NCBI GenBank assembly: GCA_004123355.1 | Contig: SCHM01000004.1 | Coordinates: forward strand, 4,863,017 to 4,927,016 | Length of the DNA: 64,000 nucleotides | From: Amphirosellinia nigrospora | Taxonomy: Eukaryota > Ascomycota > Sordariomycetes > Xylariales > Xylariaceae | Direction of reading: 5' to 3' | Shown here: positions 1-64,000 of the stretch, in pieces | Numbering within the stretch: the first letter of the stretch is position 1 | Layout: each line of letters starts with the position of its first letter | Notes under the pieces: model-generated | What the model was told of the DNA's origin: nothing | The model's input: the letters and a program-made list of their open reading frames with translations, nothing else | Database searches by the model: none | Position numbers and translations under genes: made by a program

Positions 1-542
1 CCATATTATAGATATTGTTACTTGTTTGAATCATTAATATAACAAAAGGACAAGCCTTTTCACTCCTCACTTTTCACTCCTTAAAAGAGTAACACCTTGC
101 TTATAGCTACATGATTTAGCTGGGTAGCTGCTCCTTGGTGAGGGACTATTCTGGGACATGATTGCTACCTACTACTTGTCTAATATGAAGCGGGTATTTA
201 ATGCAAAGCGGCGTTCACATGTCGTGCGGTCATTCGGGTCACGACCTAACAACCTTGGAACCCGGGAGGAACTCGGCGCGTTATGACCCGGCGGGGCAAG
301 ATAAAGAGAAGACAAAACGGAAAACGTCTGGCGGGTCGGAAATCCCACCTCCGCGCGCGCGATGGCGACATCATACACCCTACCTCTGCTCCGATATCGA
401 ATTATCTTTAATGCAGGTACCATATCAGCCTTCCAAGGTTATGTAAGCAATTTACATCCACTGTAACCTACACATAGGTCGTAATCCTCCCCTTATTTCC
501 ATTCCTTTGCCCCCGCCGTGAGTCAGGGTCTGTCTTGTCTAT
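1..542. other. Intergenic, upstream of SDR gene
   Basis: No gene is supported here. The first 180 bases are AT-rich. Positions about 200-400 are notably GC-rich, with short ORFs on both strands that do not resemble any family. The stretch just before the next gene (about 480-540) is pyrimidine-rich, as expected of a fungal promoter and 5' leader. Confidence 0.5.
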
Positions 543-1773
543 ATGTCCCTCCATCGCACCGCGACCTCAATCCATCGCACGCTACGCACCCTCCTCAGTA
601 GACCGGTCGTCCCAGGATTGCGTCACCCTCTTCAGAACCCCTTTCTCGGAAAATATTCCGGAATACTATCCCGCACCATGGCCTCGGCAGTCGCGAAGCG
701 CCTCGCGGGCAAGACGGTCGTAGTCACAGGGGCGTCGTCCGGGATCGGCGCAGCACGGCGTTCGAGTTCGCGCGGACGGCCGCCCCGCGGGGTCTCAAGC
801 TCGTGCTCACGGCGCGCCGCATCGACACGCTGAAGCAGGTCGCTGCCGACATCACTGCCGAGATCGGCGAGGGCAACGTCAAGGTGCTTCCCGTCCAGCT
901 CGATGTCAGCAAGCCTGATGAGGTCCGTGGCTTTGTGGATAAGCTACCTGAGGAATTTAAGGAGGTCGATGTGCTTGTGAACAATGCGTAAGCCAACCTA
1001 CTTCTTCCTGGCAGCCTACCCTTTACCTACATCAATTACTTCTGATCACACCACAGAAGAAGAAGAAGCATATAAACGTGATGAACTACAATTAACATGA
1101 AATATGTATAGTGGTCTTGTCAAGGGCGTAGCTAGGGCGCCCGGATCGCGGAAGAGGACGTGAACACCATGTTCAACACCAATGTAACGGGTCTGATCAA
1201 CATGACCCAAGCGATCTTGCCCATTTTCCTGCGCCGCCCCAACGGCGGTAGCGGCGACATCATCAACATCGGCAGCATCGCCGGACGTGAACCCTACGCT
1301 GGCGGTAGCATCTACTGCGCCACTAAAGCCGCCGTGCGTAGCTTCACGGATGCCCTGCGCCAGGAACTTATCGCCTCGCGCGTTCGTGTGTTGGAGGTCG
1401 ACCCGGGTCAAGTTGAGACGGTATGTGCCATTTAAGCCCAAGCATTATTTCCTTTTTCTTCTTCTTAGGAGAGGATTGGAGTTGCGATGATACGGAGGAA
1501 GATATGCTGATGTTGATGTAGGAGTTTTCTGTTGTTCGCTTCTATGGCGATAAAGCTAAGGCTGACGCCGTATATGCGTAAGTTGTTATTTGGTCCCAGA
1601 CGGGGTTGGAATCTTGCTAACAGCATTCTAGCGGTGTTGACCCCTTGACTCCTGATGATATTGCCGAGGTTGTCGTATTCGTCGCCGGAAGGAGGGAGAA
1701 CGTTGTGATTGCCGACACACTCATCTATCCCAACCACCAAGCTGGTGCTGGAGTCATGCACAGAAAATCATAA
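543..1773 (+). CDS. NADP-dependent short-chain dehydrogenase (YMR226C/YdfG type)
   Basis: A short-chain dehydrogenase/reductase of the YMR226C/YdfG group, whose members oxidise L-allo-threonine, serine and related 3-hydroxy acids with NADP. Visible motifs are the nucleotide-binding TGASSGIG, the VNNAG strand, GSIAG and the catalytic Y-x-x-x-K ([10 protein letters not shown]). The C-terminal [11 protein letters not shown] block is typical of the family. Exons are about 543-987, 1112-1420, 1522-1577 and 1632-1773, all with GT-AG introns. The ATG at 543 adds an Arg/Ser-rich leader that could be mitochondrial; the ATG at 678 (MASAVAKRL) gives the usual family N-terminus. Two 1-base losses break the frame, near 749 (just after GIG) and near 1144 (after VARAP). 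Restoring one base at each gives an uninterrupted family match, so I read this as a real gene with sequence errors, although a pseudogene is possible. Confidence 0.85.
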
Positions 1774-3282
1774 AGAGCTGTAGATAGGCCATTGTATTTA
1801 ATTTGTAGATGGTATATTGATAGTGCAATACTACGAGGACCACAGGACATGATCAATGATTATACGATATATTTACCCGTCGTCACAGAACTAAGCGTTC
1901 GCCCCTACAATCTTACCTTCCAGATGTATTAATATGGCAAAGATCATTTCAAAGAGACCTGATATCAAGACAGGTTAGCTATGTCGTCATACCTGCTTGA
2001 GTTGAGATATGATGTAGTGCCTCTATAGTTCAGTAAACCAGGTTACTCATTCACATGTGTCGGCTCTCCATCCCACACCTCAAGACGAGACATGAAAATG
2101 GAAAACACGGAAGCCAGCATGACACTGTGAACTGCTCTAGCACGAAGCATGAGTAGTACAATAGAAACTCCACAACCGATCATCACTAGCCCAGAAGAGA
2201 TAGCTCCGGTGCGGAGGGTGGCTCGACCCATTGTGAGATAGTTGAATGGATAAACAGTTTTCATCATGACAGGAATAATATGGGTAGATGGAAGGTGGCT
2301 TACCCAATCTATATCAGTATGAGGTATAGACTTCGAAGGATATCATATGCTATTTTGGATCTGAGCAACGGTCAGCAATTCGTCCCCTTGCATATGTTTT
2401 AAGGTGTATTTGGTAAGAGTCGTCGGATCAGAGTAAAATTTGGTATATGGATTTCTTCATTACGTTCAGAAGCAGAACTGAATGATGTATTTCTCATCAT
2501 AAAACGACAGAATGAGGGTATGATCTTGATAAACATGACAACTCACCAACTAACCTCATCTGCAAAGAGAAAAGGAACGTAATGGTCCAATGTGGATGCT
2601 ATGTTACTGATGTCATGGTCAGCTATGGCTCAGATATCGAGTTCAGCAAGACGTAGGTAGGATGGTGCTTCAGATGGTAGTGCATGTTTAGTTCAGTACG
2701 CTCAGGAGATCGCGCGAACAGTGGAAAAGGATTCATCAATAGCGATGAGATGGTAGGGTAATAGGTGTGGCCATGCGATGGAATCATGGCTGTGAGCTTT
2801 CTTACCTCTATTTTATTTCTAAGACCAAAAACAAACAAGATTGTAGAAGCCCTAGCCAGGCAAAAGTCTCAAATTTGAGAGGCCCAACCAAGTCAATCGA
2901 AACTTTTTCAGTTCGGAGTGGTGCTCTTCCGGCGGTTGGATTGCTCCTTCGGATGGAGGCAGAATGGCAAAGGTATGGAAGGAACTGGAGACGAAGAAGC
3001 AAAATTCTGTTAAATGAATTTTAAGGGAAAAGGCTGGCTCCTAGTGGGGCCGTACATTAACTAGCACTAGCGGGGCAATCGATAAGGCGCCTAAGCTTAC
3101 CTAGGTGGGCTCCGATAGCTACCTCTCTTTTACATTGCTTCACAAAGCTGAGCTTCACCCTCTCTTTTACATTATTTCATAAAGCTGAGCTTCAACAACA
3201 ACCAAAAAGCAAACTATTTGCCTACAGGATTCGCATTAGCTCAGGTTGTCTCGTCAACGGAAAGCCTAACACTTAGGCTGCC
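1774..3282. other. Intergenic between SDR gene and MTR3
   Basis: No supported gene. A 74-codon minus-strand ORF (2043-2267) has one hydrophobic stretch that could be a membrane segment, but I found neither flanking exons nor a family. Other ORFs are short and compositionally random. Close to MTR3 there is a direct repeat (listed separately). Confidence 0.45.
3123..3196. repeat. 37-bp direct tandem repeat, two copies
   Basis: Two adjacent copies of a 37-base unit, 3123-3159 and 3160-3196. They share ctctcttttacatt and aaagctgagcttca and differ at a few bases. They end 87 bases before the MTR3 start codon, so they probably lie in its promoter or 5' leader. Confidence 0.8.
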
Positions 3283-4211
3283 ATGGCTGACCGGAGGAGA
3301 ATCAATGGTCCTGTGGGAGCTACTCTGCCTCCAGTCTACGACGATCCTCCGCCACCTCGGAATAGGATAGAGGAGCCTGAAAATGCCATCCGTAAGATTT
3401 GTACGTAAAAGCCGCGCCAGATTTGCCTTGTTCATCTTGTCACTTGCTAAACTCCGGGCGCAGTTCTGCAAACAGGTGTCACCCCGTCCGCTTCAGGATC
3501 TGCCTACTTGGAGCTTGTGAACCCCAATTCGACTGGCCCTAGCAACACGAGTCTCAAGTTAAGCTGTACTGTCCACGGCCCGCGAGCCCTCCCACGATCG
3601 GCGCCTTCTCCCCACACATCATCCTAACAACGCACGTCAAATATGCGCCATTTGCGACAAAACAACGGCGCGGCTACCTGCGAGATTCAAGTGAAAGGGA
3701 TCTTGGGTGCACTTGGAGACCGCCTTACGAGGGGCTATCATCGCGGATCGCTGGCCCAAGAGCGGCGTCGATATTATAATTACAAGTAGAGGGCGATCAA
3801 GATCGAAATGCGCCTGAGAACCGACGCGATGGTGGCTGGGATACGATGAACGTGTTGAGCGGCTGTATCACGGTGGCCTCGGCCGCGATTGCTGATGCCG
3901 GTATCGACTGCGTCGACAATGTGGCCGGAGGCGTCGCAGCGCTGGTCGCCAAAGACGCAACAAGCCCACCGTCCATCGTCCTCGACCCAGCCGTTGCTGA
4001 CTATCATAAGATCTACGCGGCTTGTTGCATTGCTTACTTGCCTACGCGAGACGAAGTTACGAATATGTGGTTCAAGGGCCAATTGCCCGGCGCTGATATC
4101 ATGCTGTACAATAACCTGGTCGAGAGGTGCTTGGTTGCGTGTCGTAATGCTAACCATGTCGTCGTCGCGGCTTTGAAGAAAACCATCAAACTTGAGGAAG
4201 AGGTGTTATGA
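3283..4211 (+). CDS. MTR3: Exosome complex subunit MTR3 (RNase PH-like)
   Basis: Core RNA exosome subunit with the RNase PH fold. In yeast and animals Mtr3 is one of six ring subunits and is catalytically inactive; it acts in nuclear and cytoplasmic 3'-5' RNA decay and rRNA processing. Exon 1 (3283-3400) starts MADRRRINGP. A GT-AG intron (3401-3463) splits the family motif RKI/FLQTGVTPSASGSAYLEL. Later blocks are KYAPFAT and RRGYLRD, then CVDNVAGGVAAL in the second RNase PH subdomain. Frame breaks occur near 3603, 3705 and 3787. The first two look like losses of one base in short runs (ccg and gggg), the third like an extra a. The gene is essential in yeast, so these are likely sequence errors. 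The C-terminus is normal, ending in a Lys/Glu-rich helix. Confidence 0.88.
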
Positions 4212-5298
4212 TTATCACAGTTTTTGGGCAAATAACCATCCAAACGCACCAATATCGCCAGACACAAGCCTAATACCACCATAAGGCACGCAGCCGCATG
4301 AGCGAAAGCATATGCGTACGGAAGCTGATTTAGATCTGCACGCGGCACTATAGACATCAAACATCATGCGTAGAGCATACTCATCCAGTGAGCAGCGAGG
4401 TAGTCGTTGCTGGAGGCTATCTTCTCCAAGGCTCTAGAATGTAGATGTTCTAGATAGATCATAGCTGAGCAGACCGGGGAAGGGGCTTCGATCTCGACAC
4501 GCGTGAGCTTGTACCGTGAAGAAGAGCTTGCTAGCAAAGAGCTTCAACAAGAAGCATTGGTCAGGGTCGGCTTGGGCAATACCCGGTAACACCTTTCATA
4601 GAGTTACCAGGTACCTTATGCTTAATCTGCATGCATAAGAAGTATATCCAATTCAGATAAAAAATACATGTCAAACCTACATATAGGTAGATTCCAAGTT
4701 GGAGGATCTAGGTAACCCTATACCGACCTTAGGTGGTCTACAACGGTATATTGAGGTGAGGTGAGCAGATTTGATTGCATTACTGTACTGTACATGCGTC
4801 CACGTCGGGATGTCTGACGTTGCTCCCGTCAACGTATTTGATTAGCACTGGCGGAGCTTTACAAAACACCGGGGCAACCGGGTCATTCCTGCTGATGGCC
4901 TACCTTGGTTCGGCGCCACTTATCACCCCAGATCTTGTACCTAACAAGTCGATAGCGTGGGATAACATGATTAACAATACATGCCAATACTGCATCTTGC
5001 GGGATGTCTAAGCACAGCTGGTGATTTATGTGTTTTCTACCTAATGCCTTACCAATGAATAAGCCCCATCCGATCTGAGGCCGCGTCCAGCCCAGCTGTA
5101 GATAGTCGAATTGAGCCGTCTCGGTCGTTTCCCATCCCACCGCTGAACCGTACCCATATTCACATGACAGACCACCAAGACCTCGAGGGGTCCTACGAGT
5201 ACTAACCTGTGACTCGCCGCTACCTCCTTATCACCTCCCTCACCGCTGTGCTGCCGTAAACTACGAGAACACGCGTGAAAAGGCCACCGGCCTCGAGA
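4212..5298. other. Intergenic between MTR3 and RING ligase gene
   Basis: No gene is supported. Short ORFs (for example 4775-5011 plus and 4883-5140 minus) have no recognisable motifs and overlap on opposite strands. The region should contain the MTR3 3' end and the promoter and leader of the next gene. Confidence 0.5.
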
Positions 5299-8196
5299 AT
5301 GGCAGCGCCGGGTGCCGCCATCGCGCCCGTCTCAACTGCTGCCTTCAACAACGCTAGCGTCTGGACCAACTTCACGGCCTCATGGACGCGTTACGCGCCA
5401 TCACTCGAAGACCTTCTCCTCGCCGGACCTAGGATGCTCACACGCATTGGCTCTATAATATCCTTCCCGAAGCCGTCGACAGCTTTGGCCAGCGCGTCAT
5501 CCCCGATCCCACCGGTTCCGACTACTTTGTCACCGTCACGACCACGGCTACCGAGATGGCCGCCGACGTATCCGAGGCTGTGGCCAACACGGCCAACGTG
5601 CTGGAAGACGACCAAGACCCTGCCGCCCTGGTTTCACGGTTCACTATGGAAGGTAGCGCCAAGGGTTTGGGGAGTGTGTTTAGTTACGCTACGAGCAAGT
5701 GGGCGCTTTCTTGCATTGCTATGGTACGTCGCCTTCCGACTACCCTATACTCCGTTTGGTCTATTGACATGAAGTGGCGATAGGCCATTATCTTGAACCG
5801 CACCCACATATTCGCCGCATCCCGCAGACGACTTCGCTTGACATGGCCTATCCGTCTATTCCTTCGCCTGGCACCCATTCTCCTGTTCGTTTACCAGTCC
5901 CGGCGGCTTCTGCAGGCCATCCAATGCCAAACCCCCGACTTCGCCGAAATGCGATGGGGCAGCTCTACTAAGACATCCGAATTGATGTTTGCCGAGCCTA
6001 GTGCATATTTACATGGGCTTAGTTCGGTGTTGCTACTTGGCGCCAGCGATTATGATAGCTGCCGTGCCATCAACATGGTACCTGCGGATAACCAAGACTT
6101 CTCTAATGAACTACGCGGATCGCTTTCGCAATTATGGCCTCTATTTCAAACTCTCTGCCTCAGCCACTTCGTGGAGACTGTGTCCTGCGCTGTACAGGGA
6201 CGGCCAGTAGCCGTTGAGACAGGCATGACATTATTCGAACATTCGTTGGCTTTTGCCGAGGCCGATGCTGCCATTAGCAACCAACTTGGCTGGGGCTTAT
6301 TTTCGAGTGGAGGCACGTCGAACGTCACTTTCCAGCAGGCTTCTGGCGCCAGTATAGCCATCTCTAGGTCTATGATAATGAAGAGAGTGAACACACCACC
6401 GAAGTACTGCTCATTGCTTTCCTGTCTTCGATGAGTCATATCACAAGCCACACCTTAGGTCTCTTTGGTCTTCAGAATAGGTACCGGTTATTGAGTACGG
6501 GTTTTTGGGCTGTGTGTTTCATGGGAAGCCTACTCGTGGAGGCTTTCAATGTCTCCTTGGATGATATTTCCCAAATGGGCCTCTTCCGATTCCCGACGGT
6601 CTGTATTATCGGCTTCGTCCCTCACCTCATGGTCTTCGCAGGCATCCTAATGTGCGCCTCTATTTATGCTTTTGCATTAATTCTCGCGGCCTTGGAGCCC
6701 CCCGAACAAGCAATAGATGCGTCCCCGCTTACCTTCCGAGAGCGCATCCGCCGTGCGCATGAAAACATGCAAGCCAACATCTCTCTTGCCGATATCCGTA
6801 TTTCACGCTCCATGGATTTCTATACAGCGCTACTACGCACAGGTTTTGGTGTCATTACCATGGCAAGCGAAGCCGTGTACCTTAATGAAGATCGAGGTAT
6901 CAATTTGAAGGACCGGACATGGCTTGAGGAGGAGCGTTATCGGGAACTTGAGGCTCTCCGCATGCAATGGGCTGGAACAGGAATAGCGGGCAACTCCGTT
7001 ACGATTCCGTTGGCACAATAGGTTTGGTGCCAATCAAGGATGGCCAAGCGGGGGCGTCAAGCGGATATGCGAGGGAACGAGCTGCCCAGAACGTACCCAA
7101 AGCCCGTGTCAGCGACCGTCGCCCTAGAGACGGGTTGGGGCGGCTGAGCGCAGTTCGCGATGGGTCTTAGCACTGGAATTCCTTATGAGTATCAATCGTC
7201 TTGTCTTGAGGTGGCTCGCTGTGATTATGCTCAAAGGGCTGGCGCGAATCGGCATAACACGACAACCTTGGCTACTGGTGTACCTTTCCCGCTGGCCAGC
7301 GCAGAGTAAGAAAGAAGAGAAGCAGTCTGGCAAATCCTCCAAAACGCGGTATAAAATTGGCAGAAACAGACATAGCATGCTGCTCTTTAATGATGAGACA
7401 ACTGATGTCGAAGCTGAAGTGCGCAAACGACTACGACGGTCACCAGAGACGGCCAGTATTCCCGAAGAAGAGCTTGATTCAAGACTCTACGACTCATGGA
7501 AGCATGGGGAGCTCTGGGGCGCAGTAGATACCAGCGGTGACTGGGCACCTAAAGAAGATTCGGACGAATGGGATACTACAAGTGTCATTACTTCCTTGAA
7601 TGAGGATGGGGTTCCACAGACGATGAATGGAGGACCATGATGACGAAGCGAGGACGAAGCTGAGGGCCAACGAACGCCTACGCAGAGCAACTTTACTCTG
7701 TCACGCGAGACGACGCCGTCCGATCAGTTGATCGCATGCCCGATCTAGCACGGCTATTACACCCACAAAGTCCCGAAGAGAGACAAGAGCCCATACTCTC
7801 GCCGCCCATCTCAATAGCGATCGGATCATTACACGATCCCAATACGCTCGTATGCAGCACAACCCAAAGAGCGAGATTACTCTTCTCCAGTAGCTCCAGC
7901 CGACGGCACCTCAATCAACGTATGACGGATGAGGAGCAAGCCGACTTACTAGAGCAGCTCATCCTCTCACGGCGCGCAGAGTTACATCGTGAGCAAGAAA
8001 CGGCACTCATCATGGCGATGACAATGGCCCCCTTTGTGTTGTCTGCCACTCCGCGCCCCGAAAGATCATCGTCTGGCCATGTAGATGTCTAAGCCTTTGC
8101 GATGAATGCCGCGTCTCTCTTGCTATGAACAATTTCGATAAGTGTGTCTGCTGCCGGCGGGAAGTTATTAGCTTCAGTCGCATTTACGTACCTTGA
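5299..8196 (+). CDS. Multi-pass membrane RING E3 ubiquitin ligase, Asi1/Asi3-like
   Basis: A large fungal membrane protein ending in a C-terminal RING. The last residues (about 8033-8193) show CVVC, then WPCRCLSLCDEC, then DKCVCC followed by RREVISFSRIYVP. That spacing and terminal position are those of the yeast inner-nuclear-membrane ligases Asi1 and Asi3, so a role in ubiquitin-dependent turnover of membrane or nuclear proteins is likely; location is inferred. Hydrophobic segments are visible near 5850-5900, 6480-6540 and 6590-6700, followed by a soluble acidic linker (about 7380-7640). Start chosen at MAAPGAA (5299), the usual N-terminus as I recall this family; an in-frame ATG lies at 5275. 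One intron, 5724-5783. Frame breaks occur near 5440, 6400, 6995, 7133, 7636, 7730, 7780, 7890 and 8030. The breaks at 6400 and 7133 each read as one lost g in a g-run. Fungal orthologues are often auto-named Sel1/Ubx2, which the RING does not support. Confidence 0.8.
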
Positions 8197-9090
8197 GCGT
8201 GAAGATGCTTGTTGTGGTGGAGTTTTACTTGCATTCTTGCTTTTTTTTTACAAATCCCCTGCTCTTTCTGAGAGTATATGAATGGTCATGGGTCGGCATG
8301 CATAATGAATATTTACGATAGGTGTGTGTATTTACCAACATACACACATCACTTTGAGTATCTATTCATTGGGAGTCAGGCGTTCGGGAGATACACAAGT
8401 GCCGGGAAGATCCGGTATGCATTGCGACATTGAAGGTTCCCTTTCGTATTGTTGTTGATGGGCTATTTGTACATATAAACACATAACTTACGCATCAAAC
8501 CAAGGATATCGTGGTAAATGGCGGTATCATTTGAGTAATCAGAAGAAATAATATCCAAGGCTGAGCAGGGTGTCTCGCTCGATGTTCGGTTCGTCTTCAA
8601 TTGTAGAGAAGGTGTGAAGTAGGAGAATGGGTAGAAGTCCGGTCTGAAATTTCATGATATGCCGTTGTTATTACTTACAGATCATGATATGTATCCTATC
8701 CAATGCCGCCTTCTTCCCGCCGCTTCGTCTATCTCAAGATATATCCAGGGCATTGGAACAACATGCCGGCGTTAATAAAATTTTATACATATACCCATTT
8801 CCATATGCTACAATACATAGCTCTGCTTTAAATGATTCGAGATTTATTTGTTTCTTGCCAATCAGCCGTCCTCGATATATATCAGGATCCCGCCTCCCTT
8901 CTGCCTTACAAGTTAGAGTTGAAGTTGAAATTGTTGGACAAGCCGAGATAATAAGTGCAGTTGCTATGGCAAACGCATCTGGGCCAATCTGAGGTTGGCC
9001 AGGTATTTTCACACAGCGTTCATTGCTTTGGTTGCTCCGGGCAGTTGCTTAAGCTCCCATGCACTACCTAGGTAGACTCGTGGCCAAATC

Positions 9091-9135
9091 AAGATATGTG
9101 CAGATATGTGCAGATATGTGCAGATATGTGCAGAT
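9091..9135. repeat. Tandem repeat, 10-bp unit cagatatgtg
   Basis: About four perfect copies of the 10-base unit cagatatgtg, ending in a partial copy (cagatgcag). A microsatellite-class repeat in the promoter region of the OTU gene. Confidence 0.9.
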
Positions 9136-9220
9136 GCAGAGAGTTTTTTTCAGCCGCATCTTCTAAGACCTGAGACCTACCTACATGCTTCAAGCCGTAA
9201 ATTTGCCTGGCAACCACGCA

Positions 9221-9250
9221 GGTAGGTAGGTAAGGTAGGTAAGGTAGGTA
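9221..9250. repeat. ggtaggta / ggtaaggta simple repeat
   Basis: A short purine-rich run built of ggta and aggta units. Single ggtaggt or acctacct motifs recur around it (about 9175-9320), suggesting slippage-driven growth. Confidence 0.8.
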
Positions 9251-9877
9251 ACCACTCCCTCTATCTACAGGTAGGTGTTAGCTGGGTAAGTGTTTAGATA
9301 TGTACTTGCCCCCTACCTTCCGCCCTTCAGCCTCTGTTCTTTCCTTCTCTCCTTCTTACCTTCTACCTTTAGGTTCCGCCTATAAGACTCTGCAGATTAT
9401 TCCAAAACTCATTACATCTTCTTCCAAGTTCTTTACAAGGTTTGCATTCTGATGCATCTGTCATCTCGCCTCTTATGCACACCGCCTCATCACATCTACT
9501 AAACTCACATCTACTCTAGTTTGATAGGGCACGAACGAATTGACCACACCCTCCCGGTTCGTCTCTTGCTGTTCATAAACTGCAGCTAGTCCATAAGGTA
9601 TGTGTTAGATATATATCTATTCTACCCTCATCTCGCATTACCCACTTCATTCATACCTCCCTCATCACTGCCTAGGCAAGTACCGCCTAGCGTACCTTCC
9701 AATCCGTTCACTTAGCAACAGTCTCTGATCCAGACGATCACTACCTACACATCCATCGTATTTCACCTTACCTTTTCTTGTCTCCCAACTACTTCACCCC
9801 ATCTCGTCTCGCTGCTGCAATTTGACGGTCAAGCACTCATTGACGGTTCTCAGATCTCACACTTACGACATTGAACA

Positions 9878-12749
9878 ATGGATTACAATATGGGTGATTC
9901 GGACAACGCAGACAACCCGGCACGGCTCGCCGTAACATTGGACTCGTCAACTCAGGAAGCCACTATGGATCGCCTCACGGGGCTCGCAATGCAAGACGCT
10001 ATTCGGCTCGCTGTATCTGGATGGGATGCCAAGAAGCGTAAATTTGATTTGGCTTTTCCTCTCGCCCGCTCTCGAAGGCCTAAATGGCGTCGGTCTCTTT
10101 CTCCGGAACGTCGAGTTCCTGGTGATTACGATGATGAAGATAACAGCAGTTTCAGTATCGATGGCGCTGTCAATAATAATGTGCTTAACTACGAGCCTCC
10201 TGAGACATTGCAGATCAATTCTGCATCGTCGCTCGATCCACCCTCTCTCAGAGACACTCAGCCGTCGAGATCGAGGCATCTAAGAGCGACGGAGTCTGCT
10301 CTTTTGATGATATAAAGCACCTCCTCGAGCATTCGCACAATGAGATTCGCAAGTACATCAATGTTGTCAAACAGAACACACCCAACTCCCAGGTCGATCG
10401 CGAGACCGCCACCATTCTGGTCGACGGCATTGCAGATCTTATGGCAGCCGAGAATTTAGCTACGCCTCAGGAAATTTTTCAAATGAGATGCAACATCGCT
10501 AAGTTTCAATGTGAAGCTACTTATTCAGCTGATACCGACCTTGGCCAGGAGAATTCTCAAACCGTCCCTTCGCTAAAGTCCTCGGTTTCCTCGCTTACCC
10601 CGGTGCCTTCTGATATCAGCACATTTCCTCGCTCCCCTCGTAGGTCTGAAGCTGTTACGCCTCCCAATAAGCTCGAGAACAGGTCAACACAGACCGAAAC
10701 AGCTACGACCAACGACACCGAGGACGACGTCTTCGTCTATTCTGATGCTCGTTGTGATGGCCTTACCGACAATGAGTTATGGGAACGGGAACTAGAGTAT
10801 ATCCGTCGACTTCAGCCCCTCGTTAAGGGAAGTTATACAACTGTTAATGTACCTCTTCGAGAGGTTAATCCTCAATTTACGCCTGTAAGTCGGGCAAACA
10901 CAAGTTTTACACGGAAGGGCTCAGGGAACACAGACAACCCCATATCTGAGTTAAAGTCTATGCTGGAACATACTCTTCAATCTGATGCCGTTGCTAGCGG
11001 CGACCGGGGATATAATGAACATGATACTATCATCCTTGGCGACACCTCAGATGATGAGGGTATGCCTGCCCGCACTTCCTACATTGTTGGTGGTGGAGAG
11101 ATTACCTCTGGCATGAATGAGGTGCAATATGCTGCAAGTGGTGAGGATGAAGAGGCAAAATTTTACGGCTTGCACTCTGGGAATGAGCTACAGCTCGACG
11201 ATAGCAATGATGCCGCCGACAGCTTCCCTAATTATGGAGATGATGGCATGGGTCAAGGAATTATGGAGGAAGAGATGGATTATTATACGAACCAGCCCAT
11301 GAGTTCAATAATTCGTCACGATCAAAACGCCTTTGATACCGGTCGCCATTACACGGATCAGGGGAGCGACGGCTCTCTTTACGTCATTGAAACATCGGGA
11401 GAGTCTTCTGGGTCGGAAAACTTGGATCTGATAGGTACTACTACTCATGGATGCGCCATGGGTACGTACAGAGGAAGGTCTGTTTATAGAGAACGTTCGC
11501 GTTCACCAGAATACCAACGAGGTCGACATGTCCAAAAGACCAAATATCGAGAGGAACGCCATTTTCCTCACGAATATACGAGAGTTCAGTCACCAACTCG
11601 AGATCACCGCGAGAAACAGCACAAGCCAGGACCCGGTTACGTCAAAGGTATTTCCACCATGGCTCGTCGCGTGAGTCATGACGACAAAAAAACAGAACGC
11701 TACATGAGAGACGAACCAGAGGCTCCTCAGTTTTACGGCTATGGGCTAAATGGTCACCTAAGGAAGTAGAGACCACACTAAGATATCAAGACCGTTTCAA
11801 TGATGTCGGCGAGGTGCCTGGTCCTAAATCTAGTCTGCGCCTTGACCTGGATGGCTACATTAAGGACACTCGTATCAACAACGATGCGTTAGGCCTTGAG
11901 CAGGATATTGAAAGTGTCCACAAGGAGACATTCTACGCTGGTGAGACGCTTGATGAAGAGCAAGCGTTGCGCAGTAGTTGGACTGACAAGTCAACCACGC
12001 TATACAAGGGGTTTCCGCTTGTAGAAAATATCGGATTTGTTACCATTGCAAACAATGCCAAACCCGAAGGAGACTGCTACTGGCGTGCTCTAGCCTACAT
12101 TTTGTATGGGCAACGTACTCGCTGGGACCTGATCAAGGCAGATCATCAAGCATATCTACGTCATGTCCTCAGCGACAAGACCCATCCACGCCACGAGCTT
12201 TATGCGAAGCTGAACACCCAATTCTTCGAGACGCACGGCCCAACTCTAAGAGATATCCCGTTCAATCACTCGTTCAATGTGACATCCGTTTTCAAGGCCA
12301 ACCTTTGGCAGTTACTGCATATGCCACATTCTTGGACTCCGGGTGTGATGCAACAGGTTACTGCTGATCTATACAACATTCATCTAGTGACATTTGAATA
12401 TCGCAAGAATGATAACCTGTGCTCAAATGTCAGCATCCGAGGTGCCTACAATAGCCGTCATGTGTTCATGCTATACCTGGATGGCTGCCATTTCCAACCG
12501 CTTGCGGTCAACGAGTATCTGGGTTAGGAATTCCGGTACCCGCGCTTGACCGTGGCTGCGACATCACGATTCTCGAACGCGCCAAAGGCGAATTCTAAGA
12601 AGGTGAAGCAGGCCATTCAACATCCCTGGCGAAACGACTGGACGAAAGAGGTCCCTCCTCCTGTGCCGAAAAACCATGGCTGTGACCTCTTCCGGCTGAA
12701 AGAGTATATGGCCATTCCCAGACGTGTTTCGAACCAACCTCGTCGATAA
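9878..12749 (+). CDS. OTU-domain cysteine protease with long disordered N-terminus
   Basis: A protein of about 950 residues. The first two thirds are low-complexity, acidic and Ser/Arg-rich with no domain I recognise. The OTU-like deubiquitinase domain follows: catalytic Cys in KPEGDCYWRALAY (near 12074) and a C-terminal catalytic His in HVFMLYLDGCHFQPL (near 12490). OTU enzymes cleave ubiquitin from substrates. Frame breaks occur near 10250 and near 11747; the second looks like one lost base in FYGYWAKW, after which SPKEVETTLRYQDRF follows cleanly. A single in-frame TAG at 12525-12527 is followed by 74 further open codons ending in a Trp- and Pro-containing tail; I think the tail belongs to the protein (the stop would be Tyr if one base were t), but 12527 is the alternative end. 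The start codon is the first ATG after a pyrimidine-rich leader. Confidence 0.8.
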
Positions 12750-13943
12750 TTTGGGGCTAGCTAGTTCTACACGTCGGCCCCTAGGATACGAAAGAATCTT
12801 GCGTTTCGGTCTTTCGCATCTCTTGTCGGATTATAGGATTGAGATTTTGGGGTTGTGGATGGCCTAAACCTTTCAGGAGTGATTTATTTGCCATGAAAAC
12901 TAGGTATGCACCAGAATCAAGGGAGTTCACGATCGATTTCTGGAGTGGGACCGATATCGGCTGTACAACGTTTCCTGCTTTTTCGTCACTTTATTTTGCC
13001 CTTTCATGTTTGTATTTCTCGTGCTGGGGTTGGCCATTTTTGCCGACTTGGCACAAGACAGAATTGTGCGTGCGTTTGCGTTGAGTTTGTTCGCTGCCGA
13101 AATACGAAGTTCTTCACGTCTGAGGCTGGATCCCTAGATGTGCTTTTCGGGGGCTTATTGGACGTAACGTTTAAGATAGCTTACACGTCTGATACATGAA
13201 ATGGTAGACTGATTGTTTCGCACACACGGCAGGAGATAGCTAGCATTTCGCATGTGATTACAGTCGTTACTTTAAGAGTTTATAAATTGCCTAATCACAT
13301 GATGCTTAGTCTGCAGTGATGGATAGGGACGCCGATGGACTTGTATTAATGGTGGACTAAGTTTAACATCCTGATATATCTTTATTTTGTGATTTTCTAG
13401 AGTCTTGATTACCTAGGTAATCATCGCAAGTACCATGCCTCGCATTCATGTCCGAAAATTTCTCTTGCCAAACACCCACTTATCCGTGAGGACGTGATCG
13501 TACGAGTGTAGATCTGGATGTCTGGCCTTCTATAATCGTGTAAGCCCCGAAGGACAGGTCTTTTCTTCCAACGTTCCGTTCAGGACTGATCCTAGGGGGA
13601 TGCCAGCCCTGGCTATCCGAAGATAGCACCGTTGGGTGTGTGATGTATATGGGAAATACGTTGCAAAGTTCACGTCACAGTTGCGGGACACGGCCTATCA
13701 TAAAAAAACATACCTTGACAACCTGACAAGTGCTGAGTGTTGATCTCTGTTTGTCTGTTGTCTAATTCGCGATTCCCGGAAAACGTGGAAGCTGTGAAGC
13801 TTTGCCAGACCACCTCCGAAACGCCATGCTAGTGAACACCGCAAGTAACCTTTTCCTCATGTCTCATAATGTACAATATAATCTGCACGTAAGCAACCCA
13901 GAGCGTCTGTTATTCCAGGCGAGGGGAATGCTTCTCGACTGCT
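12750..13943. other. Intergenic between OTU and PRPP synthetase genes
   Basis: Convergent spacer. ORFs at 12839-13084 and 12906-13199 overlap in different frames and resemble 3' UTR noise. No domain, RNA gene or repeat is recognised. Confidence 0.5.
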
Positions 13944-15726
13944 CTAATCCAACATATGTTGGAACAGGGGCGAGATGGACTCGCCATAGTGATTGCGCCG
14001 AATCGCTTCAGACAGCAAGTAGGACAAGTCCAGGATCACTAACTTACTTGCATTTTTGGCTCGTCGATCCGGGATGGGGAAGCTGTTGGTCACGATAATC
14101 TGGTCGATGCAGTCACAAGCCTGAAGTTGCTCCAAGCAGTCGGCTCCGAAGACGCCGTGAGTAGCCATACAGTAGACCTTCTTGGCCTTGCCTCGCTTGA
14201 CCACCGTCTCCGCTGCAGCGATCCAGGAGCCGGCTTTGTCAATCATGTCGTCCACGATCAGGACGGAGCAGTCCTTAACATTGCCAACCAGTGTGATCAT
14301 GTGTTCGACCTTTGGGTCTTGAAGCTTCTCTTCTTCTTCGTCAGATGAATCCCCGACCTCGCCTGATCCGCCTAGAGCATGAGGCTCGGGTGCGAAGAAA
14401 GAAGAGGCGCGAGACATAGTCATAGGGTCTTCATCTGCTCCCTGGTAGGATTGATTACCATCAGTATCTGACTGGCTGGGTGAGACGAAGTCATCGGGCA
14501 CAACATGACCCTGAACGAGCCGTCCGTGTGTTACCTCGAGGGCACGCTGGTCATTGTACTCGTTCGTCTCCCCTTCCTCCTCCTCGCCACTGACTTCTTC
14601 AATAGGGGAGGCCTGGGAGGCCCGAGACGAGGTGTGCAAGGCACGCATATATGGAGACTGAGATGGGTTATTGGTCGTGCGTAGAGGTGGAGCGGCAGCT
14701 CGTCGCGGAGAACCTTGCGAATCTGCCACGGAACGAGACGGAGGCGTCGCGCTGTTAGTGTTGGCATCCGAGTCACGGTCTTCCGTGTTGGAAGTGGTGG
14801 GAATTCGGCGAACCCCATTTACGTATGCAGTATTGTTGTCCCATCCATCAAGCTCCCTCATGATCATGCTTGCGGTCATGTTGGTGGCCCGTTTTCGGTC
14901 GGTGGTAACCAGGCCGAAGTTGAGCTTCAGGGCATCGGCGAGCGAGGTGACGCGTTTGGTTCCTCCAGCATTCTTAGATACCACGACTGCCTCTTTCCAA
15001 TTAGGAATGTTGAGTCGCACCCAGCGGGCGATCAGAGGCTCCGCGTGAAGGTTGTCGACGGGACACTTGAAGAACCCCTGCATCTGTGAAGCATGCAGGT
15101 CGACGGTCACGACGTGTTTGACGCCAGCGACATGGAGCAGATTGGCGAGCATGCGAGCAGTGATGGCGCCACGATGTGACTTTTTCTTGGACTGTCGGCT
15201 GTAAGGGAAGTATGGGAGGACAGCTGGAGTGGGGGAGATTGACCCGTCAGCGACGCTAGCAGCAGACTGAGACACGCAAAGGCTCACCAGTGATCTTGTT
15301 GGCGGAACCTCCTTTGCATGCCGAGATCATAATCAGCAGCTCCATGATGGTGTCATTGATGGTAGGGCTACCGGACTGGACAATGAAGACATCCTTGTCA
15401 CGGACACTGGTCAGGATGCGAACACTAGTTTCACCCTTGGCGAGATGTCAGCCAGTCTGGCGTCGTTTGGTGGGAGAGACGAAAGGAGTGGAGGAGTGGC
15501 AGTGGGCGGGATAGCGAGCTAGATAGATACAGCAGAGGGAACGAAGGCAAACCGCAGCAGCAACGACAAGGCTAGCAGCAGCCGCTTCAATCAGCACAAG
15601 CAGGTTGTCAACGCACATTGGAGAATTGAGACAGGTCTGCCTCAGCTGGGTCATCCCTAGATTGGCGCATATCTTGCCCGTTAAGCTGGGACACGAGGTG
15701 CCCGAGAACACCAGCGTACCTCTCAT
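13944..15726 (-). CDS. PRS5: Ribose-phosphate pyrophosphokinase, Prs5-type with large insert
   Basis: PRPP synthetase: ribose 5-phosphate plus ATP gives PRPP, the precursor of purines, pyrimidines, histidine, tryptophan and NAD. Exons (minus) are 15726-15617, 15435-15288 and 15223-13944. Motifs are the N-terminal NLGMT and FSN/GETSVRI blocks, QSGSPTIND, the flexible loop [28 protein letters not shown], and the PRPP-binding [13 protein letters not shown]. Between TNMTASMIM and HMITLVGNV is an insert of about 150 residues, Ser/Pro-rich then very acidic ([16 protein letters not shown]). Yeast Prs1 and Prs5 carry comparable non-homologous regions, and the position just before the PRPP site fits Prs5. 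One base is missing near 15691 (in ATGACCC), shifting exon 1. The first intron is 181 nt, with donor GTGCGT and an AAG acceptor. A C20 tract lies just upstream of the ATG. Confidence 0.92.
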
Positions 15727-15732
15727 CTTGTT

Positions 15733-15752
15733 GGGGGGGGGGGGGGGGGGGG
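15733..15752. repeat. Poly-G/poly-C tract, 20 bases
   Basis: Twenty consecutive G on the plus strand. Seen from the PRPP synthetase gene it is a C20 run ending six bases before the start codon, so in its 5' leader. Length is likely to be polymorphic or mis-called. Confidence 0.9.
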
Positions 15753-16333
15753 AATTGGGGGAATGAAGTTGGTGACGAGGAAGAGGAAGAGAAAAAAAGA
15801 GAGGTAAGAATGGAGGGGAGAAATTTATTGATTGAGCGAGGTACCTAAGAGAAAGCTTGGGTGAACTAGACGAGAAAGGCTAGAAGGGGGGGTGCGAAGA
15901 AAGCCTACAGGGAAGGGGACGGCTGGCATTCCTTTCCTTTTATATTGTGACTAGGATCTTTTGGCAGCCGGGCAGAGCCGGCCTACCTCTTTTCAAGGGG
16001 CAGGTAGTACAAGACGCGATAAGATACTTGTCGCGAAGAGTAACTTACAGTAGGTGCCTGGTGTATGAATGGCCAAGTTGCAGCTTTTGTAGGATAATAT
16101 AAATACATACATATAATGGATATACACACGTTGAACAGGCTTATGAAACCTATCTTCACTTATGGCTTGTCTTTGGTCTCATCGTATTTTGGGGTAGATA
16201 GTAGTCAATTATGAGCTATTGACTCCCAGTTCATCCTTTATCCCGTCTCTCCCCATCCTCGCACAAATTTCGAATATTTCTCTGTATCAAGCACCTGCAC
16301 TGTTACCCCAGATACTCCCTCGCCACCGACGCG
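15753..16333. other. Divergent promoter region, PRS5 / asteroid gene
   Basis: The spacer between two divergently transcribed genes. On the minus strand it is pyrimidine-rich (15780-15950), as expected of the PRS5 leader. No ORF here looks coding. Confidence 0.5.
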
Positions 16334-18350
16334 ATGGGTATCCGGGGCTTGGTGCCGCCTCCGTCTATACGGTAGATTTAGCATTCTTAGTGGTAATACC
16401 GTTGTCATCGACGGGCCTGCCTTGATCTACCAAATCCTGAACGGATGCATACACCAGAGACCGCCCACCAATGCCTTCATCTGCCACCCTTCTTATTCGG
16501 CGCTTGGTCGCATGGTTATAGGATGGCTTGAAGAGCTACGGAAGCACGGCGTGATCGTGTAAGAAGAGATATATACCTGCGTTACTCACGTAAGCTAACC
16601 ATGCGCCGTAGTCGGAAGATCTATTTCGATGGTTATTTGCCCCCAAGTAAATGGCAGGTGAGACGAGAAAGGCTGCTAAAGCAGTCCAAAACTATGAAAG
16701 ACCTGCTTGATTCTCATCCTTATGGGTCGCCTAAAATACCGGTGGATGCTTTTGAGAGCATGACGCCCGAAATTGCCCTCACCCAAAACATTGCCCACTC
16801 ATTGCACTCCAGCTGGCTCCCAAACCTCCTTTTCTGGTCCCGGCTGTCATTGAAGTGCTAAAGAGCTGCCGCAATTGGGGCCCACTTGTTGAAGTGGTAT
16901 CTGGCGAGGCCGATATGTTCTGCGCCGAAGATATTCGACGCTATGGAGGAGTCTTACTGACAGGTGACTCGGACTTACTCATCACAGACCTTGGTCCCGA
17001 TGGCGCCGTTTCTTTCTTTACCGACGTGGCCGCAGCTGATCAGCTAGATTATTCTCAAGGACTACTAGCCTGTAGGTATTCATTACACACCATCAACAAT
17101 ACTTTAAGCTTGAACAATGTTGGTGGTTTGCCTCGTGTCGCTTTTGAAATGGTGAACGGCCGAACTAGCTTTCAAGCAGCCTTAAAGCAAGCAAAGCAGA
17201 GTAGCAATAATGACCTACAATCACCGGAATTTCGTACCTTTATGGAGGAGTATTCCATGAAGGATTATCTACCGAAGGACCACCCTATACAGAGAATACT
17301 CTCCAGTCTTGATCCAAGAATATCAGAAGTCATCATACAGACGCTATTGCTGGATAGTAACGGAACCGTGCCAGACGCGGGTAGCAGTGAGAAACCTCGC
17401 GGCCCAGAGACTTTGTCGATGTTTCTGCCTATTATGATAGAGGTAAGATTTTTCGTCTTTCATTCTCTTCCGAGTATGGATTGAGAGAGAGACCTACATC
17501 CTCAGCAGCCTCGTCTTTGGTACATTTCTTATAGAGCTCCCCTTTGGCCTCTGCTACGTGGGATTATTACTGACTTGCCATTTTTGAGTAGAACCGCAAT
17601 AGAAAAAGCGCGTGGACTATGAGTACAGCCGTCCGTCAGCTTGCATACGGTGTCATGCAAACGTTGACCGATCATGAATCGCCAGTAGTTATCGAGTACC
17701 GGTTGATTGAGGCATCCAATTCTCTGGTGGGTAGGCAAATTAATGTGCTAGACCCGGAGGAAACCCTCGAGCAGTGCGGTCTACTCGCGAAAACGTTAGA
17801 CCAGATTACCGAGCGCATCCCCAGCGTAGGTATGCAATGGTTGGCGTTCGCTCTCTACCAAGATGTGATATGGTCAAACTCCGAACAGCGAACACCTTTA
17901 TCCTCTTTACTCATCAATGGAGGAAAAGGTGCATTTGAAGATGATGACGAGCATTCATGGGATATGATACACTTCGCTGCTCAGGTGCAAGCTTCGCTTT
18001 ACTCCCTGAGAATGGCCAGGCAGGCCTTGGATGTCGTCGCGTCTCTTCGCGCGCTACCGCCCCCAATGCGGGAACTGCGTGAGCGTCTCAGCACCCTTCC
18101 GGCGATTACGGAATGGCCGACAGTCGAAACCATGTCACAAGTACTGGCTACTGCCAACGAAGCCAAAATCCTATCTATCATTACCGATATGCTTGGCATC
18201 ACAATGATCAAAGAGTCGGAGAATTCATCAGATACGAGTCGGCCCAAGAAAAGGAAAAATAAAAACGGCCTCTTGAGAAGCGAACGAAATCCTCGACGGC
18301 CGACATCTGTCAACCCCTTTGCCGTTCTGAGCAATGCAAGCTTAAGCTGA
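16334..18350 (+). CDS. Asteroid / XPG-domain protein
   Basis: A member of the asteroid family, which shares the FEN1/XPG nuclease fold. Exon 1 (16334-16558) starts MGIRGL, the usual FEN/XPG-type N-terminus, and later shows TVVIDGPALIYQ with a conserved acidic residue. Exon 2 (16612-17442) has RKIYFDGYLPPSKW, then the acidic core GEADMFCAEDIRRYGG and LLTGDSDLLITDLG, the XPG-I active-site region. Exon 3 (17592-18350) has a helical region and a basic tail (RPKKRKNKNG) that could be a nuclear signal. Introns are 53 and 149 nt. Frame breaks occur near 16360 (right after MGIRGL) and near 16820, each consistent with a lost base. Whether asteroid proteins cleave nucleic acid is not settled; the D/E residues seen here would allow it. 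Confidence 0.82.
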
Positions 18351-19184
18351 CAAGAAGTAGCTGACGAGAGTTTATAAAGAACAAATTAATACACATTTAT
18401 CGATCTACTCACAACTATCTGTGACTGGCGTCGGGACGACATTGGTTAGCATAAAGGCCGCCCCGTGGTGCCTCCCTCACACCGCGAAATTTGCCTCCCT
18501 ATTCCCACTAAGCCTATTAGTGCATCTAATCGTACCACGGCTCTACACTTGGCCTATAACCCGACGCCCTATTGAAGGCCCTACTTTATATGAGGCACTA
18601 AACGGATAAAGATGCTCAGGCTGGTTGTATTACTGGTGTTCTTAATACGGGGAGGCGATCGGGAAATCTAGATGCTCTTAAGTTTTACACATCCGCGATC
18701 GAAAATAGTGCTTATTGGGAGGAGGTTGAAAAGCTAGGGCGAGTAGGCAGCTTGAACATAATCGAAGCATGTGCTGTTCATCCTTACTGTTTCAGTCTTT
18801 CATAAGACACATTTGTATTGTGATAGACAAGTAGTAGCGTAATAAAAAACAAAAAAACTCGTCAAGAGCGAGCTAACCGTCGATATTAACTCAAACATGC
18901 CAGAAGGCTCTGGCACGAACTGCGATACGTACACACTTGTCTACGCCGATTTTGAGGGGAAACGAAGCCACGGGGCTTGCACAGGAAACACCAACATCTG
19001 CCAGACAGATGAAGTCAAGGGTAAACCGAAATCGTTGCGTCGTCACCGAACCAGATTCGTTACAGGATCATAAGGTCGTCAAGCCCCCTTAAAGCCGTCC
19101 ATTTCAAAGTAGCAAACCTGTGCTACAACCAATGTAAAGCACGCCAAATTCCAGCATCAAATCACTCCCGAATCCGCGAAGACT
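18351..19184. other. Intergenic between asteroid and Cid genes
   Basis: Convergent spacer of about 0.8 kb. The ORF at 18421-18609 shows no family features. It includes two A-rich stretches (18840-18860) and should contain both 3' UTRs. Confidence 0.5.
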
Positions 19185-22100
19185 TCATTGCCGTGTATCT
19201 CGTCTAACAGCGAGATGAACTGCTTCTTCCCCTGTTCCTCTCATATGCGCCTTCACGTCTTCCATAAGATTATCGGTCGTATGCCCCTTGCCTGCGGCCT
19301 TGATAATCTTCCAGGCACGGCGAAACTCGTCCCGGATGGCGACGATGCCGTTGTGCGTCACCGTGCGTGCGACGTTATGGTCAAGTTCGAACGGGTCTTC
19401 GATGGCGAATAGGAAGCGGTGGCGCACCTCCTTGACATCCTTTGGTTTGGGGTCTGCTGTTCGATTGCCAGCCGCGTTTCTCCACCTGGAGGCAATTGTT
19501 GGCTCGCTTGTGAGTTGAGTGATGGAGACTGCAATTTCGTGTTATCACTCTCCATCAAAGTGAGAGCTGCCCCGGACTGTGGTTGCACGACGGTTTTGGC
19601 CCCAGTCCAGCCCTTCTCTATTTTAGCCAATAGCCCTCCGTGAGTACGGAGACTTAAGACATCCCTACCCAGTCGAAACCTTTCTTGGGGAGAGTGAGCA
19701 TCATGTTACCCTGTGCGTAATATTCGAAGAATCCTTGTAAGAGAGTTCCGAGAGAGTCTTGGTTACGATTTAGTTGATTTTGCTGGGCAAGCGTTTGGAT
19801 CGCTCGCTCATCTCTCCAGAACCGGACGCTGCGACCTTGACACATGGTAATTCCCTCAAACGTCTGGGGCGAAGGATCTGGGTCGGGGGAGCAAGTTCTT
19901 GGAGATTGGGACACACGAACGGCTCCACAACATTAACAAGGTAATGCAACACCATTAGCACATAGCCGTAGCTACTTAGAGTTCCACGATAAGGTGTATT
20001 GATGTCCCGTGCTTTCGCCCAATGCTTGACGAACAGGACCAAAGGCTTTACACGAAGATCGGTGTAGGAATAACATCGTAGGAGCAATGTATTTTGAAGA
20101 GCCAGATGAGCCGAAAAGTTGACATCACACTGGACGCCAACACCACTCTTGGGAAATTCCAGCCTGTCACTATACCTATCTTTAGGCTTGTTAGGGCTGA
20201 GCGTGGCTGGGTTTGGAAGCTGCTTAATGTGATCAAGTACAGCCACTTCATCTGTCATGAGTGGGATCAAGTACTCAAAGTCACTCGGCTGCTGTAATAA
20301 GGGTACAGGTTTACGACGGAGTATGGCCATGTAGCTTTGAATGATCGGAAGAGAGTGAGGGCGATAGTGCCCATTCTCAAGCCATTCCGTACTCTGCCGC
20401 TAGATGGAGTGACTTGTGCTCTCTAGCTACAGTCCTAAGGGCCTGTGTTTTGGTCAACGCTACAAATTCGCGGACCTGCTTTCTTATCTCTTCATCCCTA
20501 ATCCCATCGACATAATGTTGGACTATATCAGAACGAATGTCGACATCAGGAGAAGACGAAGATCTCGATAGTGACATCGCAATTTTATTGGTTCGCCCAT
20601 GATACTGTAGTGGAGATTCGTACTGATCCTGTCGAAGATGCATGATTTGGACTAAGGGAATCTGACGGAGACCCTCGACAGCTAGTTGAAGCTCTTTATT
20701 GAACCATACAGGATTTGTGCCAAAGCTTTTATTGTGCTGTAGATCTTTCCATTGTTGAATTACGCGTTGGTATGCTTGATCGGATTTCAGGTTTCGCGAA
20801 GGCACTTGTCTCACCTCCCACGAAATCACAAGCTTCTCGCCCTCGATCATGGTGTTGAGACCGAAAAGTGATCGATGGTTGGGTCGAGCTGTATCACCAA
20901 CATGAAACGAAGGATACGCCATTATCCGGCTTTTCAGATTTATGTCGTATAGACCCATAACGAAGGCACCAGCCACTTTGTCGAGAATGATAAACATGGC
21001 TTCAGTAAAGTCTTGAGAGTTAGAGTGAGTGATATCACGACCATTCAGACGGCGTAGTAGTCGTTTCGCATTACTATAATAACTAGCCAGTGACTGATTC
21101 GAGGATTGTTTGAGTGAAATTAAGTCATCATTATGTGGTGGCACAATATTCGCGCTCGACGACGGCTGTGGCACCTGAGATTTCGTAGGAAATTGTTTCG
21201 AGTCGGTGTCGACAGGAAAGTTGTTTTCTAGTAGGGGGTCAAGGTCTTCGGCTATGTCGTCGTCTGGCTCTTGTTCCTCTTGATCAACTCCGTTCTCCCA
21301 TTTCTTTCTAGCCTCTAGTAGACCTTCTCGAAGAATTTTGTCAGGCTTCTCGCAGAGTTTGATGATCGGAACACGTGTTTTGGTAAGCATCGCGCACCAT
21401 ACCCAGCAGCGAGGAGGGCTCCTTCAATGAGACGAGGAATAGGCGAATCGGGAGAGTCAGGCGACAGCGCTGACATAGGTGACAAGAGACCAAGGTCCAT
21501 ATCGGCAGCCTTGGTTGCAAAACCCGAGGCCAAACTTCCAAAACACTTCAACTCTACCGTCTGGGGCTGGAATTGACAAGCAGCGCCATGATTCTCATAC
21601 TCATGGCGGGAAATAGCATCTCGACAAATAGATTCGACACGCAGTCGAAAATTCTCCTTTTCGGCAATCTCGTCTGGGCCGATTTCGGCGCCAACGATAA
21701 TCTGGTGGCATAATTGATCAAGAAAGGCGGATTGATTTGCAAGCTGCTCGGGGCTCAAACCTGCTTGGCGATAACCTGCGGGGGAATACAAGGCATGATA
21801 TGGCGGCTGGGTTGGATTGCGACCGCCACGTGCAGGAAAAGCATCTGCTGGTATGACGTTCACACCCCTAAACAGACCATCAATTTTGGGGTGTTGTTGG
21901 TGCCTCCAATCCGACTGGTGAGTAGAAGAGGAGGTGGAAGATTGAGTATAGCCTCGCCGCGACTGTTCATGAGCCTGATTGCCATGGGAACGGTTTTGAA
22001 AAGTATCTGGATATGTTGCTGTGTGCGATGTAAAGTGGTTTTGTTGCCGGCCATGAAGAGGCTGTGGGTTGCTATAGTTCTGTGGGGGCGTGTAATGGTG

Positions 22101-22403
22101 GGAGAATGGCTGATTAGTTCCTCTTGAATCGATGGGAATCGCAAAATCAGCCTTCATCTGGCGGCGCTGGGCTTGGTTAGGGCGCTTCCTCCCACCTTTA
22201 GGGGCTGGCCGGAGAGCACTGGGATGTGTTTCATCCCTCGACGCTTCTTCAATTTCTGAGACACGAGTAGAATGCTGAGAAGTTGGGTGAGGAGGGTTAT
22301 TCGAGGATTCCAGATCCGGAACGACTTCTGGGCCAGAATTGGTGAGAATGATGCTGCGAAGGCGGTCCTCGAGCGGTCGCCCAGCAGGCTGATCTGACTG
22401 CAT
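19185..22403 (-). CDS. Cid1/Gld2-type poly(A)/poly(U) RNA polymerase
   Basis: A non-canonical nucleotidyltransferase of the Cid1/Cid13/Gld2 group, which adds A or U tails to RNA 3' ends. The order is: a Gln/Ser/Pro-rich disordered N-terminus (22403-21750); the catalytic KCFGSLASGFATKAADMDLG with the paired Asp (near 21500); a very long linker; the third catalytic Asp in VQCDVNFSAHLALQN (near 20130); VKHWAKARDIN, TLSSYGYVLMVLHYL; and the PAP-associated domain ending FAIEDPFELDHNVART (19410-19350). The linker of about 450 residues between the Asp pair and the third Asp is far longer than in yeast-type Cid1. Frame breaks occur near 21380, 20395, 19885, 19665 and 19420; reading across each restores family sequence (for example TKTRVPIIKLCEKP follows GYGARML). 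Transcribed divergently from TFG1. Confidence 0.85.
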
Positions 22404-24001
22404 GATATCACGTACTTAACAATGAACGGTACTAGTAGTGAAGTGGCGAACAACTATCATGGTCAGGACAAAATATACAAATACAAGTTGCCGGGTAGAG
22501 GGAACATGGCGAGCGATACGGGATGCTTGGCTTGAAACCGACTGAGGTTTATATGTGATTTGTTATTCATTGACCGGGATCTGGCTCAGGTTGCTGTGTC
22601 AGGATCTGAGATACCGGCATCCACTAGGACCTACCGAAAGGCCAATTGCTTCACCTCAAAAGGGTCAATGAATAACTTCCATCAGATGGGTTTGCAATGT
22701 CTAGGATGATGTGTACAGCATATGGGCGGCAATGAGGCTCAAACTTGTGTAAAGGCGCGAGGAGGTCTAGCACCTGATTGGCTAGAAGGTAAACAAGAAA
22801 TGGGGAGATTTCCACCGTTGTGGTGCTGTGCGGGGGTGGAGACGGAAACCGTGCTTGACGTTTTGAAGGACGCACTTCTAGAAACGGGCATGCACCTCAA
22901 GAAACACAGGAAGGGCCCAGTCCCTTCCCCTTTGAGACTACCTACAGGTGACACTTAACACAAACAAGAGCCGAGAACCTTGGAAGCGACCAAGAGGTAT
23001 GTATGTACTTCGGTAAGATATCTCCAGACTCTCTGTTTCCTGCTTAGTTTTACTAATACATAGAAGGCATCCTCACAAGAACCCTGTAACTACTGACAAC
23101 CTGGGAACGTAGTGAGGCTGACAAAAAGCAGATAGTTTTAGTTTAAATATTATCATTTATATAGTAACAAGTCAATGATTCATTCATAAATACTGCCAAA
23201 TCCCGATCTATCCCTTTAAGGGGTGACTCGGCACCAGTACATAAAATATAGAAAAGCGGGACTACGCAGATAACCAGATCAACGAATCAGAATAATTCTA
23301 CTTACTTGAATAAAAGTCTGATTCGTTGATCTGGTTATCTGCGTAGTCCCGCTTTTCTATATTTTATGTACTGGTGCCGAGTCACCCCTTAAAGGGATAG
23401 CGTAGCATAGATTAAGTACTCTGTGCTATGTGGTGTAGGTGTACATATAGGTGCAGTTCCGTCCAATGACGTTGCACCCGCATATAAGTCCCCACTAGAG
23501 CTGAACCCCGGCAGATTGCTGCTTGCCTTCCCAACACTGATCTTTGTCATCCACCCCATCCTCAACCACTCACAACCGCGCCGCATTCAACAACCCTTCT
23601 CTTCATTCGTTCACGCACAACTGTTCGCGACAACTACCTTTCGTTTCCCTATCGACATCCTATTGCCGAGCGCCCTATTCATTTAGTATCAGAGCACAAC
23701 ATAAATCCAGATCGATCTTGTACACCACATCACGTCAGGCTTGGCCAGGCTGGTCATTGGGCTTGACCGTCAACAGTGCGACCGTGACAAGGCCGTCGAT
23801 TGCAGCACCTGGGCAATCCCCGATATTCTGGTCTCTTGCATATAGTATCAGTCCTTTACCGACCTGATACTGCCAGCCCCGATGCTCGCCTGCGCTTCAT
23901 AGGATCTTCGAACCAGCGGCGAAGTTGCCTTCTCAAATCAACATCACGCGCCGTCATCGTTATAGTCACCCGTTCGCGACCCATCCCATCCTTCGGCTAT
24001 C
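22404..24001. other. Divergent intergenic region, Cid / TFG1
   Basis: No protein gene is supported. It holds a perfect hairpin repeat (listed separately). The 500 bases before TFG1 are C/T-rich and look like its promoter and leader. ORFs at 22651-22958 run antisense to one another and are probably noise. Confidence 0.5.
23208..23400. repeat. Perfect 84-bp inverted repeat with 25-base loop
   Basis: Left arm 23208-23291 and right arm 23317-23400 are exact reverse complements over 84 bases, which I checked base by base; the loop is 23292-23316. The arm begins ctatccctttaagg and ends aacgaatcaga. No ORF, no obvious target-site duplication and no second copy in the window. It could be a fold-back element, a source of hairpin RNA, or an assembly or library fold-back artefact. 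Confidence 0.95.
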
Positions 24002-26115
24002 ATGAGTGCCTCTCCATTGGGAGGTCCTAATGGCCAGAAACCTACGCCGCCCCCCGGTGCGCCGCCTTTGCGCCGCCCGCGCAACAATACCGCCAATCCA
24101 ATGGTGGCTCGGAAAAGGCCTGTACCTCGACCGCTCCCCCCAAAGGCGCCGTGCCGGCTGGAGACGTCAGCACCTCCAAACTAGCTGCACGTACCAAGCA
24201 ACTTCCTCAGCCCGACAAACCGGCCCCGCGTTTTGACGATCAGCGCACCAAGAATGGCGGATGGTCGAAGCCTTTACCCGACGGTGGTCAGGAGTATCCC
24301 GTGTTCGTCACCAAAAAGGCATTGAAGGAAGGCCTTCGTTTCCATGTTATGCGACTCGTCCCCAGAAACGGGGTGTCAAGCAAGCCAATATCGACCCCGC
24401 TGATCAAGAACGTTTCCCCCGTCCGGTGACCCCCAACGGCGTGACCCGAGGCAGCCACCCCCGGGCCACAAAGAGAAGGAAGAGGAGGAGCCCGTCGAGC
24501 AACCTATCACTAATTCTGAAGAGGCCGAACGGCAGGCCCAGCTCAAAGCCCAGCGGGAAGCCCAACGCGCGTTAGATGACGCCCAAAAAGCGCCCGTCCT
24601 GAAGGATGCTGAGAAGCGACGGCAGCAACAGAAGAACAAGGATGAGAAGAAGACCGGTACACAAATTCACTATCAAGCACGCACTGAGAAGCAGAAGAAG
24701 GAAGCAGAGATCAGATACGAAGAAGCCTTGCCATGGCACTTGGAGGATGCTGACGGAAAGCAGATCTGGGTTGGGCAGTACGAAGCACCCTTATCTAATC
24801 TCAAGGTTGCCTTGGTACCATACCCAGAAACTGGAGCTTACCGCATGCTACCCTGGAGAAATGGTACAAGTTTACTCCGAAGCGGGGGGCCTTCCAGCAC
24901 CTGAGCATCGAAGAGGCTGAGAAGCTGATGGGCAAGAAGGCGGCTCCTACACGTTGGGCTATAAGAGACTCGGACCGAAATAAAGCTGTCAATGCCCGAG
25001 AAGAATCCCGAAGGATCATGTACGGTCCGGCAGCAGTCAAGCAAGAGAGCTCTACTTTTCTACAGGCCTCGCGGCGGGAAAAGATGGAGCACGACGATAT
25101 TGACATGTCTGGCGACGAATTTCAAGACGACGATGAGACGGCCGGTTTCGAGCCCGATAGAGACGAGGACACCAAGGATTCTAAGGATCGAGTGCGTCGC
25201 GAGCAGCTTGGTGCCAATTTGTTTGGTGATGCAGACGAAAAGAAAGTTGAGAAAGAGGAAGCTGACCTCCAGAAAGAGGAGGAGGTGAGGAAGCTATTTG
25301 GTAAAGGCCTCAAGAAGGCATTGCGTAAACGTGACAAGCAATTCCAGTACGATAGCGACTCATCCGGCCGAGATCCCTTTGCATCATCATCGGTAAGCTA
25401 TACTTCATACGCCTTTTCATATTTGAGACTAATCTTGGTATGACCAGAGCGAGTCTGGCTCCGATTCCGAAAAAGAGGACGAGGAGAACAAAGCAGATAA
25501 AGATAAGAACGGTGCTGGTTCGTCCTCCAAAGGACCAGGTACACCCCAGGGCAAGAAAGCCGCTGCTGACGCTGCCAAGAAAGGCAAATCTCTCAAACGA
25601 CCGGGCTCCCCACTGGGCTCGGATTCCAGCGGCGCTGAGTCAACTCGAAACAAGAAGAAGAAGAAGCTTGGTGGGGCTTCTCATTCGCTCACTGGTAGCC
25701 GAAGTGCTACTCCTCTCCCTGGTGACAATCTGCGCGGGGAGCTGGATCTACTAGCGACGGGGAGGCTACGGCTGGCGAGATGTCGGACGGGGCAGGGGGC
25801 AAGGTCAAGCGACGCCCCCGTCTGGATCTGGGCACCGGCGCTAAGGGTACACCCACGGGGTCTCGGGCTGGCAGTCCGCGGTCGGCTTCTCCTAATATCG
25901 GGGCGTCTCAGGAGCCTCTGAAGCCTGTCACTGCCCAAGAGATTATTGACGCATTACCACCTCTCCCCAGTGGCATTACCATCGGTGGGCTTCTCAAGAT
26001 GTTTGAAAACCGTGTCGATAAGGAGGGTCATCACACCAGAAAGGAATGGCTTCAATTGGTCAAAGAGAACACGGTTTTCGGCCCAAATGATAAACTACTG
26101 CGCCGTAAAGCTTAA
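24002..26115 (+). CDS. TFG1: Transcription initiation factor TFIIF alpha subunit (Rap74/Tfg1)
   Basis: Large subunit of TFIIF, which binds RNA polymerase II and is needed for initiation and early elongation. The N-terminal half shows the TFIIF-alpha fold: YPVFVTKKALKEGLRFHVMR, RGVKQANIDP, KQIWVGQYEAPLSN, LEKWYKFTPKRG and the LSIEEAEKLM block. A long Lys/Glu/Asp-rich acidic centre follows, then a Ser/Pro/Lys-rich linker. The C-terminal winged helix (25945-26112: ALPPLPSGITIGGLLKMF to FGPNDKLLRRKA) is the FCP1-binding domain. One 55-nt intron, 25393-25447. Start at MSASPLGGPNGQ (24002). Frame breaks occur near 24140, 24350, 24430, 24850 and 25745, mostly consistent with one lost base each. The subunit is essential in yeast, so sequence error is the likely cause. 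Confidence 0.9.
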
Positions 26116-26577
26116 GAGTAGTCTCTAGATCTTTAGGGATGCTACAAGCTACCTATTTTCCTTGAACTAACAACTCGAATGGGGCTGGAACCACGAGGCA
26201 AATTTTTTGATCTCGATGAGAACGGGAACTGAGCACTGTAGCCAATCTCTAGTCTAATTATGCAAGATTCGCGCCACGTTGGAAGCCTTCGTCACCGTAA
26301 GCCTTTCAAATTGTGGGTGGCATGAGACGTCATTGGCGAACAACCAATTACAATGGTGTTTTGGGGGTCTCTGGAACCGTGAATTGGCTCAATCCCGTTG
26401 ATGGAGGCCATGGGATAACAATGTCGAGTCCTGTCTTGCCCTAGAGATCATATATAATACACCATAATTGCGAGATAGTGCCAGAGGTGCAGATGCCAGT
26501 GTTCATGTGTCATTAAAATGTTTATGAAAAGGGTATAATAGTGCCACGTGTAAACCATCCCAACGCCGGTCGTAAAT
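26116..26577. other. Convergent spacer, TFG1 / BUD13
   Basis: A 462-base spacer between two convergent genes. No ORF or repeat of note; it should contain both polyadenylation regions (tataataca at 26452 is AT-rich). Confidence 0.5.
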
Positions 26578-27589
26578 CTACTCGTCCATCTGCCACGAGT
26601 AATCTAAATCCTTATTCCTCTCACGTCTGTTGATAGCCTTGAATCTCTCAGCCTCGAACCCATTACTCCGATCGACGCCATCCCACCTATAACCCGGTGG
26701 AATCTGGTAGCGATTCGGCGCCCACGCCCCTTGTAGACCGGCCGTCCCTTTACATTTCTCCCTTCCCTGCTGCCCCTCCACCGCCGTCCTTGGGCTTCAC
26801 GAACGCGGCCATGGTGTCGCCCCAGCGTACTTGGGCCTTCATCTCGGCGTTTATGTCGGCGTCGTCGGCATGCCGCGCCACCCCCATGACCTTGGCGTCG
26901 TCGAGGGCCTCGCGCCGCCTCGCCTCCTCCACCTGCACGTCGCCGCGGAGCGCGAGCTCGGCCTCCTCCCGCTTGCGCGCCGCCTCCTCGGCCTCGCGCC
27001 GCAGCTCGGCGCGCTTCATGCTCACGTCCCGCGCCGACGCGCGCCGCCCCGCGTCGCGTCGCGGTAGATGGTCTCGGCCTCCTTGAGCTTCGCACCGCCG
27101 GAGCGCTCGTACTCGGCGCGCTCGGCGGCCCGGCGGCGCGCGAGCTGTGCTGACACGGTCGCCCCGTCTGCAGACCTGCGTACGTCCCGTCCGACATCAT
27201 CACGGGCGCGTCGTCGCCCTCGGCGTCACCTGCGGCGGCGGCGCTCTCGGCTGCCGCCGAAGCAAGGATGGCGTCGGCTGCGCGGGCGGCGTCGTCTTGA
27301 GCAGGTGTCTGTGTTGTTTTGGCCGGGCCGCCGCCTAGGACTTTCCAGCCTGACGTCTTCGTCTTGCGGAACTCGGCGCTCGTCCCTGCGACTGCTGTGT
27401 TCATCGCCATCTCCTCGTCGTCGTCTGCCTCGCCGCGGCCCTTCGGCGCGACCAGCCTGTCTCGTCATCGTCGGCTATTATCAGGCCCTCGGCTGCTTGT
27501 TTGCGCTTGCGCTTCTTGGATGGTTTCGGGTCCGCCGTTAAGTAGTGGGTTGCGAGATAGCTGGAGAGATCGGAAGGCATTGTGTGCAA
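26578..27589 (-). CDS. CWC26: Pre-mRNA-splicing factor BUD13/CWC26
   Basis: Component of the RES complex (with Snu17/Ist3 and Pml1 in yeast), which promotes splicing and nuclear retention of unspliced pre-mRNA. The N-terminus is [18 protein letters not shown] with a basic [10 protein letters not shown] patch. The centre is an Ala/Arg/Glu-rich coiled coil, with GWKVLGGG and [13 protein letters not shown] before it. The C-terminus is the diagnostic Bud13 motif: [20 protein letters not shown], ending YSWQMDE. No intron is evident. Frame breaks occur near 27440, 27190, 27060 and 26765. The body (about 26740-27480) is much richer in G+C than its neighbours, so antisense ORFs there (for example 27068-27541 plus) are shadows. 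Confidence 0.9.
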
Positions 27590-28650
27590 GGGGAGATTGG
27601 GTAGGTTGGAGGTGGATGTGTCAATGCGTATTTTGGCGACTTTTTATTTCGGTAGGTGTGCGAACAGAGGTTGTGTTATGTTAATTAAGACTCTCAGATA
27701 TCTGACTAGGAAGTCTTGGTGAAAATCAGCAATAGCTTGGAAATCGTGGCATATGTTATTATTATTGAATGATGTAGTTGAAGCTTCCAGACTTGTAAGG
27801 CTTGATAAGAATAAGGTTGATAGAGAGTTTTCTTTATTGCATAACTAGTTATCTCTATATGCTTAATAAAAGCATATACTGTTTAACCTGGCATGTCTAG
27901 CTGCAGGTCGCCTTTCAGTTAATTAACTGTTAGAAACTCAACCCAATGGGAGGGAAAGAAAAGCTTGGGTGATAATTTTGACGTAAAGCGGAACTTCGAT
28001 GATTTTCATCTAGGGTTAAAGCAGCGATGGGATTGTGTCTTGGGTTCCCCGGGGACGAATGAACCGGCTCTTCCATATAAACTGTGTGAGATATTTCTAA
28101 ACTCCTGAGTTTACATAGTGAGTAGCACAGGGGGCACGTTTTAAAATATGAGTTTGATCAATAGATTCCAGGGAATTATTGAGTTCTGTTAAAGGGGTCA
28201 AATTATGAAAATTCTTTGGTGAACTTGGCGGAATGGTGCGGTCCAGTGCCACGTTCGTAGCTCGCTAGTATGATGGCTAAGATAATTCTACTCGCAACTA
28301 ATAGTGCTCTCTATGAGATATAACGTGCGTAAAAGTACGGAAATCAGAAACTAATGTTTCATCCCTGGAATCGATAACTATTAGGGTATGTTTGATCAGT
28401 GACAGCATGTCTTGCGGACTAATGCTAGCACGCCTAACACATCATTTTGAAAGTACAATAATTACAGGCAGAACAGTTGGTTATGCGTGAGTGGCAAAGA
28501 GTGTAAATTATTTGCTCCTATCTGCTATCGCTGATAACTCCTCAACAATGAAATGGCCAAAGTACAGAAACACGAAATGCAGACAGAGAAGAGTGAAATT
28601 CAATCTATCAGATCAGACATGCCGACCATCCTCCAATATCGCGGGATATC
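27590..28650. other. Intergenic, start of the accessory region
   Basis: About 1 kb of AT-rich sequence with no supported gene. The ORF at 28491-28727 overlaps the last exon of the next gene on the opposite strand and is not convincing. Confidence 0.5.
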
Positions 28651-29152
28651 CTAGCTTAAGCCCTGAACTTGACAGAGGTACGCTTTCCCCACAGGGTCAC
28701 AAGTACCGTCGTTGGGGTCGGAGCTGAAGAATCGTCGTCAGTCAAAAACCAAATCGTTAAGTATTCATGTATATGGGAACAGGGAGTGTGCCTTACGTGA
28801 ATGTCCAATCAGCAGTTGTGCTCGAACCACCCTGATCACAGCCATTGATCTCATCCTTGAATCTCTGGACGCAGTCTCCTTGAGCAAGGCTCAGGCTGCC
28901 CTGGCCGCCCCAGTTGACTTGGAAGTCGGCCTTCTTGTTGCCCGAGAGTTGAACACAATCCGCCTTTGTCTGCCCCGGTCCAAAACCCTCGAATGTAAAG
29001 GCATTGTGTTTGCTGGGGTCACACAGCTCATCGATGGCTTGCTCTGCGAGACCTTTCTCAGCTCCCCAGCCGGCACCGCTTGTGTAGCAGCCAGCGTAGA
29101 CGCCATTGAGTGCCGCAGCACTAACAATGAAGAACAAGGTGGAAAACTGCAT
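28651..29152 (-). CDS. Small secreted cysteine-rich protein
   Basis: I do not recognise a named family. Two exons, 29152-28797 and 28723-28651, joined over a 73-nt GT-AG intron, give an intact 142-residue protein. A signal peptide is clear (MQFSTLFFIVSAAALNGVYA), followed by GCYTSGAGWG. The mature part has seven Cys (GCY, DELC, ADC, GDC, NGC, GTC, YLC), no membrane segment and neutral-to-acidic composition. Such small Cys-containing secreted proteins in plant- or insect-associated fungi include effector candidates, but nothing here shows a host target. Unlike most long genes in the window it needs no frame correction. The exon 2 call rests on good splice sites and two further Cys. Confidence 0.75.
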
Positions 29153-31032
29153 TTTGAAGGGTGTAGGTGTTGTTTTTCTAAAGTTGGGATATAGATTAGT
29201 GTTGTGTGGTGATGCTTGACCTTAGGTCTTTGGTTAGGTTCTTGATGATGATGCCGAGAGTATAATGAAACGACACGGTAGACTTGCCGTCTCCTTTTAT
29301 ACATTTTCCCCTCTTCCTTTTTTTACCGACAACAACAACAGGCGAATCATTTTACTTCAGCTATCACTCAACAAGCTGGTAAACCTCGTCGTCGATCCAA
29401 GGAATCTGGTATGTGCAATCTTCCGTAAATAGTAGCCACCGATGTCATTAGGCTGATGATCGTCATTGAAACTATGAAAATCTTGTTGAGAGGTTTTTCA
29501 TACGGGTGAACATACGGAAGTTTCGCCGCTCAGGTCTATGAATATTTTTGAAAATTACATGGTCGGTACTTCATCTTCACCCGCGTAACTTATGGGAGAG
29601 TCGAGAACACAGCCAGTACCGCCAGGTATTGCGAATAGTTTTGGGCGAGTATAATTAAGCATTTGAATCCTAGATGACGTCGGCGATATGCTTTCGTTAT
29701 GCAAGTTTGCTTAGTTATTATACAGCATTGACAAATGTACGGGCTATCTTCAGACAATGTTGAGCGTCTATTCATGCTGAGGAATTGACGACTGTTGATC
29801 ATAGTCTCACTGTTGTTAATTTAGGCTGAGCTTCATAGAGCTAGGGCGGATTACAACCCTGGAGATTTCCAGCCCTACAGGAATCGAATTGGTAACCCAG
29901 CACAATGCATCCTTCAAGGCAACCGTTTTACACTCTGATATAATAATCCCTGTAACCCCGATACCGACCCCCAGGTTCGGGTGCGGCTCGCGCTAAGCCT
30001 CATGACGATCCTAGTCCAAAAGAGCATAAACATAACTATTCGATGCAGGCTTACTAATAGTCATCGTATGCTCCCCAGTGTCATCCTGCGGAAGTTTTAG
30101 GTATTGTATTTGGTAATGTTCTAACCTATATGACGTAGGCCCAGGCCAATTATTTAGCTTTGTCTGCAACTTACAATATTACAAGTAAGCTTTCAAGGGG
30201 TTGGTCCCATTAGCTACACTGTTTACGCCGCATGATCATTTGTTTTAGAACAATAATGTCCATACTGGGAAATTAACTTGAAGCTCAGAGGTAGTTTTAC
30301 TAAGGGTACCTCCGGTCGCGAGATACCAAATCAAAAAGTATTGGAGATTTATGATGCCCGAATAACACCTTGACTCGTCACTAACTTGGCGTACGAGTAG
30401 AGGGAAGTGTTGAGTAAATTTTAACTGTATCCCTAGACTATCATCTAACTTGAAGCTCTTGTTATGGTGATTGAGGTAGGGAATTATAATTTGTTAGGGC
30501 TTTTTGACAAGACTCCAAATATGATGCTTACATTATATGTATTCGCTTTTAAGAAATGGACGATATCTATGTGATTTAATCCAATCTTACATCGCTTTCC
30601 TCCTCGATATATGTTATTTTATTTCCAAGCTACTGATGCCTCGCTATATGTGCGACAGTAGAAAAGGGCGACGAGCTACGTCCTTGAATCGAGATTGAGG
30701 TTCGAACTCAATACGTGCAAATTAAGAAACGGCAAAAAACAGGAGAAGGACGCTAACCGTCAAGGTATGTCGTCACGTCGAGCTGTGATATGTGTCACAT
30801 ACTGAAGCGTTGATGAACTATGTTGCTGAAAAGCTTATGCTTTTGTGTATATTGAACTCGCGATAGACTAAACGGGGAAAAGAAATAGCGACTTAAACTT
30901 GAGAAACACAGAAACTAAAAGAATGGAATCGCCATGAGACAGCGTAACGCCAAACAAACAAAACAAAATCCCCTCATAGGGTACGTGGTAGGCAAACGTT
31001 ACCACACCTCAAGACCGTCATAAACCTGCTCC
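29153..31032. other. Long AT-rich intergenic region
   Basis: Nearly 1.9 kb without a supported gene. The ORF at 29590-29802 is random-looking. On the minus strand near 30690-30715 there is a tRNA T-arm-like hairpin (5-bp stem, TTCGAAC loop), but no full cloverleaf could be folded by eye. Confidence 0.5.
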
Positions 31033-31793
31033 CTAGCACTGGTTGCTGCCACCTTCAGGGCCACATTCAATAGACTTGTCAGAGTTGATCTTCATTCTCC
31101 AGATTTCATTGTAATCGTGCTTCTTCTCTTCGGGAGCCGTGCCAACAGTTTGGGTGATGGCTGCGACGTAGTTCCCATACTCCGTATTATACGCATCGAT
31201 CTCTTCTTTAGTCCAGCCCCTGTCTTCGGTGTAACTTGCGGGATCAGCGGCAACCATAACGCAACGGTCAATGACCAGCCCTTGGTCCTTCACTTCTGAG
31301 ACATCTTGGAGCAAGTCTCCGAATGCTTCGAGGGCATCTGGGGTCTTAGCACTGTCTGCAAAGGTGTGGGATAAGGTTCGGTCGAATTCCCCTGATGTGC
31401 CATCGGAATAGTGGCCGGTGACCGCTACGCCGAAGCAAGTGGCCAATCCGGAAGTCTCAATTGAGTCGTCGCCTGTTCCGACGTCATACTCACCGGCAGA
31501 GACAGTCTTTCCCGTGCGAGCATAGAGTTCCCGCCGTGACTTGATGTGACTCAAGCATTCGTCCGCTCGCTTCCGCAGTATTTCCTCTTTGGTTATGCTA
31601 CGAATAGCATTGGCCTCCTCGCGAGCCACGACATTTGTGGCAGCACGGCTAAGAGATTCATCGTTAGTACATGTCAGACTCTAAATTTTAACCAAATAGA
31701 AACTAACCGTGGAAGTTGAATGGTATCGCCCAGCGCGGAGGTGGCAAGCAGAGCTCCCACGACAAAGGTAGAAATGCTTTTGGTAAAATACAT
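31033..31793 (-). CDS. Secreted protein of unknown function
   Basis: Intact gene with two exons, 31793-31708 and 31648-31033, separated by a 59-nt intron; it encodes 233 residues. The signal peptide is MYFTKSISTFVVGALLATSALG. The mature protein has a charged helical start (REEANAIRSITKEEI), then LATCFGVAVTGHYSDGTSG and a C-terminal stretch with WRMKINSDKS and a final Cys. Five to six Cys could form disulfides. I do not recognise a family. It lies about 1.9 kb from another minus-strand secreted-protein gene, with the same orientation and exon structure (signal peptide in a short or first exon). Extracellular location is well supported; the role is unknown. Confidence 0.75.
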
Positions 31794-33146
31794 GTCGGCG
31801 ATTGTTTCGAATGAGTTTGGGGCGAAGATATGATATGATTTGGTTTGAGTTGGTTGTGTCTAAATGTAATGTTTTGATTTGGATGTGATTCAAAGGGCAA
31901 ATTGTTTTGAAAGGGGAGAGATTGGGATTTATACTTCTCGCTCAACAGCAGATGTCTGATGAGGGCCTGCAATAGTATTGTGCAATATCTTGTGTGATTT
32001 CTGAACAGATAACGCCAGGCTGGACAACAACCGGAAGACCTCTCATCATCGTCAGCCAAGACAATTAGATATGTGAGCTGCTTCTAAATACAGAGAGGAG
32101 GATTGATCAACGACCGGCTTCCTGGCGATGAGTCGTAAAAACCATACGGTAATATAAATCCTTGGTGATGATGATAACAATAGCAACACTCGTCATTCAG
32201 AACTCGTCACGTACTCAACATTAGGAATACAGTATACCGCTGCTGCTACATATAACGTATAGATCGACATTAATGAGGCTGGTCTCTCAACCTTCGGCTG
32301 AGCTTCAAGTCTAGCAAGCTAGGGACCTATAGTCGTAAGAAATCATATCAGGACGTGTTAGGTAACTAGAGGGCTACGCTAGAAGCATTCGCCATTCGAT
32401 CTTGAGATCGTTGTCATGTAATAGAGCTTGACTGAAGGTACGAGAAGGCAAACTGTCAATAAACTGGATGGCAAGAAGTCTGACTATTAACCCATCAATA
32501 TACTAGTCCTACTGAATGCTTTAAATTCTGCTCTCAACACAATCCATTTAGTTGATTTTTTTTAATAAATACCTAGTCAACTATTGTCCATTTTAGCGCC
32601 GAGAATCGCATCTACATAGGCACTTGGCTATAAAGATGACTAGTTCGGTTGTCGGGATCTTCTATGGCTCTTCTATGAGGAGCCTGGGGGGATCTACGAT
32701 TCGCGTAAGTGCAAGGAATATACTAATAGCATATTCCTTTTCTAAAAAGGAAGGGGGCTTATAGTTCGGTGCTGGGGTAGTTAGTGTGCATTCGACATTA
32801 CGGTAAGCCCCACGTGTAATCCTTCAGGGTTGAAACTTCTTGGCTTGGTAGAACTACAGGGGCCTCTCCCTTCCTGCTCGGTGACTGGATTTGACGAGGC
32901 ATACCCGAGTTAGAACTTGTAGGGTTTGACTTTGTTTACGCACAACTTAAGGCAGACGTCATTGGCGGAAATAGGAACACAAAACTCTGGTACAATCTAC
33001 GTCATCTGACATCCCGGGATACGTTGAGTATTGAGCCATTCTCCTACAAATTCGACCCCCTACTGACGCGATTACGACTTCATGTCTCGATGCACATCAA
33101 TCAATACGAAGCGACCAGCTGTGCAAACATATTCTCGACGTCTACT
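31794..33146. other. Intergenic upstream of 2EXR gene
   Basis: The minus-strand ORF 31703-32059 overlaps exon 1 of the secreted-protein gene in another frame and is a shadow. Otherwise no gene. An in-frame ATG at 33024 lies upstream of the start I prefer for the next gene. Confidence 0.45.
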
Positions 33147-34396
33147 ATGGCTTCACAACCACACTTGCAAATTATCAATCCCACGTTCAGGGGGGAGTCT
33201 CAGTCTTTTCCATTGTTTCCCTTTCTTCCTACAGAACTACGACTCGACATATGGCAGGCTTCTCTGCATCGCTTGCGTTTTATCAATGTTGAACTCTGTC
33301 TTAGCCGGCATGGCCACGATCACCCTCAGAATGACCAGCCACTGTACGGAACACAAAACAAATTGGGGAAGGTCATCAGCGGTAAAAATTACTCCATTGT
33401 CTCATATTCTTCGAAGCTACTTAGTAAACTCTTGCGGGTCAATAGCGAAGCAAGACAGGTAGCTCTCCAGTTTTACCGAGTACATTTACCGTGTCATTTT
33501 GAGTTTGGAAACAGACAAGGTTGTGGCATCTTACCCTTCAATCCCGAATATGACATCTTGTATATTCGGCCTGGCGGGAATATCTATCACTTGGTCGACT
33601 TCATCCATGACCTTCGTGCCTATGATCCGCAGGACGTAGGGCTCCTCAACTGGGCCGTAGATCAAGACGTTGTCGGCAACCTCCGGGGAGTCAACATCTC
33701 TAGTCTGGAGCTTGCTCCGCGAGCCGCTTTAACGGAAACACTCGCACATCTACAGGGAGTCTACTTCGTCTGTCTAGAGAGGGCAGGGCGTATCTATCTT
33801 GGCCCTCGAGGCGGGATTCATACCGTAGACGAGTTCGAAATCCACCGTTCTCGTCCCATCATGTCCACGATTCCAACTTTCGATCGTTTAAAACAAGATC
33901 CCCGTGACGGCATGACTAGAGATCTTAGCCGAGTTTTCGTGGGCACTTGGGATCCCCGGCGAATGCTTTGTCGCTGGGACTTACTTCTGAATAAGTGGCA
34001 AATCTGCTACCGCCACAAGAATCCGGAGTACCGTTTCCTCGTTGCCAATGGCTGGGGAAATGACAGAATGTCGAGGAAGGTGAAAAAATCTCTGACCGAG
34101 ACAGTGCCGCCGAATGGCTACAGGAGGAAGAAGAGCGCTGGCTAAGTGGCCTAGAACAGTGGACTCCTTGGATTTTGAGTAGAGGGAGAAAGCTGCCGGT
34201 GGAGACACCGGAAGTACTTGAGCGTGTTCCTAGACCTGCAATCGGTTTTTGGTTATTTCCCATCGAAGCTCTGGGGCCAAAGCCAGAGAAAAAGGAACAC
34301 TTGAAACCAGAAGACTCGGATTACCCTTGGCAGAGCAAGAGAGTGGTAGACATGCGACAGTACTGCCCTGAGCTGTGTTTGGCAAGCATGCCGTAG
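33147..34396 (+). CDS. 2EXR domain protein
   Basis: A fungal 2EXR protein, an F-box-like family greatly expanded in Pezizomycotina. The motif FPLFPFLPTELRLDIWQASL marks the N-terminus, and LLRVNSEARQVALQFY is the second diagnostic block. Biochemical function is unknown; a role in protein-protein contacts is assumed from the F-box resemblance. The start is placed at MASQPH (33147) because the motif usually begins within 30 residues of it; an in-frame ATG exists at 33024. One frame break near 34085 (in an a-run, gtgaaaaaatc) is followed by family-like sequence (EEEERWLSGLEQW) to a stop at 34394-34396. No intron seen. It stands alone in the accessory region. Confidence 0.78.
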
Positions 34397-35238
34397 TTGC
34401 TTCAATCTTGGTTCCGGTTTGGTGCATATATGATGCAAGTGATACTCTACTGTATAACTAAGTCAACGGGTGACCTAGAGACTGATTTACTTATAATAAA
34501 CTTGTTATTGCGCTGGTTTGAGTAAGAACTGGTGCTGCATGAGTGCGCCCGATCATAAATATGACCGAGTTACCGCCCAGTCTTGAGTTTACCCTAACCT
34601 CCGTAGAATGATTATATCAGTCTATTATTTATATATCTCATTGTTCATTACAACAAGAAGCTATAACTACGTATTAAGAAATGCATTTGAATGGTGTCTG
34701 TCATCTAGGGGCTAAGAAAGCATGAAGGCCTTACGCCCTTTATCTTGGCCTTTATCATGAAGATGCGAGATCTCTAGTTGATTTTATATGCGCATAATAT
34801 CACATGCATCCTCGCGTTTTCATGTTCTTTCATTGGCACTTACATCGCCGTTTTAGAAAAGGGAGGAAATATACGGATGATTGGAGAAGAGGATTCACGA
34901 CCCAGTCCCTCGCTTTACTACGTGTGACACAAACCATGTACCATCAAATCTCGCTCTCCCTTGAATAAACCAGCCATCCAAATTCAAACCAGCACATCAT
35001 CACCTCTGGAAACTCACCTTCAGAACTATTCCATCTATCTGTATGCCGGCAGCGGTATTTCGGTTATACTACTACTAAGGCAAACTACCGAATGTCCATC
35101 CCATCCCTTTGATTGTGGCGAGCCTTCTAGCTCACACAGCGACCGAATTACGGCAATCCTCCTCTCACCTGCGGGAACTTTCAAGACATCACGACCTACC
35201 CTCTTCTTATTTTTTTGGTAGTGCCCTCAACCAGTGCC
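34397..35238. other. Intergenic, AT-rich
   Basis: No gene is supported. The 85-codon ORF at 34961-35221 ends just before the next gene and probably lies in its leader. Confidence 0.5.
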
Positions 35239-36515
35239 ATGGCTGAGTCAAGAGAAGGCGAAAACGAGGTTCGAAGTGCTGCTTACTCGAGAAGTGGTCC
35301 AAGAAATCGTACAACTCGGTTTCGTGGTGGGCGCATTCTGGCATGCTTCAAGAACATGCGAGAGCGGGAGAACGTGCGGCTTAGCCGCGTCAATCGCCTC
35401 ATCAGCGTCAATGAGGAGGTCCAGCATGAACAATACATGGCAAGAAACGAGGTGATCCAGAGACAGTTATTTCCAAAAGATTACATCGAACTTCTTGTTG
35501 AACTGGATGAACGTGATCAAGATCTCCAGCTGTTCTCCCACCACAGGCTTTGGTATGTTTTCCAATGACACTTCTTGTAGATAAGATCTCACCATCTACT
35601 AGGTGTGAGTACAGGGAATCTATTCGCGGCAAGGAATAGTTCACGATCTTCATGGCGTCGGCGTTCCACAAATCCATGCAGAGGTCAATAGATATCGCGA
35701 TAACGAACTGGGCGGCTGACTTGACAAGCAACCCGAACTCCAGTGCTGAATGCAAAACAGCTGCAGAGAAAATAGATCCTTCACAAGACGACAAAATGCG
35801 ATTTGAGATGAAACCCCTACGTGGAGATTGCTCTTTTCGGTACGGAGGGAATCTTTGCACATATCCACCTTTAGTAATTAAGATAGCATGGCTCAGTCTA
35901 CATATAGGTTGGAAAAAAAAGCAATGGAACTTATTCAAGAAGGTGGAGGTGAAAACTCGAACTGTGGTCGGCCTGAATTTCTATGAAACATGGAATATGT
36001 AGGACGCAACTCGCGACCTGGTTAGCGACAGACTGAAACCGAAACGCGGACCCTTCTCGGCGTTTGTCTGGCGTGTTGATTTTCAAACAAACGGTCAACA
36101 GGTTTTCGAAGACGATGGTCGACCGAGTGTACAGAAAAGCGACTATATCTTCTGTGACGACGATGGGAATCCAGACCCTGCTGCGGAATTGCAGTTGAGT
36201 TTAAGAGACTTTGTACCAGCACAAGCTATCAGAACAGAAAGTTGGGATGAAGTCAAAGACCTGGATGATGTAAAACTGACACTTGATTCAGCAACAATGT
36301 TAAAATTCTTTGATAAGGCATTGGAGAGACAGAAACTTGAAGATGCACGAGACCAACCCGAGCGGGAGAGAAGAAAGCGGGAGGCAAGGGAACGGAATGA
36401 AGAAAAAGCCGCACAGAGGAAGGCGGATGCGGAGAAGCAGAATAAACGATGGGCCGTCTTAAATGTGATTGAAAAAGGCGGGCATCTCCTACGAAAACTG
36501 CCCGGGAGAAATTGA
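35239..36515 (+). CDS. Fungal protein with PD-(D/E)XK/Uma2-like segment, disrupted
   Basis: A broken but clearly protein-like gene. Exon 1 (35239-35552: MAESREGENEV to the QLFPKDYIELLVEL helix) joins 35603 over a 50-nt intron. Further on come TYPPLVIKIAW, then VVGLNFYETWN, FSAFVWRVDFQ and LQLSLRDFVPAQ, ending in a charged coiled coil (about 36300-36480). The order, a YPPLVIxIAWS-type strand followed by a Lys-bearing helix and a VVGL strand, resembles widespread fungal proteins with a Uma2/PD-(D/E)XK-like core; this is from memory of the pattern and is not proven. At least three frame changes lie between 35637 and 35950, and a TAG (36000-36002) sits in the same frame as the open sequence on both sides. 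It may be a true pseudogene or sequence error. The minus-strand ORF 35408-35938 is its shadow. Confidence 0.5.
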
Positions 36516-37075
36516 AAATAGGGCACAGGTGGAAAAGGCGCAGGTTGCTAGACATTATCCTCAACCACAAGTCCTGCACCCAAGCTTGAGAGAAGCCCCC
36601 AAGTCTCATCACAGCAGAATATGGTGGTTAACTGTCTCAATCTCGTTCAATTGTTTTCTTTTTCTGGACTAGTATACGATGTGGGATTTTTTCGTCGCTT
36701 TGGAATCTAAGTCGCGTGGCATCGCTATTAATCAAATTTTCTTTCTTTGTCTGGTCTGGTCTCTGATCCCTGTTCCTGGCACTAAGTGAATAAGTCGAGC
36801 TGCTGAATGATCGAATGCAAGATCACCCCCTTAACTAGGGTCCTGTGACTCGTCTGGGCCAATTCAATACCCCAGTCTTATGGTTACTTAATTTGAATAT
36901 ATTGTGAGGTGCTCATGAAGACACTCGAAAAAAAAATATCTGCCAAGGACCGAGTTGTAAAGACCTATAGGTCCTGACCGATTTAAACTTTCGCTGTAGT
37001 TTGGACGAAAATCTATCACTCATTACGAGGAGTCAAAATCTGTAATGTAAAAAGCTTGTCCCCTTTCTATATTAA

Positions 37076-37156
37076 CTATTAGCTAGCTATCGGCTATCTA
37101 GCTATCTGCTAGCTGTCTGCTAGCTGTGCTGTCTGTCTGCCGGCTGCTGGCTGCTA
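37076..37156. repeat. Degenerate ctagctatctg simple repeat
   Basis: Nested short repeats of ctagcta, tctgctagctg and tgctgtctgtctgc, grading into ggctgctggctgct. The units are imperfect and the order suggests repeated slippage. Confidence 0.8.
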
Positions 37157-37901
37157 TAACAAAATCCGTAGAATATATCAAGTCAAAATAAGATAGATAG
37201 TACATATATAGATAGTGTGTATACATGCTAGCTTCCCATGTGAATGGACCTACTCAAATTCCCGTTGCAACGTCCGTACAACAAGCGCTCCATCACCCCT
37301 TGGGCAAAGCAACGGTCGTCCGCACTCGATAATTGGGGCACCTACATTTGGACATCCGCAGTCTGCTATTCCAAAACCACAATTGCAACATTCAGTGCCA
37401 GCAGGGCAGTCAAGTCAGCAACCGACCGTCCGGCCATCCGCCGGACATCAGGTTGCCGGCTCAAATACAGCACAGGTTTCATCGCAACCACCCCATCAAC
37501 ATTCATCGCCCGTATATACTTCTTCAGAATCCGACTCCGTTTTCACCAGGCGCCATGGCTTTCTAGTGGATATAACTGGTAGTCTCCTGAATCCAAGACG
37601 ACGCCTACAAGGATGCTTCCCCGTTCATTTTACGCCCAATAGAGCATCCTACTACGAAATATATGATGTTTGCATACTACTGCCAACAGAAATTAAAATA
37701 TAAGGGAGACCTTATTAGGTCACGATGTAACTCTCATTTGCCTACGATCCGGATGCTCGATCTCCGTAGAACCATGCAATTGGTTCAGCGGTTGAACTGA
37801 CACCTACTAGTGAACCTAAGAATAACCTAATGGCCCACAACATAATGCAAACAGGACTAATGGCAACTTCAATTGTCTCGTGTTCGAGATTCCGTATAAC
37901 C

Positions 37902-38040
37902 CCGAAGGCTATCGGTAATTATAAAAATATATTTATGGCGTGCTGGGTATATAGGCCTTTTTTTGCATGATACCGAATGCTTTCGGTAATTATAAAAATA
38001 TACTTACAGTGTGCTGGGTACGTAGTATGTTTTTTTGTGC
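37902..38040. repeat. Tandem duplication, 71-bp period
   Basis: Copy 1 starts at 37902 and copy 2 at 37973. Shared segments are cggtaattataaaaata and gtgctgggta, and both end in a t-run. The copies differ mainly by transitions and a few other changes, so the duplication is not recent. It lies 95 bases from the 3' end of the isocyanide synthase gene. Confidence 0.85.
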
Positions 38041-38134
38041 TTTAACTTTATATGAATGTATATACATGTATATCCTTCTATAGGATGGGTATTATCTGTC
38101 CTTGTTTACCTTCGAATCTCAGTGTTCTTTCTCA

Positions 38135-40012
38135 TCACTCCTCTCCATATGAGCTACAGTTAGACCAGTTGACCGGTTTCTTGATAGTAACCCATGGGGC
38201 TCGGGGTATGAGATTATTTTTTGTCGCCACATTCACCTCAACCACCTCGGTCTTGACCTGCATCTCGTCGATTTTCCCGCTCAGTAATTCAAAGCTGGTG
38301 TCGCGAAGCGCAAAATGACCCCCTCCGTCCATATCGTCCACCCATTCGCCGTTATACCTCCCGCTAGTAATGGCCTTGCGCGCTGCGCTCGCCTTCGTCA
38401 AGTATGCAACCTCATCCCCCTCAATTTTGACGATGCTGTTGTGCCAGGGGGTGGGGAGTTGGAAGTCGTACCTAGCCACGGGCTCGTGGCGGCCCTCGAC
38501 CTCATCGATTGGGCGCACTCTGTCCCTAGGGAAAAGGCGAATTCCAAATTTCGGCCCACGGTTATTATGCGCGTGGATGGAGAGACGGACGTAGTTGGGG
38601 AAGAGCAGCTCGAGAAGATTCGAATAGGCTTGATTTCGCAGTATCATCTCTGCTGCTGAGTTGGATGCCGTCTTTTTCTTCCGGGAGGCTGATTGGCCGA
38701 CAAACGCTGGCCCCGCGAGGTCCTGCAGCATGAAAAATGACATGCCACGATACGCTTTGAGAGTTTTAGGGTCTTGGGCTAGGATAAGGCCCCGAAAGTG
38801 CTTCCGATCGACGCCGCAGCTTGCCATTACTAGCTTGCGAGAAAGCTCAGTTGTCTCATAATGTTGGGTTTCAATAGGATGATTCAGAAGATCAGGATCG
38901 AGAACCAGACTGATCGAAAGTCTGGGTATTGTCCGAATGCGAAAAAAACAGGTCACTTAATCCACAGAATTTAATGGCTTCTCGGTCCGCTGCGGAGTCG
39001 AACATAGATCGGTACAGTTCTTGCAGATCTGATTCGTATTCGGACACCACATCGTCGCCAACGCCAACTGTTCGTTTCAAAAATTAACCGCCGCTTGTTA
39101 AATAAGGGAATTCTTCTGACTTACTACAACTGGACAGGAGATGACCGTCATGAATGATCCAGACTGTGGCCCCAGGCGCATATAGCTTCTTCACACTCTT
39201 GACAAAAGTGGAAAGTGTTTCCAACGCGATGCGCTCTGCCATATCCGGTCGGGATCCGCCGACCTTAGTATCGTTGGGAGATTTGCAAGGGAACGCAGGC
39301 AGTGCCATCTGGCACGCTTCGTTCCTATTTACAAAGTCCAAGACACGGTGGAAGAAGTACTTGCGACCTGAGATATCCCACTCATCTTCTGCCGCTGTGT
39401 TTCGGAGCATACGCTCAAACAGTACGGTAATTTGCTCGGCGACAAATTCACAATTACGGCGAGATGATGCCTTAGATTCTTGGTCAGCCGAGTTTGTAGT
39501 GCGATTTTTCGATTTCTGGGGTAAAACAATGTTTTCACCCATTCCCAAATTCTGGCGGCAAGAGACTTGGAGTCATGATGGGTGAAATCCCGCTGCTCCT
39601 GATCTAGAGGAGGCTGCAATGTGGTTCTCGAGACAAACAAGGTTTCGATCCATTCCTGGAATGCATCCTCGTGTTTGTCGTCAGACTGATGGACAAGGAT
39701 ACCGACGTAGCACTTAAAGCCTTCGCGATATATTTCTCGGGCTCGCAGTCTCGTGTGGGTTTGATTGGGAGAAGGGCCCGGAAGATTGGGCACTATATCA
39801 AAAGAACTCGTTTGAACCAGCAAGCCTGATGGCAAAGGTGTGAAGATAGGCTTGCTGGCTTTCAATTTTTCGAAGATTTCGGGCCAGCAACGTGTAATTG
39901 TGTCGGCCTCTTTGCCTTCGGTATTTAGGAGTCGGCCATCGGGGCTGCGGCAATACAGACCCAATGTGGAATGGAAAGGCGAGGAGCCGTGGTTGAGAGT
40001 CGACGACGACAT
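38135..40012 (-). CDS. Isocyanide synthase, stand-alone (DIT1/PvcA family)
   Basis: A member of the DIT1/PvcA family. Characterised relatives (bacterial PvcA/IsnA, fungal isocyanide synthases) turn the amine of an amino acid into an isocyanide using ribulose 5-phosphate; yeast Dit1 makes a formyl-tyrosine spore-wall precursor. Diagnostic blocks are ALPAFPCKSPN, PDMAERIALETL, IHDGHLLSSC, FCGLSDLFFS, NYVRLSIHAHNN and PTPWHNSIVKIEG. Exons are 40012-39125 and 39067-38135 (57-nt intron just after HLLSSC). The start at MSSSTLNHG (40012) leaves an N-terminal extension of about 150 residues. Frame breaks occur near 39530 and 38925. There is no dioxygenase or NRPS part, unlike its partner at 45-47 kb. 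Divergent from the MFS gene at 41.6 kb. Substrate cannot be told from sequence. Confidence 0.88.
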
Positions 40013-41569
40013 GGAGAGGGTGTATACTGTCGATCCACAACTATTTTGGAATATCAAGAACACGGATATCGGTAGGCTGGTGATATGCTCAACTCCTAGG
40101 TACAGCGGAGACACAAAGTGAGCGCACAGAGCTAATATAATATTGTCTGAGCGAGTGTATGTATATATTCGGTAAGGCCAACGCCTCCCCCTATCCCGCA
40201 AAAGCTCCCACACTTTACTATCCTTCTAGACTTCCTCGCATATTTTATTTCTCATGTCATACAAGCAGGTTTGCTACGCCGTTCTACGCCGCTTTGCTAC
40301 GCCGCAACATGAAGGAAAGCTGGGCAACGCTCATCGAGATGACGCCGATTCCAACAAGGGTGTCGTCGTCCTCGCCGTCGACACCCTAACTAGGTAAATC
40401 ATCGCACGAATGGAGGAAGTATTTGAAATCATTCACGTAAGGCCAGAGGCGAGGCGATGGCACTCCTGCTATTACACTACTAGCACCACAGCGGAGCTGA
40501 GTAAAAGGCCCGGCGCTTTGGGATAGATGAGACAAGATAGTCAAACGATCCTCCAGCAGAGGAAGGTAGGACTTTTAAGTTTCTCAGTCTAACCATACCA
40601 GTTATACAAGGCCGTCTGGCTCAGGTCAACTAAGCCTAACTTATTATGCAGCTGGGATTGTAATAAAAGTTTACCTACACGTACGTCGGCTCTCGGATAC
40701 GAATGGTATGTGTTGTCACACCAAAGGACTTCAAAAATGTTAGCACAATGACAGCCAAACTATAGGTTAGTGGAGAGGAGCGTTTCACCTCGTATTCACG
40801 TCGGAATTACGTGCCATAAGCGATATACATGTAACTACATGGGACCTTTGGCGTGTATACTACTCAAGCACTAAAGTATCTAGATGTACCTACTGTAGTA
40901 GGCTATATGTAGTCATGATAGCCTCTCAGAATTAGATTCCAGACCGGCGTTTCTGAGCTTCCTCATGCGGAGGAGGGAATTATTACCAACGCCTAAAAAG
41001 TTTTTAGTCTGGGCTCTAGCGATCGGATCACACCTTCCAGAACAAAGTCCTCTCAGGTGCCGCTAGAGTAAAGCATGGACCAACTACTTATTCCCTAAAT
41101 GTCTCAAGCGTCTGCAGCTAAAATTGTGGGCGACGAGTTCTTATGCCAAGACCCGTACGAGCAAGATTGAGCTAGTTTAGTAAACTTAGCTCGGAAGTGA
41201 TTGCAGCCTCACACACCATGCTAGCAGTCTCGGACGCGTGGGAGCGTGGGAGCTTTTGTGGAAAGGGGAAGACCCAGGCCTTGCCAAATACATGCTCAAC
41301 ATTGGACTACTTATCCTTGCCGTAAATCTTCTCTGTTTTAACACTAGCCTGGGCAGAATTTTGTGCATAACTTTACTAATCCGAACGTTCGATTCTCTTC
41401 ACCGAAGTGACGAGGCCAGCCGAACGCGGTCAAGCTAGCTTAAGGGTTTCTAATTTGATCACCTGAATGTTTATATGAGGAGTTTGTCCATTTCTTGGGC
41501 AATTGAACGCGGTGTTTTGTTCCAGTATATACTCCCGTGAAAAATGGCCCACGACGACACGTCATCAGT
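40013..41569. other. Divergent promoter region, isocyanide synthase / MFS
   Basis: A 1.55-kb spacer between divergent cluster genes, so it should hold the promoters of both. ORFs at 40159-40389 and 41186-41438 are not convincing. No regulator binding site can be named with confidence. Confidence 0.45.
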
Positions 41570-43131
41570 ATGACTGAGAAGGGCGAGAACCCATCGCCTG
41601 CGGTGGCACCCGTCCACAATGTTGAAGAATCCTCACAATCTAGTGTGGTTAAGGCAGAAGAGAGCGTGGTGGCGATGTGAATCCGTGCCTGATGTCGAAC
41701 AAGTCACGCCCCACCACCGAAGGAGCCATACACAGCTTACACTCTATCTCGGCAGAGGTTTATTCTTCTTATTGCCACTCTTGTCGGCTTCTTCGCTCCT
41801 CTCTGCGGCGCCGTGTATCTCCCCAGTCTGATTCTTTTCCAAGACATATTCCATGCATCCAGTCAAGTTATTAACGCGACGGTCAGCGTGTACCAGGCTG
41901 TTTTTGCCGTGACACCGTTGTTTGGCGCTGCGGCAAGCGACTATGGCGGTAGGAAAGGCGTCTACCTGGTCACCTTGTTTATCTTTCTCGTCGCCAACAC
42001 CATCTTGGCGGCAGTTCCTGCCAATATCGGAGCGTTGTTTGTTCTGAGAGTTTTTCAGGCCCTTGGTGCCTCTGTCGTAACATCCGTCGGCGCGGGCACT
42101 GTTGCGGATATAACGGTGCCCTCCAAGCGAGCCTCGAGAATGGGCATCTTCTTGCTGGGTCCTAATCTTGGACCGGTATTAGGCCCTCTTATCGGAGGCC
42201 AGTTTTCGACTCCCCATCTTTGGAGATGGATCTTTGGATTCTTGTGTAAGAGCCTCCGCCCTACTTTTGAGGTATGAAATACCCTACTGACTTGCCCTTT
42301 TTGGCAGCGATCGCTTGCTTCCCCGTCTATCTCCTTGTGGTGTTCTTTCTCCCAGAAACACTTCGTTCCTTAGTAGGAAACGGGAGCTATTTCGCTAGCT
42401 CTTCAGGATGGCTAGTTAAGCCTCGGCTACGGCAAAAGCGGATCGTACCTGAGGGTGCATACCCCAAACCGCCAAGGCTGACCCCCAAGAGGCTGTTCAC
42501 TTTGCTCACCTTTGTCCCCAACTTGATCGTTAGCGTTGGGTCGGGCGTGCAATTCGCGGGTCTGTACTGCATCTACATCTCTTTCCCACGCGTCTGGCAG
42601 GGGCGGTATGGATGGACTGGAAGCGAGACAGGGTACGCGTACCTCGTCCCGGCCGTCTTTCTCCTGATTTCTTCACTATTAGTCGGGCGCCTGTCAGATA
42701 TGATGTATCGTCGCTACAAGGCCCAGCATGATGGGCAGGCTCCCCCGCCAGAAAAACGCATTGACATGCAGATCTGGGGTTACCTCTTTGGCGCAGCTGG
42801 CAAGGTCATGTTTGGGTGGTTTGTCTACAAGAAACTTCATCCGGTGGCTGGCCTGGCCGCCAGTGCTATAGCATCGGTTGGAACCGGCCTTGTCATGGTC
42901 ACTAGTACCGCCTACCAGACAGAATGTCAACCCGGGGCTACTGCTTCTCTAGTGGCACTCGCCGGCTTGTTGCGAAACATTGGTTCCGCAATTTCCGCCG
43001 CTATTATCGATTCGGTGATGAAACGGTTAGGGATAGGTTGGTTCTTCACCGGTCTTGCCCTTCTAGATGTTGCGTGGACGGCTGGAATAGTTTATATCCG
43101 CTTAAGAGGACATACTTATCGCAAGTCATGA
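41570..43131 (+). CDS. MFS transporter, DHA1 (drug:H+ antiporter) type
   Basis: A 12-helix major facilitator of the DHA1 type, probably exporting a small molecule across the plasma membrane. The first helix is FILLIATLVGFFAPLCGAVY. The motif-A loop DYGGRKGVYLV follows, then VLRVFQALGASVV, and MGIFLLGPNLGPVLGPLIGG, the antiporter motif C region. A 62-nt intron (42246-42307) falls after WRWIFGFL; the second exon runs VRKxxx-free from ACFPVYLLVVFFLPETL to a stop at 43131. Start MTEKGENPSP (41570). Two opposing frame breaks lie in the hydrophilic N-terminal tail (about 41675-41715); the membrane part of each exon is intact. Divergent from the isocyanide synthase at 38-40 kb, so a cluster exporter is a reasonable inference. 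Confidence 0.88.
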
Positions 43132-45038
43132 AAGTCTAGTGCCCGCTGGAAGAATTCAATGGTTATATTTTATCATCCGATAGCTAGACATGGCCACACA
43201 AGTTTAATTAATTTCTATCGATACCATACTATACATACTCGTGTCACTATCCTACGGGTAGGTACTAGATTTAATAATCATCTTATGTCACTTTTAGACC
43301 CATTGCACTATATCGAAGATGAACAGGTGCTGCTTGTAGAGTTCACCTGACCTGTTTCATGATACCTATTCCCTTAAGGTTAGAGGTACCGTTGGTTGAC
43401 TTACAGGTTCCGAGAACTAAATTACACCAACGTGCAGAACTATGCAAATGGATGAGATTAACAAACTAAATTAGGAAAGCAGTGTTCTAACGTTCCTCTA
43501 GCTGAAAATCTCACTTTCCTCATCTACGTAGAATTTCGTCATGGCGTTCTTGGCAATTATACCATATAATACATGAAAAACTTGGTTTTTTTAGCGGTAG
43601 CCCGTTTGCGGCACATGGTCCATCGGACAGCGACGAGGACGCCACCGGCGAGAAGCGGATATACATATTCTGCAGCCGAATTAGCAGGATGGATTCTCGG
43701 ACGTCACGTTTTGATTTCCGCACCACAAACTAGCCGTATGTGGAAATCTGTATATATATATATATACCTATATATATTTAAAAAATTTTCTAATTCTTTT
43801 TATATAGCTTTAGTAATGAACGTTTACTTTTGCCTGTATAATTATTAACTTCAAGTTGTATATATAGTAGATGGTTATTTGGGAGGGAAAGCCTCTAAAT
43901 ATAGCTAGTTTGACGTGTAGAAATCAAAACGTGACATCCGAGAATCCGACCTGCCGAATTAGGAATACACCTAGATCTAATTGGTCTAGATAACTGGGTC
44001 TATGCGGTCCGGTCCGGAAGACTCGAACAGATCCGCTGAATACGGAGCTGGATGATAAAGATATGATTAAACAAATAATTATTAACAAGTAATCTAGCAC
44101 GAGTTTGATTCAAAACTATCTGTCAGAGATTGGATGTGGTAGAAGACTCCGTGAGGGGTAGCCCATATACACTGTGAATAGTTAGGTACCTTTCCTAACA
44201 CGGATAGACGGCTATTTATATGCCTAGTGGGTAGATTTGAAACTTATTAGTGCTGAACGGTCATTGTGTGGGGGGGAGGGGGGGTTTGGAATGGTACATT
44301 GTTAGTGATTTTATCTTTTTCTTAATGGGTTCCACATCTAACGGATAGATTCGAATCCTTCCAAGTTTGCTTTGCTAGTGTTCCCTCTTTTCCTCTTGGC
44401 AACGACTAGACGCTTTCTACGCCGCAGACTATAGCATTGTTAATTCCGCCGCACCAGGACTGAGTTTTTAGAAGACTTGGTAATGTTAAGATGTTAGAGT
44501 TCTAAATTGGATCTAGGCTCAAACTGCTTAGTCCAGCCCTGACTGATGTCCTTTCCCTACAACACCTACCCAAAGACCTAGCCGGTAATGCTTGACCAAA
44601 TACATGACACTATGACCAACATATATGAAGGGCTTCATCGGTCTGCTTACCCTGGTATGTCAAAGTAGCATTTGGCTTCATAAATTCCTGTTAGAGAATG
44701 AAGCGGCCTATCTTGACCATTTCTATCCCTGGAATGTGTGTTTTACATAATTGCGCTGATCTTATTCTGATTTTGATAGATGAACGACTTATCAAACTAA
44801 TTTGGCTAATTTTCCAAGTTCGGTCCTCCGCTGCTGCGCCCAAGTTATGACAGAAATACAAGCTTGTAATTTGTTGTTCTTACTTGTATACCTGTTGACT
44901 GAATATTTACTAGACTCGTGCATATATCTTCTGAGTACCTAATCTGAGCTACGGTGCATAACTATGTTGGGTCATGCTAGTATAATCATCAATTCCTACG
45001 CAATCCGTCAAACCCGCTAGTTGAAGGTGAAGGTTTTA
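43132..45038. other. Intergenic, AT-rich, with MITE-like element
   Basis: A 1.9-kb spacer with no supported gene. It holds a small inverted-repeat element (listed separately), a TA microsatellite near 43751-43780 and a G-rich run at 44269-44285. Confidence 0.5.
43679..43960. mobile_element. MITE-like element with about 55-bp terminal inverted repeats
   Basis: The left end (43679-43734, containing ggattctcgg and gtcacgttttgattt) is repeated in reverse complement at the right end (43904-43960). Long identical blocks are broken by a few mismatches, several of them C/T changes. The roughly 170-base interior is AT-rich, with TA repeats and no ORF. The size and structure fit a non-autonomous DNA transposon (MITE). 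No clear target-site duplication is seen. Confidence 0.65.
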
Positions 45039-46999
45039 CTAAAGACCCTTGTTCCAATCGAGATCAATGTGCCACGTTTCTCGATCGCACTCCGATGGAG
45101 ACGAGACGTATGTATGCGACACAGACGCATTATCGTTGACGAGAAGATCACCCTTTTCCCACGAAAAGCGCAAGGATGTGCGAAAATCATGTGTCATTTG
45201 TTCAATAAGCTGTACAAGGGACTGCTCCGCGTTTTCTAGAACAATCTTGTAAGTGGAGTACTTGCTATGATCGCCATCCCAGGGCGAATACCAGCACAGG
45301 CAAGGCACATTAGTGATAGGATGGCGCACAACGAGTGGGAGACCCTTGTATAAGTTTGACCCACAACCGTCATTAGTCATCTCCCAGGTGACTGGTTCTA
45401 ACCTTTCAAGATTCCATGGCGCGGGCAAGAAGCGGAAGAATAACCTCGAGTTACAGAAGAGAGTATAATCATCTCCCTTGGGCCTGCGTAGACAGGCAGG
45501 CGAAGAACTGGTATCCGGGAGAGCTGAGCCCTTTCTTGGCTTCGTCAAACGTGGTGGCGACGTTAAACGTGTTACCTGTCGGGGCCAAGGTCGAGATATT
45601 GCCTATCTCATGGCCCTTTTCGACTCTCAAGTCTTCATCAAGAGTTTCGCTGAATCCACGAAGAACTACTGGCGAGAAGTGGTTTGAAAGAAGCCGGACC
45701 TTCTGCATAGGTATTAGACGCATCGATGGTGAGTGATTCACTGGGCGGATGATGACACCGCAAGGATAAAGATGTTCGATGTCAACTTGGAGGCCTGAAC
45801 TACCCCAGTCAAATAGGTCGGACTTGACACGGAAGAAATACGGCTTTCCATCCTTATAAATGAGCTCATGGGTGTCCCGGACTTGGTCAGGGTAGACGGT
45901 GCGATATGACCCGTCAGCGTCGACGGCGACGACAGAGCGCCATGGCATCAATCCAACAGATCCCTTTTGATCAGCGTTGGGGATCAGCGCCAGAGAGAAT
46001 TTGTCCTTGCCGATCGAGTCGTGGATAGACAACCGCACATAATCGGGTAGGTTGGCCCGCAGTGCTGCGCCGTACGCCTTCCCTCGTTGGATCATCTGCG
46101 TCGCCAGATTTTGCGGGCTCTCGGTGGCCTTCCTGGCCAGGACCCCGACGTAAACAGCATGCGTCGTTGCCCAATCCTTGTCGGTTTTGACAGCAGCACT
46201 AGCGTCGAACTGTGCATCGCCGTATCTATAAATTAATTCCCGGCGAATGCACGTAGCATGCTCAACATAATAAGCCTTCGCCTTGTTCTGATTCTCTCGA
46301 CCAAAATGGCGGGCAGGATGCTCGAGTAGATCCCAGAGGCGGACGAACTTGATATTGCGAAACCCTTTTCTCGCTGCCATAGCCCTGAAGGCTTCGCCAT
46401 ACTCCCAGGCCGCTTCCTCAGGAACGCCCATCATATCTAGGAGCTTTTATGTTAGTATTGGGGCCAGAAGCTGGAACGAAACTTCACTTGCCGTTGTACA
46501 CCAATCCATCTGAGGAGATCAGAACCTCAGCCCCATTCTCATAGATGGCTGAAATATTATCGCAGAGACCTTGCAAATGGGCAAGTGCAAGCTCTTCCCC
46601 TAGGTCAGGCAACGGGCCAAGTACCAAATCTTTGGAGTTCTCTTTGAATGGGAATCCCGGAAGAAGCATGCGAACAGGGGCGCCGGCGGCAATCTGCTTT
46701 GTCACCATGGGCAGGAATTCGTTAACAGCATCCTGTGAACCAGGGTCTCTTTCGGAGACGACGCCATAGCTGGCGATGACAGCAAGCACTTTGGCAGCAG
46801 TGGCTTCGTGGGTCTGAGCGACGATGTCGTCGACAGAGCACTGTTTTTGAAAGACTCCTTTCAATTCTCCCACAAAAGCACTGCTTGTGCTGTTAGACAA
46901 ATCTGCAGTGGCAATGGCTACATTTGGCAGGGCTCCTTCAACAGGCGGTTCAGTCTGTAAAGGAGTCGGGGACTGGCTAGCGTCATGAACTGAGTCCAT
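45039..46999 (-). CDS. Isocyanide synthase fused to TauD-like dioxygenase domain
   Basis: A two-part enzyme. The N-terminal isocyanide synthase part (DIT1/PvcA family) shows MLLPGFPFKENSKD, LPDLGEELALAHLQ, SSDGLVYND, EYGEAFRAMAA, NLPDYVRLSIHDS and RPVNHSPSMRLIPM. The C-terminal part matches the Fe(II)/2-oxoglutarate dioxygenase (TauD-like) domain found fused to fungal isocyanide synthases: FSPVVLRGFSETLD, PGYQFFACLST, DDYTLFCNSRLFFRFLP, LPLVVRHPITN, LRFSWEKGDLLVND and SHT. The connecting stretch normally carrying the iron-binding H-x-D is missing. Exons are 46999-46492 and 46436-45039; the 55-nt intron uses a GC donor (GCAAGT), the only choice that keeps SSDGLVYND in frame. Another in-frame ATG is at 47026. 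One frame break lies near 45485. Divergent from the P450 gene. Confidence 0.88.
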
Positions 47000-48375
47000 T
47001 GCAACAAAGTAGGTAACACAGATCAAAACTCACAGAATGAGGCTATTTAGTCGGATTACATCGTGATAGTATCCACTAATGCGTAGTAAACGACCTTGAT
47101 ACTTGTATAGGGCAATGCCACTATCTAATAATACCCATTTAGGTTAACGAGATGAACGCCGTCCCGGCTACCTACTAAAAAACGCACTACTATATGCAAC
47201 TTTCTACAGTGGTGTTGCATGTACTAAGTATCTGGGGCATGGCATAGCAGCCGGTCATCACACCATCTTTGAATGCCAGCTCGGCACCAAACGGCACAAA
47301 ATTACCCCGGTTTAACGCTATCCCCTTGCTAACAATATCAAACAAACTACTTAAGAGGTAGTTAGTACCGACGGTAATTACGGTATTGGTAGCTCGAATG
47401 CAGGAAAATGAGGTGGAAACGAAAGCACGCAAAGTCTGTTGATTTCATGAGCTCATATCCTTGTCATCGGTCGAACTTTTGAATTTGGTGTCGAAATAGC
47501 ATTTATTCTCATATTTATGATTTGCATTGTACCGACTTACCTAAATCAGACTGCCTAAATTGCGTGGGGAACAGGATTGTCTCGTGGGGGCGTGATTAGT
47601 TTGTGTTGGGGGAAGACTATAGTAGCTCGCGTGGGGCTCCGCAAGACTGCCGATGGATCCTGGATGTATACTTGGGTATACTTGTAGTTTCAGCTTCAAG
47701 GATGCCACATAAATTCGGCAATCATTTAGTATACCCCACCCCCTCCATTTACAGGGACTAGGGATGGCAATGTTACATCAAATGAGTCAGCTTAAAATGC
47801 TCTTTGTATGGAATAATGGAATATGGAATATCCAACTCACAGTACAGTCCCGATCGAAAATCTGCCATCTCGCCAAGAGGAAAACACCTCAATATTCCCT
47901 CAGTATGAGCAAATACTTCCGATTGTTTCTTACGTCCTACTTACTACAGATTGGTGTCGCCACGGCATGTCCGAGTATTGCGAAGTATTGGAAGTCTCAA
48001 AATGTCAAGGCTTCCGAGATTTTGTGGAGTTGATATCGTCCTAAGTCGAAGGCTACAGCATACTAATTCACCCAAATTCTTTTGGGCAGGAGAGGCCCGG
48101 CGGAATGACAAGAAGCCCCGATCATTTCTATCCAGTAAGACCTTAGCGATATGATGCTTTCGGGCTATAATTTTTAGATCCCAGTATTTTCTAGTAGTCA
48201 TTTGATCTCTTATGCCGTGGAACTAAGTCCCCGGCATGTAACCGCCTTAAGGGCTCGGGAGAAGAGCAGCAAACCGAACATATTATCCACACTAAGGACC
48301 CTCTGTAAACGAGGTTCTACTGCGAAGACCTCTATGCATGCCGAAGTTGCTCGATAAGATCAAATTGACTTTAGT
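47000..48375. other. Divergent promoter region, isocyanide synthase fusion / P450
   Basis: A 1.4-kb spacer between two divergent cluster genes. ORFs at 47190-47432 (minus) and 47764-48154 (plus) show no motif and are probably noise. Shared regulation of the two genes from here is likely by arrangement only. Confidence 0.45.
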
Positions 48376-50012
48376 ATGCTCCTTCAGTGGTTTCTTGCGA
48401 GCGTTCTGCTCCTTTTCCTATGGGGCTGCTATGAGGTTATCACCAAGCTTGTTCTGCCCCCGGCGCATTTCCCCAAGAATATTCCTACCATCCCATTCTA
48501 CTACACCCTCATACCTCTTTTCAAAGATGTAGACCAAGAGGAGCTCTACCACAAATATCTTGAAAAACCATTAACGGAATGGGGTGCCGTGAATATATTC
48601 TTTGGGGGGCACTGGAATGTTCTCATCACCCGTCCGGCCTATATGGCACAAGTCCTCAAGCACGACGAGGACTTCCCTAAAACTGGAAACCATGTGAAGA
48701 ACCCTGACTCCGTCTTAGGTCGCTATACAGGGGAGAATATCATCAGCGCAGTTGGTGAGAATTGGAGACATTTTTCAGCCTTGGCAAAACCAGCACTGCA
48801 AGCAGATGTTAATGCTTCGATAATTGTCAAGAATACGCACAAATTGATTAGTATTCTTTTGGAAGAAAGTAATGCAAACCATCGTGTTGATGTGTCAGAT
48901 CATATCCAAGCATTTGCGATAGGAAACGTGACCGAGTCGTTGCTAGGCTCTAGTTTTGAGGTATGTCGCCATTTCGCTTCACATAGGTACACAGACTCGC
49001 CTTTGACACTTTGTTGGCAGGCACTCGGAAACCCAGACCACCCCTTGTTAAAGCTCCAGCGAGAGATAAAACCGAAGATATTCCACCCTGTTCACCTTAA
49101 CTTCCCTAGCTTGGATCGATTTCCCATTCCAAGTCGAGAAGAGGCCAAACGTCTAGTCGAAAAATTCAAAACCGAGCTCGCATCCCTTGTAATGCAAGGC
49201 CACAGACATAAGTGCCAGTTGGATAGTAATAACCTTGGATGCAGACTCCTCTCTGCTTATGGAAATGGGCGATTGAAGAGGCGAAATCTATTTCTACGCG
49301 AATCCACTACCAATTCAGCTGACCAATATGTGCTAGATCCGAGTATCATTTACAACAAAATTCACTCATCATGTTCGTTGCAGGGCATGAGAACCGATGG
49401 TTTGACCCTTACCAACTGTTTGTTCTCGCTGAAAAGCAGGATCTGCAGGAGCAAGTTCGCCAAGAGGTCATGGGTCTGTCACCACAGATCGACTGAATCC
49501 CGATGCGCTCGCGAAACCTCCGCTCTTAACTTCCATAATATTTGAGACCTTAAGGATGTACCCTCCTCTCTCCCAGATCATGAATAATGCACGGCATCAG
49601 ATGTTGTGCTGGAGAAGACATTTTCTTACGAGCCGGGACATACACCGGCTACAATGGTTACAGTACCAACCGGAACGTGATTTCTGGGGCCCGGATGCGG
49701 ACGTGTTTCGCCCCTCTCGGTGGGGAGAGCTGTCGAGGACATGGCTATGCTTTATAGGCGGGCCACGAGCAAGGCGGCGTTTATTACTTTCCATGGAGGA
49801 AAGCGTGCTTGTCTAGGCCAGAAGTGGGCAATGGCAGCCCATCGCGTGACTATGTCTATGTTTCTGACTTCTGTAAAGTGGCGCTTGGATCAACATGGCC
49901 TCGAAAGATGACACCGGTGAGTATTTACCATTTATAACAAAAGGACCCTGAAACTAATCCTTCGTCGTAGGCTGGTCCATTGATGCCTAGAAAAACTGAG
50001 ATTACAAGTTGA
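48376..50012 (+). CDS. Cytochrome P450
   Basis: A microsomal P450 of about 508 residues. It has an N-terminal membrane anchor (LLQWFLASVLLLFLWG) and a proline-rich hinge (PPAHFPKNIPTIPF). The I-helix region shows MFVAGHEN, the K-helix E-x-x-R is FETLRMYPP (49541-49567), the PERF-like segment is DVFRPSRWG, and the haem loop is FHGGKRACLG with the Cys ligand (about 49786-49815). Introns are 48961-49020 and 49917-49970; the second adds a short last exon ending PLMPRKTEITS. Frame breaks occur near 49290-49375, 49490, 49620-49660, 49735 and 49885. The sequence resembles P450s that sit beside isocyanide synthases in xan-type fungal clusters, where a P450 couples or oxidises the isocyanide; the exact reaction here is inferred. 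Divergent from the synthase-dioxygenase gene. Confidence 0.85.
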
Positions 50013-50766
50013 GCAGCTATAAAATGAGGCGTAATTCTAATGTATACAACCAAGCTTTCTTTTGCCAATACGTCTAGGTTTATTGTATCGATCCTGTTGT
50101 TAGATAAGGGATTAAATCCCCTTGGTAAGCTAGTCCTCAGCTACTTACATATTATACATAATGAAGTCCCTATGTTTTGCCAGATTAAAGTGATCTACAC
50201 TGATCTCAGTGGTTTCGCCACTCTCTTCTTCGCCCCGCGTCAAACATCGCCGGGTTGCAGCAACGCCGAGACTGTATCCAGTATTCTAAGATGTACATTA
50301 CTACGTACTTATTTATTTTGTATGAATAGATGGAAGACCGAAAGAGTGGATGTCTGGTGGACACCCTTCCTAGGGACCAGGGTGGGAAGAAGCCTAGAGC
50401 TTTCAACGCTTAGCGCATGCAGGAAACTGCCTCAAACCAGCTCATCCGGACCACTAGAGCCACCACGAATTGAACACAAAGCGCATGAAGCGAGATTCAA
50501 TTCCCTGCACCTTGTGAGCATATTATATCTAGAACGTTATCCGTTTCTTTCCTACGTAGTTGTAAAAGATCCCCGGATTAAAAGAAGCCAGCTTTCCCTT
50601 TGGTTAAGAGCAGGGTTGAGGTCAGGCCAGTTCATGCGCATATATGACCCCCTCGCGGCGATCTCAAATCTAGTGGTCCCTGCTACGCATCCTCTTTCAA
50701 CTATTGGATCTTGAACCAAACCCAAAGATCACGAGCGAGCAAGAATTGTAGAACGCCGTCGTAATA
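50013..50766. other. Intergenic between P450 and Atg22-like gene
   Basis: It contains a 224-codon plus ORF (50040-50714) with no recognisable domain, no splice signals of note and an unusual amino acid mix; I do not call it a gene. Confidence 0.45.
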
Positions 50767-52581
50767 ATGGACCCAGCTCGGTCCGCTCTGGGTGGCCAGA
50801 AGCTCGAGTATGGCACTGTCGTTAAATCGACTTCACCGTCCAACGACTCAACGGACGATCTCGAGAACTCTCGGCCTGAGACCCCAATCAAAAGCCCCCT
50901 AAGATCGAAGAGAGCACTGTGGGCGTGGTTGTTGGTGTGCTTTTCTGTAAGTGACCTTTATGATTTGTGATATTTGTTTCCCTCCTGATCATGGGGACAT
51001 TGCTGATTACTGGTGCAGACGGGCCCAACAAACGGTGTAGCCGGCAGGTATATTCCTGCTGTCTTGCAGTCCGTTGCAAACGCCGTCGGTCACATACCTG
51101 GCACTAATAAACCATGTGCGAAGCGTGGCAAGATTGTCTGCGTGGTCCCCTTCGGTCCTGGGGAGGTCGACTACAACAGCTATATCCTTTACCTACAAGC
51201 CATAAGTAGATCCGTCGAGGGTATTTTGACGCTTTTAGTTGCAGGAGTAGCAGACTATGGTAGTGAGTAAATCAGATCTTCTATTCTCCTATTTTTGGCG
51301 CTTTTGGCAGAAAAGCTAAGACGTGCCCTCCCCAGATTACCGGAAAGCCCTCATGATCATCAGCATCATCCTCTTCGGAGCCTTTGCATTGCCTTTCGCA
51401 TCCTTTACAGAAAAGACTTACGGCAATCTTGTCACGTATTCCTCATTATGGATTACGATGACAGTCGTATCCGCTGCCTACGGCCCAATTGAGTCTTCTT
51501 ATATACCACTGTTTATGCGGGATTCTGGTTGGTTCGACAGGGCCGAGACGGGACCTACTTCTGCCACACCGGTAGGAAACGAGGTACGCCACAAGTCACA
51601 GATAAATGTTGGCACCAGAGCCAGTGTTCTTTCTCTCGTTGCAGGAAACCTGGGGTCCATTATCTCCCTCCTAATCGGCGTGATCATCGCCAATACCAGT
51701 CGCTCAGGGGCCCAAGATGGTTATAGCTCGTTCCTTATCGCGATCACCGTTGGTGGTGCAATAACGGTCGTGCTTGGAGGCATCGGTTGGTTCTTCGTGC
51801 CCTCTGTCCCAGGGCCAAAGGCGCCATCAAAAAATCTAGCCTTCTTAGCCCTCAAGAACCGTATGTCTGTCTCAATAATTGTTATCATCCCAGTTGGCTG
51901 ACAGAGTAACAGAATTCAGCCTCTTGAAATCCTTTCGCAGGTACCCGGAGCCCTTCAAGCTCTGCATCGGCTGGGTGCTCTGGAACACGGCCAGTAGCAA
52001 TTTCCAATCGATCCTGGACTGGCATTCCGAGAGGTCAGCGGCCTAGGTACCGGGACCGTCTTTATACCGTATACTCCTTTTTAGGCGTCGCGATCGCGAG
52101 TCTCGGCTCTCTCGCCTGGATGTTCCTATATCCTGTTTTGTCGTGGAAGATCAAGAGCTACGCCTACTTTTTCTTCGTCATCCACATACTCTGGTGTTTT
52201 TGGGGGACTCTAGGTATCAGCGACAACGTGCCAATCGGATTCAAGCACACAGCCGAGTTTTGGGTCGAGCTCGCGGTCCTCAATCCAGCCACAAGCGCGC
52301 TGCGCGCTTGCAATAGAGTCATATACGCGGCCATGATCCCTAAGGGCAAGGAGGCGCATTTCACGGGCCTCGAGATCACGCTCGATCTTGCGACTGGGTG
52401 GATTAACCCGTTGGTGCAATCCGCGATCCAGGACGCGACGCATAATTTGCGTTATCCCATGCTCCCGAACCTGTTTCTCTTCTTAGCCGCTGGCGGGTTC
52501 TACCTCTGGTTCGACATCGAAAAAGGAATCGAGGATTCGATGAAGCCATGGGAAGAGGATGCTGTCGAGGAGGACTATTGA
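50767..52581 (+). CDS. Atg22-like transporter (MFS superfamily)
   Basis: A multi-helix membrane protein of the Atg22 family. Yeast Atg22 exports amino acids from the vacuole; many fungi have extra copies of unknown cargo. Exons are 50767-50946, 51019-51262, 51336-51860 and 51913-52581, with GT-AG introns of 52-73 nt. Typical blocks are ALWAWLLVCFS, TGPTNGVAGRYIPAVLQS, DYNSYILYLQAISRSVEG, YRKALMIISIILFGAFALPF, YEPF-type KSFRRYPEPFKLCIGW, FREVSGLGTGTVFIPY and IPKGKEAHFTGLEITLD. Frame breaks lie near 52025 and 52075. The final residues are acidic. It lies between the P450 and another MFS gene on the same strand, so it may move an isocyanide product or its amino acid precursor, which is inference from position. 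Confidence 0.85.
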
Positions 52582-55121
52582 CGAAAAGGGGTTCATAGCT
52601 TTGCTCCGTGCCAATGAAAGAAATAATTCAAATACAAGTTTACTGACTAAAGCTGCTACTTATCGCCAAAGCCGCCCAATTGCTACCTAATTCATATTAG
52701 ATCGCTTCGATTTCCCTGTAATTGCCTTTTTGAACCTAAGTCAATGCCCAGGCGGGCTCGAAGCTGCCTCCTGCCGGGGTTTCGTGGGGCGATGGAGGCC
52801 AGGATCTAATAACAAAGCTCTCGTCTTGGTGCGTGATGAATGCAACCACTGTGCCAACGCCCAGGATCTGACATGGACAAGGATTTTCGGAAGTTCATGT
52901 TAGCGTACGGCATGCCATGTGTGTACTAGGTTTGTAGGCGCTTTACGAATTGGGCACGATGTCGCAACGTCCATTGGCGCTAGCACAGCAGCTTATGCAA
53001 CATTCGCAAGCGTTGCTAGCGTGATACCACCTGGGATAATAGGCGTAGGTATGTTCGAAATGGTTCTACAAGAGATTAGTTTCCCTTTCGACCAAGGGTC
53101 ATGATGTTGACACCACGCTTAGTTGCCTGCCATCTAGGATTACGGGAGACACGCTTTTCAGAATTTGCTTGCTTCACCGGACGTAGTCTGATGACTTGGG
53201 GAACAGTTCAAAAGCGGTGATAGTGGTTCTTAGTGTACCCAGACATTACTATATACTGATTTGGAGTCCTCATATAGTACATGTAATGTGGTATCGAGCA
53301 AGATAACCTAAATTGTTACTTCGCGGAGGCCGGAAAGGCCATCCGAAAGACAGAATTCTTGTGAGAGAAAACATGACTAACTACTTTGAGACGTTTTGGT
53401 TTGACTGGTTATTGTTTTTTAGTAGTAAGGCGACAAGACCATCCTATAGGTGTATGTAAGGGGAAATATTGATTTACCTAGGTTGTTAATTGGAACTTAA
53501 TATTGCTCCTTACCAATATGAACTGGTTCAAGTTTGTCCATTTTATTGCCAGTAATGGTTCATATGGGCATTGCCATAGCTTTTGAAGCCTCAAATAGAG
53601 TAGATGGGTGCAGCCAAGTTCGCCAGCTTTGGGGGTCAATAGGTCTGCCATGCCCATGGAGCCAGTCTACTTTGCGGGCTTTAGGAATTAGCGTTATTGC
53701 AGCGATCGAAATTCTCACTTCGAACTGAATATACTGCCATTGATATATTTGTCGTTAACTCGAACATCATGTACATTGTAAAACAAATACCTTTGGACGG
53801 ATTCTAATGCCGCGGAGAAACCATTATCCCACGCGTCAGACTGGCCGCTGCAATCCTTACTGACCACCTCTCGGCCTTGCCGGCCACTTTCAGGGGTACA
53901 CGTACGAGAAGAACAAGATGATGGCCATAATGGAAATAGACAAGGTGCTGTATAGTTACGGCGTGGTTATTGCTACTCCTTTTTCGACAATATCTTGTAT
54001 TCCGAATGAACTTAAGCCTTTCAGATAGCTGATCGTCGTGATTGAGGTAAGTCTGTGTCATAAACGCCAGGGGCCTATCTTCTTGATTGGTTTTCGTTGG
54101 CTTCTACAACTATGTGGCGAACACCCAAGTACCTCTATCTCAAAACGGATTCTATTAGGAGGGTACTCAAGAAATGATAGGACTTCGTAGAAAATCTTCA
54201 CCGACGACGCCGGCCAGCACGAGATTTGAATAGCCTGAATTGTTGGCGATCCAACGTATTACGCTTCTATTTTGCTTGGGCTTACTTCACGTGTAATGTA
54301 TCGACAAGTTGACGCCGCAGTTGGTTTAAATGCACTTATGCCAAGACGCATAGCCCCTATAATTACTGAAACTGGCCCTAGACGTCAAGCTTACATGCCC
54401 GCAATGTTTTAGCTCCCGTGCTCCCGAGCGCTAGCGTTTGCCGAAGCTAATGCATGGAAATCGTCAATATACTAAGTCGTCTTTACTTCCGACCACTGAA
54501 CCTCACTATCTAAATATCAAAACAGCCCTACCACCGTGCTAGTAGATCTAATAAAGTGCTTGTATGTAAAGCTGGTGACGGTAGTACTACGACCAAAACA
54601 CCTGTACTGCATTGAATACAGTGGAAATTTTCGATAGAGATCACGTAAAGCCATTGTTTAACGGTTCTTGTATATACCTATCCCTGCAGGCCGAGTGACT
54701 CAACTCGCCGCGGCTGCTCACCAAATGTTTGGTTGTTGGTAGGCAGGGAATAAACAATCAAACCTGCCAAGATAAACAGTTCCTAATCGGAATAATCGAC
54801 ACTCGGCATCTTACTTGTTATCGTAATTGTTGTAACGGGACTCGTACGCTGTTACTGTTACATGCTATTTTCAATTCTTGGGCTGTGCCCCCTTCCTGCT
54901 CTCCGATCAGCTTTCATTTGCCAGACTATAGGAGAAAATTCCTGTCGCACCTGATTCATTGTTTGCTCTCGTTTGTTTAAAAGGAAGCACATCATATTTC
55001 GCTTCGCAATGTTGATATCTTCGCGTCAGGAGTTAATATGGTAGTCTTTCCAACTCCACCACGAGCACAAGAAAATCCTTGCCTATTCATATGTACGTTT
55101 TCATCCCGTTGTGGTAGTGCG
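52582..55121. other. Long intergenic region in or beside the cluster
   Basis: About 2.5 kb without a supported gene. Small plus ORFs at 52919-53104 and 53534-53728 show no family. The composition is AT-rich with no long repeat. The last 100 bases lead into the next MFS gene. Confidence 0.5.
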
Positions 55122-57079
55122 ATGGCAACGACGGGTGAGAGCGTCGCGGCGGCTACGGCCAATTCCAATTCACCCACCGCAGTCGAGGCGACGACATTGC
55201 CCCCTCCCTCCAACGCTCCCCGGTGATTGAAAAAACAAACACTCGAGAGACTACTTCGTTATCTGGACCGCAAGAAAAAGAGAAAATGAAAGCGCAAAAG
55301 GTGAATCGGATCCGGAGAAGAACGGCTCCGCCGAGGACGCATCTCCAGCACAAGAGGACGAGTCCCAGTATCCCCCATTTTGGAAATTGGTGCTTTTGAC
55401 CACCGGGTTGCTCTTCGCATTGTTCCTGGTGTCTTTGGTAAAATTCCCTGTTTGGTGGTGATAATGATGTTATACCTACCTGCTAACATTGATTCTCCGA
55501 CGTAGGACGGTACTATTCTAGCTACTGCCATCCCGGCCATCACCAACGAGTTCAATTCGCTTAACGACGTGGCCTGGTACGGAGGCTCGTACCTATTTGC
55601 GGTCTCTGCCCTACAGCTGCTTTACGGCAAGTTATACGCAACAAGGTCCGTCAAATGGTTTTCCTGTTTGCCGTCTTCGCCTTCGAGATCGGTTCCCTCG
55701 TCGCTGGTGTGGCTCCAACCTCGAACGCTCTTATAGTCGGGCGTACCGTCTCTGGTGTAGGAGCGGCTGGCATTTTTGCCGGTGCTATTATTATTATCGC
55801 TACAGCAGTTCCTTTGCGACAGCGACCTGTTTACACTGGTATCCTGGCAAGCACGCACGGTATTGCGAGTGTGGTTGGCCCTATGTAAGTCAGATAATAA
55901 CGTCAAAACTTACATTCAGAGTCCTGACCAAACAATAGCTTAGGAGGCGCTTTCGCTGATCATGTAACTTGGCGTTGGTGTTTCTACATCAACCTACCCT
56001 TTGGCGGCGTCACTTTAATATTCTTCTTTCTCTTCCTACCAGACCGACCGCCCACACAACCTCGCCTACCATGGAAGGAACAGATCAAGCAGTTCGACCT
56101 GCCTGGGACTTTTTTCCTCATCCCTTCCGTCATCTCCTTGCTGCTTGCCTTGCAGTGGGTGGCTCCAAATATCCGTGGAGCGATGGCCGCATTATCGCTC
56201 TTTTCGTGGTATTCGGTGTGCTGGCTAGTGTCTTCGTGTGCGTAGAGCTCTGGCAGAAAGATTTGGCTACCATCCCTTTGCGTATCTTGAAGAACAAGAA
56301 CATACTCGGCGGCGTATGGTATGGCGTGTGGTTAGGTGCTTCTGTTTTCATCTTCACGTATTACCTGCCCATCTGGTTCCAAGCAATTCAAGGCGTATCA
56401 GCCACCCAATCAGGCATTCATAATCTACCTAGTATTCTTGGACTAGTTGTATTTGCCTTATTTGGCGGTGGCTTGGCGACCGCACTGGCCAGTTCGTCCC
56501 ATTGCTTATTGCGTCCTCCATCATATCGGCGGTTGGCGCTGGTCTACTCAGCACCTCAAGGTCGACTCGGGCATTGGATTCTGGCTAGGGTATCAATTGA
56601 TTATGGCAGCAGGTGTAGGCATCGGCGCCCAAAATGTTATGCTCGTTGCCCAAGTAGCTGTTCCATTGACGGATATGGCCATGGCGACCTCCATTCTGTC
56701 ATTCTCACAAACACTCGCCTCTTCAATCTTCCTCGCTGTAGCGCAGAACGTCTTTCAGAATCAGCTTATCCATAATCTGGCCGCTAAAGCTCCTGAAGTG
56801 GATGCGATTTCCGTTATTAATCAGGGTGCTACAGCCTTGAGGAAAAGCGTCAGTGCCGAACAGCTTCCGGCCGTTCTCGTCGCATATAACAATGCAATTA
56901 TACAGACATTTTATGTTGCCGTTGCCTCCAGCGCTTTGTCCATCGCCGGGCCTGTTTTCATGGATTGGATTTCCCTCAAACAGCCAGAATCACTACAGAA
57001 AAATCCTGTCCCAGGCGCCAATGAGGGCTCGACCATCGATGGACAGTCTGCTGAGCTTAAATCTAGTGATGCCGTATAG
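55122..57079 (+). CDS. MFS transporter, DHA14 (14-helix) type
   Basis: A 14-helix drug:H+ antiporter of about 610 residues. After an acidic Ser/Ala/Pro-rich tail ([14 protein letters not shown]) comes [18 protein letters not shown], then [13 protein letters not shown], the 14-TMS motif. Later blocks are [67 protein letters not shown] and [15 protein letters not shown]. Introns are 55438-55505 and 55885-55938. Start at 55122; the ATG at 55038 is in frame but in a weaker context. Frame breaks lie near 55205, 55290, 55653, 56155 and 56490; at 56155 one g of a g-run appears lost. Such pumps often accompany specialised-metabolite clusters as exporters or self-protection. It is the last cluster-type gene before an AT-rich gap. 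Confidence 0.88.
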
Positions 57080-58576
57080 CAATAGAACCTGGCGGGGATA
57101 ATATTGAATTAATCTAGCAGACAAGCTCCTGTGTTTTTTCCTCAAAGGCTTTTTCTACTTTTATAATATTGTCGTTATGTTCTTTTAGCATTAGAACATG
57201 TTAGAACATGTAATATATTCTACATATATATTATGTATTAATAATTGAGCCTATTTAGAGAATCGACTTATTAATCTCCTTTGGTGTTTTGAACTTGAAA
57301 TATAGCAACGAGGCTCGCTTTAAGAGCCACTAACTCTGCACATTAATACTATTTACGTAAACTCTCCTAATGAGAGCTTGACTCGTTAGTGTTGCTTAGA
57401 GTCTACGCTTTGTAGTTTACTACTAAGAAGACGCCTCTATCTCTATCTCAAACACACACTTATTAGCTCTTTCTTTTGCAAGCCACGCTACGGCGGCCCT
57501 GGCATCATCACATATCCCGCCGGCCCGCACACCACAACAGCAATTTTGGACCATCCGAGGCCCGCTTCGCCCCGCAACAGCGCATTAAATCCCACCTCTG
57601 ATTAACCCTGATTTCCTTCTCTTGAACCTCATCTAACACAGTGCTCAAAGAGTTTAGAAGGCACTCATCTGCGATCTTGATACTGTGGAACAACTTGACA
57701 TTTGCCTAGCACCTCAGGAAGGGTAGGAGCCCTGTGATACCAATACTGTCACGGTAAAGTGAATACTGCCCCCTAGATGAAGCTATTCCCAAGGGGTCTA
57801 ACGACCTAAATGGGGGATCTTCGGAGGACAGGTCACGTGATCGCGTATATAGTCTGCATATAGGGGGCACAGTGCAGTCAGACTGCCCTGCGCCTATGTA
57901 TATGTCTTGAACTTCTTGAAAGATCTAATAATACCTTAAAGACTACTATCCCAGCTTAAAGACAAGATCGTGCAACCACCACCCCATTGACACCCCAACG
58001 AAAATGGCTCCTATAAAAGATGAGACTTGAGGAAAGTGGTGTGAATGAGGGACATGACAGCGCTCAGAGATGCTAAAGTATTAATTAGTTATTTCCTTAC
58101 CCTTTACACATCTAGTTTTTGCCCTTTAATACAAATATAAGCCTTGGAGTTACTGGTCGCTAGTAGAATTCGACTACAATCACTTAAATAACCGTCTTGA
58201 TATAATAAGCAACACTAAATGTACATAGCATTATTGTTTTAAATCTATAGAACTCCGTTTACATAATATTAATTCAGTTGAACAAGTCAACAGCGAACTA
58301 CTCTATTATTAAGTAAGTTAATTCTACTATTGAACTGTTAAACATCCCTTAATTTTAAACATATCGATCCTAGGCTAGTAACATCGAAAAAGAGATATAT
58401 TGACAAGAAAGGAAGGAAACGTATATAAGTAAAAAAAAAAAGCCGTTCAATTCCAAACTATCGAAATGAGCGTGAACCATCTTCTATAAAGAAGAAGTGC
58501 AGTGAAAGACCACCTTTATCATCTACAGTATGCCCCGAACAATAACACAGAACAGAGTTTCTCATAGCCCAAGCTT
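57080..58576. other. AT-rich intergenic region
   Basis: No supported gene. Positions 57180-57260 hold short repeats (tagaacatgt twice) in TA-rich sequence. A small GC-richer island (57490-57720) carries a 61-codon minus ORF (57508-57693) that could be a coding relic. The run of 11 A at 58430 and general AT-richness resemble degraded repeat DNA. Confidence 0.45.
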
Positions 58577-59080
58577 CTAGTAAGTCCTGCATTTGTTGAA
58601 GAGATTCCCGGCAGCGCCCTGGTGCGTCATCAGGAAACACTGGCTATAGCTTGTACCATCCCTTCGGCCACGACGACACGATGGGCTCCTGGGGCACCAC
58701 CAGTGTAGGAATTGCCGTTGCTGAGAATGGGGAATTCTAGAAGCTGCTTGCCCGCACACGGCGAAGGGTCAAGCTCCAAGTTGGTGCCGCCGTTTCTGAA
58801 GACAACCGGGTACGTTCCTATCCGGAATATTAGTCAAAATTAAACCCGGTGGTCAGATCAGAAGGTGCTTACTGGTTCCAGAGCTATAGTACGCGTTATT
58901 CTGGAGAGCAGTGACAGCGTCTCCAAATCCATTCTGAGCCTGCGCTAGAGAGAAACGCGTGCCACCGCAGTCGTAACCGCTGATTCGAGCTTCGAGTCTG
59001 GGCTTCTCGGTCCCTGAGGGGGCAAATACTGGAGCAAATAGGGCTGCTGCCACAAAGAGGAACGATTGAGTTACCAACAT
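58577..59080 (-). CDS. Secreted guanyl-type ribonuclease (T1/N1 family)
   Basis: A small secreted ribonuclease of the T1/N1/F1 family, which cleaves RNA after G. Exons are 59080-58873 and 58817-58577 with a 55-nt intron. The signal peptide is MLVTQSFLFVAAALFAPVFA. The mature part shows ISGYDCGGTRFS, then EFPILSNG (catalytic Glu as in the EFPI motif), GGAPGAHRVV (catalytic Arg) and THQGAAGN with the last catalytic His, ending near a Cys. All three catalytic residues are visible but not in one frame: a break of one base lies near 58643, between the Arg and His motifs. Coding length is one base short of a whole number of codons, so one base appears lost. It is either a sequence error or an inactivated gene. 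The sarcin-type ribotoxins are distant relatives, but the size and motifs here favour the ordinary T1 group. Confidence 0.82.
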
Positions 59081-59942
59081 TTTGGTGAAGAAAAGTTTTC
59101 AAAAGAGGAAAAGAAATTCCGTGAAGACTCAATGAAGAGCAGATTTCGAGATGCTAAAGGCCGATGAATATGTTGTGATGCTTGTTGGTCTGTTCCACAG
59201 ATGATTTTATGAAGAGAAAGTCATCAGGTTTTATATCCTCCTGGGCAACCTTGAGCATTGACAGGAGCTGCGGTTTGGCTTATGAGGTACTCGAGAGGGT
59301 ACTAAATTGCGAGGCCATGTTCATGCGATAGACGGTTTTCTCCCTCGGCATCAGGCAACCCCGTCGTGTTAACAAGGACGATCGAGCTTGCTAAGCCAGC
59401 ATGTAAAGTCCTTTGGGGGGGGGGCCGAAATCCATTAGGATTTGCAGATCTTCTGCGAGGCGTTAATCAGTTGACAGGTCGTGATAGCACATCAGGCCAT
59501 CACTTCCAGGTTTGGATACATTCTATTGTGTTATTTTCTAGTTTTTCGGCCGGCTGACAATTCGAATAGATTAAAATAAGGTTCCGTCAACATAGCCTGG
59601 AGGAATTAGGAATGTCGTGTGAGATTGACGATTGGATGTGAGCTGTGCGGCTGAAACGCAGCCCTGATCAAGTCATGCTATTGTTGATCCTCCTTATTGT
59701 CTTAATTCTGAGCACGTCATAATAACACCGCAATCTGTTCGTCATGATATAGTTGGAAATACTTACCTTCAGTATCAACGAGCTCGCAAATGGGGAATAT
59801 AAAAGATGCTCTTTCTCCTTCACAGGAACTATCTCTTTTCTTAGACACCCATCCTCACCACCAACAGCAAGCCCCTCTCTACAACATCTCAAATCCCACT
59901 CAGCAAATCTCCAACTCTTCACTCCTCTTACATCTGTTCAAA
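59081..59942. other. Divergent spacer between two secreted-protein genes
   Basis: About 0.86 kb. It contains a short G10 run (59415-59424) and small ORFs without features. It should hold promoters for both the ribonuclease (minus) and the next secreted protein (plus); the plus leader (59880-59940) is C/T-rich. Confidence 0.5.
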
Positions 59943-60412
59943 ATGGTTCATTTCGCCTCCTTCGCCCTTACCGCCTTTGCCTGCGCTGGCACCGTCGTCG
60001 CCAAGAGTTGCAAGAGCGGTGGCATCTACTGCGGCTTCGCTCTCCTCGACAGAGGTAAGTTACTTCAACGCTATCGACACTCCAAAGGCAAATCATGCTT
60101 ATCATTCCTCTAGGTGACTACGTCAACAAGATCATCACCAACCTGCAGGCCAGCAACGAGCCCACCGATGACCTGCACATCAACCAGAGTCTGTGGACCT
60201 GCCTCGAGCACGGAGACATCAGCTTAAAGTCGTACTGCACCCTAGGTTGCAACGGTGGTGACAGCAATGATGACTACTGCAACGGGTCTCCTGAGCAGGT
60301 TGCACAGGATGCCCAGGATGCCGCCGAGCTGGCTGCCGAGAATTTCCGCCCGTCGCGGGGCTGCTTTCACTGCCTAAGCAACCATTCAAGCTATTTAGAT
60401 TTCTATATCTAG
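59943..60412 (+). CDS. Small secreted cysteine-rich protein
   Basis: Exons 59943-60054 and 60114-60412 (59-nt GT-AG intron) encode 136 residues with no frame break needed. The signal peptide is MVHFASFALTAFACAGTVVA. The mature chain starts KSCKSGGIYCGFALLDRGDY and has VNKIITNLQ and SLWTCLEHGDIS. The Cys pattern continues SYCTLGC, DYCN and CFHC, about nine in all. Small proteins with the same SCKSGxxYCG start are common in filamentous fungi and are usually listed as hypothetical secreted proteins. The last 25 residues (after ENFRPSRG) look less conserved and might follow a missed frame change. No function can be assigned; an effector or antimicrobial role would be speculation. Confidence 0.78.
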
Positions 60413-61744
60413 CTCCTTATCGTACTGATGAGTACGGGGTCTGGGGTGGAAAGTATAGGGGGATGGGTGGTTAGTTCTAGCTAGTAGCGACTCTGTCGTT
60501 GATTATAGCTCTCTATATAAATTGATTTCTTCAAAACTATTTGATCGTATAAGACCCAAATCAAGTGCGTTATGTGTTCTCAAAAACATGTTGTAGGTAT
60601 AGTGAAGTAGGGCGAGTGGCATACCTGGGCAAATTAGGTCCCAGGGTAAGCAAGTGGGTAAAATGACTAAGGGATGGGAGCTGTAAAAACATAAGATATC
60701 CCTCGAAGGGCTCACTTTGTACTCAACACTTAGCACGCAGTTTTAATTTTTTTAGTATTTTATCAATATATTGCGTTCCTTTCGATCAAACGATTCCCTT
60801 GATTCTATGTGACAGATACTAGGATTGGATGAGTAATTTGTAGATTACCTCCATTCCAGTGGTCCCAGTCACCCTGGGCCAATTCAATAGTTATCGATGA
60901 AAAGGGCAAATACCTAGTCTTGATGCCGAGAGGCGTCCCTGCATATCGCAATGACTTGGATAAATGAATTGAGAATTGCTACTAAATTATCAATTGATTT
61001 GAGAATATTGTGTTATACTGCGAGTAATAGTTAACTGACGTCTTCACTGATTTCAATTTTCGAGCGCATACAAATTAGGGCAGATAAGCGATTGCGGTTG
61101 CCTTACGCGTTGGGGTCTGAAACATAAATGATGACGGCGCAATTGGGGGCGCTATGCGTGTGATGCTGTGCGGCTATTCAGAATATTAGAGGATGTTATC
61201 TTCGTTGATTACCTAGGCAGCCATGTGTCGATCGACGGATTTGTAGCTGTAGAATAGGAGGAGGCTATGTAGGTAATGTTGTGTAACCTAGGTAGTTTAA
61301 TATTCCTGAGTGCCCTTGAACACAGCCTCCATTGCCGTTCCGTCTCCTACGCCGCGCAATGACGTATTATTCATCACTCGTATGACGTGCGCATGCGCAA
61401 GTAAGCAAGCAACCTATATACTCCATACGTGCCTTTCAATTGTAAACAAAGCAGCCCAGCTCCTTTTCTAAAGAGCTGGTGAGATTCACAGCCGACGGAA
61501 GCATATGCCTATAGTACGATCGCAATTTGAATGGAACCTAGGTTTAACCTTACATTGCTGAGCACATAGTTATCGACCACCCACAACTACTTTCATTTCA
61601 TCACAAATAGAGAGTTTGCTACGTCATAGGAGCTACAGAGCCGACAGCGGTAAACCCAATGCAACACCAACACTAGAAGAAATAGAAGTAGCTTACCAGA
61701 TTGAACAGAACAATACACTTGACGTGTCACCAAAAACCGATGCC
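60413..61744. other. Intergenic, AT-rich
   Basis: No supported gene in about 1.3 kb. The minus ORF 60503-60736 is unconvincing. The next gene may have an upstream in-frame open stretch (from about 61616), but it starts without an ATG. Confidence 0.5.
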
Positions 61745-62825
61745 ATGGCGACATTAAGCCCCTGGATTTCTGCTAATATAGCAGTTCTAAATGCCTACAT
61801 TTCTGGTGATGCGGATGCATCTACGACCACCGCAAAACTTGCTGAACCCATCGAGGAAGCATATTCCACAGCGGACCATGGAGTGGCACTGTATAACGAA
61901 GAGATGGTGGCTCGAAACCAGCGCGCCCACTGGAGTCCAGAGGAAGCGCTTGATAAGGTGAGGTCCACGATTCCCTCGTCTTTCACCCAATACAAATGCC
62001 GAAACAGTTGTTTCTTATGGACTATAATCGGGCACTGCTGATGTTAATTTGTCGTAGTGGGGACCCGAACAAGATGTGCCCAAGCCTGGTCCCGAGATAG
62101 CCAGCCTTCCGAGCACAGAAGGTCAACTCTGGGGGCTTTGGTACGCCGTCCTCCACGCCGCAAAGCGTATTCCGTGGACGGATGATGCTCAGCAGAACAA
62201 GCTCCTCGATCTCGTTAAGACGTTGAAGGCAAGACCAGACCCCCCCTCCATCTCCCGTGACCGCACCACTGAGGAGGAACTGGATCTGGGAATCGGGGAC
62301 GTTGTGGAGCAATCTAAGTATGCTGGGGCCAAGCGTTCGCGAATCGTGGAATGACGCTTGCGGCTACGGCTCCGGCTGGACGGACCCAGAGCAGCAGGCC
62401 TGGACGAACGTCAACGCCTTCGTCGCCCGGCTGACGGCGAGCGAGACAGCCGACTTTGACAGCTACGCTGTGTGGGCTTTGAGCGGCGCTCTAGAGGAGG
62501 AGATCCAACATAGTTCCCTTCATCACGACGCGTCCGGCCCAACGCAGCTCGGCCTCTTATTGACGGTGGCCTCTGTCTGGATTCAGATTGCTGGGAGGCA
62601 TGTGTATAAACGCCACTTGGGCGAGGAGGAATCTGGCCAGGGCGATTTCGAGGTCGACTTGGCCGCACGGGGACCCTGCCTTGGACTCGATCGTCGTTCT
62701 CTGACGCCAGATGGAATTTCTGGCGCCGGAGGTTTGCTCAAGAGGCGCAAAACCAAGACTTGTCTGAAAAAGTGAGAGAATTCGCCGCCAAGTCTGCAGA
62801 AATTATAGATAGCTTCACTAGATGA
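61745..62825 (+). CDS. DUF3632 family protein
   Basis: A fungus-specific DUF3632 protein of about 326 residues, soluble, function unknown. Exon 1 is 61745-61957 (MATLSPWISAN, then AYISGDADASTTTAKLAEPI), followed by a 100-nt intron, and exon 2 is 62058-62825. Recognisable blocks are TEGQLWGLWYAVLHAAKRIP, LGPSVRESWNDACG, and the family-typical C-terminus WNFWRRRFAQEAQNQDLSEK followed by a short helix. The start at 61745 is the first ATG in the coding frame; the open frame continues upstream to about 61616 without one. Frame breaks lie near 62285 and 62635, and both sides of each match the family. Exon 2 is GC-rich compared with the flanking spacers. Confidence 0.78.
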
Positions 62826-63218
62826 ATGAAGTCATCGCTGTTAAAAGTAGGATTCTATGGGGCCCGTCTTTACCACGCGTGCACCAGTAAGCGTGCCGTG
62901 AGCGCCGACGTGGGGCTAGATCGTGGCCACGGCAACACCGCCGGGTTTCAAAGTAGGGTATTTCTGTCGAGCAACTTCGTCGTAATCGTCAATATAATAA
63001 AAATAAAGCTTGTAATTAACTTAGTACACAAAATATAAATATTAACTAAAAGCTTTTTAAGTTAAAAGTAAAAAAGCTTAAGTTTTTTATTTACTCGTTA
63101 ATTTTAATAGCTAGAAATTACTCATATACGTTCTAGTATTCTATCTGTAGCTCTTATACATGCATAAATATCTACAAAGAGCATTCTAAGGTAAACGGGA
63201 CCTTAAGTGCCTAGCACA
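62826..63218. other. AT-rich spacer
   Basis: Between convergent genes. The ORF at 62826-63038 directly follows the DUF3632 stop and is not supported. Positions 63000-63120 are very AT-rich, with repeated aagctt-type stretches (aaagctttttaag, aaaaagcttaag) that form weak inverted repeats. Confidence 0.5.
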
Positions 63219-64000
63219 TTACAGCTTTGCCTTCTCCATGTCGCTAGTTATAGGTTGCCGCCGGATAATGCCATCCTGATACATGGACGCAACGTGGATA
63301 CCCCGCGGGCTCCAGATCTTACTATGAATAATGCCCCTCCCAGCCTGCAAGCGCGGGAAGCACGCCTCCTGAACCCACCACTGGTCGTCGCCCTCGGTGT
63401 ACGTCATGACGGCCTCTTCGGCGTTGACGTGGACGACGAAAGAGTAGCTGAGGCTCGCGGCACGCGCCAAGTTGTGCCCGAAGCCGGCGTGGTCGCCGAT
63501 CATGAGCAGCCCATTGCGATCGGCGCCGTAGGCGTGAGCGCAGATATGCGCGTCTGGACCGCCAATCGCAAGTCTTCCATCTCCATCTTTACTGTCTCCT
63601 TCCACATTGTCTGGTGTTTTGGATGGAAGAGGCGCCAGAAGCCGATATAAGATGAGTTCGCGCCGCTCGTGGAACGGGCGGCCAGCGTTATACGCGCTCA
63701 TGTCCACCTTGCGCATGTCGAGACACGGAAACAACCCAATAGCCTGGCGTGCGCCCGGTATCGCTTCGAGGGCTGCCTTGACGTCCGAGATGGGAGCCGG
63801 ATCCCATTCCATCGGCCGCCGGGAGTTCAGAATGTCGGCAAATCTTTCCTGCGCCGACTCCTCCTGCGTGTCGGACTGCGAAATGCCGCTTGGTCTGAAG
63901 GAAATTATAGCGCTGAAGCAGACCGGGCCTGGTAGTAGGTCTGCGTCAGCGATAGGGTAGTGGTCTCCTTCCGGGTTTGTGCTCGGCGACGCGGGCTGGT
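63219..64000 (-). CDS. Acyl-CoA thioesterase (TesB/ACOT8-like), partial
   Basis: The 3' part of a double-hotdog acyl-CoA thioesterase, which hydrolyses acyl-CoA to free acid and CoA. The reading frame is open from the stop at 63219 to the end of the window, so the 5' end lies beyond 64000. Motifs in the C-terminal hotdog are MIGDHAGFGHNLARAASLSY, EACFPRLQAGRGIIHSKIW and GIHVASMYQDGIIRRQP, close to the TesB family pattern in which a late Q-D-G turn follows the last strand. No intron or frame break is seen in this part. The final residues (DMEKAKL) resemble but do not clearly match a peroxisomal C-terminal tripeptide (S-K-L type; here A-K-L, a known functional variant), so peroxisomal location is plausible. 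Confidence 0.85.
   Translation of the reverse strand, partial: QPASPSTNPEGDHYPIADADLLPGPVCFSAIISFRPSGISQSDTQEESAQERFADILNSRRPMEWDPAPISDVKAALEAIPGARQAIGLFPCLDMRKVDMSAYNAGRPFHERRELILYRLLAPLPSKTPDNVEGDSKDGDGRLAIGGPDAHICAHAYGADRNGLLMIGDHAGFGHNLARAASLSYSFVVHVNAEEAVMTYTEGDDQWWVQEACFPRLQAGRGIIHSKIWSPRGIHVASMYQDGIIRRQPITSDMEKAKL

Follow-up and report, generated by a model that had tools for sequence, protein, structure and literature searches.

A Dit1-type and a XanB-like isocyanide synthase lie together in a gene cluster of Amphirosellinia nigrospora

The analysed stretch of DNA, referred to as the window, comprises 64,000 nucleotides of contig SCHM01000004.1 of Amphirosellinia nigrospora (GCA_004123355.1). 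Based on Pfam and NCBIfam domains in open frames, all six genes that a preliminary description had placed here are present (Table 1), and their domain content lies far beyond chance. Two of them encode synthases with an isocyanide synthase (ICS) domain, one a P450 and three the transporters named beforehand (DHA1, Atg22-like, DHA14), of which two genes matched MFS_1 and one ATG22. The NCBIfam matches of the DHA1 gene are of the Bcr/CflA-type drug:H+ antiporter kind, every one below the curated cut-offs, and those of the DHA2 gene are of the DHA2/EmrB type (14-TM); the Atg22-like and DHA2 genes are regarded as candidate members. The DHA1 gene is divergent from synthase 1, with about 1.6 kb intervening, and the P450 gene is divergent from synthase 2. 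Synthase 1 and the P450 gene, on opposite strands, are 8.4 kb apart. A first model of synthase 1 contained a further intron at 39538-39471, which we rejected since X. acuta P0121 aligns straight through this segment, so that it is probably coding; this first model underlies the homologue search, the Dit1 trees and the invariant-column count of synthase 1.

Table 1. Genes, domains, introns and frame breaks of the cluster, in positions of the window
Feature	Position	Strand	Basis	Remark
Synthase 1 (Dit1)	40012-38138	-	Pfam, homologues, alignments, tree	single ICS domain and long N-terminal part
Synthase 1, DIT1_PvcA	38138-38956	-	Pfam, single open frames	E 2.4e-38
Synthase 1, intron	39124-39068	-
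Synthase 1, frame breaks	near 39485; between about 38949 and 38906			n=2
DHA1-type MFS transporter	41570-43131	+	Pfam MFS_1, NCBIfam, sequence
DHA1 gene, MFS_1	41693-42274; 42271-43128		Pfam, single open frames	E 1.5e-25; E 6.8e-9
DHA1 gene, intron	42246-42307		by eye	frame problem near 41675-41690
Synthase 2 (XanB-like ICS-TauD)	46999-45039	-	Pfam, homologues, alignments, tree
Synthase 2, DIT1_PvcA	45472-46446	-	Pfam, single open frames	E 6.6e-39
Synthase 2, TauD	45042-45602	-	Pfam, single open frames	E 1.3e-9
Synthase 2, GC-AG intron	46491-46437			frame break in TauD half near 45486
P450, Dit2 kind	48376 to about 50010	+	Pfam, homologues, alignments
P450 gene, p450 domain	48358-49542	+	Pfam, single open frames	E 3.7e-10
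P450 gene, introns	48961-49020			remaining ones less certain
P450 gene, frame breaks	between 49401 and 49992		by alignment	n=9, within 590 bases
Atg22-like transporter (candidate member)	50767-52581	+	Pfam ATG22, sequence	several introns (by eye); frame hops near 51990-52080
Atg22-like gene, ATG22	51320-51898; 51928-52578		Pfam, single open frames	E 7.1e-26; E 2.3e-46
DHA2 (14-TM) MFS transporter (candidate member)	55110-57079	+	Pfam, NCBIfam, six-frame reading	spread over several frames; 5' end approximate
DHA2 gene, MFS_1	55565-55885 and 55928-56242		Pfam

Synthase 1 had been described as a stand-alone synthase of the DIT1/PvcA type. The domain is present, and its kind can be narrowed to Dit1, as Dit1-type Xylaria proteins are its best matches, at 74% identity. 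Only one of 178 aligned columns that are invariant in 18 relatives is altered, and two trees (62 and 38 chosen rows of the 120 listed Dit1 matches, plus the window) place the protein with the Dit1s of Saccharomycodes, Coccidioides, Aspergillus and others, and similarity between the Dit1 and the ICS-TauD proteins is only weak. The sister group of the window Dit1 is formed by an additional copy of Dit1 that Pleosporales carry, whereas the other Sordariomycete Dit1s branch elsewhere; the group for the AU test in the Dit1 tree was picked once the first tree had been inspected. Its end branch measures 0.25-0.26 in the two trees, compared to 0.06-0.12 in the nearest relatives, which could reflect relaxed selection or misread letters. 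The P450, previously likened to those beside xan-type synthases, is indeed a P450, but of the Dit2 kind (CYP56); across the segment used as query, it shares 83% identity with an X. cubensis protein named 'Dit2 protein'. Its matches are Dit2 proteins of Xylaria and Nemania, followed by Aspergillus P450s and yeast Dit2p, and it is the one close Dit2 of the genome, the next best match reaching 32% identity. Grouping with the spore-wall Dit1 instead of metabolite synthases had been named as what would speak against a metabolite cluster; since synthase 1 and the P450 fall with Dit1 and Dit2, this is the case for synthase 1, but not for synthase 2.

Proteins named xanB are found among the homologues of synthase 2 (44-48% identity), and outside Xylariaceae and Pleosporales it is nearest to XanB-type proteins, both in the matches listed and in a tree of ICS-TauD proteins (42 chosen rows of 120 listed matches, the best 120 of 203, plus the window). 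The proposed synthase-dioxygenase fusion stands as far as its DIT1_PvcA and TauD domains are concerned, but the dioxygenase half lacks the HxD iron ligands: the HxD loop is missing over 33 alignment columns, and the conserved WRIH shows an exchange of R to H. Among 108 invariant columns of this half, 24 are altered and 13 gapped, with P0018 excluded from the reference rows because it also lacks the HxD region and would mask its absence, whereas only 3 of 128 invariant columns of the ICS half are altered. Without reading past the break near 45486, synthase 2 comprises 491 amino acids and terminates in the TauD half. All three other ICS-TauD loci of the genome keep HxD, which makes an assembly fault unlikely. 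Iron ligands are missing as well in five relatives, of which three are named Xylaria and one is a Nemania, the fifth coming from a metagenome, and across the ICS-TauD tree their absence requires four losses. In X. arbuscula P0011 and X. venustula P0012 the ligands are kept, yet the TauD halves drift (19-21% of invariant columns; TauD/ICS difference ratio of 1.29), which counts against a clean split, and in P0017 and P0018 change is raised in the ICS half, too (16-17%).

The suggestion that two synthases with ICS domains but unlike architecture belong to one gene cluster is supported by the Pfam domains and by the linkage of the synthases in related species, a check that had been proposed beforehand. 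Among the matches listed, 21 of the 23 named Dit1 matches of the Xylariaceae group (P0121-P0144, metagenome P0142 left out) have an ICS-TauD match of the same organism on an identically sized contig, and 14 of 16 named Xylariales Dit2 matches share an identically sized contig with a Dit1 match. Locus tags of four species place Dit1 and ICS-TauD two to four steps apart (TauD/P450/Dit1: g8890/g8892/g8894 in X. hypoxylon, g341/g340/g338 in 'L. mahajangana' and 099920/099910/099890 in Xylariales 14919; TauD/Dit1: g6309/g6311 in X. multiplex, with no P450 tag). Nemania serpens and Xylaria sp. FL0064 carry Dit1 and Dit2 on one contig, with ICS-TauD absent among the best 120 of 203 matches, and four ICS-TauD proteins (X. 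scruposa, Nemania NC0429, Xylaria FL0043, X. grammica) have no same-contig Dit1 among the matches listed. Both synthase trees show the same Pleosporales sister group (Lindgomyces, Westerdykella, Sporormia, Pyrenochaeta). In Zopfia (P0159, P0072), a 5.8-Mb contig is shared, but its Dit1 belongs to the other Pleosporales group; this contig sharing was treated as chance.

In yeast, the dityrosine of the spore wall is made by Dit1 and Dit2, whose genes are adjacent, and Dtr1 exports bisformyl dityrosine. Dtr1 is described as a DHA1 protein (PMC4021133), and Coccidioides is reported to carry DIT1, DIT2 and DTR1 in one six-gene cluster, with deletion resulting in a thinner spore wall (PMC12077801). 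We consider it reasonably probable that the window holds a cluster of the dit type that also encodes a XanB-like synthase, and for it we infer substrates, coupling, export and the destination of the product (spore wall or secretion) as follows. Dit1 would convert L-tyrosine to tyrosine isonitrile or N-formyl tyrosine, the Dit2-type P450 would oxidatively couple two of these units to a dityrosine-like dimer, and the DHA1 transporter may export this dimer in the manner of yeast Dtr1. Synthase 2 would provide a further tyrosine-derived isonitrile; with an intact TauD half it would also perform desaturation and decarboxylation, as thought for XanB. As its TauD half lacks the iron ligands, only the first step is expected in A. 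nigrospora, and the product would shift from a vinyl isonitrile towards a Dit1-like unit. The role of Dit1 as an isonitrile maker is disputed, with PMC7345447 arguing against and PMC13005658 for it. Counting against this reading, the Dit1 and Dit2 genes are non-adjacent, with the DHA1 and synthase 2 genes intervening; the exceptions to linkage among the relatives and the comparatively long end branch of the window Dit1 weigh in the same direction.

Alternatively, the two synthases and the P450 could form a xanthocillin-like cluster for a secreted di-isocyanide or mixed isocyanide, copper-binding or antibiotic, in which the spore wall is not involved. XanG is described as a Dit2 homologue that makes xanthocillin together with XanB (PMC5974471), the XanB kinship of synthase 2 fits, and two more transporters adjoin the cluster. 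Nevertheless, we regard this as unlikely, since it is the vinyl-isocyanide-making TauD half that lacks its iron ligands here. Furthermore, the family of XanA-type isocyanide hydratases (PF01965) gave six matches in the genome but none on the window's contig, and no Zn2Cys6 match was found within the window (150 of 204 candidates scored). The motifs TGTGCTCA and TTTGCTCA, which we take to be Mac1/MacA-type copper motifs, occur in the window at chance level (2 matches vs 2.3 expected and 3 vs 2.6, respectively); of the TTTGCTCA matches, one (47906-47913) is situated in the region separating synthase 2 from the P450 gene, and the remaining matches fall outside the cluster promoters. Also rather doubtful is a merged dit-xan pathway, in which both synthases, differing in ancestry, would feed one Dit2-kind P450 to give a mixed tyrosine-isonitrile dimer, the TauD half would be a non-catalytic remnant in several Xylariaceae, switching the product from xanthocillin-like to dityrosine-like, and the pair would have been transferred between Pleosporales and Xylariaceae, or retained in both, as one unit.

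Frame breaks were found in all six cluster genes by eye or by alignment, and together with the density of breaks in the P450 gene and the plainly drifting TauD half they raise the possibility of a dying cluster of pseudogenes. This appears improbable, because the assembly likewise divides HSP70, CCT and RPB2-family genes over abutting frames, so that many of the cluster frame breaks are probably assembly errors. In addition, the identity of the P450 to X. cubensis is maintained across the breaks (0.83 before and 0.80 after 49280, a somewhat favourable figure as the aligner selects the frame). Based on the housekeeping controls and the low constraint counts of Dit1 and the ICS half, decay of the whole cluster was dropped; it was retained for the TauD half, which carries exchanged residues and a deletion in addition to its frame break. 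The break hotspot of the P450 gene is denser than the breaks in the housekeeping genes. That a lone ICS-TauD gene merely happens to neighbour an unrelated dit cluster would conform to the arrangement in two divergent pairs, each with promoters of its own, and to the lack of shared promoter words above chance among the cluster genes, but is very improbable given that the pairing recurs across Xylariaceae and that both synthase trees give one Pleosporales sister group.

The view that this combination matches nothing known is not supported, given the Dit1/Dit2 kinship and the precedents for two-synthase clusters. The dit clusters described for yeast, the 'dit superfamily' (PMC10153163) and Coccidioides (PMC12077801) likewise contain Dit1 and a divergent Dit2-kind P450, with a DHA1 transporter beside Dit1. 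The window shares with them an ICS of the Dit1 clade (matches, Dit1 trees) and a divergent, co-localised arrangement of dit1 and the gene of the Dit2-kind P450 as in Saccharomycotina, but differs in the added XanB-like ICS-TauD, in lacking the adjacency seen in yeast and in a Dit1 that groups with the second Pleosporales copy. The xan cluster of A. fumigatus is described with the same XanB-kind ICS-TauD (here seen from xanB-named homologues and the tree) and Dit2-homologous P450 (PMC5974471); in contrast, the window has a Dit1, synthase 2 lacks the HxD part of the HxD...H iron site, and the genome search with PF01965 placed no XanA-type hydratase nearby. By description, single-domain icsA and ICS-dioxygenase icsB stand together in the A. 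fumigatus 4G cluster (PMC5974471), and the two synthases of GCF 1 (Nickles et al., PMC10153163) are traced to a common ancestor that does not belong to the dit clade, whereas one synthase of the window is Dit1. We found no description of Dit1 together with a XanB-type synthase in the literature, as far as the accessible sources extend and with the clans of Nickles et al. compared by text alone. Since these genes also occur together in related fungi, the locus is, judged by sequence, a variant of known systems.

At this locus, the two known routes by which fungal ICS enzymes use tyrosine come together, a structural one (dityrosine) and a defensive one (xanthocillin), and the locus is present in this joint form in many culturable species, providing a natural comparison for the dispute on isonitrile or N-formyl tyrosine as the Dit1 product. 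According to Nickles et al., single-domain synthases arose from ICS-TauD ancestors by repeated loss of TauD (PMC10153163). Here, such a loss is visible in progress, and with close relatives that carry or lack the iron site this proposal becomes testable.

The window (C6:4863017-4927016) belongs to a genome of 48.1 Mb in 11 contigs, and its locus comprises six genes in the order Dit1 (-), DHA1 transporter (+), ICS-TauD fusion (-), P450 (+), Atg22-like gene (+) and DHA2 transporter (+), i.e. two divergent pairs and then two transporter genes. Their domains are supported by matches within single open frames, and Xylaria was the source of the nearest proteins, among the matches listed, for all three genes searched, which marks the organism as Xylaria-like. 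Two small proteins lie near one flank: the 5' part of a secreted one, by eye resembling a guanyl-specific fungal ribonuclease, and an apparently secreted cysteine-rich one in pieces, of which 59748-60110 gave no match in a Pfam search.

Coordinates of the features (window positions unless a contig is named)
Feature	Position	Strand	Remark
2EXR-family protein	32895-34142	+	one flank
Synthase 1 (Dit1)	40012-38138	-	
Synthase 2 (ICS-TauD)	46999-45039	-	
P450 (Dit2 kind)	48376 to ~50010	+	
Small secreted protein, 5' part	58856-59098	-	
Cysteine-rich small protein	59748-60409	+	
DUF3632 protein	62227-62772	+	flank
Further ICS locus	C1:8967580-8968416		ICS-TauD kind, HxD kept
Further ICS locus	C5:1942796-1943734		ICS-TauD kind, HxD kept
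Further ICS locus	C8:564813-565757		ICS-TauD kind, HxD kept
Housekeeping genes with frame breaks or stops (HSP70, RPB2-family, some CCT), examples	C8:855379-857197; C7:1398639-1400274; C8:649268-650336		

Compared with 15 full-length Xylariaceae relatives, the TauD half of synthase 2 showed 24 changed and 13 gapped positions among 108 invariant columns, while only 3/128 were affected in the ICS half; the highest TauD change among other rows was eight columns. The HxD loop is gone, and the Arg of the WRIH motif, presumably the 2-oxoglutarate binder, is replaced by His. Across 43 homologous proteins, window included, the iron ligands (H, D and distal H) are kept in 32 and not all kept in six (the window, X. 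arbuscula P0017, X. bambusicola P0018, Nemania NC0429 P0019, X. telfairii P0022 and metagenome P0023); the five whose gene model has no TauD half were excluded from this tally. For the relatives, the deposited gene models were used, and these could conceal frame breaks. Outside the Xylariaceae group, the site is intact in all 13 TauD-bearing proteins of this set. The ICS-half tree requires four changes in the iron site (three to four across bootstraps; three forced by the starred branches). The TauD/ICS difference ratio was 0.35-0.87 in nine intact Xylariaceae pairs and 0.50-0.92 in eight pairs from other fungi, TauD being less diverged than ICS in both sets, and 1.44-2.62 in the eight pairs with a broken member; P0011-P0012 reached 1.29 although both keep the ligands. 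Dit1 stays tight where TauD is broken (altered columns: X. telfairii 2/182, X. bambusicola 0/180, X. arbuscula 4/184). All three further ICS loci score far higher against ICS-TauD proteins than against Dit1, the distal HTR motif being visible in two and not seen in the third.

Synthase 1 shares 74% identity with an X. acuta protein among the matches listed, and one of 178 aligned columns invariant in 18 relatives is altered; despite this conservation, its end branch is long (0.25-0.26 versus 0.06-0.12 for the nearest relatives in the Dit1 trees). The P450 matched Xylaria proteins named 'Dit2 protein' (82-83% identity) and, more distantly, Dit2p of Kazachstania (among the matches listed). No second close Dit2 was found in the genome, the next-best match showing 32% identity.

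The cluster genes are broken across frames, and housekeeping genes of the assembly are too. HSP70 genes on C8 (profile 1-156, 156-458, 457-598) and C7 (23-142, 141-304, 304-575) each fall into three abutting pieces with no space for an intron, and the same splitting is seen in CCT genes (C1, C4) and in an RPB2-family gene (C8); two CCT genes on C6 were unbroken. The assembly thus carries errors, its gene calls need care, and frame breaks in the cluster genes carry little weight taken alone. Breaks are concentrated in the P450: nine fall between 49401 and 49992 (~590 bases), a density far above that of the housekeeping genes examined; the P450's identity to X. cubensis is 0.83 upstream of 49280 versus 0.80 downstream. 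Since residues are kept across these breaks, whereas drift-type decay would alter many, the breaks are provisionally taken, on sequence grounds, as assembly errors and not decay.

Yeast Dit1 and Dit2 are described as yielding N-formyl tyrosine and bisformyl dityrosine (PMC7345447), the latter exported by the DHA1 protein Dtr1 (PMC4021133), and xanthocillin as arising by a parallel route of XanB and the Dit2 homologue XanG (PMC5974471). With a dead TauD half, synthase 2 would be expected to stop at an amino-acid isonitrile. The locus is most simply read as a pathway of the dit type with an extra supplier of tyrosine isonitrile. Deletion of DIT1, DIT2 and DTR1 in Coccidioides is reported to thin the walls (PMC12077801); in view of the yeast and Coccidioides precedents, the product may serve the spore wall. 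For the Atg22-like protein, amino-acid movement across the vacuole is a guess; PMC4471098 mentions uptake in fission yeast.

Among the matches listed, 21 of 23 named Xylariaceae-group Dit1s (P0121-P0144 minus metagenome P0142; P0179, a fragmentary X. curta protein with a contig of 3.4 kb, left out) had the same organism's ICS-TauD match on an equally long contig, and those of N. serpens and Xylaria sp. FL0064 had no such partner. Seven of the shared contigs are ≤142 kb and the rest reach 2.1 Mb, a shared contig not being adjacency on the large ones. Locus tags place the two synthases 2-4 steps apart in X. hypoxylon, X. multiplex, 'L. mahajangana' and Xylariales 14919; the order in the latter two (Dit1, one gene, P450, ICS-TauD) suggests that P450 and ICS-TauD are swapped relative to the window.

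In the Dit1 trees (63 and 39 rows), the Xylariaceae form a single clade (100/99) adjoining Pleosporales, and Dit1s of Hypoxylon, Durotheca and Colletotrichum are placed elsewhere; uniting these with the Xylariaceae, a grouping picked once the 63-row tree was known, was rejected in the 39-row set (lnL 212 lower, p-AU 2e-57). In the 63-row tree, five Pleosporales species have two unlike Dit1s apiece, split between two clearly separated groups (P0145/P0164, P0151/P0165, P0157/P0167, P0152/P0185, P0156/P0190). The sister to the Xylariaceae group in the ICS-TauD tree again includes Lindgomyces, Westerdykella, Sporormia and Pyrenochaeta, whose Dit1 and ICS-TauD matches share contigs of 0.42-2.4 Mb; no such link was found, among the matches listed, for seven other Pleosporales Dit1s of the sister clade in the 63-row set. 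Given the same sister in both trees and the common contigs, Dit1 and ICS-TauD appear to have moved as a pair. Between-class transfer and old duplication with losses are each compatible with the data.

The preliminary description could not match the combination of two unlike synthases with these transporters to a cluster known to it (xan or crm of Aspergillus fumigatus). Our literature search found no text that pairs Dit1 with a synthase of the XanB type and none dealing with ICS clusters in Xylaria, and the main text of the Nickles preprint (PMC10153163), its figures, supplements and website lying outside the search, has no word starting 'Xylari' or 'Pleosporales'. Two-synthase clusters are already on record in icsA/icsB (PMC5974471) and GCF 1 (PMC10153163), and we call the present combination a variation on an established cluster type.
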